Source of the DNA: Eucommia ulmoides
Taxonomy: Eukaryota > Streptophyta > Magnoliopsida > Garryales > Eucommiaceae
Direction of reading: 5' to 3'
Assembly (NCBI GenBank): GCA_016647705.1
Contig: CM028338.1
Coordinates: forward strand, 15,580,740 to 15,644,739
DNA: 64,000 bases
The position numbers and the translations under genes are program-made. Below, in pieces: positions 1-64,000 of this stretch; positions within the stretch are counted from its first letter, which is position 1; each line of letters opens with the position of its first letter. The notes under the pieces were generated by a model. It worked only from the letters and a program-made list of their open reading frames with translations. It made no database searches and was not told the DNA's origin.

Positions 1-1889
1 GTAAATATTGCAGCATACCAAGATATATCCTGGTTCATCGAGCTACTCTTAACTAATCTAGTCCTCCGAGCCCCACAGAGATTCGCACCCACTAATTCTC
101 AAGATCCCTTTAAAGGTAGGAACCAAACCCACACACTGATTCTTTGACAGGCTCAGAATCAACCTTTACAATATCCTTTTCCCAGGCTAAGGAATACCCT
201 CCACTTTTTACAGGCTAAAAAATAACCTAATTCTTTTTAACACTAAGGCCAAAGAATCAAAACCTCACCAATCACTCCAAATATCCTTTTACTCGGTAAG
301 AATTGAACCATTACAAATTCACTCAAAAAACACAATTCTATCCAAGGAGAATCACTACCTCAATCTCTTTACACGAAAAGACTAAAAACCAGCTACCCCT
401 AATTAAATAGCCCCAATAGTATTTAACCTGTCACACTACTCACCAATACAAATTGATAAGCAGAAAATCTCACTCTAAGCTTCTACTACCCCAGATAAAT
501 AATAACTCAATTAATATCCCAACTAGTGATAGAAAAACGTGAGATAGAAAATCTAATTTTAACAAGATATGGGTAGCATATATTTGAGCATGTAATCAGA
601 GTCAATAAATTGTTTGTAAAATATTTTACTTCAATAAAAATCAGAAACAATTTCTAAGATCAATTTCTAAAATATAAAAAAGTAATTCAATGATAGAATA
701 TAATTGGAAAGATCTCACCCGGAATCCACAGAAAGAATAATTAAAATGATGTAACTTCAAATCCGATAGCAGCAAAGATTAATCGCAATTGATTCTCAAG
801 ATCACTCTTAGAATAGCTCACAAACTCTTAGAAAGATAACTCTTAGAAAGGCTCACTCTTATGATATGATATGATTTCTCTTCCTTAATGATATAAGAAA
901 TTCGTAGGTCTATTTAAGGGAGAATGAAAATAGCCTTCTAACGGCTACTTCACATGTGTCATGACAATTAACAGCACCTATAGACTCCTTATATCATAAT
1001 GATTTTATTTTGGTTCAGTTCATTTAATAATAGTTTTGAAATCTTTCAATTAAGTCCCCCAAATATTTCTCAAACTCAATTAGATAAAACAAAAATAATT
1101 TTACGTACCAATTTGAGAAACATTAAAAATTAATGAACCAAATCAATAGGATTTATATTTAAGATGAAACATATCTTAAATATAAAAATATCCCCGAAGT
1201 CTCTCTCAAATCCTAACTAAAAACGGCTACTTTTGGATATAATCTCGGAATAAACAGTTTCCTGAAACAGCGCGTCTAGTCGACCAACCAGTCGACTGGT
1301 AGATTCAGGTTGTAGCCAAGGGTGTTCATCGGTCGACCTGTCTGTCGATTTGTAGATTCAGAGAGTTTAGCTTCTCTTGGTCGGTCGACCTACCTGTCGA
1401 CTCATAGATACAGAGACTTCATGCTGATTGGTTCGGTCGACTTACCAGTCGACTTGTGTCTTCTGGATCTATGTTTTGAACTCGTTTTTAACTTATTCTC
1501 TTTTACGTGTTCTCCCCTTTAACCATTATCTCTTCTAAATAAGCTCCACTAATCTTCTTATATTCCATTTTAGTCATTTAAAATTATTTCTTTTCAAATC
1601 ACATATTGGAGCAAATAATTTCACTTAATCAAAATACACATAAATAATAAATACTTTTTGTGTCGTGTTTGTATTCCTAATTGGGATATTAAGCGTTGAC
1701 ATTTACCTGGGTTGTTTTTCCTAATGTCTTCAAACTTTTAATTCTTCAATATCTTCAACATCATTATTTAGCATCTATTTAATTTGCATCTGCATTACTA
1801 GAACTTTAAATCACTGAAACACTCAATTAAAACATTAGTTCCACTAAAATATCAACACTTAATTGTTCATCAAAATTTTAGGATCAACA
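1..1889 (-). repeat. 3' LTR of the copia element (cut by window edge)
   Basis: It aligns along its whole length with 4919-6803 and ends with the same GGATCAACA terminus at 1881-1889. Small differences and indels show that the pair is not very recent. The missing part corresponds to 4744-4918 of the other LTR. Confidence 0.9.
1279..1453 (-). promoter_or_regulatory. GTCGAC dyad array in copia LTR
   Basis: Pairs of GTCGAC sites start at 1279/1291, 1332/1344 (second site GTCGAT), 1384/1396 and 1436/1448. Sites within a pair are always 12 bp apart and pairs repeat every 52-53 bp, about five helical turns. The position is in U3 when read on the minus strand. A role as a protein-binding array is inferred. 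Confidence 0.5.
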
Positions 1890-1905
1890 ATCTCCCCCTT
1901 TTTTA
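1890..1905 (-). other. Polypurine tract of copia element
   Basis: On the minus strand this reads as a run of A followed by GGGGGAGAT directly before the 3' LTR, the expected position and composition of a plus-strand primer. It fixes the orientation of the element. Confidence 0.75.
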
Positions 1906-2235
1906 TGATGATAATTAATTTTGATGTTTTCTTTAAAACAAAAATATAACCACACTCCCCCTGAATTCGAAGACGGGTTTTTTAACTTGTTAAGCATAGT
2001 AATGAAGATTTTATAAATATAATCAATAATGCACAAATTAAAAATACTCAATACAGCACAATTTTAAAAATATTCCCCCTTAATAAAACATCACTACTTT
2101 CTCCCCTTTTGTCATCTTCAAAAACAAAATTTTAGGGAGGGGAGGGAATACAAATAAGCATTACTCTAGGCAATCATATAATATACTTGAAAGAGTAAAC
2201 CTAAAGAATTAAATCCAGATATATACACACACACA

Positions 2236-2320
<85 letters not shown>

Positions 2321-3648
2321 CTCTTTTAAAAGCACATTGAATCAACTTATAAATTCAACTTTAAAATCAAAACTCATTTCAACAAATTAACTTTTAAGCA
2401 CAAGATATCAACACTATGTGGATCATTTTTATAGATAAATATCAAGTCTACTCAATACATCAAAATCCACACCAAAAACATCATTCTTAATCATGCAATC
2501 TCCCACTATATAAGTGTAAACAAATTAATTCATTTTAAGGAGAAAAATATCATCTTTGAAGCACTAAGACATGAAACATCTTTCAATGATAGTTTATAAA
2601 GCTATCAATATAATGCATACTTATTTCATAAAAATTTCAGCTCCATTCAACAATAATCATTAACGAGTAACTCATTCTATATATATTTAGAGATTATGCA
2701 AATTGACAAATAATTCAATGAGAAACAAGTCATGGATTGAAACAAGATATTTTGTATATTTTAAACATGACTTTTAGAGAATCTCATATAGCATGAACAT
2801 ATAATCGAAACATGATACTTGAATTTTTCTCATAGTGATGCGAGAATGAGATTATTTTACTACTTAGTTGAATGAAGATTCAACTCTAATCAATTATCTC
2901 CTCAAATCAACCTCGTTCTTATTCTTGACTCAACTTTGAGTTTTGGTATGAGTATTTGTTTCTCCTTGAGTAATCTTATAACCTGAAACTCTTTGGAGCA
3001 AGCTTGGAAGAAGATCATTAGTGAAAGTCAAGTAAACATATTTATGAATTATTCTTATCAACATGTATGATCACTAATCAATTTCAAGCAATCTTAATCT
3101 TATCAATTAACAAAGTTATCTCAAGTAACATGCTTCTTATAATCATTAACATCCAAAACCAGAAATCATATCTCAATCAATAACAATGTTATCTCTGTTC
3201 ATAAACATAAGTATTTAAAAATCAAGAGACATGAAACGTAAGAGAAAAATAGATTATCATGTATATAGCAAGATACTTGATATCCATAAATATATTCACG
3301 TGCACAAAAATATTAACTTGAAACACTTAGCACAGTTTGATATGTATTCAAATGATCATATATGGTATTAAAAAGAATTCTCATGCTTTCATACTGATAT
3401 TAACCATAAAGTCTTATCATTATCAAACGAAATCACTCAATTCACTTAATTCAATTTCTAAATCTCGTAACATGTTTTAAAATTAAATGCATGATTACTA
3501 CTTAATATAAGCACATTATAAAAACATGTAAATACACTTTAATTAAATGTGATTGTCATAATCACCATAGCATGTTTCTAAGACAACAGGAGAACACATC
3601 ATTTAAAATAGGTCTTAGAAACTATCACCAACTTACCTATTTGGCAAG
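1906..3648. other. Non-coding internal region of copia element
   Basis: AT-rich sequence between the polypurine tract and the gag remnant. No copia pol motif was found on either strand. It holds a CA/TA microsatellite. It is either the scar of a pol deletion or acquired filler. Confidence 0.6.
2223..2319. repeat. (CA)n-(TA)n compound microsatellite
   Basis: Nearly uninterrupted CA repeats run directly into TA repeats. Confidence 0.95.
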
Positions 3649-4694
3649 TCAGATACCTCCCTTTTTAATAAATTTAAATTGCGAAGGATTAGGAGTACCT
3701 CTTATATCCTTAGTGATGACCTTTCTTTCTACATTATTTGTACCACCGATTGATGTAAATACACAATTTCTTATAATCAATGGCTTTAGTACATCCTTCC
3801 TGCTTTTGGGTACCACTTGTGAGTTCTTTGTAACTTCACATCTCGACTTTGGTATATCTTTTCTCTTTATACATATCACTTGTGGATTCTTAGTGACTTC
3901 CCATCTTGATTTCAATATAATCTCTTTGGTTGTTCCTTCTGGTCCAGTCCTAACACTATGTAACTCTGCACAAGCCATTTGTGTAGCTCTTTTCGGCATC
4001 CATTTCACTTTGGATCCATTCTTGGTCATAAATTTAGGGTTCCTGAATGGACATGATACTTTAAAATGTCCAACCCTGTTGAAATAATTGCATCTCAACT
4101 TCGACTCAATTCTTTTGGCAATAAGGACAAATATTAGAGTTCTCTTATCATTGCTTAATGCTTCAGAACTACTGGAATCTATATCATCCCATGTTCTTTC
4201 ATAGGTCTCTCTTTTATCTTTAGGTTACTTTCTGATCCAACCTCATATTGTTGCCCATCTGTCTCATGGGTTATCAAATCAATGATGAGTTCATCGGTGG
4301 TTAGTTTGGTAAGATCTTTGGCCTCCTTGATTGCAATCACTTGATCAGTTCCCTCTTATATGTCTTTCAATGTATCCCATATTTCTTTCGCAAAAACACA
4401 ACCTGAAATTTGCCTGTACATATTTGCATCTAAATAACAAAGCAAAATGTTAGTAGCCTGTGAGTTAATAGATAATTTTCCTTTATCAAAAGAACTCAGT
4501 TGCTTATTTCTCTTGGCTACTCCATTTTCCATAGGAGTGTATAGACCGTCTTCAATAACCAACCATGCCTCGTAATTAGTAACCTGCAAAAAAATAATCA
4601 TTCTATTCTTCCAAACGACATAATTACTACCTGTAAACATCGGTGGATGGTGCATAGAAAGCCCCTCAGCTAGTGTGCCAATCGTGTGCGCCAT
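3649..4694 (-). pseudogene. copia gag remnant
   Basis: Gag coats the element's RNA in virus-like particles. Reading leftward from ATG at 4694, the first 112 residues carry the copia gag N-terminal pattern (FTGSNYVVWKNRM, later AKEIWDTLKDI). A TAA then interrupts at about 4356, after which the same family pattern (EGTDQ, EAKDLTKLTTDEL) continues. The last open piece (3649-4098, 149 residues) has a damaged CCHC knuckle, NYFNRVGHFKVSCPF, in which a zinc-binding cysteine is lost. The ATG lies only 36 bases from the primer site, so the leader is very short. Several stops make a full-length product impossible. Assignment to copia gag is firm; the lineage is not. Confidence 0.75.
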
Positions 4695-4729
4695 GTGATC
4701 TTTATTAGCTAGTGTGTCAAGCTAAACCA

Positions 4730-4741
4730 GCTCTCATACCA
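4730..4741 (-). other. Primer binding site, initiator-Met tRNA type
   Basis: The minus strand reads TGGTATGAGAGC, one base different from the common plant copia primer site TGGTATCAGAGC, two bases inside the 5' LTR boundary at 4744. Confidence 0.75.
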
Positions 4742-4743
4742 AT

Positions 4744-6803
4744 TGTTGGTCCAGTGGAATACCCAAGAGGAGGGTGAATTGGGTAATTAAAAAATTTATC
4801 AGAATAAAAATTCAATAAATCAAATAATTAATTTTAATCATAAATTAATTATTATCTTTATATCATAGTGGAATTAATTAATCAACTAGGTGCACACCCA
4901 AACAGCAAAAATAGAAAAGTAAATATTGCAGCACACTAAGATATATCCAGGTTCACCGAGCTACTCTTAGCTAGTCTAGTCCTCTAAGCCCCACAAAGAT
5001 TCACACCCATTAATTCTCAAGATCCCTTTAAAGGTAGGAACCAAACCCACACACCGATTCTTTTACAGGCTCATAATCAACCTCTACAATATCATTTTCC
5101 CAGGTTAAGAAATAACCTCCACTTTTTATAGGCTAAAGAATAACCTAATTCCTTTTAACACTAAGGTCAAAGAATCAAAATCTCACCAATCACTCCAAAT
5201 ATCTTTTAACCCGGTAAGAATTGAACCGTTACAAATTCACTCAAAAAACATAATTCTATCTAAGGAGAATCACTACCTCAATCTCTTTATAGGAAGAGAC
5301 TGAAAACCAGCTACCCTGATTAAATAACCCCAATAGTATTTAACCCGTCACACTACTCACCAATACAAATTGATAAGCAAAAAATCTCACTCGGAGCTTC
5401 TACTACCCTAAATAAATAATAACTCAATTAATATCCCAACTAGTGATAGAAAAACGTGAGATAGAAAATCTAATTTTAACAAGATATGGGTAGCATATAT
5501 TTGAGCACGTAATCAGATTCAATAAATTGTTTGTAAAATATTTTATTTTAATAAAAATCAGAAACAATTTCTAAGATCAATTTCTAAAATATAAACAAGT
5601 AATGCAATGATAGAATATAATTGGAAAGATCTCACCTGGAATCCACAGAAAAAATAATTAGAACGTTGTAACTTCAAATCTGGTAGCAGCAAAGATTAAT
5701 AGCAATTGATTCTCAAGATCACTCTTAGAATAACTCACAAACTCTTAGAAAGATAACTCTTAGAAAGGCTCACGCTTATGATATGATATGATTTCTCTTC
5801 CTTAATGATATAAGAAATTCGCGAGTCTATTTAAGGGAGAATGAAAACAGCCTTCTAACGGCTATTTCACATGTGTCATGACAATTAACAGCACTTATAG
5901 ACCCCTTATATCATAATGATTTTATTTTGGTTCAATTCACTTAATAATAGCTTTCAAATCTTTCAATTAAGTCTTCCAAATATTTCTCAAACTCAATTAG
6001 ATAAAATAAAAATAATTTTACGTACCAATTTGAGAAATATTAAAAATTAATTAACCAAATCAATAGGATTTATATTTTAGGTGAAACATATCTTAAATAT
6101 AAAATATCTCTGAAATCTCTCTCATATCCTAACTAAAAATGGCAACTTTTAGATATAATCTCGGAATAAACAGTTTCCTGAAACAGCACGTCTAGTTGAC
6201 TGACCAGTCGACTGATAGATTCAGGTTGTAACCAAGTGTGTTCATCGGTCGACCTGTCTGTCGACTTGTAGATTCAGAGAGTTTAGATTCTCTTGGTTGG
6301 TCGACATACCTGTCGACTCATAGATACAGAGACTTCATGTTGATTGGTCTGGTCGACTTACCAGTCGACTTGTGTCTTCTGGATCTCTGTTCTGAACTCG
6401 TTTTTAACTTATTCTCTTTTACGTTTTTGCCCATTTAATAATTTTCTCTTCTAAATAAGCTCTACTAATCTTCTTATATTCTATTTTAGTCATTTAAAAT
6501 TATTTCTTTTCAAATCATATATTGGAGCAAATAATTTCACTTAATCAAAACACACATAAATAATAAATATTTTTTGTGTTGTGTGTGTTTCTAATTGGAA
6601 TATTAAGAGTTGACATTTACCTGAATTATTTTCTCTAATTTTTTCAAACGTTTAATTCTTCATTTTCTTCAATATCATCGTTTAGCATCCATTTAATTTG
6701 CATCTTCATCACTGGAACTTTAAATTATTGAAACACTCAATTAAAACATTAGTTCCACCAAAATATCAACACTTAATTGTTCTTCAAAATTTTAGGATCA
6801 ACA
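4744..6803 (-). repeat. 5' LTR of copia element, complete
   Basis: About 2.06 kb, starting TGTTGGTCC and ending GGATCAACA on the plus strand. It matches 1-1889. The five bases after it, AAAAC (6804-6808), are the likely target duplication, but the partner lies outside the window. A TATA-like stretch in the minus direction lies near 5830. Confidence 0.9.
6195..6369 (-). promoter_or_regulatory. GTCGAC dyad array, second LTR copy
   Basis: Sites start at 6195 (GTTGAC)/6207, 6248/6260, 6300/6312 and 6352/6364. The 12-bp and 52-53-bp spacings are the same as in the other LTR although single sites have mutated, so the register is older than the LTR divergence. Confidence 0.5.
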
Positions 6804-6808
6804 AAAAC

Positions 6809-8668
6809 GGTAGACTGTCTAAGCACTTGTCAGTCAATCGACTATTCCAGATAATATTGAATGTTTTAAAAATAATATTTCACTTAATCATCCTAGGAAA
6901 CCAGTTGACCAGTTCATGTTGAATGTAGTATATCTTGTTGAAATCACACTTTAATAAAAAAAAAAAGAACTTTTAATTTTTTTCAAGGATAAAATCAAGA
7001 CACTTGGATTGGGTTTAATTGGAACCTCATTAGACTAGGTACTATTTTGAGTTGGTGCATTAATTCGAACTTCAAGTCGCAATAGCAACACACGTTAACG
7101 AGCAAGAATTAATGGAAATATTGGTTGAACAAACAACAGTATATGCATAAATTAGTTATTTATGTGATCCGAAAATAGATGATATGATGCAAATACCCAT
7201 GAGAATAATGAATAATTAAAGATTAATGATTTTATGATTCCTCAAAATTGCTATTTACATCTACAAGTTAAGAAATCAGAAAAATAAGGACAATCAAGAA
7301 GCTCAATCGTTTTGACTAATCAAATTCTAAGCAAATGATGGACCTGAAGGGATGGAAGAATCAATGCGATACATTCAATATTTCGAGAATGTAATGAGTC
7401 TTCAATAATTAAAACCCATTCACAAAGCTTTAGACTAGGGGAAATGCACAAGCCAAAGAAGTGTCATTTCTCCACCCTCATTCAATTTGCCTCTAAACTA
7501 CTGATTTTAGTTTTCCTATTAGATTTAGCCAAAACGTTTTCAAAACCTGGTGCATACAAAGTCCCATTTTCTCTCTCTCTCTCTCTCTCTTTTTTCTTCA
7601 AATGAACAATATTTAAAAATAGTTTTTAAAAAAGTGTGTCATTACACACTTTTCATTGAGATTTTTTTGGAATGTCTCACCCAGCAAAGATGTATTACCA
7701 TGCATTGTAAAAGTGTGCTCAACATTGAACTTTCACTTAGTGAAACAACAATCTCTAACCTAGAATCAGCAGTGTTCTCGCACTTGAACTATGTCTTCTT
7801 AAACAAAATAAAATATCATTGCCCATACATAATTTTCTACTTGTTGACATGATTTTTGTTAGCTAACATATTATAGCATTATAATATCCAATTTTCCTAA
7901 GTGTTTTGGAGAATTTCCTAATTCAACAAAGAGAGACAAATTTCTTTAAGGGTCATTCTATATGATCAATCCTTTTACTAACTATACACTATTTCAAAAA
8001 TTTTTCTCTTTATTACCATTATATCTTTATGTAAAATTGCATTATTGACCTTACATAATGTTTTTTATTTTTCTTCTTCCTTGCATCCCCCCAGTCACCC
8101 TGCACACCAGACTCCGCCATTGTCGAACACCGCCATCATCGTTGATCGACGCCACCATTGATAGTTTTTTTTTTTTTTGGTTATCTATCACCAGCAAGCA
8201 TTTTCCATTGTTTTCTTCCCTCCTTTATTGGATCTATAAATCCGAACTCTAGTAGATCCAAAGTTATACATATATACACACACATAAAGAAGGGGGACGG
8301 CCGGAGAGAGAGCAAAGTATAGAGAGAGAGGGGATTGTGTGTTTGTGTGAGAGAGAGAAAGGGGGGTTGAGATGTTTTATAGTTTTGAAAGGGGTTGTGA
8401 AAGTTCAACTATGATTTTTTCCTCCAGGGAGGGGGGTGTATTTAGGCCATCAACTACATGTTGCATAGTTGCAGCTGTGAAATACAGGTGGGATTGTGAA
8501 TTTTATGCCATGAACTAGCGAGGGGATAAAAGTTAAACCATGAACTTCTGGGAGTACTTTGGTTGTGAACTCATGCCAAGGGTGGTGTTGGGGACAGGAA
8601 AAGGGATTGCATCGGTCAAAATTGAGAAAACAAAAAGGCAGGGGTGGGGTAGAAAAATCTTTATTCAT
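6809..8668. other. Intergenic region, no gene seen
   Basis: AT-rich DNA with a CT microsatellite at about 7567-7594 and a GA/GT-rich stretch at about 8300-8375. Short open frames here are low-complexity and have no recognisable domain. Confidence 0.6.
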
Positions 8669-8671
8669 TAA

Positions 8672-8690
8672 GGCCCCGTTTGGTACGTGG
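8672..8690 (+). repeat. Left terminal inverted repeat of Harbinger
   Basis: GGCCCCGTTTGGTACGTGG directly follows the TAA duplication. The core CGTTTGGTACG is repeated in inverse at the right end. Confidence 0.85.
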
Positions 8691-8777
8691 GATTAAACTC
8701 GGGATTGGAATGGAGTTGGGAATGACCATTTCATTCCTACGTTTGGTAGGTGGAATGGATTTCATTCATATTCCTAA

Positions 8778-8860
8778 GGAATGGCTAATCCCACAACTCA
8801 TGGGATTAGCCATTCCTAAATAAAATCAGGTATTGGGTAATCATGGGATTACCTAATACC
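8778..8860. repeat. Left subterminal hairpins of Harbinger
   Basis: Two adjacent inverted repeats. The first has perfect 16-bp arms (8778-8793 and 8801-8816) around a 7-base loop. The second has 14-bp arms with one mismatch (8829-8842 and 8847-8860). Such sites commonly bind the transposase or the accessory Myb protein; that role is inferred. Confidence 0.75.
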
Positions 8861-10243
8861 ACAGCTCACTAATACCATAGCTCACTTATCCTGGTCGTCG
8901 TGTTCATTCTTTCATTCCTAACGGCGCGTTTCGTGAACGAGAGAGGAGAACAAGTTTGAGTGACGGCGATCGAGTAGGGAAAATTGAGCGACGGCGATCC
9001 TTTCGAGCCACGAGCAGGGAAAATCGAGCGACGGCGATCCTTCATCGATTTCACCTTCATGGACAAGCTATTGAGCTCGAGTATAGTGAACACGATCCTT
9101 CATTCATAAGCTCAATCATTTCATTCTTCAGAAATCGAAGTCGTTCAGTCTTCATCAATCGAAAGCCTCTATCGATTTCATCTCCAACGCAGGTAATTTA
9201 TGGCTATTTGGCTATTTCATTTGTTTGGATTTCATTTTCCATTTCATCACTGCTGGTTTAGGTTTGATTTATTGACATGAATAAGAGATTCATAGTAGCA
9301 TTTGAATGTTTTCCTACCAACTGTTCGATAAAATATTTGAGATGATAATAGATTTCAGTTTTCCATTGATTCCTCTGTGAGTTAATTCCTCTGTGAGTTA
9401 AATTCCTGGATGCTCACAAGCTAGATTTGTCTTGTGAATAGCAGTCAGCTTTTATATTAACCTTCGCTGACATGATGATCTACATATATATGATAAGGTG
9501 CGTTAGCTCTTATTAAGGATATGACTTCACACTGGTGAAAACCTATTAGTGTGATGTTTATGATAAGATGCGTATGAGGGTATGGGATTTTGTTGGCAGG
9601 CTAGACATGATGGGTTTCAAGTGATTGGGTAATTCATGAATTTCTGGTTTTGAGTAACATGAATAACGTCTATATGTTTATTGGAATGTTTGAAGAAATC
9701 CCTTACGTAACTGCTTCAGAAAAGGGGAAGTTAAAGAAGAACTATAAAAAATACATTTATAGGGTTACGGGGACGCCTATTTTGCTTCATATTCTTTTGA
9801 GTTCCTGTCACAAACTCTATTCTTGTTTGTCTTATACTTTGTCATTTATTCTCATCTTTAATCTCTATGAATGAAAATTTCTTGTGCATTGGTTGCTGAA
9901 AATGTCAGTTTTGGTCTTGGTCTGTGTTGATTATAATGAAGGCTGACAAGTATAAGCCTACATGAAACTTCGATTCAAGGTAGAAAGATGTCATAGATTT
10001 AGTACTTGAAGTGGTAAAACTGTATTTTTCGTGGAAGTATCGTTTTCTGTTTCTGTTTCTGTTTCTGTTGGTGGTAGTGGTGATTTGCTGTAAGAAGGTT
10101 TTAAAACCAGATAGGGGAGAAGAAATAAGCTGATTTTTTTAGTTAAATGAAAATTTTAGTTCTCTACCCTCTTATTCCCTTATCCACGAAAGGTTCTTAC
10201 CCTTTGAACTTTCAATTTTGATCATAAGTGGGTTACAAATGTT
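8861..10243 (+). other. 5' non-coding region of Harbinger
   Basis: Between the subterminal hairpins and the transposase. The stretch 8890-9200 is GC-richer and carries a small duplicated piece (GCGACGGCGATCC at 8990 and 9030), consistent with a promoter and leader. No coding domain was recognised. Confidence 0.5.
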
Positions 10244-11680
10244 TTGATACTATGGCCAACAAAATTTCAGGTCCAGTTTGTGATTTTGACAGTTATGGCT
10301 CGTCTAAGTTTAGCAAGGAAAAGGGAAATGATGAGGAGAAAAAAATTCGAGATTTTATTTGCATGGTGGATGAATATCATGTATCTAGTCAATTTTTTTT
10401 ACATTTTGATGGCCGCTGTGGTATGTTACCGTACAAGTAGAAGACCCATGGGATCTATTTCTTGTACCAGTTTCTACAAGAGGAGGGTTATAGTGTACAA
10501 GTACGCATATGAGAGGGACGAAACATGCATTGCTCAGCTTAAGATGGATAGAAAGGCTTTTTGTAAGTTGTGTGTCATGCTGGGGACAATAGGGAAGTTA
10601 CAACATACTAAGAACATGCTTATTGATGAACAAGTTGCTATGTTCTTGCACATTCTTGCACATCATGTAAAAAATCGAGTGATAGCACATCGTTTTGCAC
10701 GATCCGGTGAGACGATTAGTAGACACTTCAAGAATGTATTGATTTCGTTAATAAGATTGCATGACCACTTGCTCAAGAAGCCTGAGTCTGTACCCAAAAA
10801 TTCTACCGATGAGAAATGGAAATGGTTCAAGGTAATTAATATATTTTCTAATTCAAGTTTAGCTAAATTGATGTTATCTATAAAAAATACTTACTTTAAT
10901 ATATTTATTTTTTTAGGGTTGTGTTGGAGCCTTAGATGGAACATATATAAGGGTTAGAGTACCACTTGAAGACAAGCCTAGGTATCGATCGAGGAAAAAT
11001 GAAATCGCTACTAATGTTTTAGCAGTATGTTCCCAAGACACACGTTTTATTTATATTTTACCTGGGTGGGAAGGCTCCGCAGCAGATGGTAGAGTCCTTA
11101 GAGATGCAATTAATAGGAGGAATGGATTGATTGTGCCCCGTGGTAAGAAATTCCAAGTTCTTTAGTAATTTTAAAAATTATAAATAATATAATTAACTTA
11201 ATATTGTGATATGTTTAAGGTACATACTACCTTGTTGATGCGGGTTATATGAATGGTGAAGGGTTTCTTGCCCCTTTTAGAGGTCAAAGGTATCACTTGA
11301 ATGATTGGAGAGATGGATATCTACCCAGAACGCCGGAGGAATTATTTAATATGAGGCATGCTTCTGCTAGGAATGTGATCGAAAGATGTTTTGGACAACT
11401 TAAAAATCGTTAGGCGGTTCTACGAAGTTTGTCTTACTATTCAATCAAAATACAAAACCATATAATAATGGCTTGTTGTCACCTTCATAACTACATTTTA
11501 GATGAGATGGGAGTTAACCCAAATGAGGAACAATCAGAGGAAGAAAGCAATGTGGCGTACGAAGAACATGATGAATTAATTTCAACGATTGAATCATCTT
11601 CTGAATGGACTGAATTTAGAGAGAATTTAGTGAAGAAAATGTTTGATGAGTGGAGAGAAAATAGGCAGAATAGAAGATAA
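10244..11680 (+). pseudogene. Harbinger DDE transposase, one nonsense mutation
   Basis: The enzyme cuts and rejoins the element ends. Three exons are supported by GT-AG introns in phase: 10244-10831, 10917-11142 and 11220-11680, together 424 codons, a normal length. The N-terminal part holds the helix-turn-helix region (DEQVAMFLHILAHHVKNRVI, then RSGETISRHF). Exon 2 carries GALDGTY with the first catalytic Asp, and [14 protein letters not shown]. Exon 3 carries VDAGY with the second Asp, and ARNVIERCFG with the Glu. All three acidic residues are present. The codon after LKNR is TAG at 11411-11413 where the family has Trp (TGG), so one G-to-A change ends the protein early; the rest stays open to TAA at 11678. 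An in-frame ATG at 10292 is an alternative start. Confidence 0.9.
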
Positions 11681-11978
11681 TTCAATATATTTATTCTTGT
11701 ATTTCATAATGTCTACTGAATTGGTTATGTCTGTTTTATCTATTTTTTGAGTTAAAGTTTATTATTGTACTTCATAATAGCTGATGAAGTGTTTTTTTGG
11801 GGGGAGAATATTGTTTCATGTTCTATTCATATTTACTAGATAATTTCTGTTGTGGATGCTATTGTGTTGTAAAATTTATGTTCTTGGTCGAACAACATAA
11901 TAATTATGTTATGTTTTGTTCTAAAATTTCTACTTATTTATTAATATTGTTTCATGTTCTATTCATAAACCTGCAGGC

Positions 11979-12844
11979 ATGGAATCATCTAGTAATAGTC
12001 GTGGTCCAGGTAAAAGTAAAAGAAAATGGAGTATGGAAGAAGACAACGAGCTCATTGGAGCACTCCTGGACTTGGTAAATTCAGGAACACATCGAGCGGA
12101 AAATGGTTTTAGATCTGGATACCTAAACGTTATTGAAAAACGTATAGAGGAAAAACTTCCGGGAAGTTGTATCAAAGCCAAACCACATATCGAGTCGTGG
12201 ATTAAAGTTCTAAAGAGAGACTTTGCTATCATCTACGATATGCTCAATGGCAAAGATACAAGTGGATTTGGTTTTGATCACGATAAAAAATGTGTAACTG
12301 CAAGTCCAAGGGTTTGGCACGACTACTTCAAGGTATTCCTTGACTTTTATTTGAAATTTAATACATTAACAAGTTTATGTATTTATCTTATTCTACATTT
12401 GTTTTGTAGAGCCACAAGGGTGCCGAAAAATTTAAGGACAAAACTTTGCCACACTATGAGGATTTGTGCGTCATTTTCGGAAAAGACCGAGCAACCGGTG
12501 CTTCTGCACAAGCACCGATTGATATGATAGAGGAAACAGAAAGAGAAGAAAATGATGAAAATGAAGGAGACGAAGTGACTGCAACAATGTCGTCTACTAA
12601 TCCACCTATGCAAGAGACATCCGGAAGCACAAAACGAAAGAAACGAAAGAGAAACGAGGAAGACTTGATCGATGGATTGATGAATGCTGATGGATTAACA
12701 AAAATTTCAGGCTTATCTACATTTGAGAGACACAAAGCTTCCAGTGTTTTACTCCAAAATTCAGACCTTTCTGACTTATTTTGGAACATTCCTGATGATG
12801 AAAAGCAGGAATTTATCCAAAGTATATTGAAAGGTGATCTTTGA
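11979..12844 (+). CDS. Harbinger-encoded Myb/SANT-like DNA-binding protein
   Basis: Second gene of the transposon. In this superfamily the Myb-like protein binds the subterminal DNA and helps bring the transposase into the nucleus. Two exons, 11979-12332 and 12410-12844, are joined by a 77-base GT-AG intron in phase 0, giving 262 residues. The N-terminus (KRKWSMEEDNELIGALLDLV) begins a Myb/SANT-like domain of about 95 residues, ending near SPRVWHDYFK and HKGAEKFKDK. A middle acidic stretch (EETEREENDENEGDE) is followed by a basic KRKKRKRN cluster, probably a nuclear localisation signal. The C-terminus is predicted helical. No stop or frameshift breaks it, unlike its transposase neighbour. It starts 298 bases after the transposase stop, so it has its own promoter region. 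Confidence 0.85.
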
Positions 12845-13060
12845 AAAAAATTTATGTTTTTTTCCAAGACTTGCAGTATTAGTATGTGTACGGGTTGTTT
12901 TGAACTATAGACTTATCAGTTTATTTTGCGGTATTAGTATGTGTATGAATTGTTTTGATTTTATTTGGTTTATGTTTGATGGTTGTTTTATTTGGTTTAT
13001 GTTTGATGTTGGTTTATTTATGTTTGAATACTCTCTATTTTATTTTCATTTTTATTTATT

Positions 13061-13280
13061 GGTCATTCTAATACCATGTTTAATATTTTTTGTAACCAAA
13101 GGTAGGAATGGTAATGGTCATTCCAATACTATGTTTAATCCCGTTTGTTACCAAACATAGGAATGGTAATGGTCATTCCAATACCATGTTGAATCCCGTT
13201 TGTCACCAAACATAGGAATGGTAATGGTCATTCCATTCCATTACCACATCCATTCCAATACCACACTCATTCCATTCCAT
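13061..13280. repeat. 55-bp tandem repeats near right end of Harbinger
   Basis: GGTCATTC recurs at 13061, 13116, 13171 and 13226, an exact 55-bp period. Each unit contains ACCAAA and GGAATGGTAATGG, resembling the terminal repeat. A short CCATTCCA-rich stretch follows. Probable transposase-binding array. Confidence 0.85.
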
Positions 13281-13282
13281 TC

Positions 13283-13301
13283 CAGCGTACCAAACGTAGC
13301 G
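13283..13301 (-). repeat. Right terminal inverted repeat of Harbinger
   Basis: The complement reads CGCTACGTTTGGTACGCTG, matching the left end, and is followed by TAA at 13302-13304. Confidence 0.85.
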
Positions 13302-13304
13302 TAA

Positions 13305-14388
13305 GGGTAGTTTCGAAAATAGCAATGTGTATATTCAGTAAATTATTTTAAATAACTTTTTAAGCCCTACAATTTTTTTTTAAAAAATAAAAAATAAAAA
13401 AAAAATTGTATAGTTGTGAGAAAAAAAAATGTACATATATTCGTGGAATTCAAACGTCCAATTATTAAAGATAAATGCACTCACATCGTAAAAAATAAAT
13501 TAAAGGAAGAATTACCACTAAATACTGTTTTAACTTTCCATGTACCAATAAATACCATAGTTAAATTTGAACCAAAAACTCTCATTTTAATCATTTTTTG
13601 AACTGATTAGTCTCATTTTAAAAAAAAAATCGTACATATTAGATTACGGTTTTGCCCTTACTCATTTAACCCTAATATCTCTCTACTTTTTCGTGCATCT
13701 TCTCAGTTGTATGTACCCCATTTTCGGATCGATTCTCCACCGCGATAGTATCCACACCCATCGCCGTTGTATCTGCCCGTGATTCATTGTCGTTTTCGTC
13801 GTACTCCGTTACTGTTTGTTTGTTCCATGATTTCATCGTCGTTTTTCGCCGCCGAACTCATCGACTCTCTTCTCTGCCTCACATTCAACCGTCGCTGCCA
13901 TTGCCTATTAGTATTTCGTGAGTTTGTTGATATGTGTTTTACATATATATATATTCATTGCTTATTATTGTTCCAAATCTCTTTTTTTCGTTGACGTCCT
14001 AGTGCATGCCCCTCAATTTTTTCGTATTCTATATTTGTTGTTTTCGTTTTGAGTTCATTTCGTAGAAATCGATTTAGCATTCCATTTTACAGAATCGATT
14101 TTTTGGGTTTTAGGGGGATAAAATAATTTATGATTTCGATTTTTTATTTTTATTTCAGTTAGATCTTCCCCTATTCAACGATGATTTTTGGTGTCTTCCA
14201 TGGACGATTTTTTTTATTTCATTTGCAAAAACTTGATTTCATTTGAATGGATGAGAAGGTAATTTTTGCAAAACTTGATTTCCTATTAATTTACCGTCTG
14301 GAAGATCTTGTGTTTGTGACTTCTATGGCGAGCCTCTGCAGTTTTTGCTTCAGGTACATCTCTGTTCATGCTCATATGTGTGATAATT
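13305..14388. other. Non-coding region right of Harbinger
   Basis: A-rich tracts (13370-13430, 13615-13630) and a GC-richer island (13680-13900) without a convincing gene. Confidence 0.5.
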
Positions 14389-14664
14389 GATTCTCAATTG
14401 TATATCCAGTTCAGTTAATAGTTAATCCTGTATGGATTTCCTCCTACATTTGTTATTGTACTTTATAAGTTTGAAAATAGAAATTAGAGTTATGAATGGT
14501 GTCTGATTTCTCCCTATTCAACGATGATTCTCAATTGTATATCCTGTTCAGTTAATAGTTAATCACGTATGGATTTCCTCCTACATTTGTTATTGTACTT
14601 TAGAAGTTTGAAATTACAAATTGGAGTTATGAATGGTTTCTAATCTCCCCCCATTCAACGATAA
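14389..14664. repeat. 138-bp tandem duplication
   Basis: The block beginning GATTCTCAATTGTATATCC at 14389 recurs at 14527, including TTCAGTTAATAGTTAATC and CATTTGTTATTGTACTTTA, with point differences. Confidence 0.8.
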
Positions 14665-14770
14665 TTTTTGGTGTCTTCCATGGAGGATTTTTTATTTCAT
14701 TTGTAGAACTTGATTTCCCCCATTTTTTATGTTGAGTGTTAGTTCGCATGGAAGTTGGTTGAGTTTAAAT

Positions 14771-17700
14771 AGTGTTACATTCAACATGATAGACAGTGTT
14801 ACATTCAACACGAACTTAAAGTTTAAATATTTGCAATATTATGAAGCGTTACATTCATGGGATAAACGACACTTTCATGTTTGTTATTTGGTCTGATTTC
14901 TATAAAATTTGAGCATGAATGAGAAGAGGCATGCACCAGGAGGTCAATACGCATATTGTTTTGATTTGTTGATTTTGCTTTGTTTGATTTCGATTGTCTC
15001 GTGAACCTCACATTCAAATTTGAGCATGAATGAGATGGGGCATGTATGAATGTAACACTCAAAATAGTAGATAATGTTACATTCAACACACATACTTTTT
15101 TTTTATTTTTTAACAAGATTTAGACAGTGTTATATTCAACATGTATATTGATTGTGAGCATCGACACTCCCTGTTTGTTATTCATTTTGATTCATCAATT
15201 TGGAGCATAATGAGAATTTATCCCCTATGTTTGAATTGGGTGTTACATTCAACACACTGGACAGTGTTACATTCAACACTCACCTTGAATTTTGAATTTT
15301 GACATTTTAGGAAGTGTTAACACTGTAAAGCACAATTGCTTTCCGCCCTAGCTTAACACTGCAGAGCACTTCTTGAATCAAAACATTTTCTAATGGATGC
15401 TTATGTCATTATTTTTTAAGGTCTTCTCTGTTTACCCAATTTGATATGAATTTCAATAGCTTTACAAAGTAGCTGCTTTGGAATTGCAAATATGATCTTG
15501 GTGAGTCAGAATTTGCTTTGGTCTTAGTTCCACACACACTTTGGGGGATTTGATAGAACTATTTTAGATTCATCCTAATTGTTGTCAATGCAACCTAGAA
15601 GAATAATTGATCATGTAAGATGATCAATTATTCAATTCAGGAAGGTAATTTGAATTTCAAATGGTACTTGCTCTTGAGTTGGAGGCATCTTTCAATAAGT
15701 CAATTGCTTTTTTTCTTTTTTTGTAAAGTCCCATAAATCATGCAATGTTCATTTCTAATTTTTTTCCATATCCCCTGTTTGTATCACATGATCATGTTTG
15801 TTATTTGGTTTGATTTTTATAAAAATTGAGCATGAATGAGAAGGGGCATGCACTAGGAGGTTAATACGCATATTGTTTTGATTTGTTGGTTTCATTTTGT
15901 TGATGTCGATTATATCATGAACCATACATTCAAATTTGAGCGTGAATGAGAAAGTGCATGCATGAATGTAACACTCAAAATAGTACACAATGTTACATTC
16001 AATACGCATACTCTTTTTTTTTTTGCAAGTTTTAGACAGTGTTACATTCAACACACTAGACATTGTTACATTCAACACGCACCTTGAATTTTGAATTTCA
16101 GTGTTTTAGAAAGTGTTACATTCAACACGATCTTAAATTTTGAATATTTGCAATATTAGGAAACATTACATTAATGGGATAATCAATGATTTCATATTGT
16201 TATTCGGTTTGATTTTTATAAAAATTTGAGCATGAATGAGAAAGGGCATGCACCAGGAGGTCAATACGCATATTGTTTTGATTTGTTGATTTCATTTTAT
16301 TGATTTCGATTGTATCACCTTACGTTCAAATTTGAGCATGAATGAGAAGGGCATGCATGACTGTAACACTCAAAATAGCAGACAATGTTATATCCAAAAT
16401 GATGAGAACCAAAGTGTACCAACAAAGGATCCGCTGCATGTTCCAATTGGGCTTATTACGAGGGCAAGATCCAAGAAGATCAAAGAAGCACTTAATGGGC
16501 TAATTCAAGATATATGGGCTGAATCTAAAGTCGTAATGCCCAAGTTAGACCCAAATGGCAATCAAGGCCTAATCCATCTCATAAAGGCAAGCAAATGGGC
16601 TTAGTCATGAACTTAAATGGGCCAAAACATGAGACCCACGAAATTCTACTTATTTATTTTAGTTTATATCATTTTGTAAGACATCAATGCCAATTAGTAT
16701 TTTTATTTTCTAGTATTGATCTTGTAATAAGTATGAAAAGCATCTAGGACTTTTGTTCTTGTAGCCTCCCCCTAGGTGTGAAAGGCTATCCACTATCTAT
16801 AGTAGGATGTGATAAAGTTGAAGACTTCTTGTGTGAAAAGGACACCCCTAGGTGTGAAAGACCGCCCCCTATCTAAGGTAGGGTGTGCTTGACCACCCAC
16901 TAGCCTAGGCTCTCCTTTGTGTTGGTTGCCTATTTAAGAGAGTTGTATTCCATAGGAAAAACACATTACTTGAATAATATATCAGATTGAGAGAGTTTTC
17001 TCTTGAGTTCTTCATAGAACTTTTCTTTGAACTTATCAAGAATTTCTTGTGGCGTTCAAACTCTATAACTTCGGTTTGTGATTCCATTATAATCTTTGGG
17101 TCAAGGTTTGTTATTTTATACCTTTGGTTCGCGTTTCATTCATAAACGTTGGGTCAAGGTTTCTATCAAACATTCTGTTTTTTTTTTTTTTTTTTGTATT
17201 CTTCCTTTCTTTCTTTTCATTTATAAATCCAGATTTTAGATCGATCCTAGCAAAGACACCATAAATTGGTTTCGGGTCTCACTAATTCTTGGTGAGGTTC
17301 GCATCACAAAACACATACTTTTTTTTTGGCAAGTTTTAGATAGTGTTACATTCAACACGCACCTTGAATTTTGAATTTCGGCATTTTAGAAAGTATTACA
17401 TTCAACACAAACTTAAATTTTGAATATTTGCAATATTGGGAAGCGTTATATTAATGGGATAATCGACACTTTTATGTTGTTATTCGGTTTGATTTTTATA
17501 AAATTTGAGCATGAATGAGAAGGGGCATGCACCAGGAGGTCAATACGCACATTGTTTTGATTTGTTGATTTCAATTGTCTCGTGAACCTTACATTCAAAT
17601 TTGAGCATAAATGAGAAAGGGCATGCATGAATGTAACACTCAAAATAGTAGACAATGTTACATTCAACACACATACTTTTTTTATTTTTTGACAAGTTTT

Positions 17701-18033
17701 AGACAGTGTTACATTCAACAGGTATATTGATTGTAAGCATCAACACTTTCTATTTGTTATTTGGTTTGATTTATCAGTTTTGAGCAGGATGAGAAGTTAT
17801 CCCTTATGTTTGGATTGGGTGTTACATTCAACATGCATTGTTTGTTTTAGTTAGATAATATTTGGATTGATAGAAGTTTAATTCTAATCAATTCCAGTTT
17901 ATAACGTTTGGATTTATCAAACAATTTGGATGAATTACTTTGATTAAAGTTTTTGAATTAGACAGTGTTACATTCAACACGCATTTTGTATTTTGATTTT
18001 TGGCATTTTAGAAAGTGTTACATTCAACACACA
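14771..18033. repeat. Tandem repeat region with GTGTTACATTCAACAC motif
   Basis: Four diverged copies of a unit of about 370-390 bp begin near 14812, 15760, 16129 and 17410. The unit includes TTTGCAATATT, TGAGCATGAATGAGAA, GGGCATGCA and CAATACGCA. Within and between them about 17 direct copies of a motif close to GTGTTACATTCAACAC occur (for example 14771, 14795, 15240, 15263, 16038, 17339, 17701, 17821, 18017), plus about four inverted copies (near 15048, 15964, 16358, 17629). No transposase or paired terminal repeats were found. It may be the body of a DNA transposon with subterminal repeats. Confidence 0.75.
16400..17306 (+). mobile_element. Solo LTR of chromovirus family F
   Basis: 907 bp, starting TGATGAGAACC and ending GGTTCGCATCA, flanked by CAAAA at 16395-16399 and 17307-17311. 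It matches the LTRs of element F (50664 and 56659, opposite strand) and the solo LTR at 47177. The first 200 bases keep an open frame (ITRARSKKIKEALNGLIQ, ending at 16604) that codes for the C-terminal tail of the family's polyprotein. A solo LTR arises when two LTRs recombine and remove the interior. Confidence 0.92.
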
Positions 18034-18039
18034 CTGAAA

Positions 18040-19820
18040 ATAATTTTTGGGGCCAATTGTTGAATTCTAAAAATTGATCTTTTTGAGAATGAAAGTGTAA
18101 AAAAATATAAAAAAATAAAAATAAAAAATTAGCACTATTTTAATTGGAATTCCATTAACGAAAGGAGTTTTAGGGATGAAAGTGTAATAAAAAAAGAAAA
18201 AGAAAAAATTGAAACTAAATTTAAACATGGGGCGAAAGTGTAATTATTAACCGAACCCTCGATGACGCTTTCAATGGAATCGTGAATCTTGCAGGTTTGT
18301 GGCTGTGGAACGTCAGATGCGAATGGCAAACGGCGGAGGCAAACGATCAACGGCGGATGCGAACAATTAACAGCGAACGGCAGTAGCAGACGGCAAACGG
18401 CAGACATGAACAACAACATTGAAGGCGAAGATGGAGAAGACGAACCAGTGACGGGGAACGACGTTAGTGATGATGAAGACGAACATAGAAGAGGACGGCG
18501 ACATCGACGACGAAGACAGTGGCAACGGCGAACAACGAGTTGATCGGCGACGCTAACAGGTCGGTGGTGGTGTGAAGAGGATAAATTAAATCCTATTTTG
18601 TTATGATTCATTTTTCTCATTTAACCATTTCGAAAACCTTTATTTGTCAAGATAAAAAATAAAATAAAATAAAGGTCTTTTTAAGTGCATCAAACAGAGG
18701 TTTACACAAATGTGGAGAAGATATTTAAAATCGATGAAAAAAAATATTTTTTTAACTGAAACTAAAGAAGACATCAATCACTATTCCACCGAAGAAACCG
18801 AAAAAACTTAAAAATCAAATGTCAATGATACATAAACATGTCATTTTCAATTAAAGAAAATCTCGCTACGCGGCAAAAATTAGGTCCGTTAGAAACTTAG
18901 AAAAAGTGCAGACTTCTTAGTTATTACCAATACTTACTAGACCCCTCAAAGAAGAGAAAAAGAACTAAAAACACCAAATATGCCAAATCAAAATTTGGCA
19001 CCTTCGATTTGGCAGCCCATGTGCTGAAGCGGACCATCTATACTCCCTTCTGCATAATTATATTTTGAACACAATAGCTCTCTAACACCATTATTGTATT
19101 ATAAGAACACCACAATTCAAAATTACTTGGTATTATATAAAGTCCAACATAAACGGTTTTGTTCATCATTTGGAGAAGAAAAAGTTTCGAATAATGTTGG
19201 TTCTATTCTTAGACAAAATATTATCAAAATCACTCAGCCGATCACAAGTGATAACCTCTTTTATGTAATTGCATGCAATTTTGATTTGAACATAAAGGCA
19301 TTTGCGATAAAATAAAAAATAAAAAATAAAAAAGATGAAGATTTGTGATCCTATCGCAAGTAGAAACTTACGTTTTTCTAGAATTTAGTTTTTTCAAAGT
19401 GATGTGCCAAACAAGAGAACAAAATTCGGCCTGGACTCAGAATAGTTTGTTTTTGTAAAATATAATCTCCACAATTGTTTTTTTTTTTTTGCCTGTCCTT
19501 ACTCCCGCGTTTGTCGCTGAATATACAATAAACACCCAGAGCATTGTATGCTAAGTGCGAATAGCGCCATGGATACTCTGTACAAAAGAGACCTGCTAAA
19601 ACTGCATAGGAATATGATATTGAGGGGTTTGGTTTGTGGAGCCTTTGGCTTTTTGCGCTTTTTTCCAACACACTCCGAGAGAGAGAAGAAAAAAAATAAA
19701 AAAAATAAAAGCTCTAAAGAAAAAAACAGTACAAAAATAAAGTACTCCCTTATAAGGACCACAACCACCACCACTCAATCCCCCCCTCCCAAAATTCCCA
19801 ATTCTTCCATTGTAGGGAGC
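18040..19820. other. Intergenic region upstream of DUF1635 gene
   Basis: Low-complexity A-rich stretches, and a GC-rich block at 18280-18560 made of AACGGC/GACGAC-like repeats whose open frames on both strands are compositional. The final 130 bases before 19821 hold pyrimidine-rich leader-like sequence and a weak TATAAG at 19751. Confidence 0.5.
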
Positions 19821-20828
19821 ATGGACAATTGTCAAAATTCCTTTCTTAATTGGGCTTGCCACTACCAAGGAAAGGTAAATTTGTAAACTTCGTTTATTTT
19901 CGGAAGAAATTGGTACCTAATTTGTAATGGTTTTTGTGTGCTGAAGCAGAGGATCCAAGGAAAGGTAACTTTGTAAAATTGGGTCATATTTTTGAAGAAA
20001 TTGGTAGCTAATTTGTAATGGGCTTTGTACTTAAACAGAGTATCGGAGGAAAGCTATATTTGTACAATTGGGTTCATTTTTCTAAGAAATTGCTAGCTAA
20101 TTTGTAATGGGTTTTGTTTGTTTTTGATACTGAAACAGAGTATGGAGGAGTTGAGGCAATCTCTGTTGCTAATGAATATGGAGCTGGAAACAACTAGATT
20201 GAGAACACAGGAGGAGCTGAGATTTAGAGATGAACAATTGGTTGAACTCACAGAAATGCTTAAAAGAGTTGTCAAAGAGAGAGATGAAGCCCAAGAGAGA
20301 TGCCAAAAGCTCATCTTTGAGAAACTATTACTCCAGCAGTTCAATCAGAAGGCCCCACTCTCCGGAGTTTCGAGCGTCGAAGACGAACCCAGAAGAGGAA
20401 TAGATTCCAACAATGGCTTTTCCTCCTCGGATTGCGAGGAGAGCATTGTCTCCTCGCCGGTTTTCGAACCAATTCCGCCGAACCTCTTGCCTCCGCCACC
20501 ACAATCGGAACCGGAGCTACCGGCGGTGATGGACAGACGGTTGCCCGAAAAGGGGAAGCTTTTGCAGGCAGTGATGGAAGCCGGGCCACTCCTCCAAACC
20601 CTCCTCCTGGCCGGGCCTCTTCCCCAGTGGCGCCACCCTCCGCCTCCTCTTGACACCTGTCAGATCCCACCGCCGCCGTTGGTCATACCATCTCCGGCAG
20701 CTAATCTCCTCCACCAAGACCCTTTACCCAACATAAGCATATGCGGTGGAATCGACAGGAAAAGGGGCATCCGTGAAGGCTCCGATTATTCTGCAGTGAT
20801 GAAGTACCAGAAAATTATGCTCAGTTGA
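19821..20828 (+). CDS. DUF1635-family protein
   Basis: A host gene of unknown biochemical role in a plant-specific family. Exon 1 is 19821-19874 (18 codons, starting MDNCQNSFLNWACHYQGK). The last exon is 20139-20828; a GT at 19875 and AG at 20137-20138 join them in phase 0, giving 247 residues. The N-terminal family signature is visible: a short aromatic lead-in, then SMEELRQSLLLMNMELETTR and a coiled coil to about residue 75 (ELTEMLKRVVKERDEAQERC). The rest is Ser- and Pro-rich (PIPPNLLPPPPQ, PPPPLDT) and ends in KYQKIMLS. An ATG at 20142 could start a shorter form that keeps the coiled coil. The intron is unusual: it contains two further copies of its own boundaries, one making a possible 15-base in-frame exon (19950-19964). 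No stop breaks the frame. Confidence 0.8.
19865..20141 (+). repeat. Triplicated exon/intron boundary in DUF1635 gene
   Basis: Three imperfect units of about 90 bp start at 19865, 19955 and 20044. Each holds an AAGGAAAG-type exon end, an intron body with TTGTAATGG and a CAG acceptor. Donors at 19875 and 19965 are GT; the third is CT (20054) and dead. Confidence 0.85.
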
Positions 20829-21652
20829 CCGAAAATTTTGGAAATTGAGGTAGATCACATTAATTATTCTACTAAATTTAGTGAAAGCTAAATGATTCTG
20901 GGTATGCAACTGATCTAGAATTTGTACATAAGCTTGATTTTAGAAACAAAGTAGTTCCCGAGTTAAGTAAAGTGGGAGAGGAGAGAAAGGAAAAGGGTTG
21001 GTTTTTCTGGGTTTTTCTGGCCAGTAATTTTTTGGTGGAGATACTGTAATTTTCTCCACTTATCAGTTTTCCTTTTCCATGTCCGAAGGGTATGATTTTC
21101 TGGTATATTTTAATGTAATCTGCAATCATTAATGATAATTCTGTGACTGTGTGAGTGTGAGTGAGAGAGAGAGGACTGTGGAGTGGTTGAGGTTGGAAGA
21201 ATGGGGTATGGCCAACAACCAGAAGGCCTGAAAGACCCTCCTTGTCGGGATTGGATCCCACAAATCAGAATGAGAATCTATGCTAATTGCAGCGTTTGAT
21301 TATTTTACTCTCATGATGTTCCTCTTTTCATTTTTTCTTTTTTCTTTTTTCTTTTTTCTTTTTTCTTTTTTTAATTTGAGTCTATTACTTTGTTCACATA
21401 TTTATTTATGTCATTTGATGGTCAGTTTGTCTAATACTTTCGCGTTATTTCTCTCCAGGACGCAAATTCAAAACCATTTCACATGCGGCAATAGATTAGT
21501 GATAGGCCGAATCAAAAAGGCAAAAACATAGTCAAATGGACTGGTCCACACGGCAAAAACAAGTAGCAGTAGTCTTATGTTCGTAAAATTTATACCTTGA
21601 ATCAACCTTCACGACCACAAGAAATGAAGTGTTCCTCCGTGCTCCTTTTTTT

Positions 21653-21694
<42 letters not shown>
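20829..21694. other. 3' flank of DUF1635 gene, simple repeats
   Basis: Probable 3' untranslated region to about 21150, with a GT/GA-rich patch at 21145-21175. A (CTTTTTT)n tract lies at 21331-21373 and a poly-T run at 21655-21693. No further gene was recognised. Confidence 0.5.
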
Positions 21695-21696
<2 letters not shown>

Positions 21697-22175
21697 TCAA
21701 ATGATGTACAAAATTGATAATAGGTAATTTTTATTGATAATTTTGCTAACTATTTATGATCAAAATTACCATTATAACCTAATTTGGCCACTAAAACTTA
21801 CTACTATTCTAAATGGCCTAACCACTATTGAATGGTGGTCTATTTTCACCACTAAAATGAGTATATAATTCCAAAATTAGCCCAAAAAACCTCTATAAAT
21901 AGGGGTCTCATTCTTCACCAAAGAGCACACCAAGACTTGCTTCTAAAACGTAAGTTTTCTATTTTCCTCTCTACTTGAAGAAAAGTCCCGGTTTAATAGC
22001 AAAACAGACAAGCCGAATTCTCGAGTCTACACTTCTTGTTAGAGAGCAATAAACTCTACTCCACTATAAATTCTACTTTAAATTGCATGAAGCATATTTT
22101 TCCTGTAAACAAAAGTGACTTATTCTCACATCGGATGGGCTTCACCGAGAACCCAATCCCGGGTGTCTAAGCCTT
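21695..22175 (+). promoter_or_regulatory. Probable 5' LTR and leader of element T
   Basis: Contains a good TATA box (CTATAAATAGGGG, about 21894) followed by leader-like sequence and, at 22178, GTGGGAACAGGTCAAAGAAG, which resembles the sequence just after Tat primer sites. The LTR start could not be fixed and no partner LTR exists in the window. Confidence 0.45.
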
Positions 22176-22224
22176 CTTTTGTGGGAACAGGTCAAAGAAG
22201 TAAACCCGACAGAGTTCAACCATA

Positions 22225-23487
22225 TTGACTGTGATCCACCGAACCAGATTTCGGCATCATCAGTCTAGCGCGTCTGGAATCACGACCAATGAAAACGAAA
22301 GCGGGAGACAGCCAATCCATATGGCTTATCATGACGCTGGTCTTTCAGATGAATCACCTACACTCCTGATGGAATTGAGAAGGAGATTCATGATCTCTAT
22401 CAGACTGTCTAATACCTATCTAGATAGGCTAATCAAGGTCAACTGTATCCGACGCCGCCTATACCCCCAAGGTTATGTGCTGCCTGTTAGTGAGTCACAA
22501 CTTATCTCTGACGAAGGACGGAGAGTTTGTGGTGAACAACGCCAAGAGGAGGAGCATTGCCAAGGGCAGCGTGATCTCTATCGAGAATTGGAGAAAATCC
22601 AAAATGAGAGAGATGAGCTACGCAAGGGAAGTCAGAATAGCCGACGAAACCCCAGAGCTAAGTGGTCTGCGAAGACCCCCAACATACACTAGCGACTGAG
22701 ACCCCGTGCATCATCAGCGTGAACTAAAGACTGAAGGAACGAAATACTTGTATCGAGAAATGAGTCACGTCGTGGTCGGATGGTGGACAAAGCTCATGAC
22801 GTGTCTCATAACATTTCACTGCCTTCAAAAGAGGCCTTATCGACATCGCGTCTGAGAGATCGACAAAGCGACTTGGATCGACAAACCAATAAAGACCTGC
22901 AGGAGTAGGTTAAGGCCATCAGTGAAAAACTTGGACAGATTGGGAAGGAGGAGCCTAATGTTTACAAGATTGTGAAAATGAGCATTTCTTCCTTTACTAC
23001 CCAGGTACTACGGGAAAAAGTCCCGACAAACCTCAAGGTGCTGTCTCAAATCGGGACGTACTAAGGAAACTCTGATCCGACAGAGCACCTCGATACATAC
23101 CATGCTCACATGGATCTACGCGGGGCGACAGATTCAATGAAGTACCAAACCTTCCAGGTGACTTTGGCCGGAGCGGCCTGAAAATGGTACAAGACGTTAA
23201 AACTAGGCAATTTCAACTCTTTTGAATCTTTTAGCCATGCCTTTGCACACAGGTTTACAAGCAGCAAGTGGCGGGATAAAAACCCATCACACCTCATGTC
23301 AATAGGGAAGATGAAGGATAAGACACTGGAAGCGTACATTGAGAGGTTCTGCTGTGAATCTGATCAAGTAGAATAACTAAATGACGAGATAGCGGTGGCC
23401 GCCTTGATGGTGGGCGTACAGACAGGTCTATTCTTGCATGATATGGCCTATGCACCATCAAAAACTTTAGTCGTGGCCTTCGCTCTC
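22225..23487 (+). pseudogene. Element T gag, N-terminal and core part
   Basis: The N-terminal piece (22225-22692, 155 residues) is charged and coiled-coil-like near its end (YRELEKIQNERDELRK). From about 22960 the retrotransposon gag core is clear: DPTEHLDTYHAHMDL, then TLAGAA, KWYKTLKLGNFNSFESF, FAHRFTSSK and KDKTLEAYIERF. This is the capsid domain typical of Tat elements. In-frame stops interrupt it near 23063, 23180 and 23375; two of the three are explained by C-to-T changes. Element A is inserted at 23488 after target bases CTCTC, and gag resumes at 46197. Confidence 0.75.
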
Positions 23488-23875
23488 TGGTGGCCTCTAT
23501 TTAAGCGCTGCCACTTTCACCGTAAACGTACGGATCAAGTTTTAGTATAGTGGACCTTTCGGTAGGGTATCGTATCTACAGGGATTGGTTGAGATTATTA
23601 TTGAGTACCGTGTTTGTCATAACCTAATTTTACCTAGGCGATAAAAATGAAATTTAATTAAATACTAATTCTAAACGAAAATATTAATTTAATTAACTAT
23701 ACTATAAATACTATATTCAGATTGTTTAGGGGGGGTAAATTGTCTAGGGATTAACTTTATTTACTTAAATACGTTTGGTTTTGTTTTAGTTAATGTTAAC
23801 GGCGTTCGGCATATCCGACAATCTCAATTCAGAAACTTCTCCACCACCTCTTCCGAGTGTAAGACGGGGGAATAC
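23488..23875 (-). repeat. 3' LTR of A, outer fragment
   Basis: Matches 44585 onward (TGGTGGCC, ATTTAAGCGCT, CTTTCGGT). Interrupted by C after target bases AATAC (23871-23875). The undisturbed site is visible in the other LTR near 44960. Confidence 0.88.
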
Positions 23876-24573
23876 TGTACGTCGAGGATTTCATTGCTTG
23901 CGTATTGACTACTCGCAAGTATACAAGGTCTAGTTTTAATATAGTGATCGTGAGATCAGATATCATTCCACTGGGAATGGTATAATTTAGTTGAATATGG
24001 TGATGGGTATAGTCTTATATTATCCTGAGTTTTCAAGAATTGTTTGTATTCTAATTAATCACTAAGATAAATGACAACTATTAGTTAGTTCTAATTATAT
24101 TAATTACCTAGGTATTGATTTCTTTCACGTAATACATATTTGACTTCGTTTAGTTAGCTATAACGGTGTTTATCTATTCCGATAATCTCTGTATTTATAA
24201 CTCCTCCCCTACCTCTCCCGAGTGTAAGACGGGAGATTACACAACTTCGTGTCAATGAAGAAGTCCCCCTCAATGCCTTAACGACCCTAGGTCGCCCGAG
24301 TTTTGAGCCAACGTTATGGATTGCACACATTCTAACGCCCTCCCGGGTCGTTAGAACGTCGCGTTGTGTTTAACCCTAGTCCGAATCCGGGGTTACCTCT
24401 CCCGAGTGTCAAACCCCATATTCTCGATTTATCAATAAAAGCATAATATCAAGAATACCGGTAAATACAATCGAATTTAGACAAACATCCATTAAAGTAA
24501 CATTAATTCATTCAAACTAACATTTACATGATTTCAACAACACCTAAGTAATGTTTATCTACTACTATATGAT
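23876..24573 (-). repeat. 3' LTR of C, outer fragment
   Basis: Starts TGTACGTCGAGG, as does the 5' LTR at 39988, and runs to the insertion of B after ATGAT (24569-24573). It continues at 30050. Confidence 0.9.
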
Positions 24574-26307
24574 TGATAGGTGTGAAAAACCTATATATTT
24601 TCCAATCCGAATTTGTTAGTTTTAGAATACGTTTATAGTTATTTTTATTATGTTTTAATTAGTTTTTATCTTTTTGTATAAATCAGGTGTGTGGGGCAAA
24701 AAGATAGAAAACTGGAGCGAAAACGATGAGATCGAACCAAAGCGGTTCGAAGTTACGGTGGATAAACAGGCTCGGAGGCTAAAAGATGAAACAGGCCCAC
24801 CACCTAGGTGTCCAGACCACCACCTAGGCGGTGAAGAAGCTGAGAAGAGCAAAATGTTACTGACGGACGACTGCTTAGGCGAAGATTCCATCGCCTAGGC
24901 GGAAATCCAGTAGAAGACGTAGATAGGCTACTAACAGCCGCTTGCCTAGGCAAAGTTTTCTTCCCCTAGGCGAAAATCCAACAGAATGTTCTCCCAGTCC
25001 ACCGCCTATTTCACCGGCTAGGCGATCAGACCAAACCGACCTAACTCCGCCTAGGCGAAGAATCCACCGCCTAGGCGGATTTTTCCTACACAGTTTTGAG
25101 ATAGTTTTAGATATTTTTGAGCAATTTTGGCTATAAATACCCCATCTCCTCCCCCTTGGCCGGTGACTCTCTTGTCCCCTTGGCTTTTTTGTGCCCCTTA
25201 AGCTATATCTAAGGGTATATTTAGGGATTTTAGAGGTGGAGCTGACATCCCGAAGTGGAGAAGACGATGAATCGATCGTTGAGCGTTTTTAGCGAAATAT
25301 CTTCAGACGAGGCTAAGTTCTTCGATTGTTTTTCCTTATTTATTTATCTTAGGATCATGTAAGGATGCTTAGCTCATTATTTTATTGTATATGCGGCTAT
25401 AGCCTCAAGTTAAATATGGATTGTAGTAGGGATTAACACTATATTTATAAATACGTTGTTTGGATGATTTCGGTGTTTTGTTTGTGGATGTTCTTTGTAG
25501 TTTGATTGTATTTATCGTATTGTTTGTTTATCGTGCTTAGTTAGATAGATGGAGAATACAGGATTTTGACAAACCTCGGATTCGGATTAAGGTAAACAAA
25601 TGCCACGATTCTATAACCCGGTCGGGGTTTGAATCGTGGACAATTGATGACGTGGGGCAAGACACACGCTACCTAGGGTCGTTAAGACGTTGAGGGGGAC
25701 TTCTTCGTTGGCTCAAAGTTGCATTATATCCCTCGTCTTACACTCAGGAGAGGTGGTGAGGGAGTTATAAAACAGAGATTGTCGATAGGGTAAATACAAC
25801 GCGACGATCCAATAACCTGGGAGGGAGTTGGATTGTGTGCAATCAATGATGTTGGGCGAGACTCACATTACCTAGGGTCGTTATGACATTGAGGGGGACT
25901 TCTTCATTGGCTCGAAGTCATGTATTCCCCCGTCTTACACTCGGGAGAGGTGGCGGTGGAGTTTACATACCGAGGTTGTCAAATAGGTCGAACATCGTAA
26001 ACGTGAGTAAATCGGAATCGAACACGTATTTGTAAGCACGTTAATCCCTAGGCGATTATTCACCCTAAAACATATTAGCATATTAGTGTAGTTAATTTAT
26101 GTTATATTAGTATTAGTTTAATTAATTAAATACATTTTTTTTCCGCCTAGATAAAATCAAGTCACGACAAATGCGGTATTCGATAGTAATGACCCCAATC
26201 CCTGTGGATACTGGATACAATAACCCGATCTTAACGATCACACTATACTAAAATTTAGACCTCGAATACTTGCGAGTGTAAGTAGCGGCGTATTTTACGC
26301 GCTATCA
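24574..26307 (+). repeat. 5' LTR of B
   Basis: TGATAGGTGTG at the start, GCTATCA at the end. U3 holds the CCTAGG palindrome array (24803-25078) and a TATA box (CTATAAATACCCC, about 25131). R/U5 contains an imperfect 199-bp repeat (CCTAGGGTCGTT at 25672 and 25871). Confidence 0.92.
24803..25078 (+). promoter_or_regulatory. Paired CCTAGG palindrome array in U3 of B
   Basis: CCTAGG or a one-base variant starts at 24803/24823, 24874/24894, 24945/24965, then 25017, and 25050/25070. Paired sites are exactly 20 bp apart and the first three pairs repeat every 71 bp. The best copy is CCGCCTAGGCGG at 25067-25078. The array ends about 50 bp before the TATA box. Confidence 0.75.
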
Positions 26308-26313
26308 AGTTTT

Positions 26314-26331
26314 TGGCGCCATTGCCGGGGA
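26314..26331 (+). other. Primer binding site of B
   Basis: TGGCGCCATTGCCGGGGA, the Athila/tRNA-Asp type site, six bases after the LTR end. A decayed second copy with its own LTR-end-like lead-in (GCTACCAAGTTTT) lies at 26440-26457. Confidence 0.85.
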
Positions 26332-26756
26332 TTGTTTTGATGTTATTGTCGGAGAAACGCGGTAACGGCCAGAGACTTAAGTTTTAGATAGGAGAAGTAA
26401 GTGTATCGTATTCTAGTCCTGTCAATGCTACCAAGTTTTTGGCGCTGTTTCTGGGGATTGGTGATTTCGTTAGTATTGATATTGTGTGTAAATGACTTAA
26501 TTTTACTTTAGGCATTTCTTTGTATATAATTTTTTTTTGTAGTTTTGTTTTTGTTTCCGATACGGGGTACTTGGAAATATTAGATCGACGGGTATTGATG
26601 CATCCATTTTGACAGGATTCCAAGCCGTTTATTGTGCTTGGCCAAGCACATAAGCCGGTGAGGCGTTTCGTTGAAAGATCGAGCCATCCAAAGCAAAATC
26701 TCGCCAATCTTGAGGGCATTCTGAATGTCGGGCCGAGGACATTAAACCACGCGCTT

Positions 26757-26838
26757 CTTGGGAGGCAACCCAAGCAATTCTTTTTTATCCATCCCATCTA
26801 ACTTGATTCGGAGGCGAGATCTTTTCGCCTCCCAGGTA
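26757..26838 (+). ncRNA. Tandem hairpins plus donor-like site in B
   Basis: CTTGGGAGGCAACCCAAG (26757-26774) folds as a 6-bp stem. GGAGGCGA (26810-26817) pairs with TCGCCTCC (26825-26832), directly followed by CAGGTAAGTG, a consensus 5' splice site. The same order occurs in A and D. RNA structure is inferred, not shown. Confidence 0.55.
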
Positions 26839-27587
26839 AGTGTTATAAACACCCTTTGTCAGTATGCTTTAATTCCATATGTTGAATAATGATGATTGGG
26901 TTCGCTGAGGACACTGTCCATTTTGAGTTCGGAAGTGATGTGTAGTATTTAGTATTGTTAGTTTATGTGTTATTGTTTTTCCGTATTGCATGTGTGTTTA
27001 GGTTAGAATGTGTTTATATTTTTGTGTGTTGTTGTTATATGTTGAGTTTTGTGTTCATCTGGGCCGTCACCTGATGATGAAAATTACCCTTGGTTGTTTT
27101 CGAAGTCAAGGGTAATACCTATACATGTGTGATTCTGTGTGCTTGACTATGCTTTTTGGTAAAAATTATTGTAGATCCTAATTTTCATGAGCACATAGAC
27201 TCAATGTATAGTTATTCAATTGATTTGAGGACGATTATCGATTAACCAAATTCATGACATATTAAGGATTCTAGAACTTGATTGAGGGAAAGCTTGAGGC
27301 AAAATCCTAGGCGAGGTAGTTCAGGAGACGTGATTTAGGCATTCTCTTTGTCGCTTGAGCCTTTTTAAGCCTACCTTGTTACATGTTTATCCTTCGTTAC
27401 CCTGTCGAAACCTAAATGCAAATTCAATTCAGAACACATAAACTAATACCCTGGCCAGTTGATCATTTTTCAAACCTATATCGCTGAATTTAAAGGCACA
27501 TTTGAGTGAATCAAGTTAGCCATTGCAAAGGCTTCTTGATGTGAGCGGTTGGGTTTACGGCGAACTTCTAATTGGTTCAGTATTTGA

Positions 27588-27781
27588 GTACTCACTTGTC
27601 ATTTTTCATTTGTATTTCACACACCCCTTTAATTGTAACAATCAAATAAGTTTGGGGGTGTGTTTGTTGAAAAGAAAAGAAAAAAAAAATAATAAAAGAG
27701 AAAAAAAAAATAATAATAATAAAAAAAATCAATGAAATGTAAATATGGTTTTTATTTCCGTTTCTTTTGACAAGTGAGTAC
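27588..27781 (+). ncRNA. Two-tier inverted repeat in B
   Basis: Outer arms GTACTCACTTGTCA (27588-27601) and TGACAAGTGAGTAC (27768-27781) are perfect complements. Inner arms are CACACCCC (27620-27627) and GGGGTGTG (27655-27662). Also found in A, C and D at the same distance from the 3' LTR. Confidence 0.6.
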
Positions 27782-28366
27782 GTTGGTCTTAAATGCATGT
27801 TCGGGATTGTTTCCAATCTTTCTATGGGGATTCGAGAGTGAATGTGCCAAGCGTTGAGCCTTGGGTAACGTTAAGTTAACAACGTTAATTCATTTTCTAT
27901 TCCAAATTACCCTTGGCCAAATATACCAAAAACCGAACCAAGTCCTAATGATCTTCATGAACTACTAAACCTACATTAGTGGACAGTAGACCCCAATCAA
28001 GCCTATGGAAATCTTAGTCCTTTACGGTCTAAGTCATGAATTTTGTTGGGAGATAATACAATCCGATCGTTGTATAGTTATATTATTGAGTCTTGCACTA
28101 ACACGTTTACAGGATCTAGAATAGCGTTCACCATTATTGCATGTCGAAATTCTAGAACAATACATGCCATGTGTTACCGCCTGAACTCGAAATAATTGGC
28201 GGTTGTTGAGGGAAAAATAAATAGACCATTAGAAGAAGTCAAAACTCACATGTTATTATGTTTAGATTGTTTTTAGGTTGTTTGTTAATTATTTCGGTTT
28301 GTATTTTTTTCATTTTAGTGTGTGTGTTTGGCTCGAGGACTCGCCAAATTCTGAGTTTGGGGGTAT

Positions 28367-30044
28367 TGATAGGTGTGAAAAACCTATCTATTTCCAATTC
28401 GAATTTGTTAGTTTTTGAATACGTTTATAGTTATTTTTATTATGCTTTAATTAGTTTTTTTTCTTTTGGTATAAATCAGGTGTGTGGGGCAAAAAGATAG
28501 GAAATTAGAGCGAAAACGATGAGATCGAACCAAAGCGGTTCGAAGTTACGGTGGATAAACAGGCTTGGAGGCTGAAAGATAAAACAGGCCCACCGCCTAG
28601 GCAGTGAAAAAGCTAAGAAGAGAAAAATGTTACTGACAGACGACCGCCTAGGTGAAGATTCCACTGCCTAGGCAGAAATCCAGCAGAAGACGCATATGGG
28701 TTACTGACAGCTGCTCGCCTAGGCGAAGTTTTCTTCACCTAGGCAGAAATCCAACAGAATGTTCTCCCAGTCCACCGCCTATTTCACCGCCTAGGCGATT
28801 AGACCGAACCGACCTAACTCCGCTTAGGCAAAGAATCCACCGCCTAGGCGGATTTGCCCTGCACAGTCTTGAGATATTTTGGTTATAAATACCCCCTCTC
28901 CTCCCCTTAGCCGGTGACTCTCTTGCCCCCTTGGATTTTTGAGCCCCTTAGGCTATATCTAAGGGTATATTTATGGATTTTAGGGGTAGAGCTCACATCC
29001 CTAAGTGGAAAAGACGGCGAATCGATCGTTGAGCGTTCTTAGCGATTTATCTTCGGATGAGGCTAAGTTCTTAGATTGTTTTTCCTTATTTCTTTATCTT
29101 AGGATCATGTGAGCATGTTTAGCTCGTTATGTTATTGTATATGTGGCTATGGCCTCGAGTTAAATATGGATTGTAGTAGGGATTAACACTATATTTATAA
29201 ATACGTTGTTTTGATGATTTCGGTGTTTCGTTTATGGATGTTCTTCGTAGTTTGATTGTATTTATCGTATTGTTTGTTTATCATGCTTAGTTAGATAAAT
29301 GGAGAATACGGGATTTTGACAAACCTCATATTCGGATTAAGGTAAACAAACGCCACGATTCTATAACCCGGTCGGGGTTTGAATCGTGGACAATCGATGA
29401 CGTGGGGCAAGACACATGCTACCTAGGGTCGTTAAGACGTTGAGGGGGACTTCTTCGTTGGCTCGAAGTTTCATTATATCCCTCGTCTTACAATTGGGAG
29501 AGGTGGCGAGAGAGTTTTAGAATGGAGATTGTTGATAGGGCAACGCGAGGATCCGATAACCCGGGTGGGAGTTGGATTGTGTGCAATCAATGACGCTGGG
29601 CGAAACTCACATGACCTAAGGTCGTTAAGACATTGAGGGGGACTTCTTCATTGGCTCAAAGTCATGTATTCCCCAATCTTACACTCGGGAGAGTTGGCGG
29701 TGGAGTTTACGTACCGAGGTTGTCAAATAGGTCGAACATCGTAAACGTGAGTAAATCGGAATCGAACACGTATTTGTAAATACGTTAATCCCTAGGCGAT
29801 TCTTCACCCTAAAACATATTGGCATATTAGTGTAGTTAATTTAGGTTATATTAGTATTAGTTTAATTAATTAAATACATTCATTTTTTGCCTAGATAAAA
29901 TTAGGTCACGACAAACGCGGTATTCGATAGTAACGACACCAATCCCTGTGGATATGATAACCTGATCTTAACAATCATACTATACTAAAACTTAGACCTC
30001 GTATACTTACAAGTGTAAGTAGCGGCGTATTTTACACGCTACCA
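28367..30044 (+). repeat. 3' LTR of B
   Basis: Aligns with 24574-26307. About ten differences are visible in the first 150 bases by eye, so the insertion is not recent. The palindrome array and TATA box are conserved at about 28590-28853 and 28880. Confidence 0.92.
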
Positions 30045-30049
30045 ATGAT

Positions 30050-30856
30050 CTTAGTTATATACCATACAAAACAAGAGTGATTCAACATCATTAGATATGG
30101 AAAAGTAATTACAAAGATAAAAACAAGAGAAGAACGATCAAATCTGAGAGTAAAACAGTCCACTATTGCTAAAGATCACTCCACAAATTATTCATCTTTG
30201 CCCAAATGATGAACCTTCTCCTTGATCTCTCAAAGATGGCTTAAGAACACTATATTATGGTTATGAACCTTTTACAAAAACTTTCAGACGTGGGAAAGGG
30301 ATATTTATAGGCCTAAGGTTTCAAAAAGATCTAAAAATATCTTTTTTGTCTGAACAGAGATTTCCACCTAGGTGGTAGTTCCTTTGCCTAGGCGGAGGTT
30401 AAGTTGGTTTGAAATCCGCCTAGGTGGTGGTTTTTTTGGCCTAGGCAGAAGGCTAACATCATACATTCTGACTGATTTTCACCTAGGCGATAGTTTCTTC
30501 GCCTAGGCGGATGGCTGCACTCCAACTCTCTGACAGTTCTCCGCCTAGGCGGAGTTTCAGCATTCCAACTCTCTGACATAATTCTGCCTAGGCGGAATTT
30601 CAGCATCCCAACTCTCTAACGGAACTCTGTCTAGGCGGTGGTTACTTCGCCTAGGCGGAGGTTCTGCTAGTCTTGAAACCTTATTTTTTTCATATTTTGT
30701 TTACCGTTTACACACTATTTCGCTCGGTTTATCAATTGTTCATGTCCCTACACCTTATTTAAATAAAAACAACTAAAACGCAATTAAAACATTAATAAAA
30801 ACACTCGAAAATTGACAAATTCAGTTTGGAAGTAGATAGGAATTTCAAACCTATCA
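30050..30856 (-). repeat. 3' LTR of C, inner fragment
   Basis: Continues from 24573 after removal of B and ends with CCTATCA at 30856, next to the purine tract (TTTGAGGGTATT on the minus strand). A TATA box on the minus strand lies at about 30308. Confidence 0.9.
30364..30660 (-). promoter_or_regulatory. CCTAGG palindrome array, 3' LTR of C
   Basis: Ten sites of the CCGCCTAGGCGG type, several as pairs 20-21 bp apart (starts 30367/30388, 30419/30440, 30482/30502). It lies upstream of the TATA box in the minus direction. Two more units than in the 5' LTR of the same element. Confidence 0.7.
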
Positions 30857-32444
30857 AATACCCTCAAACTTGGAATTTTACTAGTTCTCGAGCAAAACAC
30901 CCTAACACTAAATAAAACTAACTACACTAATTAGCTAATTTCTAAACTAAAAATAAATAAACATTAATAAATAAGAAGTAAAAACTTGTGAGATTCAAGT
31001 TCAATCCAAGAAATAATGTGGTTTTTCCCTCAACAACCCATAATCAGATCAAGTTAAGGAATAACACACACCACGTGGTATTCTAGAATTTCAACACTCA
31101 ATATCAGTTAAAACCATTCTAGATCCATTTGAAATGTGTGTGTGTAAGAACTCAGATGTATAACTAATCAAACACCGAATTGGATTATTCAATAAATAAG
31201 GTCATGACTTAAACTTTTAGAAGATTCAGGAAAGCCATATGCTTGACTGGGCTCAATTATCCACTAATGTAGGTTCGGACAATCACAAAGATCAATAGGG
31301 CTTGGTTTGGCTTTGGAGAACGACCAAGGGTATCGTTGGAATAGAAAACAGAAACTCGTTATAATTTAACGATACCCAAGGCACAAACGCTTGTCGCTAA
31401 ATCTCTCTCGTAACCCCCTAACTTTGAAAATACAATCCTGAACAAGATTTAATAAACTTGTAGTCACTTTTCACAACAACAGAAATTAAAAACTATAAGC
31501 ACATAGTTTTTTTTTTTTTTTTGTACACCCCCAAACTTATTCGAATTTGTACAATTTTAGGGGTGTGCAAATAAAACTAAAAATTGACAAGTGAATACGC
31601 TTATACTTAACCAAAAATATTTCGTCCGAAACCTCGATCGCTCACTTCAAGTTAGCATAAACTAATGCTACTTGATTTCACTCAATTTTGACTTTTATCC
31701 TTAGCTACAATGGTTTTGAAAGATTTAATTGGCTAAAGTATAGAAACAAGTTCAGAATTGAAAAGTTTATGGGCTTTGACAGGGGGAACGAGGGAATAAA
31801 TTTTCCGGTTAGCTTCAAAAGGTTCAAGCGATAAACATGGAGGCTTGTATCATGCATCCGGAATTACCTCACCTATAATTTCGCCTCAAGTCTCCCCCAA
31901 TCAAGTTATAGATTTCTCATTTTTTTCATGAACTTATTACTAAATAATCGGTGTCAAATCATTCAACTAATTATACAATGAGTCTATGCGATCGTGCGAT
32001 TTAGGATCAAAATAATTTTTACCTAATCGACATGCTAAGCACACAAAACACACATGAATGGAATTACCCCCGACCTCAATGTACAATTAGGGGATAATTT
32101 TCATTATCGGGACATGGTTCAAATGAACTCAAAAACTCAACATGCACATACAACTACGTTCATTAACATATCTACTCTAATTCTAAAAACTAACATACAT
32201 ATACTAATGAGACATTACACATGCATAACTAATCATTACACATGCACAACAAAAAATTCTAAATTTAACAAAAGCTAAAACTTTAATACAGTTATAAACA
32301 AAAATTTGTACACAAAAATTTTTGTCCTTCATCATTCACATCACAAAAAATATTCATCCTTCATATCTCAAAAAGAATAGAAAATACATGCTTAATACCC
32401 CCAAACTTGAACGAGGCAGTGTCCTCACTGCCTAGTGTACTGAT
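30857..32444 (-). other. 3' non-coding region of C with two-tier inverted repeat
   Basis: Includes outer arms at 31460-31473 and 31585-31598 (12 of 14 complementary) and inner arms ACACCCC (31525-31531) and GGGGTGT (31560-31566). No coding domain was found. Position relative to the 3' LTR equals that in A, B and D. Confidence 0.6.
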
Positions 32445-33418
32445 CCAGAAAAATCCCCATGCGAGAAAAAATATTTTGAAGATGGCTCATGCCGGATCGG
32501 AGATCATGGATATCTCGAGAAATCTGATTTAGTTGGTGGCGGCGAGTTGTGGGTGGTGGTGCCTCCAACGGGCCTACTTCTTCCTCGTCATGACCCTCCT
32601 CTCCCTCAACTTCCTACTCAGCTGGGTCTAATGCTCATCCCTTCCACAATCGGGTAATCATAGCATGATCGAGTGGACGTATAGGGGGGGCAAGGGCTAT
32701 TCTCTGTGATGGGTACTTCGTCTTGTGTGAATAGCATAGTCAGGAATGAGGGAAAATGAAGACCAACCTTCGTCGTTCAGGCCGCATGAAGTATCAAAGA
32801 GTAGATATGCCAACCGACATTGATGGGCATCTCCTTATAGATTCCATATAACATATAAGCCCGCTCCTTGGAAACATCTGAAAAGTAGGATGTGGGAAGC
32901 AAATTCCCGCATATGAAATAATGCCATATCTTCAGATACCGCACCGGAAAGATAGCCTGACCCTGCCATGTTTCTTTCCATGCTATGTTGCCCATGGTCA
33001 GACCTCAGATCACAGTAGTCATCATTAGCATGGGAGCTTCAGACAAATCCTGCGCGACGTCCGGCCTCGTCAAACCCAGCAGATCATTAAAGTGCTCCGC
33101 ACTGAACACGATTAGCTGGTTTTGGACCTTTGTTTGGTAGCCAGTGGCCTCAGTAATATTAGCATAGAATTCTCGTACCAAGGCCAACTCACTTGGTTGG
33201 GGTGAAGCGCAGAATTTCTCCCATCCTCGGTTCTGTATGACAGTGCTGAAATCTTCTGGGAGGTCTTCCAAAGGTCCGAACCCCCGTTGACGAATGCCAG
33301 CGTGTTTGTTCTCATATTTTTTGAAGTGTTCTACTACTGTCTTGGATACAAATCTAGACAAATCGTAATCTGTGGCTTCTTCTGTGCGTGGCTATTTTGC
33401 TGCACGACGCTTTGCCAT
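32445..33418 (-). pseudogene. Third ORF of C, Athila env-position protein
   Basis: Reads leftward from ATG at 33418 with a basic start (MAKRRAAK). It resembles the 'putative plant transposon protein' domain common in Athila elements: DLSRFVSKTVVEHFKKY, RGWEKFC, LVREFYANITEA, then NLLPTSYFSDVSKERAYMLYGI and INVGWHIY. Stops interrupt it (TAG after AAK, TGA at about 33003 and 32777) but the frame remains the same to about 32640; a frameshift follows. No signal peptide, membrane segment or cleavage site is visible, so calling it an envelope protein is not supported. A likely spliced leader (donor at 33814, acceptor at 33424) and its own palindrome array lie upstream. Confidence 0.65.
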
Positions 33419-33423
33419 TTTTC

Positions 33424-33814
33424 CTATCAATCCAATTCACAACACAAGCCATAACAATAACAATAGAACACAACAAATCAACTCATTTTCAACGAACACA
33501 CATTGGCATTATAACAACCGCATACCAACTAAAACCGCATCACAATAATTTCGCAATATAGCATACCAACCAAAACCAAATCAACAATAAATTCGCAATG
33601 TAGCCCAAAATAAACCATTCCCATAGTGTATATACACATAAACATGATAATCTTCACAAAAAATCAACCCTAAAACCCTAAGAACATGAAAAATGTGAAA
33701 CTAGGGATTGAAGGGTTTTGCGTTCTTTCCAAATCCAAGGATTTTTTGAAATAAATATGCAAATCAAGCAAATATTTCAACAATGAAATGAAAAATAGGA
33801 TCATACACACTTAC
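33424..33814 (-). other. Predicted leader intron before third ORF of C
   Basis: On the minus strand a consensus donor (GTAAGTGTG from 33814) and an acceptor (TTGATAG ending 33424) enclose 391 T-rich bases. The predicted ATG lies five bases after the acceptor. Confidence 0.5.
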
Positions 33815-34064
33815 TTGTTGAAAAAATTTGGTCCAATCGCTTGAAGATATTTCGCACTGTTCACCCCTTAAACCCTAGATTTCTGAAAATGGGGGAAAGA
33901 ATCCGACTTGTGGAGAGAGATTGTTGGTGGAAATTCACGTTTTTCTCAAATGAATGATGATTTTTAAAGTGTGGAATGGTGAAGTTGGGAGGTTTTAGAA
34001 ATTTTTAAGGGAGAAGAGCCGTTTTGCGAGTGGGAAATGTTCTCTTTTAAAAACTGGTCTGACG

Positions 34065-34330
34065 CGAATTCGCTTAGGCAGTGGTTTTTCCGCCAAGGTG
34101 AAGTAGTGCTTTTTTGTTTAAAGACCTTTCTAACGTTTATTCTCCTAGGCGATGGTTTCTCTACCTAGGCGAAGTTACGTCAGTATGAAAAACATTAGGT
34201 TCTGATGCTAATCCGCCCAGGCAGTGGTTTTTTTCGCCGAGGCGAAGTTACATCAGTGTGAAAAACCCAGCCTACTGCCCTTTTTCCACCTAGGCGGTGG
34301 TTTTTCCGCCTAGGCGATGGATTTCATGCT
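34065..34330 (-). promoter_or_regulatory. Internal palindrome array before third ORF of C
   Basis: Eight sites of the CCGCCTAGGCGG type, including a pair starting 34289/34309 (20 bp). This is the same array type as in the LTR of C, but inside the element, upstream of the third ORF. A weak TATA-like TTTTTAAAAG follows about 30 bp downstream. Confidence 0.6.
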
Positions 34331-34677
34331 CATTTTGGCTAGATTTCTTCAAGTTTTCACAACTTTTCTCCACACCACTTACTTCCACTTCGTAACTTAA
34401 ACGATTTTTAGCATGCAATTCAACCCTAAGTTTTTATCCTCATTAGTTCACCACAAAAAATATTCTGAGATCAATATGATCTCTAAAAAGTAATTTATAC
34501 AAAAGGTGGGAATGCTCGTTACCCTTGACGACATATCAAAAGATTTTGCTTGATTTAACGCCCCTAGTTGGACGTTTATGAATTCCGGTTTTAGCCTTCA
34601 ATGAGGGAGATGTTCTCTACAACTCGCTCTTCGTCTTTGAAGTAGTGCTTGATCCGCTCCCCGTTGACTCGAAAAGT

Positions 34678-35317
34678 TCATCTGTCTTCGCCTTCCAACT
34701 CGATAGAATCGAATGGATAAATATGCTTGATCCGGAATGGTCCAGACCACCGGGACTTCAACTTTCCAGGAAAGAGTCTTAGCCTTGAATTAAACAATAA
34801 AACTTGTTGGCCCGGACTGAACTCCCTCCTGACTATCATTTTATCATGCCACCTCTTTGTTTTATCTTTGTATAGCTTGGCATTCTCATAAGCCTCATGC
34901 CAGAATTCCTCTATTTCATTCAATTGGAGGAGACGTTGCGCACCAAAAGCCTTTAGATTAAAGTTGAGTTTCAATTGGAGGTGAAGCTTGATTGTTTAAT
35001 TCAAGGCTGAGACTCAACTTAAGCATTTTGTTACAGAAGTGGGTTCTCTCATCATTGATTAAGGCTCGAGGTGTCCCAAACCGTGTTATGACATTTTGTT
35101 GAATGAACTTTAAGACCACTTTGGCATCATTGGTAGGCGTCGCCACAGCCTCGACCCATTTGGACACATAATCCACCGCTAATAAAATATACTCCTTGCT
35201 AAACAATGACAAAAATGGCCCCATGAAATCAATGCCCCATACATCAAACAACTCAATCTCAAGAATGGACGTCAATGACAATTCATGCCTTCTCGATATG
35301 TTACCCACCCTTTGGCA
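34678..35317 (-). pseudogene. Integrase of C, internally deleted
   Basis: Integrase inserts the element DNA into the host. The N-terminal zinc region overlaps the previous frame and is cut by a TGA at 35315-35317 where CGA (Arg) is expected. The catalytic core starts well (ELFDVWGIDFMGPF, AVDYVSKWVEAVA, FGTPRALINDE) but the middle of the domain, including the catalytic Glu region, is missing after HFCNKMLK. The C-terminal part resumes ([49 protein letters not shown]). A 25-base inverted copy of sequence from 34774-34798 sits at the deletion junction (34991-35015). Enzyme activity is excluded. Confidence 0.85.
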
Positions 35318-37305
35318 TCAATCACAAGTTTTTACAAACGTGTATGAATCTTTAAACCAAGAAGGCCAGTAAAAACCTGATTGAAGCACTTTCGTTGCTC
35401 TCCAAGTGGCACCAAAATGGCCGCTACAAGGTGATAAATGGCAGTGATATAGAATACTAGTCATCTCCTCTTTCGGAACACATCTCCGAATCACCTGATC
35501 AATACTCTTCTTGAAAAACAATGACTCATCCCACAAGCAATACTTTGAATCGAAAATGAATTTCTTCATTTCGGCTCTTGTCAAATCTGGTGGTAACACA
35601 TTACATGCAAGAAAGTTTACAGTGTCTGCAAACCACGGAAGTGCATTTTCAACTGAGAATAACTGTTCGTCAGGGAACACCTCTGTGATGCTAGACTCCT
35701 CACCAACGTCTTCTTGAATCAACCTTGACAAATGGTCTGCGACAACATTCTCACTCCCCTTTTTATCTCGGATCTTGGCATTGAACTCTTGCAATAAAAT
35801 AATCCACCTTATCATTCTCGGCTTAGCATCTTTCTTTGCAAACAAGTACCAGATAGCTGCGTGATTTGTGTAGACGATCACTTTTGATCCAATGATATAC
35901 GACTGGAACTTATCACAAGCAAAAACAACAGCTAGCATTTTTTTCTCCGTCGTGGTGTAATTCACCTGGGCATCATTAAATGTTTTACTCGCATAATAGA
36001 TGGATCGGAAGATCTTCTGCTTCCATTGTCCTAACACCGCGCCAACGGCATAGTTACTCGTGTCGCACATAATCTCAAATGGCACCTCCCAGTCCAGAGC
36101 GACCATTATAGGAGCCATGATCAACTTCTCCTTTATTGCCTTAAAAGCTTCTATGCAAGCCTCATTGAATTCAAATGGAGTATCCATCTCAAGTAGGTGA
36201 CATAACAGCTTCACCGTCTTCGAGAAGTCCTTGATAAAGCGCCAGTAAAAGCCGGCATGCCTCAAGAAACTTTGAAATCCTTTCACATTAATCGGTGGCG
36301 GAAGCTTCTCAATTGTTTCAATCTTTGCTCGGTCCACCTTAAGCCCCTTGGAAGAGACTCGATGACCTAACACGATCCCCTCTTTGACTATAAAGTGGCA
36401 CTTCTCCCAATTGAGAACTAAATTCTTCTCCTCACATTGGTCAAGAACAAGCGCTAAATTGTATAAACAGTGATCAAAAGACGACCCGAAGACTGAAAAG
36501 TCATCCACAAATATTTCCATTTTCTCTTCCACCATATCCAAAAATATTGCCATTATACACCGTTGAAAAGTTGTCGATGCATTGCAAAGGCTGAACGACA
36601 TACGTCTATAAGCGAACGTCCCATACGGGCATGTGAAAGTAGTCTTTTCTTGGTCCTCCGGTGCAATGGCTATTTGATTGTATCCTGAATAGCAGTCAAG
36701 AAAGCAATAGTAATCATATTTGGCAAATCGATCGAGCATTTGGTCAATGAAAGGAAGAGGAAAATGATCTTTCCTCATCGCCTTATTCAATCTTCTATAA
36801 TCAATGCACACACGCTATCCCGTGATGGTCCGTGTAGGAATAAGATCGTCCTTATCATTCTTTACCACCATCATACCTCATTTCTTGAGCACCACTTGCA
36901 CCAGGCTAACCCACTCGCTATCGGATATAGCATATATAATTCCACATTCAAGAGTTCCAACACCTCCTCTCTTACCACTTCTTTCATCGCCAGATTTAGC
37001 CACCTTTGATGCTTAATGGAGGGTTTGAACGAATCCTCCATCAATATCTTATGCATGCAAATCGAGGGGCTAATTCCTTTGATATTTGAGATAGACCAAG
37101 TGAAAGTGGATCGATGCTGCTTCAAAATTCTTAGCAACTTACACTCCTCTTCTTCCATCAAAGATGATGAAATTATAACCGGATTGGTTAAATTCTCTCC
37201 CAAAACGATATACCGAAGATGCTCCGATAGTTGCTTGAGTATTAATCCACCGTGAGGTGGATTTGATTCCTCAAGAGAGTTCACAACTTCTTCAATCACC
37301 GCCAC
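35318..37305 (-). pseudogene. Reverse transcriptase and RNase H of C
   Basis: This enzyme copies the element RNA into DNA. The N-terminal part (36871-37305) has IKGISPSICMHKIL and is separated from the main frame by a frameshift near 36850. The main open frame (35318-36811, 497 residues) starts CIDYRRLNKA, carries YGTFAYRRM, the active-site motif FVDDFSVFG, and GLKVDRAKIETI, then RNase H with CDTSNYAVGAVLGQ, TTTEKKMLAVVFA and ENVVADHLSRL. The last part (LYHCHLSPCSGHFGA) is the start of the integrase zinc-binding region. No chromodomain. Active-site residues are intact; the break lies at the N-terminus. Sequence type is Athila. Confidence 0.88.
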
Positions 37306-37332
37306 ATGAATAGGATCATCTACGTCTTTAGA

Positions 37333-38436
37333 TTAAGCATCCAAAGTCAGCACATAGTCCACAACTTCAAGTTCCGTGGTAGAGCCTTCCTCACCAAGAT
37401 CCCCCATAAACAAGGAATTTGTGATAGTATGCTCTAATGAATCCGTCTCCACATTTGCAAGAAAAAATTCACCCACACAAGAGTTCACAACATCAACTCG
37501 ATTGCATTTGGGAAGTTCATTCAAAAAGTTCATTGTTTTAAAAATATTGAACTTTATCTCTTCATCATTCACCCTTAACGTCAGATTTCCATTATGCACA
37601 TCGATTAAGGCCTTTCTCGTTGCAAGGAAAGGTCTTCCTAGGATGATCGGGATTTTCCTATCTTCTTCCATTTCTAGCACAACCCCATCCACTGGAAAGA
37701 TGAATTTATCGCCCTTCACTAACACATCTTCAATGATGCCTTTCGGATAGATTAACGAACGATCCACCATTTAGAGAGAAATCGTTGTTGGCTTTGCATT
37801 CCCAAGTCCCAACTTTCGATAAACGGAAGAAGGCATCAAATTAATACTAGCCCCAAGATCACAAAGAGCCTTATCAAAATGAGATTTCCCGATAGTACAC
37901 GGAATTGTGAAACTACCCAGATCCTTCAATTTGGCAGGCAACTTCCTTTGTAGTATTGCACTACATTCCTCCGTTAGTTTTACCGTTTCGTACTCCTCCA
38001 ACGTTTTCTTCTTTATCATGATATCTTTCAAAAACTTGCCATAGTTGGGCATTTTCTTCAATGCATCCGCAAAAGGAATGTTGATGTAAATTTTCTTGAA
38101 AATTTCAAGAAATGTTTCAAATTGTGAATCCAACTTCCTCTTTTGGAATCTTTGCGGATATGGCAACGACGTAGCTAGAATTGGTAGATTTTCAAAAAAT
38201 GTTACTTGTCCCGACATTACCCTTTCATATCTTCTTCTTTCCTCGACTTTCTCTTCTTTATTCTCCTCATTCTTGTCTCCCTTTTTGTCTTCATTCGACT
38301 TCTCATTTCTTTCATCGATTTTCTCTTCAACTTCTTCCTCCACATTTGTTCTTGGTTCATCATGTTGAAACTCATGACTTACCCCCGGCTCATTTTCCAT
38401 TGGCTTGCTCACCTCCACTTCTCTTCCGCTCCTCAA
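37333..38436 (-). pseudogene. Aspartic protease region of C
   Basis: The protease cuts the polyprotein. The segment 37771-38436 begins with an acidic/basic linker (NEKSNEDKKGDKNEENKEEK), then YPQRFQKRKLD, FADALKKMPNYGKFLKD and CSAILQRKLPAKLKDLGSF, and the protease motif LCDLGASINLMPSSVYRKL; Athila elements use DLGASI in place of the common D-S/T-G. After a stop at 37771 the same frame continues as SLIYPKGIIEDVLVKGDKF and IPIILGRPFLATRKALID. One stop codon therefore separates two halves of one domain. Confidence 0.82.
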
Positions 38437-39926
38437 TTAAATCACCTTCCATTCTCTAGGGTTGGTTTCCGTGTTGCTTAGAAACTTCCCTTTATTTTTC
38501 TCTTGGATGGATGTAGTAAGCTGCGCGATTTGAGTTTCTAAAGATTTCACAGTGGAATTGGTGTTTGTACATGTTGTATCAATCGAGTCAAGTCGTGTCT
38601 CATGCTTGTTCAGCCGGTTGTGCGTCTCATGCATAATAGTCTGAGTCTCCTTCATGAAAGAACCCAATATTCATCCAAATTTGATTTTGGATTATGCATC
38701 GAGGGTTGTTGGATTTGATGGTTGGATTGCATTGGATATCCCGGAGCTTAGTTTCCATATTCTGTAGGTGGCCGCAAAGAGTTTTGGTTATTCACATAAG
38801 AAATATTCTTATGGTTGCGAAGTTCAAGATTGTAATAAGTTAGAATGTTGGTAGCGGGCCTGAAAGTATAGGCTCGATTGTTCAAAAAGTGGCATTCCTC
38901 AAACTCATTATCTAATCCGGTTTGAGAACAACTTGCAACATTCTCCTCTCTATGACTTGGCAAAGCACCTTTAGTAGATAAGGCGACCAGTTGATCAGAT
39001 AGTCTTGACATCTAGGCCGATAAGGTTGTGAGATACTCAGACTCTTGAATAGAAGAGACACTTCTTTCCGTGTTTCTCTCATTTGGCCATTGATAATTAT
39101 TGGCCGCCATTTCTTCCAACAATACATTAGCTTCAGTCGGGGTTTTAAACAATAACGATCCTCCCAAGGCAGCATCAACGATTGTTCTGGTTTGGCCATC
39201 CAACCCATTGTAAAAGAGTTGGGTTTGAAACCAATCCTGATACCCTTGTTGAGGGCACATTCGCAATAAATCTTTGAATCGCTCCCATGCTTCAAATAAC
39301 GACTCAAAATCTCTTTGACGAAATTACGCAATCTCGCCGTGGAGCTGAGAAGTCTTGGAAGGTGGGAAGAACTTAGTGAGGAACCTTTGAACAAGGTCCT
39401 TCCAAGTGTTTATGCTTCCCGGTTGGAAAAATTGGAACAAACCTCGTGCTCTATCACGCAATGAGAATGGAAATAACCGTAAACGGATAACGTCCTCAGC
39501 AACTCCATTTATCTTCACAGTATCACAAATCTCCAGAAAAGTGGCCAAATGGACATTGGGATCCTCGTGAAGATTTTCGCCATATTAGTTTTGTTGAACC
39601 ATGTTGATTAGGGCGAGCTTCAACTCAAAATTATTCACTTGAATCGGTTGCCTTCGAATGCCAAAGAAATTCTCCAACATCAATGGTCGGTAGTAATCCC
39701 AAAGGACTCTTTGAGGGCACTCTGGTTCCGGAGGACGAAGTGCTTGCGGCTCTGGCGGTTGCAGAACATTTTCACCTCCACCAGCCATAGTAGTAGAATG
39801 ATCTTCTTTCTTTTGACGTATTCTTTTACAACGCCGCATGCACTGCTCAGTCCAAACAAATAAATCAAATAAACAAATAAATTGAATTAAATTAAAAGCA
39901 AAAGAATTATAGTGATTAACATTCAA
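38437..39926 (-). pseudogene. gag of C
   Basis: Capsid-type protein. Reading leftward: a proline-rich start (PPEPQALRPPEPECPQ), then the Athila gag core in three pieces separated by stops: LRLFPFSLRDRARGLFQF with TWKDLVQRFLTKFFPPSKT, FYNGLDGQTRTIVDAALGGS with TPTEANVLLEEMAANNYQW, and RNHKNISYVNNQNS. The C-terminal helix (38437-38667: NRLNKHETRLDSIDTTC, VKSLETQIAQLTTSI) is a probable coiled coil. At least four in-frame stops. The matching coiled-coil piece survives in D at about 59330-59460, linking D to this lineage. Confidence 0.82.
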
Positions 39927-39963
39927 CTACTTGGTCACAATATCATCAAATTAAAAACATCTT

Positions 39964-39981
39964 TCCTCGGCAACGGCGCCA
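39964..39981 (-). other. Primer binding site of C
   Basis: The minus strand reads TGGCGCCGTTGCCGAGGA, one base from the standard Athila tRNA-Asp-type site, six bases inside the 5' LTR. Confidence 0.9.
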
Positions 39982-39987
39982 AAAACT

Positions 39988-41402
39988 TGTACGTCGAGGA
40001 TTTCATCACTCGTGTATTGACTACTCGCAAGTATACGAGGTTCGTTTTAATATAGTGATCGTGAGATCAGATATCGTTCCACTGGGAATGGTGTAATTTA
40101 GTTGAATATGGTGATTGGCATAGTCTCATATTATCCCGACTTTTCAAGAATTGTTTGTATTCTAATTAATCACTAAGATAAATGACAACTATTAGTTAGT
40201 TCTAATTACATTAATTACCTAGGTATTGATTTCTTTCATGTAATACATATTTGACTTCGTTTAGTTAGTTATAATGGTGTTTATCTATTCCGACAATCTC
40301 TGTATCTATAACTCATCCGTTACCTCTCCCGAGTGTAAGACAGGGGATTACACGACTTCGTGTCAATGAAAAAGTCCCCCTCAATGCCTTCATGACCCTA
40401 GGTCGCGCGAGTTTTGAGCCAATGTCATGGATTGCACACGTTCTAACGCCCTTTCGGGTCGTTAGAATATCGCGTTATGTTTAACCCTAGTCCGAATCTA
40501 GGGTTACCTCTCTCTAGTGTCAAACCCCGTATTCTCAGTTTATTAATACAAGCATTATATCAAGAATAACGATAAATACAATCGGATTTAGACAAACATC
40601 CATTAAAGTAACATTAATTCATTCAAACTAGCATTTACATGATTTCAACATCACCTAAGTAATATTTATATACTACTACATGATCTTAGCTATATACCAT
40701 ACAAAACAAGAGTGATTCAAAATCATTAGATATAGAAAAGTAATTACAAAGATAAAAACAAGAGAAGAACGATCAAATCTGGGAGTGAAACGGTCCATTG
40801 TCGCTAAAGATCACTCCGCAAATGATTCATCTTTGCCCAAATGATGAACCTCCTCCTTGATCTCTCAAAGATGGATTAATAACACTATATTAGGGTTAGG
40901 AACCTTTTAAAACAACTTTCAGATGTAGGAAATGGATATTTATAGGCCTAAGGTTTCAAAAAGATCTAAAAATATCTTTTTTGTCTGAACAGAGATTTTA
41001 TCCTAGGCGGTAGTTCCTTCGCCTAGGCGGAGGTTAAGTCGGTTTGAAATCTGCCTAGGTGGTGGTTTTTTCTCCTAGGCGAAGGGCTAGCATCATACAT
41101 TTTGACTGATTTTTTCCTAGGGGATGGTTTCTTCGCCTCGGCGGAATTTCAGCATCCCAACTCTCTAACGGAAATCTGCCTAGGCGGTGGTTATTTTGCC
41201 TAGGCGGAGGTTCTCTTGGTCTTGAAACCTTATTTTTTTATCTTTTCTTTATCATTTTCCCACCGTTTCACTCAATTTGTCAATTGTTCACGTCCCTACA
41301 ACTGATTTAAACAAAAACAATTAAAACGCAATTAAAACATTAAAAAATACTCAAAAACTGATAAATTCGGCTTGGAAGTAGATAGGTATGTTAAACCTAT
41401 CA
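39988..41402 (-). repeat. 5' LTR of C
   Basis: 1,415 bp. Matches the split 3' LTR (about 1,505 bp); the length difference lies partly in the palindrome array at 40998-41215, which has eight sites here. It ends CCTATCA at 41402 before AATAC. Confidence 0.92.
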
Positions 41403-41407
41403 AATAC

Positions 41408-42664
41408 GCAACTTCGAATCATCGCCAAAGTCCCCCTCAATGTCTTAACGACTCTAGGCTGCGTGAGTCTTGCCCCAACGTCATTGATTGTACACAATCC
41501 AACTCCCTCCCGGGTTATTGGATCGTTGCGTTGTGTTTACCCTATCGATAATCTCAGTTTTAAAACTTATCCATCACCTCTCTCGAGTGTAAGATGAGGG
41601 AATACGTGATTTTGTGTCAATGCCGAAGTCCCCCTCAATGTCTTAACAACTCTAGATCACGTAAGTCTTTGCCCAACATCATCGATTGTCCACAATGGAA
41701 ACCCCGACCGGATTATAGGATTGTGGCGTTTGTTTATTCTAGTACGAATCCTGGGTTACCTCTTCTGAGAGTCAAACCCCGTATTCTTGATATGTAAATC
41801 TAAGCACGATAAACAAACAATAAGGCACACACAATGAACATACGAAGAACAACCAAGAACGAAACATAAACTTAACCAAAACTATATTTTCATAAATAAA
41901 ACATTAATCCCCATTTACAATCTATGTTTAGCTCATGGCCCTAACCGTATAAACAAAAAAAACCGAGCTAAACATGCTCAATAATCTAAAAAAATGAAGA
42001 AAATAAAGAGAGAAGTGGAAAAACTTAGCCGATATCTGAAGATTTAGTGCTAAAACCGTAATCTGATTGCTCCTCCTTTATATTCCTCCTCAGGATTGAA
42101 TGAGCACTCTCCAAAACTCTCTCTCTATTCTATCTAACCCTAGGAAGGCCCTAATGGTCGGAGAGAGCTCAGAAAATGAGAGAGAAGGTGGTATTTAGAG
42201 ACAAAATATCTAAAATAAATATCTCCCACTGTGCAGAGGCCACCGCTGCGGCCGTGGGATTCACCGCCGCAGTCGTGGAGTATGTTGGTTAGTGTTTCAC
42301 CGAGGAGATGGAGTAGGCGGTGGAATAAGAAAACAATCTGCTAGATTTTCGCCTAGGCGGTGAGATTTCCACCTAGTCAGAAACAATTTATTTTTCTCAT
42401 CATCTTCACCTCGCGGTGGTGGTCTGGACGCCACGACAGTGGGCTTGTTTATAGAATCTTGCCTATTTGCTAATTTTTCCACCGCTCTCTGACCGTTCTT
42501 AATACGATTTGATCGTTTATGCTCCTATTTTATACCTTTTCACCCCACGCACCTGTTTTAATACAAAAAGAATAAAAACACATTAAAATGTATTAAAACG
42601 TAATAAACGTACTCGAAAACTAACAAATTCGGTATGGAAATATATAAGTAATTTACACCTATCA
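41408..42664 (-). repeat. 3' LTR of A, inner fragment
   Basis: Continues from 23875 after removal of C and ends CACCTATCA at 42664 next to the purine tract (GAGTTTGGGGGTATT on the minus strand). It contains one CTAG-core site (CGCCTAGGCGGTG, about 42353) not kept in the other LTR. Confidence 0.9.
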
Positions 42665-43247
42665 AATACCCCCAAACTCATAATTTTGCTAGTTCTCGAG
42701 CAAAACACCCATGCAATAAAAAAAAAATATAAAAACTAAGTACTAAAAATGAAAAACACGAAAAATAAACATGTTCAAGTTTTGAGTATCATCTACCGGC
42801 TAAACGAAATATCCGTCATCGGCCCCAAATCCTATCGAGTTCAGGCATAAAAACACACCATGTAGTGTTCTAGAATTTCAACATTTATAATAGTAAGTGC
42901 CATTATAGATCCTACTAAAGTCTATGTGTGTTTAAAACTCAAATATATAACTGTCCGTTAATCGGATTGGATTATCCACCATATAAGCGCATGACAAAAA
43001 AAAACCAAAGGTATAGGGAATCCATAGGCTTAACCCGGGATCTATTCTCCACTAATGTAGGCTCAGAAGTTCAAAAAAATCAATAGGTCTTGGTTTGGTT
43101 TAGGACAAATGGCCAAGGGTAAATTTGAAAAAGAAAATGGGTTAATATCGTTAACTTGACGTTACCAAAGGCACATCGCTTGGCACTCCCACACTTGAAA
43201 CCCCATAGATACATTTGAAACAACCCTGAACATCTATTAAGAATGAC

Positions 43248-43390
43248 GTACTCACTTGTCAAAAAGAAACGGTAATAAAACTATATTTACATAGGTTTTT
43301 TTTTTTTTCAAACAATACACCCCCAAACTTATTGGATTTGTACAATTTAAGGGGTGTGTGATATATGAACGTAAAATGACAAGTGAGTAC
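43248..43390 (-). ncRNA. Two-tier inverted repeat in A
   Basis: Outer arms 43248-43261 and 43377-43390 are perfect 14-base complements, identical in sequence to those of B. Inner arms are ACACCCC (43317-43323) and GGGGTGT (43351-43357). Confidence 0.6.
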
Positions 43391-44109
43391 TCGAATACCG
43401 ATTCAATTAGAAGACGCCCTAATCCCAACTGCTCGCTTCAAGTAACATATTGAATGCTAACTTTTTGCTCAAATTGTGCCTTTGGTTTAGCGATAAAGGA
43501 CTGGAAGGAATTCAATTGTCCATGGTATTGGTTAAGTGTTCAGAATTGAAATGGCATTTAGGTTTCGACAGGGTAATGAGGGGTAATAATTTAACAAGGT
43601 AAGCTTAAAAAGGCTCAAGCGAGAAAATGAATGCCTAAATCATGTCTTCCGAATTACCTCGCCTAGGATTTCGCCTCAAATTTCCCCCAAATTAAGTTTT
43701 AGAAACCCTAATGTCATAAATTTAGGTGCCAGATAATCGTTTTCAAATTAATTAGACAGTTTTATATTGAGTTAACGTGCTCGTGCAAGTAAGATCTATA
43801 ATAACTTTTACTAAAACATAACGTTGAGCACACAAAACATACATGCATGAGTTTTATGCTCAACCTCAATAAACAACCAGGGGACAGACTCATCATTGGG
43901 AAATGGCCCAGATGATGTCAAAACTCAACACATAACACAAAAACTATCCTAAATAGACATGCACACGTAGAAACAATAAAACATACTAACTAAAACATAA
44001 ATAAACACACTACACCACACCCGACTCAAACAGAAAATACCCAAAACAACCTAGTTAGCGATCCCAATGACATGATAAAGCATTATAATGAAGACTAGGG
44101 TTTAGAACA

Positions 44110-44196
44110 CATACCTAGGAGGCGAGAGAATCTCGCCTCCGAATCAAATCGGTTGCGACAGATCTAACTTATTTGTGCCTTGGGTTGCCTCCCAAG
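44110..44196 (-). ncRNA. Tandem hairpins plus donor-like site in A
   Basis: CTTGGGAGGCAACCCAAG on the minus strand at 44179-44196; then perfect 10-bp arms GGAGGCGAGA/TCTCGCCTCC (44118-44140, 3-base loop); then TAGGTATGTGTTCTAAA on the minus strand. Confidence 0.55.
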
Positions 44197-44560
44197 AAGC
44201 GCTTGGCTTATAGTCGTCAGCCTGACACATTCAGAACGCCCTCAAGCTTGGCGGGATATAGCTTTGTTCGGCTTGATCTTTCAACGTCACGCCTCACCAG
44301 CTTATGTACGTGGCCACGCGCTATAAACAGTTCGGAATCCTGTTGAAATGGATGCATCAATACCTGTCGATCTAACATCCCCAAGTACCCTACATAAGAA
44401 ACAAAAACAAAACTACAAACAAAAATTATATACAAAAGAAATGCCTAGATTAAAATTGAGTTATTTACTCACAATATCGATAATAATCCAAAACACAAAC
44501 CCCGAAAATCGTTACCAAAAACTTGGTCGCGATCGTCGAAAATTGTATTCGACAAACCAA

Positions 44561-44578
44561 TCCCCGGCAACGTCGCCA
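44561..44578 (-). other. Primer binding site of A
   Basis: The minus strand reads TGGCGACGTTGCCGGGGA, one base from the Athila site, six bases inside the LTR. Confidence 0.85.
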
Positions 44579-44584
44579 AAAACT

Positions 44585-46196
44585 TGGTGGCCGCTATTTA
44601 AGCGCTCCACTTTCACCGCAAACATACGGATCACGTTTTAGTATAGTGGACCTTTCGGTCGGGTATCGTATCCACAAGGATTGGTTGAGATTACTATTGA
44701 ATACCGTGTTTGTCATAACCTAATTTTATCTAGGTGATAAAAATAGAATTTAATTAAATACTAATTCTAAACTAAAATATGAATTTAATTAACTATACTA
44801 TAAATACTATATTAAGATTGTTTAGAGGAGTAGATTGTCTATGGATTAACTTTATTTACTTAAATGTGTTTGGTTTTGTTTTAGTTAATGTTAACAGTGT
44901 TCGGCGTATCCGATAATCTCAGTTTGTAAACTCTTCCGCCACCTCTTCCAAGTGTAAGACGGGATAATACGCAACTTCAAATCAACGCCGAAGTCTCTCT
45001 CACTGTCCTAACGACTCTAGGCCACATGAGTCTCGCCCCAACGTTATTGATTGCACACAATCCAACTCTCTCCCGGGTTATTGGATAGTCGCATTGTGTT
45101 TACCCTATCGACAATCTCAGTTCTAAAACTCCCCCATCATCTATCCCGAGTGTAAGACGAGGGAATACGTGATTTTATTTCAATACCAAAGTCCCCCTCA
45201 ACGTTTTAACGAGTCTAGGTCACGTGAGTCTTGACCCAACGTCATCTATTGTCCACAATAGAAACCCCGACCGGATTATAGGATTATGGCGTATGTTTAT
45301 TCTAGTCTGAATCCAGGGTTACCTCTTCCGAGAGTCAAACCCCGTATTCTTGATATGTAAATCTAAGCACGATAAACAAACAATAAGGCACACACAATCA
45401 ACATACGAATAACAACCAAGATCGAAACATAAACTTAACCAAACCTACATTTTCATAAATAAAATGTTAATCCCCATTTACAATCTATGTTTAGCTCATG
45501 CCCCTAACCGTATAAACAATAAAAACCAAGCTAAACATGCTTAACAATCTACAAAAATAAAGAAAATAAAGAGAAAAGCGAAAAAACTTAGCCGATATCC
45601 GAAAATTTAGCGCTAAAACCGTAATCTGATTGCTCCTCCTTTATCTTCTTCCTCGGGATTGAATGAGCATTTTCTAAAACTCCCTCTCTATTCTAACTAA
45701 CCCTAGGAAGGCCCTAATGGCCGGAGAGAGCTCAGAAAATGAGAGGGGAGGGGGTATTTATAGACAAAATATCTAAAATAAATATCTCCCACTGTGCAGA
45801 GGCCACCACCGCGGCCGTGGAGTATGTTGGTTAGTGTTTCGCCGAGGCGATGGAGTAAGCGGTGGGATTTTTACCTAGTTAATGGAATTTTTGCATAGGT
45901 CGAGGGCAGTCAGTAGTAATTTGTTTTTCTTAGCATCTTCACCGCCGCGGCGGTGGTCTGGAGCCGTGGCGTAGGGCTTGTTTGCAGAATCTTGCCTCCT
46001 TGTTCATTTTTCCACCGTTCTCCGACCATTCTCGATACGATTTGATCGTTTATGCTCGGATTTCATACCTTTTTACCCCACGCACCTGTTTTAATACAAA
46101 ATAATAAAAACACATTAAAATGTATTAAAACATAATAAACCTACTCTAAAACTAACAAATTCGGTATGGAAATATATAGGTAATTTACACCTATCA
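44585..46196 (-). repeat. 5' LTR of A
   Basis: 1,612 bp from TGGTGGCC to CACCTATCA. On the minus strand a TATA box (CTATAAATACCCCC) lies at about 45762, and upstream of it is a perfect 16-bp palindrome CACCGCCGCGGCGGTG (45940-45955) among degenerate copies. Confidence 0.92.
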
Positions 46197-47176
46197 CTCT
46201 CTCCACAGAGTTTATCACTGCGGAAGATGTATGTTGAGCCCAGGCTGAAGAAGAAGAAGAAGTCGTCAAAAGGAAAAGGAAAGTTGAAGAGACAAACTAC
46301 AACAAACCCAATTGAGACAACTCCTGGACAATGAATAGAAGAAATGGGGCAGAGAGGGACAGATCTGATAAGAAACTGGGGAGGAATAGATCTCCCATGT
46401 GCTTCACTAACTACACGCCTTTCAATGCTCCATTGGGGACAGTTCTGATGCTGATCAAGGATAAGAAATTGATTAAGTAGCCTCAGACAATAAAGAGTCG
46501 AATAAAAAATATCAACTCAGATAAGTGGTGTAAAGAACGAGATCGATCAATTGATTCGAAGAGGTTACCTTAAGAGGTTCATGACTGAAGGAGATCAAGA
46601 TAAACAATACCCTTGTCAGGATAGAAAAAGCTTTGAGGTCCAAGGGAACATCCACATGATCCATGGTGGATTCACCTTGAGAAGACTGACCAAATTCAAG
46701 CATAAGGCGCATGCTCGACGGGGCAAATGTCTAGCTGAGGATTATGTGTTTCAAGTATCTAAGAAGCCCCTCACAAAGAGAGAGAGAGAGAGAGAGGCCA
46801 TAACCTTTATTGAGGAAGACCTACGCGAGGTTCACACACCCCATGACGATGCTTTGGTGGTCACCTTGCAAATCGCCAACTACAATGTGGGGGCGAGAAT
46901 TGGTCGACAACGGCAGCTCAGTGGAGATAATCTACTTAACTGTATTTAATAGGATGACAATCAGCCACGACTAATAAAGCCAATAATGACCCCGCTAGTC
47001 GGCTTTGGAGGAGAAATAGTGAATCTGCTCGGTTGGATCACGCTTCAAATTACAACGGGAACAGAGCCAAAGCACTCGATAGTCGATGCGCGGTTCATGG
47101 TAATGGACTGTTCGTTAGCGTACAATACTATCACCAGAAGGTCGTGTCTAAATGCTTTAAAGGCCATCACTTTAAC
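46197..47176 (+). pseudogene. Element T gag end and aspartic protease
   Basis: Resumes directly after A. The first 300 bases are badly decayed. From 46521 the gag end (EIDQLIRRGYLKRFM frame) is visible, then the protease region: AITFIEEDLREVHTPHDDALVVTLQIANY, followed by a damaged stretch where the active-site DNGSS-like motif overlaps a frameshift near 46910. The C-terminal half (46986-47176) reads PLVGFGGEIVNLLGWITL, AYNTITRRSCLNALKAIT, as in Tat proteases. A solo LTR is inserted at 47177. A GA microsatellite at 46782-46796 may reflect slippage within the coding sequence. Confidence 0.75.
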
Positions 47177-47971
47177 TGATGAGAACCAAAAGCAACATCA
47201 AAGGACACATTGCATGTCCTGGTTGGGCCCATTACTAAGGCAAGATCCAAGAAGATCAAAGAAGCGCTTAATGGGCTAATTCAAGAGATTTCGGCTGAAT
47301 CGAAAACAATAAAGCCCAAATTAGGCCCAAATGACGATCAAGGCCTAATCCATCTCATCAAAGCAAGTGAATGTGTTTAGACATGAACTCAAATAGACCA
47401 AGGCTTGAGGACCACGAAATTCTCAGCATATTTATTTTATTTATTTGTATTTTAATTTTAATTTAGGTTAATTATTTGATAATTTGTAAGGCATGATTTC
47501 CAAATTATCCTTTTCCTTTTTAGATTAGGAGTAGGGTTTCCTTGTTTCTCTAGGGTTTCTTTTTTTTTGTATTGTAGCCGCACCATTCACGAGCACTGTT
47601 CACCGACACTATTTACTGCACTATTCATTACCTATTTAAGAAAATTGTATCCCATGAGGAAGAACACATTACTTTGATTAATAAAAATTGTGAGAGTTTT
47701 CTCTTTAGTTCTTCAAAGAACTTTTCTTGAACTTATCAAGAGTTTCTTGTGCCGTTCCAACTTATATCTTTGATTCGTGATTAATTATAATCATTGGGTC
47801 AAGATCATTATACCATTGGTTCGCGTTTTGTTCATAAACATTGGGTCAAGGTAATCTATCTTTCAATTTCTGTATTTTTATCTCGTTCAAAAATCTGATT
47901 TAGTTTCGATCTTCGCGAAGAAACCCTAAGTTGGTTTCGGGTCTCACTAATCCTTGGTGAGGTTCGCATCA
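47177..47971 (+). mobile_element. Solo LTR of family F in element T
   Basis: 795 bp, TGATGAGAACC to GGTTCGCATCA, flanked by TTAAC at 47172-47176 and 47972-47976. The polyprotein tail encoded in its first 200 bases is frameshifted. Confidence 0.92.
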
Positions 47972-47981
47972 TTAACATACC

Positions 47982-49338
47982 TAGTAGTGTGTGAATATGT
48001 CTCTACTTTCACCACAAGTGTACAAGTCAAGTTTTAGTATAATGGAAAGAGTAAGGGTTGTCCTATCCACAGGGATTAGATTAGATTGTCGTTGAGTACC
48101 GCGATTATCATAACCTAACTTTATCTAGGCAATAAAAATGTAGTTTTTGTATAAATATACTAAATTCATTATCTAATTAAACTAATTAATCTAACATACT
48201 AATATAGTGGTATGATGTTTACGGGAAATTATTGCCTAGGGATTAATTTCGTTCACTTAAACGTGTTCATTTCAATCTACTTTACATTAACGGCGTTTAT
48301 CCTATCCAACAATTTCGGTATCGAAATCTCATTCACTACTTCTCCAGAGTGTAAAGTGAATGAATATGTAACTTCACATCAATGCTGAAGTCCTTCTTGA
48401 GCGTCTATACGACACTTGGTCATATGAGTCTTGCCCCAACGTCACAGATTGCATACTTTCTAACTCTCTCCCGGGTTATTAGATCGTCACGTTGTGTTTA
48501 AACCCTAGTCCGAATCCGGGGTTACCTCTCCCGAGTGTCAAACCTCGTATTCTCAGTATATCTAAATAAGCATATAAACATGGAATAATGGTAAACACAA
48601 TCGGATAAACATGAATAACCATTAACAAAACATCGATTTTATTTAAATAACATTTTAATGAAGTACATCAGTCCCTAGACAATATATGTTTAGCTACACA
48701 TGGCCGTAGCCCTATATATAACTAGAAATGAGCTAAACTTATATAAACATTCAACCAATCTAAGAGAGAAAGAGACAAACAAGGAGACTAGCCATTATCC
48801 GAAGATCCGATGCTAAAACCGCTTCGAGAACGCTTCTTCCTTCTTCGGCTTTGTGATCTTCTATTGCTCGAATAGCCTTGGAGCTCTCAAGACTCCTGAA
48901 AACGTCCACTCTCGTTTGGGGAGAATAGGGACGATATTTATAGGATTCAAAATATCTCAAAATATCCTAAAATATCTTAAAACGTTAGGCTCTAACCGCT
49001 GCAGCAGTGGTTTCACCACTCCAGCGGTGGAGCTCTTTGCATTTTGACCGCTGCAACAGTGGCCTGATCGCTGCAGCAGTAGAGTTTCAGCAAACTCTGT
49101 ATTTTCACCGCTGCAACGGTGGATGCAAGTTTTGGATTTGGCCGTTCTTCTCTTTTTCTCCACCGTTCTTCCACCGCTTTGATTGTTTAAGGACAGTTAT
49201 AGTCCCTTTTTTTTTTATCCCAAATACCTAATTAATACAAAATAAATAAAAATGTATTAAAACATATAAAAATACCATAATAATACTCGAAAACTACTAA
49301 AACTGGCTTGGGAATATATAAAAAAATTACACCTATCA
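47982..49338 (-). mobile_element. Element E: Athila-type solo LTR
   Basis: 1,357 bp flanked by ATACC at 47977-47981 and 49339-49343. The inner end is CACCTATCA, like A; the other end is TAGTAG, one change from TGGTAG. A minus-strand TATA box lies at about 48944 and a TGCA-core palindrome group at 48996-49120. Its left duplication directly adjoins the right duplication of the preceding solo LTR. Confidence 0.85.
48996..49120 (-). promoter_or_regulatory. TGCA-core palindrome array in E
   Basis: CCGCTGCAGCAGTGG-type sites with cores near 49000, 49020, 49052, 49072 and 49112; neighbours within pairs are 20 bp apart. Position upstream of the TATA box is as in the other families. Confidence 0.6.
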
Positions 49339-49343
49339 ATACC

Positions 49344-50663
49344 ACCTAAAGTTGAAGTTCTCGACCAAGAATGCAATCGGTGAGGTTTAAGGAAGCCAAA
49401 TGGTAGCTCGAGAATGCTTCGTGACAGAAATAGAAATCCCCAAATAGTAATAAAAGAATGAGAAAGTCAATAAGGACTTCCTGCCCGGGGACATAGTCAA
49501 GCGTCCCGGGAAAGAGGACATCATGGACCCATGGGTTGAACAACTACAATAACCTCGACCTCAGCCTAATGAAGAATTGGAAGATGTCTAAGTACACCCG
49601 ACCGATCTGAACCGAACCGAACCGAACTATCCAGATCGGGATGGCCCTTTCGTGAGACAAAAAAAACAACTAATCAAGCTTCTCAAAGCCAACCACGATG
49701 TGTTTTCTTGGTCGCATACGGATCTACCTGGGATAAACCCAAGTATCTCTATGCACCGGTTCTATACTAACCCAGTGTACCAACCAATTCGACAAAAGTG
49801 ATGAAAGTTTGGGCCAGAGTGACAGGCTATGATCGAGGAAAAAACCAAGAAGCTACTTTATGCAAATATCATCGAAGAAATCAACTTCCCCCTCTGGCTA
49901 TCGAACGTGGTCCTGGTAAAGAAAAAGACAGGGAAGTGGCGTATGTGTGTGAACTTCACTGACCTCAATAATGTATATCTGAAGGATTGTTTTCTACTTC
50001 CAAAGATTGATGTAATCGTGGACGCTATGGCAGGTTACGAGTGGCTTAGTTTTCTTGATGCCTTCTCAGGGTACAATCAAATCAGCATATACCCGCCTGA
50101 CAAAGAAAAAATAGCCTTCATCACCGACAAGGGCTTATACTGCTATAAAGTAATGTCGTTCGGACTAAAAAATGGTGGAGCTACATACCAAAGGTTAGTG
50201 AAAAAAATGTTCGCTGATTTACTCGGGAAGACCATGAAAGTCTATATCGACAACATGTTTGTAAAAAGTAAGGTGGCTAGTGATCATCTAGCCGATCTAA
50301 AAAAGTGATTCGATGTGCTTAGGATGCATAGGATGCAGCTGAACCCAAGCAAATGCGTGTTAGGAGTTAGCACCAGGAAATTTCTCGGTTATGTAGTAAC
50401 AAGAAGGGGAATCAAATCTAGCCTAAAGAAAGTTAAGGTGATCATGAACATAACATCCGAAAGGATGATCAAGGAGGTACAAAGCCTAACAGGGCGAGTA
50501 GTAGCTTTGAATCATTTTATTTCTCGGGCGTCAAACAAGCCTGTATACCATTCTTCAAAACTCTACAGGGCAACAAAAGTTTGAAGTGGACCAATGAGTG
50601 TGAGAAAGCCTTCCAAGAACTCAAGAATTACATCTTAAAATCACCAATACTTACCACCCCCAA
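49344..50663 (+). pseudogene. Element T reverse transcriptase
   Basis: The protease tail and linker come first (GSQMVARECFV, about 49385), then HDVFSWSHTDLPGINPSIS (49690) and the polymerase domain in an open frame from 49829: LSNVVLVKKKTGKWRMCVNF, WLSFLDAFSGYNQ, YCYKVMSFGLKNGGATYQRL, then LNPSKCVLGVSTRKFLGYVV and QSLTGRVVALNHFISRASNK. The catalytic motif reads YIDN where YVDD is required, and stops occur near 50306 and 50582. RNase H would follow; element F is inserted at 50664 after CCCAA. The type is clearly Tat. Confidence 0.85.
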
Positions 50664-51499
50664 TGATGTGAACCTCACCAAGGATTAGTGAGACCCAAAA
50701 TGAACTTAGGGTTTTTTCGCAAAGGTTCGAACTAAAATTTAGATTTGTAACAAAATAAGAAATACAAAAATTGAAAGATAGATTGTCTTGACCCAACGTT
50801 TATAAATGAAACTTGAACCAAAGGTATAGAGTAACCACCTTGACCCAAAGATTATAAGTGAATCACGAACCGAAGGTATAGAGTTTGAACGCCACAAGAA
50901 ATTCTTGACAAGTTCGGAAAAAGTTCTCTGAAGAACTTAAGAGGAAACTCTCACAATTATATTAATCAAAAGTAATATGTTTTCCCCATGGTATAATGGT
51001 CTCTTAAATAGATAAAAGAAAAAAAAAACCTAGCTAGTGAATAGTGCTAGTGAACAGTGGGCGCCCACAGTATAATATTAAAGAAAACCCTAGAGGAATA
51101 AGGAATCTTAGAGAAATAAGGAAACCCTATTCTTAATCTAAAAAAGAAAAGACTAATTCCTAATCTAAAAAGGAAAAGATCACTTGGTAATCAAGCCTTA
51201 CAAATTAGCCTAAAAGAATTAAAAGACTTAAAATAATAAAATAAATAAAATAAAATTCATGGGTCTCATCCTAGGCCCGTTCAGGTTCACTCCTTAAGCC
51301 TATTCGCTTGTCTTGATGAAATGAACTAGGCCTTGATTTTCCGATGGGCCTAATTTGGCCTTGACCATTGTAGACTCGGTCCAAATCTCTTGAATAAGCC
51401 CATTAAGTGCTTCTTTGAATCTTTTAACCCTTACCCCTGTTATTGGGCCAAGTTGGAATATGCAATGGATCTCTTGGTGTAACTGATATATTCTCATCA
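50664..51499 (-). repeat. 3' LTR of F
   Basis: 836 bp. The outer end TGATGTGAACC differs by one base from the consensus. The inner end adjoins AAAAGGGAGGGAA on the minus strand, the polypurine tract (51500-51512). Confidence 0.93.
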
Positions 51500-52518
51500 T
51501 TCCCTCCCTTTTGAAAATGATTTGTCCTCAAATCTTCACCTACACCAAACGGAGATAAGTCAGTCACATTAAAAGTAGCACTTACATTAAACCCACCTGA
51601 AAGGTCCAACTTGTAGGCATTGTCATTGATCTGTTCTATCACTTGAAAAGGGTCATCCCCCTTTGGAAGTAGCTTAGAATGACTTTGTTGGGGAAACCGC
51701 TCCTTCCTCATATGCAACCAAACCCAATCACCCAGTTCAAATACAATCTTCTTGTGCCATTTATTAGCTTGGTTGGCATATTGCTCAATTCTCCTCTCAA
51801 TATTTTGTTGGGCCTTCCATGGATCTGTTTAACAAAATCAGCCTTCCTCTTCCTATCTAAGTTGACACGCTCATGCATAGGTAAAGAAGTTAAATCCAAA
51901 GGAGTCAATGGATTAAAACCGTACTCAATTTCAAACGGTGAAAACTTAGTTGTAGAATGCACACTCCTATTATAAGAAAACTCTATATGCGGCAAACAAT
52001 CTTCCTATGTTTTCAAATTCTTTTGTATTATAGCATACAATAATGTAGACAAAGTCCTATTAACTACTTCGGTTTGACCATCGGTTTGTGGGTGACAAGT
52101 AGTAGAAAATAAAAGTTTAGTTCCGAGCTTACCCCTACAAAGTCTTCCAAAAGTAGCTTAAGAACTTAGCATATCTATCCACAACAATAGTCTTAGGCAT
52201 GCCGTGCAACCTAACTATTTCCTTGAAGAACAAATCAGCAACATGTGAAGCATCATCGGTTTTATGACATGGAATAAAATGAGCCATCTTAGAAAACCTA
52301 TCTACAACCACATATATAGAATCTCGACCTCCTTTTGACCTAGGAAAACCTAATACAAAATCCACAGAAATATCAATCCAAGGTTCACTAGGTATAGGCA
52401 AAGAAGTATACAAACCATCAGGCTTAACCTTAGACTTAGCTTGCCTACAAACAATACACTTCTCACAAATTCTCTCCACTTCACATTTCATATGAGGCCA
52501 GAAGAAGTGTTCATACAA
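51424..52518 (-). pseudogene. Integrase and polyprotein tail of F
   Basis: Integrase inserts the element. The N-terminal zinc region ([13 protein letters not shown]) and the core ([51 protein letters not shown]) are in 52135-52518; a frameshift follows. Then MPHIEFSYNRSVHSTTKFSPFE carries the core end with its Glu region nearby disrupted. The C-terminal domain (51424-51717) reads FPQQSHSKLLPKGDDPFQV, YKLDLSGGFNVSATFNV and DLSPFGVGEDLRTNHF, and passes through the purine tract (coding QKGGN) into the LTR (DENISVTPRDPLHIP). The tail ITRARAKRFKEALNGLIQ is conserved in all four LTR copies but frameshifted in this one. Confidence 0.82.
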
Positions 52519-52554
52519 AACATCTAAAGTCTTAGATATGCCAAAATGCCTCCA

Positions 52555-54210
52555 TTAAACCACCCTCATGTGCTTCTTTAACAAGCAAGTTACGTAATGA
52601 ACATTTAGCCACACATAATTTATTTTCCCTGAACTTTTACCCATTATGCCTAAAGAACATACCAAATGCCACTTTCTCACATGCATTGAATACATTACCA
52701 AAATCAGAATCATCAATATACAAATCCTTAATGTATTCCAAACCAAGCTATTTGGCATCTAAGGTAAAACGTAAGACGTACCTTTGAGATAATGCATCCG
52801 CTACAATATTTTCGTTACCTTGCTTGTACTTGATCACATAAGGAAACATTTCGATAAACTCCACCCACTTGGCATGTTGCTTGTTCAGCTTTTGTTAACC
52901 CTTCAAATGTTTAAAAGATTCCTGATCCATATGAATCACAAATTCTTTTGGCCAAAGATAGTGTTGTCAAGTCTCCAATGCCCTAATCAACGCATATATC
53001 TCTTTGTTGTATATGGAAATTCAAAGTTTCCCCACTTAATGTTTCACTAAAGTAGGTAATGGGACACCCTTCCTACATTAGAATAGCTCTAATACCTATT
53101 TTTGAAGCATCACATTCAATCTCAAAGGTTTTTGTGAAGTTAGGCAAATCAAACAAAGGTGCATCAGTCAATCTATCTTTAATCAAATTAAATGTCTTTT
53201 CTTGCTCATCACCCTACTTAAAACCCTCATTCTTTTTAATAACTTCAGTTAAAGGTGCGACTAAGCTACTAAAATCTTTCACGAACCATCTATAAAAGCT
53301 GGAAACCCATGAAAACGTCTCACCTGCCCCACACTTCAAGGTTTCGGCCACTTCTTGATTGCCTTAACCTTTTCTTCATCTACTTCAATTCCCTTAGCAC
53401 TAAAAACAAAACCAAGAAAAATACAAGCTTATCCGTGCAAAAGGTACACTTTTTGAGGTTAGCAAACAACTTTTGTTTCCTTAAATCATCTAAAATAAGT
53501 TTTAAATGTTCAACATGCTCATCTAAGTTTTTGCTATAAATCAAAATGTCATCAAAGTATATAACCACAAATGTCCAATAAAAATACGCAAAACATGGTT
53601 CGTTAATCTCGTGAACGTACTAGGTGCATTGGTTAACACAAAAGGCATAACCAACCACTCATATAAACCATATTTTGTTTTGAATACGGTTTTCGGCTCA
53701 TCACCTTTCCTCATCCTAATATGATGATATCCACTTTTAAGATCAATTTTGGTAAACACACAAGAACCATACCATTCATCAAGTATATCATCAATCTATG
53801 AATGGGATGTCGATACTTCACTGTGATATTGCTGATGGGGCAACAATCCACACACATTCTCCACGTACCATCTTTCTTAGGTACAAGCAATACGGGAACC
53901 GCACAAGGACTCATGCTTTCACGTACATACCCTTCTCTATAAGCTCACTAACCTACCTTTGATGCTATTTTGTTTCCTCGGGATTACTTCTAGATGCGGG
54001 TTTGTTTAGAATGGATGCTCTGGGTACGAAATCAATTTGAGGCTCGATTCCCCATATTAGTGGCAAACTATTTGGCACCTCTTCGGGAAACACATCATCA
54101 AAATCCTGTAAAAGATAAACAACAACACTAGGAAGAGAAGAGTTAAGATCGTTAGTGGTAAAATAAACCTCTCTGTACAAAAGTACAATCAAAGGTTGGT
54201 TTGAAAACAA
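52555..54210 (-). pseudogene. Reverse transcriptase and RNase H of F
   Basis: Begins with the conserved linker LQDFDDVFPEEVPNSLPLI and the polymerase domain in shifted frames: [51 protein letters not shown], the active site [12 protein letters not shown] (about 53550) and [15 protein letters not shown]. RNase H and connection sequence follow to about 52555 with frequent interruptions. The YFDD catalytic pair is intact but at least four frame breaks prevent a functional product. Purine-rich low-complexity coding sequence (54215-54300) separates it from the protease. Confidence 0.82.
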
Positions 54211-54258
54211 AGCTTTTTTTTATCTCTCTCTCTCTCTCACACATAAAAACTCACGTGT

Positions 54259-56022
54259 TTACTCTCTTTTTTCCCTCGCATTCTGAATTTTTCTCTCTCT
54301 CACTCTTTTTTTTCTCTCACTCTCATTTTTCTTATCACTTTCTCTTTTTAACCTCACTTGATCATTATACACTTGCTTTGGTGATAATGGTACAAGAGTA
54401 ATTGACTTTTTATTACGTACAAAATAGTATCTATTGGTATAACCATTATGAGTTACATGCCGATCAAATTGCCATGGTCTTCCCAAAAGAATATGTCCCT
54501 CATGCATTGGCACCACGTCATACAAGACCTTGTCTTTGTACTTCCCAATTGAGAATGATACGAGTACCTGTTTAGTCACATTAATTTCTCCACAATCATT
54601 CAACCATTGTAACTTATATAACCTATGATGTTTTAAAGTTGGCAAATTCTACTTCTCCACCAAACTAGTGCAAGCCACATTAGTATAACTCCCCCCATCA
54701 ATAATCGTGCTATATACCTTTTCATTGACATGACATCTCGTATGAAAGATGTTCTCACGTTGTATCCTCTCATCTTGTTTGACTTGTGCACTAAGAGCTC
54801 TTCTTACAACCAAGAGCTCTCCATCAACTGGGTATTCAACATCACGTGCATCATCCAAAGGTGGCATCGAATCATCATTCGTCTCATCTTCGGTCTCAAT
54901 ACTTTCGTCATCCTTCATAATCATCACTCTTTTGTTTGGACATTGAGATGCAATATGACATGTTCCTAAACACTTAAAGTATTTAATTATCTATTTCTAG
55001 AAGGTTGGGAATCGGTTTTATCTTGGTTCAATGCATCTCCAGATTTGTGAATTTTGGAAGGTTTGGCCTTGGGCTGTAACTTAGGCTTCTCATCCATCTT
55101 ACTCCAATTCGGTTTCCAAGAAGAACAAAAACCCGATTGTTGTCCAACTCTTGTGGAACCCCTTCTCTTCAATTGTTGCTCCACTTTGATGGCTATGTGC
55201 ACCATATCACTCAACTCAACATAATGCTACAACTCTACCACATTTGAAATGTCACGATTTAGCTCGATTACTAACTTAGCCATAGTTGCTTCTCGGTCCT
55301 CTTCCACATTGGCTCGAATCATAACTATCTCCATCTCTTTGTAGTAGTCTTCTATACACTTCAAACCTTGTGTAAGACTTTGCAATTTCTGGAACAAGTC
55401 TCAATAGTAGTGACTTGGAATGAATCGCCTCCTCATAGTAGCTTTCATCTCTTCCCATGTCGCGATAGGTCTTTCACTATTCCTTCTCCTACTCAAGGTA
55501 AGTTGATCCCACCATACAATAGCATAATCGGTGAATTCTATGGTAGCCCACTTCACCTTCTTTAACTCAGAGTAGTTGTGACAATCAAACACCAACTCCA
55601 TTCTCTTCTCCCACTCCAAATAAGCTTCAGGATCGTTTTTGTCTTGGAAAGATGGAATATTCACCTTGATGCTTCCCAAGTTGTTATCAATCATCTCCTC
55701 ATATCTATCTCCTCTATTTCCATATCTACACTGGAATCTGCCCAAACTCGCATTAGAGATGTGATCCTCTTCATCTAGGCCATCTCTATCATCTTCTTAA
55801 TATTTATACCAAGGCAAATTCCTCTCTCGTCATTGTACATTAGGAGCTTTAGGTGGTTGCCCCCTTTGTGAACTAGACTCAACTTTGTCTAGTCGCTCAT
55901 GCACTTAATCAAATCGAGAGTTCAATCGTTCAAACTTTCGCTCCAAGGCTTTTGTAGAAAACTTTGACATCCATCATTTCTGGTACTTCATCAGACGAGC
56001 ATTTGTTTGTTTGTTGAGACAT
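54259..56022 (-). pseudogene. gag and protease of F
   Basis: The likely start is ATG at 56022 (MSQQTNKCSSDEVPEM). The gag core is at 55401-55745: NDPEAYLEWEKRMELVF, KWATIEFTDYAIVWWDQL, EMKATMRRRFIPSHYY, continuing past a stop to RDISNVVEL and DMVHIAIKVEQQLKR. The zinc knuckle FKCLGTCHIASQCPNK has lost its first Cys. The protease follows: STIIDGGSYTNVACTSLVEK with the DGGS form of the active site, then VPMHEGHILLGRPWQFDR. Stops at about 55400, 55215, 54985 and 54648 break the frame. Confidence 0.85.
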
Positions 56023-56643
56023 GTTTAATAGCCTGCAAAACAAAGTTAGCAAACCTCACGAACACTCCCTCACGTGTTTCCCTCAAGATTGATGGCACTC
56101 ACGCTCGTGTTTCACTCAAATTCGGCTTTTACTCTCTTATGAGCTCACATTCTCTTGTCTTTTTCTACTTTTTAGTACACTCTTTTAGTTCTTTATTGAA
56201 CTTTACCAACCTCAATCAGAAATTTTCTTGTAGCAATCCAAACTCAACAAATCGATTCACTGTGAATGAGATTTTAGGAACAAAAACAGTGCAAAAAAGA
56301 ATAACACAAAGAAAAATTTATAGACTAGAACAAGAAGAAATAATTCTTAACTTTTTTTTTTTTGGGCTGCTGAATTTTCGTTCTTTTTTTTTTTTTTTTT
56401 GAAATAATAAAATTCAGTAACCTTTAAAAATGAGATTTGACCAGAACAAAGGTGCATCGCATTTTTTATAAAGATCTAACCAGATTTGAACAGATTGAAA
56501 AAAAAAAAAAAAACGTGCAGTACTTTAAACAAAGTTGGACTAATTTTGACGATATAATTTGGTCAAGATTTTTTTTTGGGAAGGAATAGATATTAATTAA
56601 TGAACAAAAAAGAAAATGATAGATGAAACCTGATTTAGACCTT
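56023..56643 (-). other. 5' leader of F
   Basis: Between the primer site and gag. Two long A/T runs (56349-56400, 56498-56512). No coding domain. Confidence 0.55.
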
Positions 56644-56656
56644 GCTCTGATTACCA
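56644..56656 (-). other. Primer binding site of F
   Basis: The minus strand reads TGGTAATCAGAGC, the Met-tRNA-type site with one extra A, two bases inside the LTR. Confidence 0.75.
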
Positions 56657-56658
56657 AA

Positions 56659-57502
56659 TGATGCGAACCTTACCAAGGATTATTTAGACTCGAAACCAAC
56701 TTAAGGTTTTTTCGCAAAGTATCGAACTAAAATTCAGATTTGTAATGTAATAAGAAATATAGAAATTGATAGATAGATTACCTCGACCCAACATTTATGA
56801 ATGAAAAGCGAACAAAAGGTATAGAGCATCCACCTTGACCCAATGATTATAAGTGAATCACAAATCGACGGTATAGAGTTTGAACGCCATAAGAAAGTTT
56901 TGATAAGTTCGAGAAAAATTCTCTAAAGAACTTAAGAGGAAACTCTCACAATTATATTAATCAAAAGTAATGTGTTTTTCCCATGGGATACAAGTCTCTT
57001 AAATAGATAAAAGAAAAAAACCCTATCTAGTGAATAGTGCTCGTGAACAGTGGCCGTGAACAGTAAGCGGGCACAATATAATATAAAATAAAATCCTAGA
57101 GGAACAAGGAATCTTAAAAAAATAAGGAAACTCTACTCCTAATCTAAAAAGGAAAGACTAATTCCTATTCTAAAAAGGAAAAGTTTACTTGACAATGAAG
57201 CCTTACAAATCAGCCTAAAAGAATTAAAAGACTTAAAATAATAAAATAAATAAAATAAAATTCGTGAGTCTCATTCTAGGCCCGTTCAGGTTCATGCTTT
57301 AAGCCCATTCGCTTGTCTTAATGAGGTGGACTAGTCCTTGAATGTCTGATGGGCCTAATTTGGGCTTGACCATTGTAGACTCGAGTAAATCTATTGAATA
57401 AGCCCATTAAATGCTTCTTTGAATCTTTTAGCCCTTGCCCTTGTTATTGGGCCAATTGGAATATGTAACGAATCTCTTGGTGCAACTGATATATTCTCAT
57501 CA
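56659..57502 (-). repeat. 5' LTR of F
   Basis: 844 bp, TGATGCGAACC to ATTCTCATCA. Here the tail frame ITRARAKRFKEAFNGLIQ is intact, though in a 5' LTR it is not part of pol. Confidence 0.93.
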
Positions 57503-57507
57503 CCCAA

Positions 57508-57552
57508 ACCAAAACAAGAAATGATCATATACTTGGCGGCATCGTCGACCAC
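57508..57552 (+). pseudogene. Element T RNase H remnant between F and D
   Basis: A 45-base piece continuing the T frame after F (EMIIYLAASST). It matches the start of the Tat RNase H domain. Element D begins at 57553; nothing recognisable from T follows D. Confidence 0.6.
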
Positions 57553-58949
57553 CGATAGGTGGAATTTATCTGTATATTCCCAAGTCAATTTTGATAGTTT
57601 TCAGGTATTCTTATTATGTTTTAATATGTTTTAATTCGTTTTTATTTATTTTGGTATAAATGAGGTATTTAGGACAAAAATGATAAAAACGGTTGAAAAT
57701 CTAGCAAATCGGTGGGACGTTGGTGGAGAAATATTGATAAAGGCCAAGTTCACAAACTACAAACTCACTGCTGCAACGATCAATCAAACAGAAATATTCT
57801 GCTTGACCACCGCTGCAGCAGTGAACTCCACCGCTGCAGCGATGGCCTCCATCGCTGCAACGGTCAGTTGGTAGAAACCTACTGACTTCTACCGTTGCTG
57901 CGGTCCTTCCCACTGTTGCAGTGGTTCGACACCAGGTGGCTTAGATAGTTTTGGATACTTTCTTAGATATTTTTTATCCCTTAACATCCCCCTATCTCCC
58001 TCATACCATGCACGATTTTTGGGACTTCCTTGAGAGCTCCAAGGTATACCAACAAGGAGAAATCATCCATTTGAAGAGGAGGAAACAAGATCAGAGCGGA
58101 AATCACGAACGCGAAACCGTCAATTCTTTAGATAACAGCTATTATCCTTTGTTTCTCTCTTTAATTCTTAAACCCTTGTTGGTATTTGATCATGTTTAAC
58201 TTGTTTATAGTTGAATATTTGGCTATGGCTATGTATATCTAAACATATATTGTCTAGGGTTTGATTGTGTTCATGAAAATGTTGTTTGTATAAATCTATT
58301 TTTCGTTAACGGTTGTTCATGTATATTTGATTGTGTTTACCATTTTATTACTTCTATAGTTTTCTTGTTATGATATTATCGTTGGTTTGAGAAATCAGGG
58401 CTTGACACATAGGAGAGGTGACCCCGGATTCGGACTAGGGTTTAAACACAATGTGACGAACTAATGACTCGAAGAGTATTAGAAAGTGTGCAATCTGTAA
58501 GATTGGGGCGAAACTTATGTGATCAGTGTCATTTAGATGCTAGATGGGGATATCAGCGTTGACGTGAAGTCGCATATTCCTTCACTTTACACTCGAAAGA
58601 GGTAGTGAGTGAGTTTTCAATACCTAGGTTGTGGGATAATTTGAATACCGTTATTGTAAATTAGATTGGATCAAACACGTATAAGTGAACAAAGTCAATC
58701 CCTAGATAATATATTCCCATTAATGTCATATTAGTATTGTAATTTAATTATTTAATATTTTAGTTTAGTTTATTATAAAAACAAAAACCTAAATTTAATC
58801 GCCTAAATAAAGTTCGGTTATGACAATCTCGGTTTTTAGGGACAATTTAATCCAATCCCTGTGGATACAACAACTCTTCTCATTCACTATTCTATAAAAC
58901 TTGACCTGTACACTTGCGGTAAAAGTAGCGACGTAATATTCTGCTACCA
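57553..58949 (+). repeat. 5' LTR of D
   Basis: 1,397 bp. The start is CGATAGG (TG changed to CG; the other LTR has TGATAGG), the end GCTACCA. TGCA-core palindromes are at 57814, 57835 and 57856, exactly 21 bp apart. Confidence 0.9.
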
Positions 58950-58954
58950 AGTTT

Positions 58955-58973
58955 TTGACGTCGTTGCCGGGGA
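58955..58973 (+). other. Primer binding site of D
   Basis: TTGACGTCGTTGCCGGGGA, two changes from the Athila site, just after the LTR. Confidence 0.75.
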
Positions 58974-59147
58974 TAGCCGTTTTATTGTGCTTGAGATCGA
59001 TACAAGGAGTTGTTATTTCAGTTCCCATATCATGGTTTCCCGAGAGAGTGTCAACTAATGAACTTCCTCGATGGGTTACTAGCCTCAACAAGAAATTGGG
59101 TCGAATGAGGAAATGGTACCACCTCATTTGACCAACTAATCGCGGAT

Positions 59148-59927
59148 GAAGCCTACTGGTTGTTGGAAGAAATGGAAGAGTTTGATTTTCATAGTTGGAA
59201 TTATTCAACATGCTACCAAAGCTTGGGGGGTAATTCTACCATTTCGACGATCCCCGACCAACATTTGGAGTCTTCTACCACCCTAGAGGAAATGTTCGCT
59301 GAATTTATAGGAAAGACTCAGGATTTTTGGAGGGAAACGAATGACCGTCTCAATGAGCATGACGATTATCTTGACAATATTGAGATGAACTGCGCTGAAA
59401 TTGATGTAATTGTAACATCTCTTTAGACGCAAATCGATCAGCTTATCTACTTTATTAAGGCCAAGTCAAAAACGGTGGCACTGAGAGACATAAACACCAC
59501 ATGCATTGAAAGCTACCGTGAGGAATCGAATGCAAGTGGGAGAACATTGGGTTTGATTGTTGATGAAGATCCTAAAGAGGAGGAGACCCAAAAATTGAGC
59601 AACGATGAAGAATCACAAGATAACACTTGTAATTATCCACTGTTTGAGATCCACATTGTGATTTCGACATCGATCAAAGACGAACATTTCTATGAGGATC
59701 CAATGTGGATCGCTTGTTCTCCACTACTTCCAACTCCATTCATCCATGCCTACCAAGCACAAAATTTGGAAAAGAATCAAATTGAGAGTACGGGCCAAAT
59801 AATACCAAATCTCGCCAATCTTGAGGGTGCTCTGAACCAAGACTCGTATGTTGTGTTGTATAACACATACTATGGACAGAAGTCGCCCTTTGACGAGCCT
59901 TTCTCTGTGTCAGGTCGAGGACATTAA
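59148..59927 (+). pseudogene. gag-like ORF remnant of D
   Basis: One frame open across about 260 codons except a TAG at 59424-59426. It reads DEAYWLLEEMEEFDFHSWNY, then FIGKTQDFWRETNDRLNEHD and DNIEMNCAEIDVIVTSL; this piece matches in pattern the C-terminal coiled coil of gag in C (38437-38667). An acidic segment follows (DEDPKEEETQKLSNDEES) and the frame ends at 59927 beside the first hairpin (59939). No zinc knuckle or enzyme motif. The true start is unclear because no in-frame ATG precedes the conserved part closely. It may be a vestige, or a retained gag fragment used in packaging. Confidence 0.6.
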
Positions 59928-59938
59928 ACCAAGCGCTT

Positions 59939-60025
59939 CTTGGAAGGAAACCCAAGTTTCAGAATAAATTAATCCATCACCGCTGACTTCATTCAGAGGT
60001 GAGATTGTCTCGTCTCCCAGGTATG
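59939..60025 (+). ncRNA. Tandem hairpins plus donor-like site in D
   Basis: CTTGGAAGGAAACCCAAG (59939-59956). Then GAGGTGAGA pairs with TCTCGTCTC (59996-60016) using two G-U pairs in RNA; then CAGGTATGTGTTCTAAA. Confidence 0.55.
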
Positions 60026-60796
60026 TGTTCTAAACCCCCTTCATCATCATGCTTTATTTTTATTGTTGAGATCGATGTTGGGTCAGTATGGACACTGCCT
60101 ATTTTACGTTTGGAGGTGGTATGTAGTATGTTAGTATGTTTTCTTTTTGTGAGTAATGCAGTTTAAATTTAAATGTTTCTTAGTTTAATTGTATGCATGT
60201 TTATTTAGTATTAGTATCAATATATTTATGTATGAAGTAGTAATTGTGTGTTGAGTTGTCAAGTTCTTTTGGGCCATTACCCGATAAAGAAAATTATCTC
60301 TTAGTTGTGTATCAAGGTCAGGGGTAATGCTCATTCATGTGTTCTATGTGTTTGGCATGTTGATTAGGTAAACGTCATTTTTTATCCTAAATTGCACGAT
60401 CACGTAGACTCATTGTATAGCTATTTAAATGATTTGACACTGATTATTCAGTAGCAGGTTCATGACAATTTTAAGGAATCTAAAACTTGATTAGGGAAAA
60501 CTTGAGGTGAAATCCTAGACAAGGTAGTTCAGGAGACAAGATTTAGGCTTTCATTTTTATTGCTTGAGCCTTTGTACCTTACCTTGTAAAATGTTTACCC
60601 CTCATTACCCTGTTCAAGCCTATAGCCATTTCAATTCTGAACATGTAACTAATGCCCTGGCCAATAAAACTTTTTTCCAAACTTAAGTCACTAAACCAAA
60701 GGCACAATATGAGTCAAAATCAAGTTAGCATTTGTTTATGCTAATTGAAGTGAGCAGTTGGGTTTTGGGCGAACATTTGATTGGTTCGGTAATAGA

Positions 60797-60965
60797 GTAC
60801 TCGCTTGTAATTTTTCTATCATATTCCCACACCCCTTTAATTGTTCAAATCAAATAAGTGTGGGGGTGTGGTTTGATAATTTTTTTTATTATTATTATTA
60901 TTTTTTATTTTTATTTTTTTTATGTAAATATAGTTCTATTTTTGTTTCTTTTGACAAGTGAATAC
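60797..60965 (+). ncRNA. Two-tier inverted repeat in D
   Basis: Outer arms 60797-60810 and 60952-60965 (11 of 14 complementary). Inner arms CACACCCC (60828-60835) and GGGGTGTG (60863-60870) are perfect. Confidence 0.55.
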
Positions 60966-61565
60966 AATGTGCTTAAATGTTTGTTCAGGGTTATGTTTCT
61001 TAAATGTTTGGGGTTACGAGTGATACTCAGCGCCAAGAGTTGTGCCTCGGGTTTCGTTGAATTGTAACGGTTTTCTCTTTTCTATTTATAACATACACTA
61101 GGCCATTTTCCAAAAACCGAGCCAAGTCCTATTAATCTTTTGGAGCTTCCAAGCCTACATTAGTGGAGAGTCGAAACCAGTCAAGCATATAGATTTCCTA
61201 ATCCTTTACAGTTAAAGTCATGAGCTTGGTTCATGAATAATCCAATCCGGTGTTTGGATAGTTTTATATTTGAGTTTTCACACACACAGTTTGAATGGAT
61301 CTAGAATGGCCTTTACTAATATTTAGTGTTGAAATTCTAGAACACCACGTGGTGTGTTTTATTCCTGAACTTGATTTGATTAGGGGCCGTTGAGAGAAAA
61401 ATATTTTGGTTTATTAGGTGAATTCGGAACTCGCATGCCGTTACTTCTAGGTCATTTATGTTTTTTCGTGTTTAGTATTAAAGTTAGTTAATTAGTCATG
61501 GTAGTTCAATTTATTGTGTGGGTGTTTTGTTCGAGCACTAGCAAAATTCTAAGTTTGAGGATATT

Positions 61566-62871
61566 TGATAGGTGGAATCTATCTATATATTTCTAAGACA
61601 ATTTTGATAGTTTTTGAGTATTCTTATAATGTTTTAATATGTTTTTATTTGTTTTTATTTGTTTTGGTCTAAATCAGGTGTTTGAGACTAAAATGGATTA
61701 ATACAGTTGAAAATCGAGCAAATCGATGGGACGTTGGTGGAGAAAAATTAAAAATTGTCAAGTTTAGAAACTGCAGGCTCACTGCTTTAGCAGTGAAAAT
61801 GACCGTTGTAGCGATCAATCAAACAGAAACATTCTGCTTGACCACCGCTATAGCGGTAAAGTTCACCGATGCAGCGATGGCCTCCACCGCTGCAGCGGTG
61901 TTTTCCACCGCTACAGTGGTCAACTAATAGAAACCTACTGACTTCCCACTACTGCAGCAGTGCTTCCCACCGCTGCAGCGGTCCAACACCAGGTGGCTTA
62001 GATATTTTGGGATATTTTCTTAGATATTTTGGATCCCTTAATATTCCCCTTTCTCCCTCATACCATGCATGGTTTTTGGAACTTCCTTGAGAGCTCCAAG
62101 GCATACCAACAAGGAGAAAATATCCATTTGAAGAAGAGGAAACAAGATCGGAGTGAAAATCACAGATGTGGAACCTTCAATTCTTCATATAACGCCAATT
62201 CTCCTTTGTTTCTCTCTTTAATTCCCAAACCCTTATTGGTATTTGATCATGTTTAGCTTGTTTATAGTTAAATATTTGGTTATGGCCATGTATATCTAAA
62301 CATATATTATCTAGGGTTTGATTAAGTTCATGAAAACGTTGTTTGTATAAATCTATGTTTCGTTATTCTTTGGAGAGGTAACCCCGGATTCGGACTAGGG
62401 TTTAAACACAACGTGACGATCAAATGACTCGGGAGAGTATAAGAAAGTGTCCAATCCATGAGGTTGGGGCGAGACTCATATGATCAGTGTTGTTAAGACG
62501 CTAGATGGGGACATCGGCGTTGACGCGCAGTCACATATTCATTCACTTTACACTCGAGAGAGGTAATGAGTGAGTTTTCGATACCTAGATTGTCGGATAG
62601 TTTGAATATCGTTAATGTAAACTAGATTGGATCAAACACATATAAGTGAACGAAGTCAATACCTAGATAATATATTCCCATTAATGTCATATTAGTATTG
62701 TAATTTAATTAGTTAGTATTTTAGTTTAGTTTATTATAAAAACAAAAACCTAAATTTAATTGCCTAAATAAAGTTCGGTTATGACAATCGCGGTACTTAG
62801 CGACAATTTAATCTAATTCCTATGGATACAATAACCCTTCTCATTCACTATTCTATAAAACTTGACCTACA
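61566..62871 (+). repeat. 3' LTR of D, truncated
   Basis: Begins TGATAGGTGG after a purine tract (TAAGTTTGAGGATATT). It follows the 5' LTR to CTTGACCTACAC and then diverges. It contains the best TGCA-core array of the window. Confidence 0.88.
61849..61982 (+). promoter_or_regulatory. TGCA-core palindrome array in 3' LTR of D
   Basis: Four-base cores start at 61849 (TATA), 61870, 61891 and 61912, each exactly 21 bp apart, then at 61953 and 61974, again 21 bp. CACCGCTGCAGCGGTG at 61885-61900 is a perfect 16-bp palindrome. Confidence 0.75.
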
Positions 62872-63576
62872 CATGCCAAGGGAATGGAAAGAGTTGAGTG
62901 TCCTGTCACCAAATCTGTTACAACTTGATATTTGTTCAATTATTTGTGCGTCTTCCATGCCAAGGGAATATTCTCTGCTAATTTGGTAGTGACTTACCCT
63001 CTGTCACTAAGTACCGCGCTTTGATTTTATTGGCATACCTAATTCTTAAATGGGTCCCGGGCTTCTTCAAATACGTCACCCTTCCCTGAGGGCGTGGGCC
63101 CATGCCTAGGCCCAAAATATATTAGGCACAACCCAAGCATATGTTTTAGGTTTCATGGGCTTTCTTATTGGATGGACCATGACTAAATCTATCACCATCA
63201 GTAGCCCCCCAGACTCTTAGGCCAGATGGTCCTGTCTTGGGAGTCTTCTAGCGTAATTTTTCTCATGGTGACATACTGCCCCTCTTTTCCTTGGTGTACA
63301 TTTCGGGGACACTCCCAGTTTTCAAAAGTGAATTTTTGGGTTTCTTTCCCTTCTGAAAAAAAATTGAATGGTGAAACCAAAGATGAGGATTTTGGGCCCT
63401 CTTGCACCACTTGGACTTACTGCGCTAGGCGAGTAAGTCGACGTGGGGACAAGCAAAGTACATTTGCAAAGTGGTTACAAAAGTTCGTAACTTCTCTCTC
63501 TAAGATCTCACTCCAAAATTTCTCTTCAAGAATTTCAAGAATCTAATTCGCCTCTCAATTCTATTCTCATTCAACC
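62872..63576. other. Unclassified sequence between D and LINE-like ORF
   Basis: CATGCCAAGGGAAT occurs twice (62872 and 62957). A purine tract on the minus strand (CTGGGGGGCTAC, about 63205) next to TGATGGTGATAG could mark an LTR of another minus-strand element, but no partner is present. The last 100 bases before 63577 look like a CT-rich leader. Confidence 0.4.
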
Positions 63577-64000
63577 ATGGATACTTTTAGTGTTAGGGAT
63601 CTTCCTCAGCCTCTTGCGCACAACCTAATCTTGCTCCTCTTCAATTCTTATCTAGCTATCCTATTGTTCATCATCAATCCTCTTCTCATGTATCTTTTGC
63701 TCAAAAATATTTTGCGTGTTTATTGCAAAAGAAAGATCATGTTCTTTCTTGAAAACCTATGCAATCCTATCGTGGTGAACCTATCATTTTCTTCTCGGAT
63801 GAAGAAGTGTTCAAGATTTTCTCTCCATTCAAATTTTCCCTCGTGGGAAAATTTACACGTAAAATACCTTCATTAGAAGCAATCAAGAAAATGTTCCATG
63901 CACTGTCTCTATCAGTTGGTTTTGAAATTGGTTTTCTTGATAAAAAACACCTATTGATTCAACTTAATTTAGAGGAAGATTTTCAGAGATTATGGACTAA
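63577..64000 (+). pseudogene. LINE/L1-like ORF1 start with DUF4283 domain (runs off window)
   Basis: From ATG at 63577 a leader-like N-terminus reads for a short distance, then the frame must shift. In the frame opening at 63759 the DUF4283 pattern is clear: GEPIIFFSDEEVF, FKFSLVGKFTRKIPSLEAIK, then FEIGFLDKKHLLIQL and LEEDFQRLW to the window end. DUF4283 is typical of ORF1 of plant L1 elements, thought to bind RNA. A TGA at 63750 and the frame change suggest decay. A host gene with the same domain cannot be excluded without the sequence to the right. Confidence 0.6.

Follow-up and report, generated by a model that had tools for sequence, protein, structure and literature searches.

Why would retrotransposons keep the arms of a palindrome and exchange the four bases at its center? 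In a 64,000-nucleotide window of the Eucommia ulmoides genome (the whole stretch of DNA that we analyzed), long terminal repeats (LTRs) carry the frame CACCGC-N4-GCGGTG with different cores. The original prediction was that different LTR families keep this frame and swap one self-complementary core for another. We consider it probable, with moderate confidence, that the palindromes form a helically phased, promoter-proximal operator array for a two-fold symmetric (dimeric) activator in one Athila-like Ty3/gypsy group.

The frame itself is real and enriched, as predicted: allowing up to two mismatches, CACCGC-N4-GCGGTG matches the window 22 times, versus a mean of 0.28 and a maximum of 2 in shuffled sequence. 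Just two exact copies of CACCGCNNNNGCGGTG are present, at 45940 (core CGCG) and 61885 (core TGCA). As a control, the arm letters were placed in each of their 29 other orders, which gave at most four sites each (mean 0.69), versus 21 non-overlapping sites for the true motif. With at least 10 of 12 arm bases matching, all 21 sites are inside LTRs. At 9 of 12 or more, 37 of 43 are; those outside are three sites in an internal array of element C (34211, 34284, and 34304) and sites at 12485, 36035, and 50655, which look like chance. At 8 of 12 or more, 57 of 88 sites are inside LTRs and 31 are outside.

Self-comparison, together with primer binding sites (PBS) and LTR starts, revealed several LTR elements in the window, part of them nested. 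Element A (minus strand) has its 5' LTR at 46196-44579 and its 3' LTR at 42664-41403; this 3' LTR is interrupted by C and resumes at 23875-23488. Element C (minus strand; 5' LTR at 41402-39982, 3' LTR at about 30855-30031, resuming at 24573-23876) is itself interrupted by element B (plus strand), whose LTRs are at about 24574-26313 and 28367-30045. Downstream of this nest are element D (plus strand; LTRs at 57553-58955 and 61566-62876, the second one truncated) and a solitary LTR, E (minus strand; 49338-47996). LTRs make up 20% of the window. Below, A5 and A3 denote the 5' and 3' LTRs of A, and likewise for B, C, and D.

The internal regions of elements A to D are 67 to 74% alike. In a tree built from the LTR segment 3' of the TATA box, A groups with B and D with E (support of 98 to 100), and C5 has a long branch. 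Given this homology and the tree, the sequences place the "families" as branches within a single Athila-like Ty3/gypsy group, and we ruled out independent families that converged on one motif. Thus, the predicted cores are branch specific, but the branches are not independent families. Directly 3' of the 5' LTR, all four elements contain TGGCGCCGTTGCCGGGGA with one or two mismatches (at 26314, 39964 on the minus strand, 44561 on the minus strand, and 58956), which is presumably a PBS complementary to tRNA-Asp. The domains RVT_1, RT_RNaseH, and Integrase_H2C2 are in Ty3/gypsy order in a piece of C (35321-36814), and they are known from C alone; C also has an additional ORF downstream of pol, an Athila-like trait that was recognized via PF20167. 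The PBS, the reverse transcriptase, RNase H, and integrase zinc-binding domains, and the extra post-pol ORF are held in common with Athila-type Ty3/gypsy elements; the label "Athila-like" was assigned from the domain order, the PBS, and the extra ORF. Reverse transcriptase peptides did not match any related element among viral contigs, and a DNA pattern scan of viral contigs gave 23 loci.

Some other features of the window are worth recording. Element B has two PBS-like sequences 126 bp apart (26314-26457), each 3' of a stretch that resembles an LTR end. A 1.9-kb direct repeat (1-1890 and 4919-6804, 92.5% identical) surrounds 3 kb, does not contain a palindrome array, and is perhaps another LTR element. 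A second dispersed repeat family (16397-17306, 47174-47973, 50659-51501, and 56654-57502; 73 to 86% alike) has copies adjoining E and D. The window also contains a host gene with DUF1635; asterids head its matches, and Eucommia is not among the names in the 120 listed of 1,208.

The arrays differ in their cores and in their number of units. The array of D3 (61780..61983, plus strand) has eight sites, at 61780, 61801, 61843, 61864, 61885, 61906, 61947, and 61968 (steps of 21, 42, 21, 21, 21, 41, and 21 bp), and most of their cores are TGCA; D5 (57766..57923, plus strand) has six sites and at two places has one 21-bp unit fewer. Six TGCA copies at exact 21-bp steps had been predicted for D. The core is indeed TGCA at 61870, 61891, 61953, and 61974, but it is TATA at 61849 and TACA, which is not self-complementary, at 61912. 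The steps between the six are actually 21, 21, 21, 41, and 21 bp, and the copies are not exact: the arms are perfect at 61885-61900 alone, and the rest of the six have one to three arm mismatches. Similarly, E (48994..49121, minus strand) was expected to have TGCA at 20-bp steps. Four of its five cores are TGCA and one is TCCA on the plus strand (TGGA in the sense of the element), and the steps, in window order, are 20, 32, 20, and 40 bp; the centers are 171, 131, 111, 79, and 59 bp upstream of TATA.

Element A mixes core types. A5 (45804..45955, minus strand) has two CGCG sites, the predicted exact one at 45940-45955 and one whose frame is ambiguous (45804 or 45807), as well as a CTCG site. 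A3 (42241..42424, minus strand) has CGCA, TGCG, one CTAG site (42347), and decayed sites, and is one 21-bp unit longer. The expectation that B and C use CTAG was borne out. B5 (24818..25080, plus strand) has CTAG and one TTAG, with its nearest three centers 112, 79, and 59 bp upstream of TATA; B3 (28591..28853, plus strand) also has CTAG and one TTAG, and lacks one 20-bp unit. C5 (41017..41209, minus strand) has CTAG and one CGAG, and C3 (30362..30660, minus strand), whose array is 85 bp longer, has CTAG.

To count cores and dyad symmetry, we used 57 sites with at least 8 of 12 arm bases: 50 from the U3 zones of the nine LTRs, 4 from the internal array of C, and 3 from the Eucommia tags MSL3 and MSL5, which were added as extra members and counted under branch A. 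The 50 LTR sites remained from 57 after removing those outside the U3 zone (B5 579, 1172, 1592, and 1620; B3 1543; E 152) and one with less than 14 bp between sites (A5 345, core CTCG). Doubtful sites were retained (A5 333; A5 375, which overlaps frame 378; A3 241; A3 343; and B3 535, which is downstream of TATA). By branch, the core is CTAG in 10 of 13 sites in B and 9 of 10 in C, TGCA in 12 of 19 in D/E, and mixed in A (11 sites: CGCG with CTAG remnants).

Across these sites, 38 of 57 cores are self-complementary, versus 11.1 when the core columns were shuffled (the maximum of 5,000 shuffles was 22). Core positions 7 and 10 complement each other at 45 of 57 sites (vs. 25.8 expected), and positions 8 and 9 at 47 of 57 (vs. 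24.4 expected); both have p = 0.0002, which is the floor of 5,000 shuffles. The expected predominance of palindromic cores holds in part: non-palindromic cores are a minority yet not rare, at 7 of 24 sites (10 of 12 arm bases or more) or 19 of 57 (8 of 12 or more), with the Eucommia tags and the internal array included. Among the 19, 14 are one substitution from the palindrome of their branch (10 of these by transition) and 5 are two away. Because shuffling within branches already gives 34.2 self-complementary cores versus 38 observed (p = 0.037), the signal lies in a separate palindrome for each branch, and we counted this result against an operator array. The effective sample is three main cores on one tree, and because the sites are related by descent, the p values and the phase statistics overstate independence. 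The swaps may reflect a new binding partner, escape from silencing, or a chance founder, and three ancestral cores are too few to separate adaptation from the last of these.

The arms behave differently from the core. Dyad pairs 1, 3, 4, 5, and 6 of the arms did not covary above the shuffle across the 57 sites, and pair 2 did so weakly (p = 0.012). This bears on the idea that the palindromes act in RNA, as hairpins of the U3 transcript (a 6-bp stem and a self-complementary 4-base loop) that would mediate kissing-loop dimerization of the genomic RNA or would be a source of small RNAs. Such interchangeable loops recall retroviral dimerization loops, in which the self-complementary core varies between subtypes while the flanks stay, and the RNA of the D3 array does fold well (z = -8.8; 0 of 200 shuffles were as good). 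But any palindrome array folds well, so the z score is not specific. Also, retroviral loops act in RNA, whereas here it is the would-be loop that covaries and five of the six stem pairs do not; the stems in B and C often have outer mismatches; and a fixed phase relative to TATA, which is kept here, needs duplex DNA. We rejected selection on RNA stems as the sole cause, as the stem positions mostly did not covary (one of the six pairs did so weakly), and we consider any such RNA function very unlikely. The outer arms of B and C, which are often asymmetric (CTCCGC..GCGAAG or CACCGC..GCGGAT), also count against the operator reading.

Do the cores differ at equivalent places? After the spacer TCCAGACC, A5 has CACCGC-CGCG-GCGGTG, MSL3 has CGTG as the core, and B5 has CTAG. 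The last site before TATA has CGCG in A5 and MSL5, CGCA in A3, and CTAG in B and C. The site that precedes the spacer AACC(A/G)AC has CTCG in A, TGAG in MSL5, and CTAG in B and C. So, the predicted exchange of self-complementary cores between constant arms does occur at homologous places with conserved spacers, but much of the variety (TGCG, CGCA, CGTG, TACA, TATA, and TTAG) can be explained as C-to-T decay. In the block adjoining TATA (six sequences, with columns labeled on C3), pairwise identity is 0.40 for the core (64/160), 0.71 for the inner arms (227/320), 0.66 for the outer arms (105/160), and 0.62 for the spacers (562/900). Between branches, the core is the least conserved part and the inner arms are the most conserved; that the arms are just modestly above the spacers (0.71 vs. 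0.62) was another point counted against an operator. CTAG and CGCG differ at the two central bases, and CGCG and TGCA at the two outer bases; a route CTAG-CGCG-TGCA, in either direction, is possible.

These comparisons also bear on founder amplification: in each branch, slippage or unequal recombination might have multiplied a unit with a chance core, leaving uniform cores and phase as by-products, without any change of binding partner. Arrays do turn over in units. The two LTRs of an element are identical at insertion, and here they differ by 21 bp (A), 20 bp (B), 21 + 21 bp (D), or 85 bp (C), and D has 21-bp tandem arrays. However, where the core of A differs from that of B and C, the spacers are conserved, so the array was not rebuilt at those places, and for this reason we rejected founder amplification as the sole cause. 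Furthermore, the unit does not divide the spacings of 32-33 and 51-52 bp, which nevertheless fit the helical period, and each self-complementary core would have to arise anew by chance, with a probability of 1 in 16. Overall, we view this explanation as rather unlikely.

The arrays lie upstream of TATA, as predicted. The box TATAAATA is at 45755..45762 in A5 (minus strand), 25132..25139 in B5 (plus), 28884..28891 in B3 (plus), 40937..40944 in C5 (minus), 30302..30309 in C3 (minus), and 48935..48942 in E (minus), and A3 has the TATA box TCTAAATA at 42192..42199 (minus). The LTRs of D have no good TATAAATA; they have CTTAA(T/C)AT in its place (57980 and 62037), to which the distances in D were counted, and the palindromes are still at the usual distances. 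The last center is 59 bp upstream of TATA in B5 and E, 38 bp in B3, and 60 bp in C3; in C5 it is 80 bp away, and the site that follows it has decayed. More broadly, centers are found 59-61 bp upstream of TATA in B5, C3, D5, D3, and E; 79-82 bp upstream in B5, C5, C3, D5, D3, and E; and 111-112 bp upstream in B5, C5, C3, and E (122-123 bp in D). With a repeated motif in U3, upstream of TATA, the LTRs share the arrangement of a promoter-proximal U3 enhancer array of the Tnt1-like kind.

Neighboring sites were measured in a single LTR from each branch and in the internal array of C; they are 20-21, 32-33, 40-43, 51-52, 62, 82-83, or 123 bp apart. The eight spacing classes (20 to 123 bp) fit a single period between 10 and 11 bp with a mean cosine of 0.87 (20 of 20,000 random sets were as good), and the spacings follow a period of 10.3-10.5 bp. 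These classes left out A5, B3, C5, and D5 as second LTR copies, which were checked separately: their 16 spacings have a mean cosine of 0.81 at 10.4 bp and 0.72 at 10.5 bp, and the poorest fits at 10.5 bp are for spacings of 103 and 30 in A5 (0.37 and 0.62). For phase relative to TATA at 10.5 bp, R was 0.65 over 32 sites and reached 0.85 when restricted to the 16 within 125 bp; 10.5 bp was the best of seven periods tried, and R for the 32 sites was 0.20 at 10 bp and 0.32 at 11 bp. (The R values used centers at 71 and 50 bp for A3; a recount gave 70 and 49 bp.) The phase can be inherited in part through unit duplication.

Three observations on position were counted against the operator reading. 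First, the sites of A are about one turn nearer to TATA, at 49-52 and 70-73 bp, depending on the frame. Second, MSL5 has sites at 48 and 80 bp, and its spacer identifies the 80-bp site as the counterpart of the -112 site in B and C. Third, B3 has a 21-bp deletion between the array and TATA (25109-25139 vs. 28872-28891), or about two helical turns, which leaves its last two sites 58 and 38 bp from TATA. B3 also has one weak site, with a TTAG core, downstream of TATA.

Between the arrays and TATA is another recurring sequence. D3 has two copies of AGATATTTT (62000..62030, plus strand, at 62000 and 62022), the reverse complement of AAAATATCT, which we take to be the evening element. In the other LTRs, AGATATTTT is at 25109, 28872, 30334, 40969, 42203, 45766, 48949, 48969, and 57965. 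In all, AAAATATCT/AGATATTTT is exact in all nine LTRs, 12-37 bp upstream of TATA (or of the TATA-like stretch in D), and 11 of the 13 copies in the window are there; just 1 of 400 permuted 9-mers was equally frequent. Because this sequence sits upstream of TATA in each LTR, the LTR promoters may respond to clock or cold factors.

We also considered whether mutation could account for the cores by itself. An ancestral CGCG might decay by loss of methylated C (CGCG to TGCG, CGCA, or CGTG and then to TGCA; CTGCAG to CTACAG to CTATAG), with deamination passing through palindromes. The intermediates TGCG, CGCA, and CGTG are present in A and MSL3, and TACA, TATA, and TGTA are present in D, where the TATA core is TGCA in the partner LTR. 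Among differences between 5' and 3' LTRs, CG or CHG transitions account for 30 of 50 in the motifs; elsewhere in the U3 zone the figure is 67 of 220, and for the LTR beyond that zone it is 74 of 251. These figures are raw, and the CpG density of the motifs is higher. However, transitions alone lead from neither CGCG nor TGCA to CTAG, which needs transversions. Also, among the related sites of D and E, the arms retain 25 of 38 CpGs while the cores retain 0 of 38; in-place decay could give this only if it spared the arms. For these reasons, CpG decay explains the noise and not the three main cores; we rejected it as the sole cause because core and arm CpGs in D/E are not alike, and mutation alone seems unlikely to us.

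If the host bound or methylated these CG- and CHG-rich palindromes, then the core changes would be variants that escape silencing. The many CG and CHG transitions in the motifs fit this idea, but the CpG-bearing arms are retained across branches at positions in phase with TATA, and an element is not expected to keep and multiply the sites of its own silencer. A silencing target seems highly improbable.

After insertion, the motifs do not seem to be protected. Differences per column, in the motif and in the rest of the U3 zone, are 0.145 and 0.133 in A, 0.116 and 0.083 in B, 0.087 and 0.115 in C, and 0.202 and 0.141 in D. Thus, the motif changes no more slowly than its surroundings in A, B, and D, with possible constraint in C, and any upkeep of the arms would therefore act while the elements are active.

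Location, branch-specific cores, spacing, unit indels, and the decay pattern are all observed, and an operator array would account for them as follows. A homodimeric protein, or a symmetric pair, would read the CCGC/GCGG arms, with the four central bases at the dyad. Multiple copies, aligned on the same helical face and in phase with TATA, would activate transcription from U3. A shift of the core in a branch would be symmetric, to CTAG, CGCG, or TGCA, because both subunits must see the same half-site. Turnover of units would then spread one core through the array; cores would be shared within a branch because arrays grow and shrink by units of 20-21 bp or multiples. Inserted copies would degenerate, mostly through C-to-T changes at CG and CHG sites. 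Dimer binding, activation, and selection that keeps the arms and the phase are the parts that we infer.

Element C also has palindromes outside its LTRs. Its internal array (34068..34319, minus strand), which lies 3' of pol and 5' of the third ORF, comprises three pairs of sites 20-21 bp apart with cores CTAG, CTAG, CTCG, CTGG, CTTG, and CTAA, and a fourth, weaker pair is visible. The third ORF (32621..33418, minus strand, with an ATG at 33418) is broken by stop codons. Of the four pieces searched, two have a match to PF20167 (putative plant transposon protein), of which one passes the Pfam cutoff and the other falls short of it; this family is presumably tied to Athila. A possible 5' splice site at 33814 and a possible 3' splice site at 33424, just 5' of the ATG, would define a leader intron. 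The region of the internal array has no TATAAATA and no evening element, and its sole TATA[AT]A is TATATA at 33634, inside the possible intron. Judging from the sequence, a separate promoter for the third ORF at the internal array is plausible.

It is also conceivable, if distinctly unlikely, that a dimeric regulator encoded by the element itself, possibly the PF20167 product of the third ORF, uses the palindromes as its recognition code. Branches and dependent non-autonomous elements would then diverge by symmetric core swaps, with each regulator serving its own LTRs. The leader of the PF20167 ORF itself holds the similar paired palindromes (34068-34319). If true, this would be a retrotransposon counterpart of operator/repressor immunity groups.

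Are similar promoters known? The U3 of HTLV-1 has imperfect 21-bp repeats upstream of TATA, each of which is read by a dimeric factor, and the virus encodes a co-activator. The arrays described here are alike in repeat length and place, but HTLV-1 is an animal virus and no homology is implied. Among plant factors, LBD/ASL (LOB-domain) and AP2/ERF proteins recognize half-sites that contain CCG, and LOB domains dimerize on palindromic DNA, which makes both candidate binders. Tobacco Tnt1 is a Copia element whose U3 contains BII boxes in tandem repeats. Boxes in the Tnt1 LTR are known to bind defense-induced factors, but palindromic cores, whole-turn spacing, and core swaps are absent from the excerpted account of Tnt1 (PMC3316501). 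According to a review, U3 motifs vary between subfamilies (PMC10794571). Binding boxes in U3 and U3 divergence between subfamilies are already known. Titles and abstracts of the open-license PMC articles found by the searches did not describe a phased array with a swapped symmetric core, including for Athila-type elements, and text matches to the motif letters CGCCTAGGCG included no article on retrotransposons, as judged by title. Where arms, spacing, and TATA phase are kept while sister branches exchange the core, the ways in which an LTR promoter may change its DNA-recognition specificity can be read from the sequence. The 5,254 intact gypsy-like elements reported for E. ulmoides (PMC7603500) would offer large numbers for testing the idea of core swaps.

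Longer motif strings gave one relevant match in the literature (PMC7246395), a source of E. ulmoides ddRAD reads. Of its 10 reads, 4 (both reads of MSL3 and both of MSL5) match the elements at 69 to 88% identity, and the other 6 (MSL1, MSL2, and MSL4) do not match them. Thus, two of the five putative male-specific tags in Table 2 of that source are parts of a repetitive LTR group. PCR of MSL3 and MSL5 was not sex specific, according to the same article, and this may be because the tags belong to that group.
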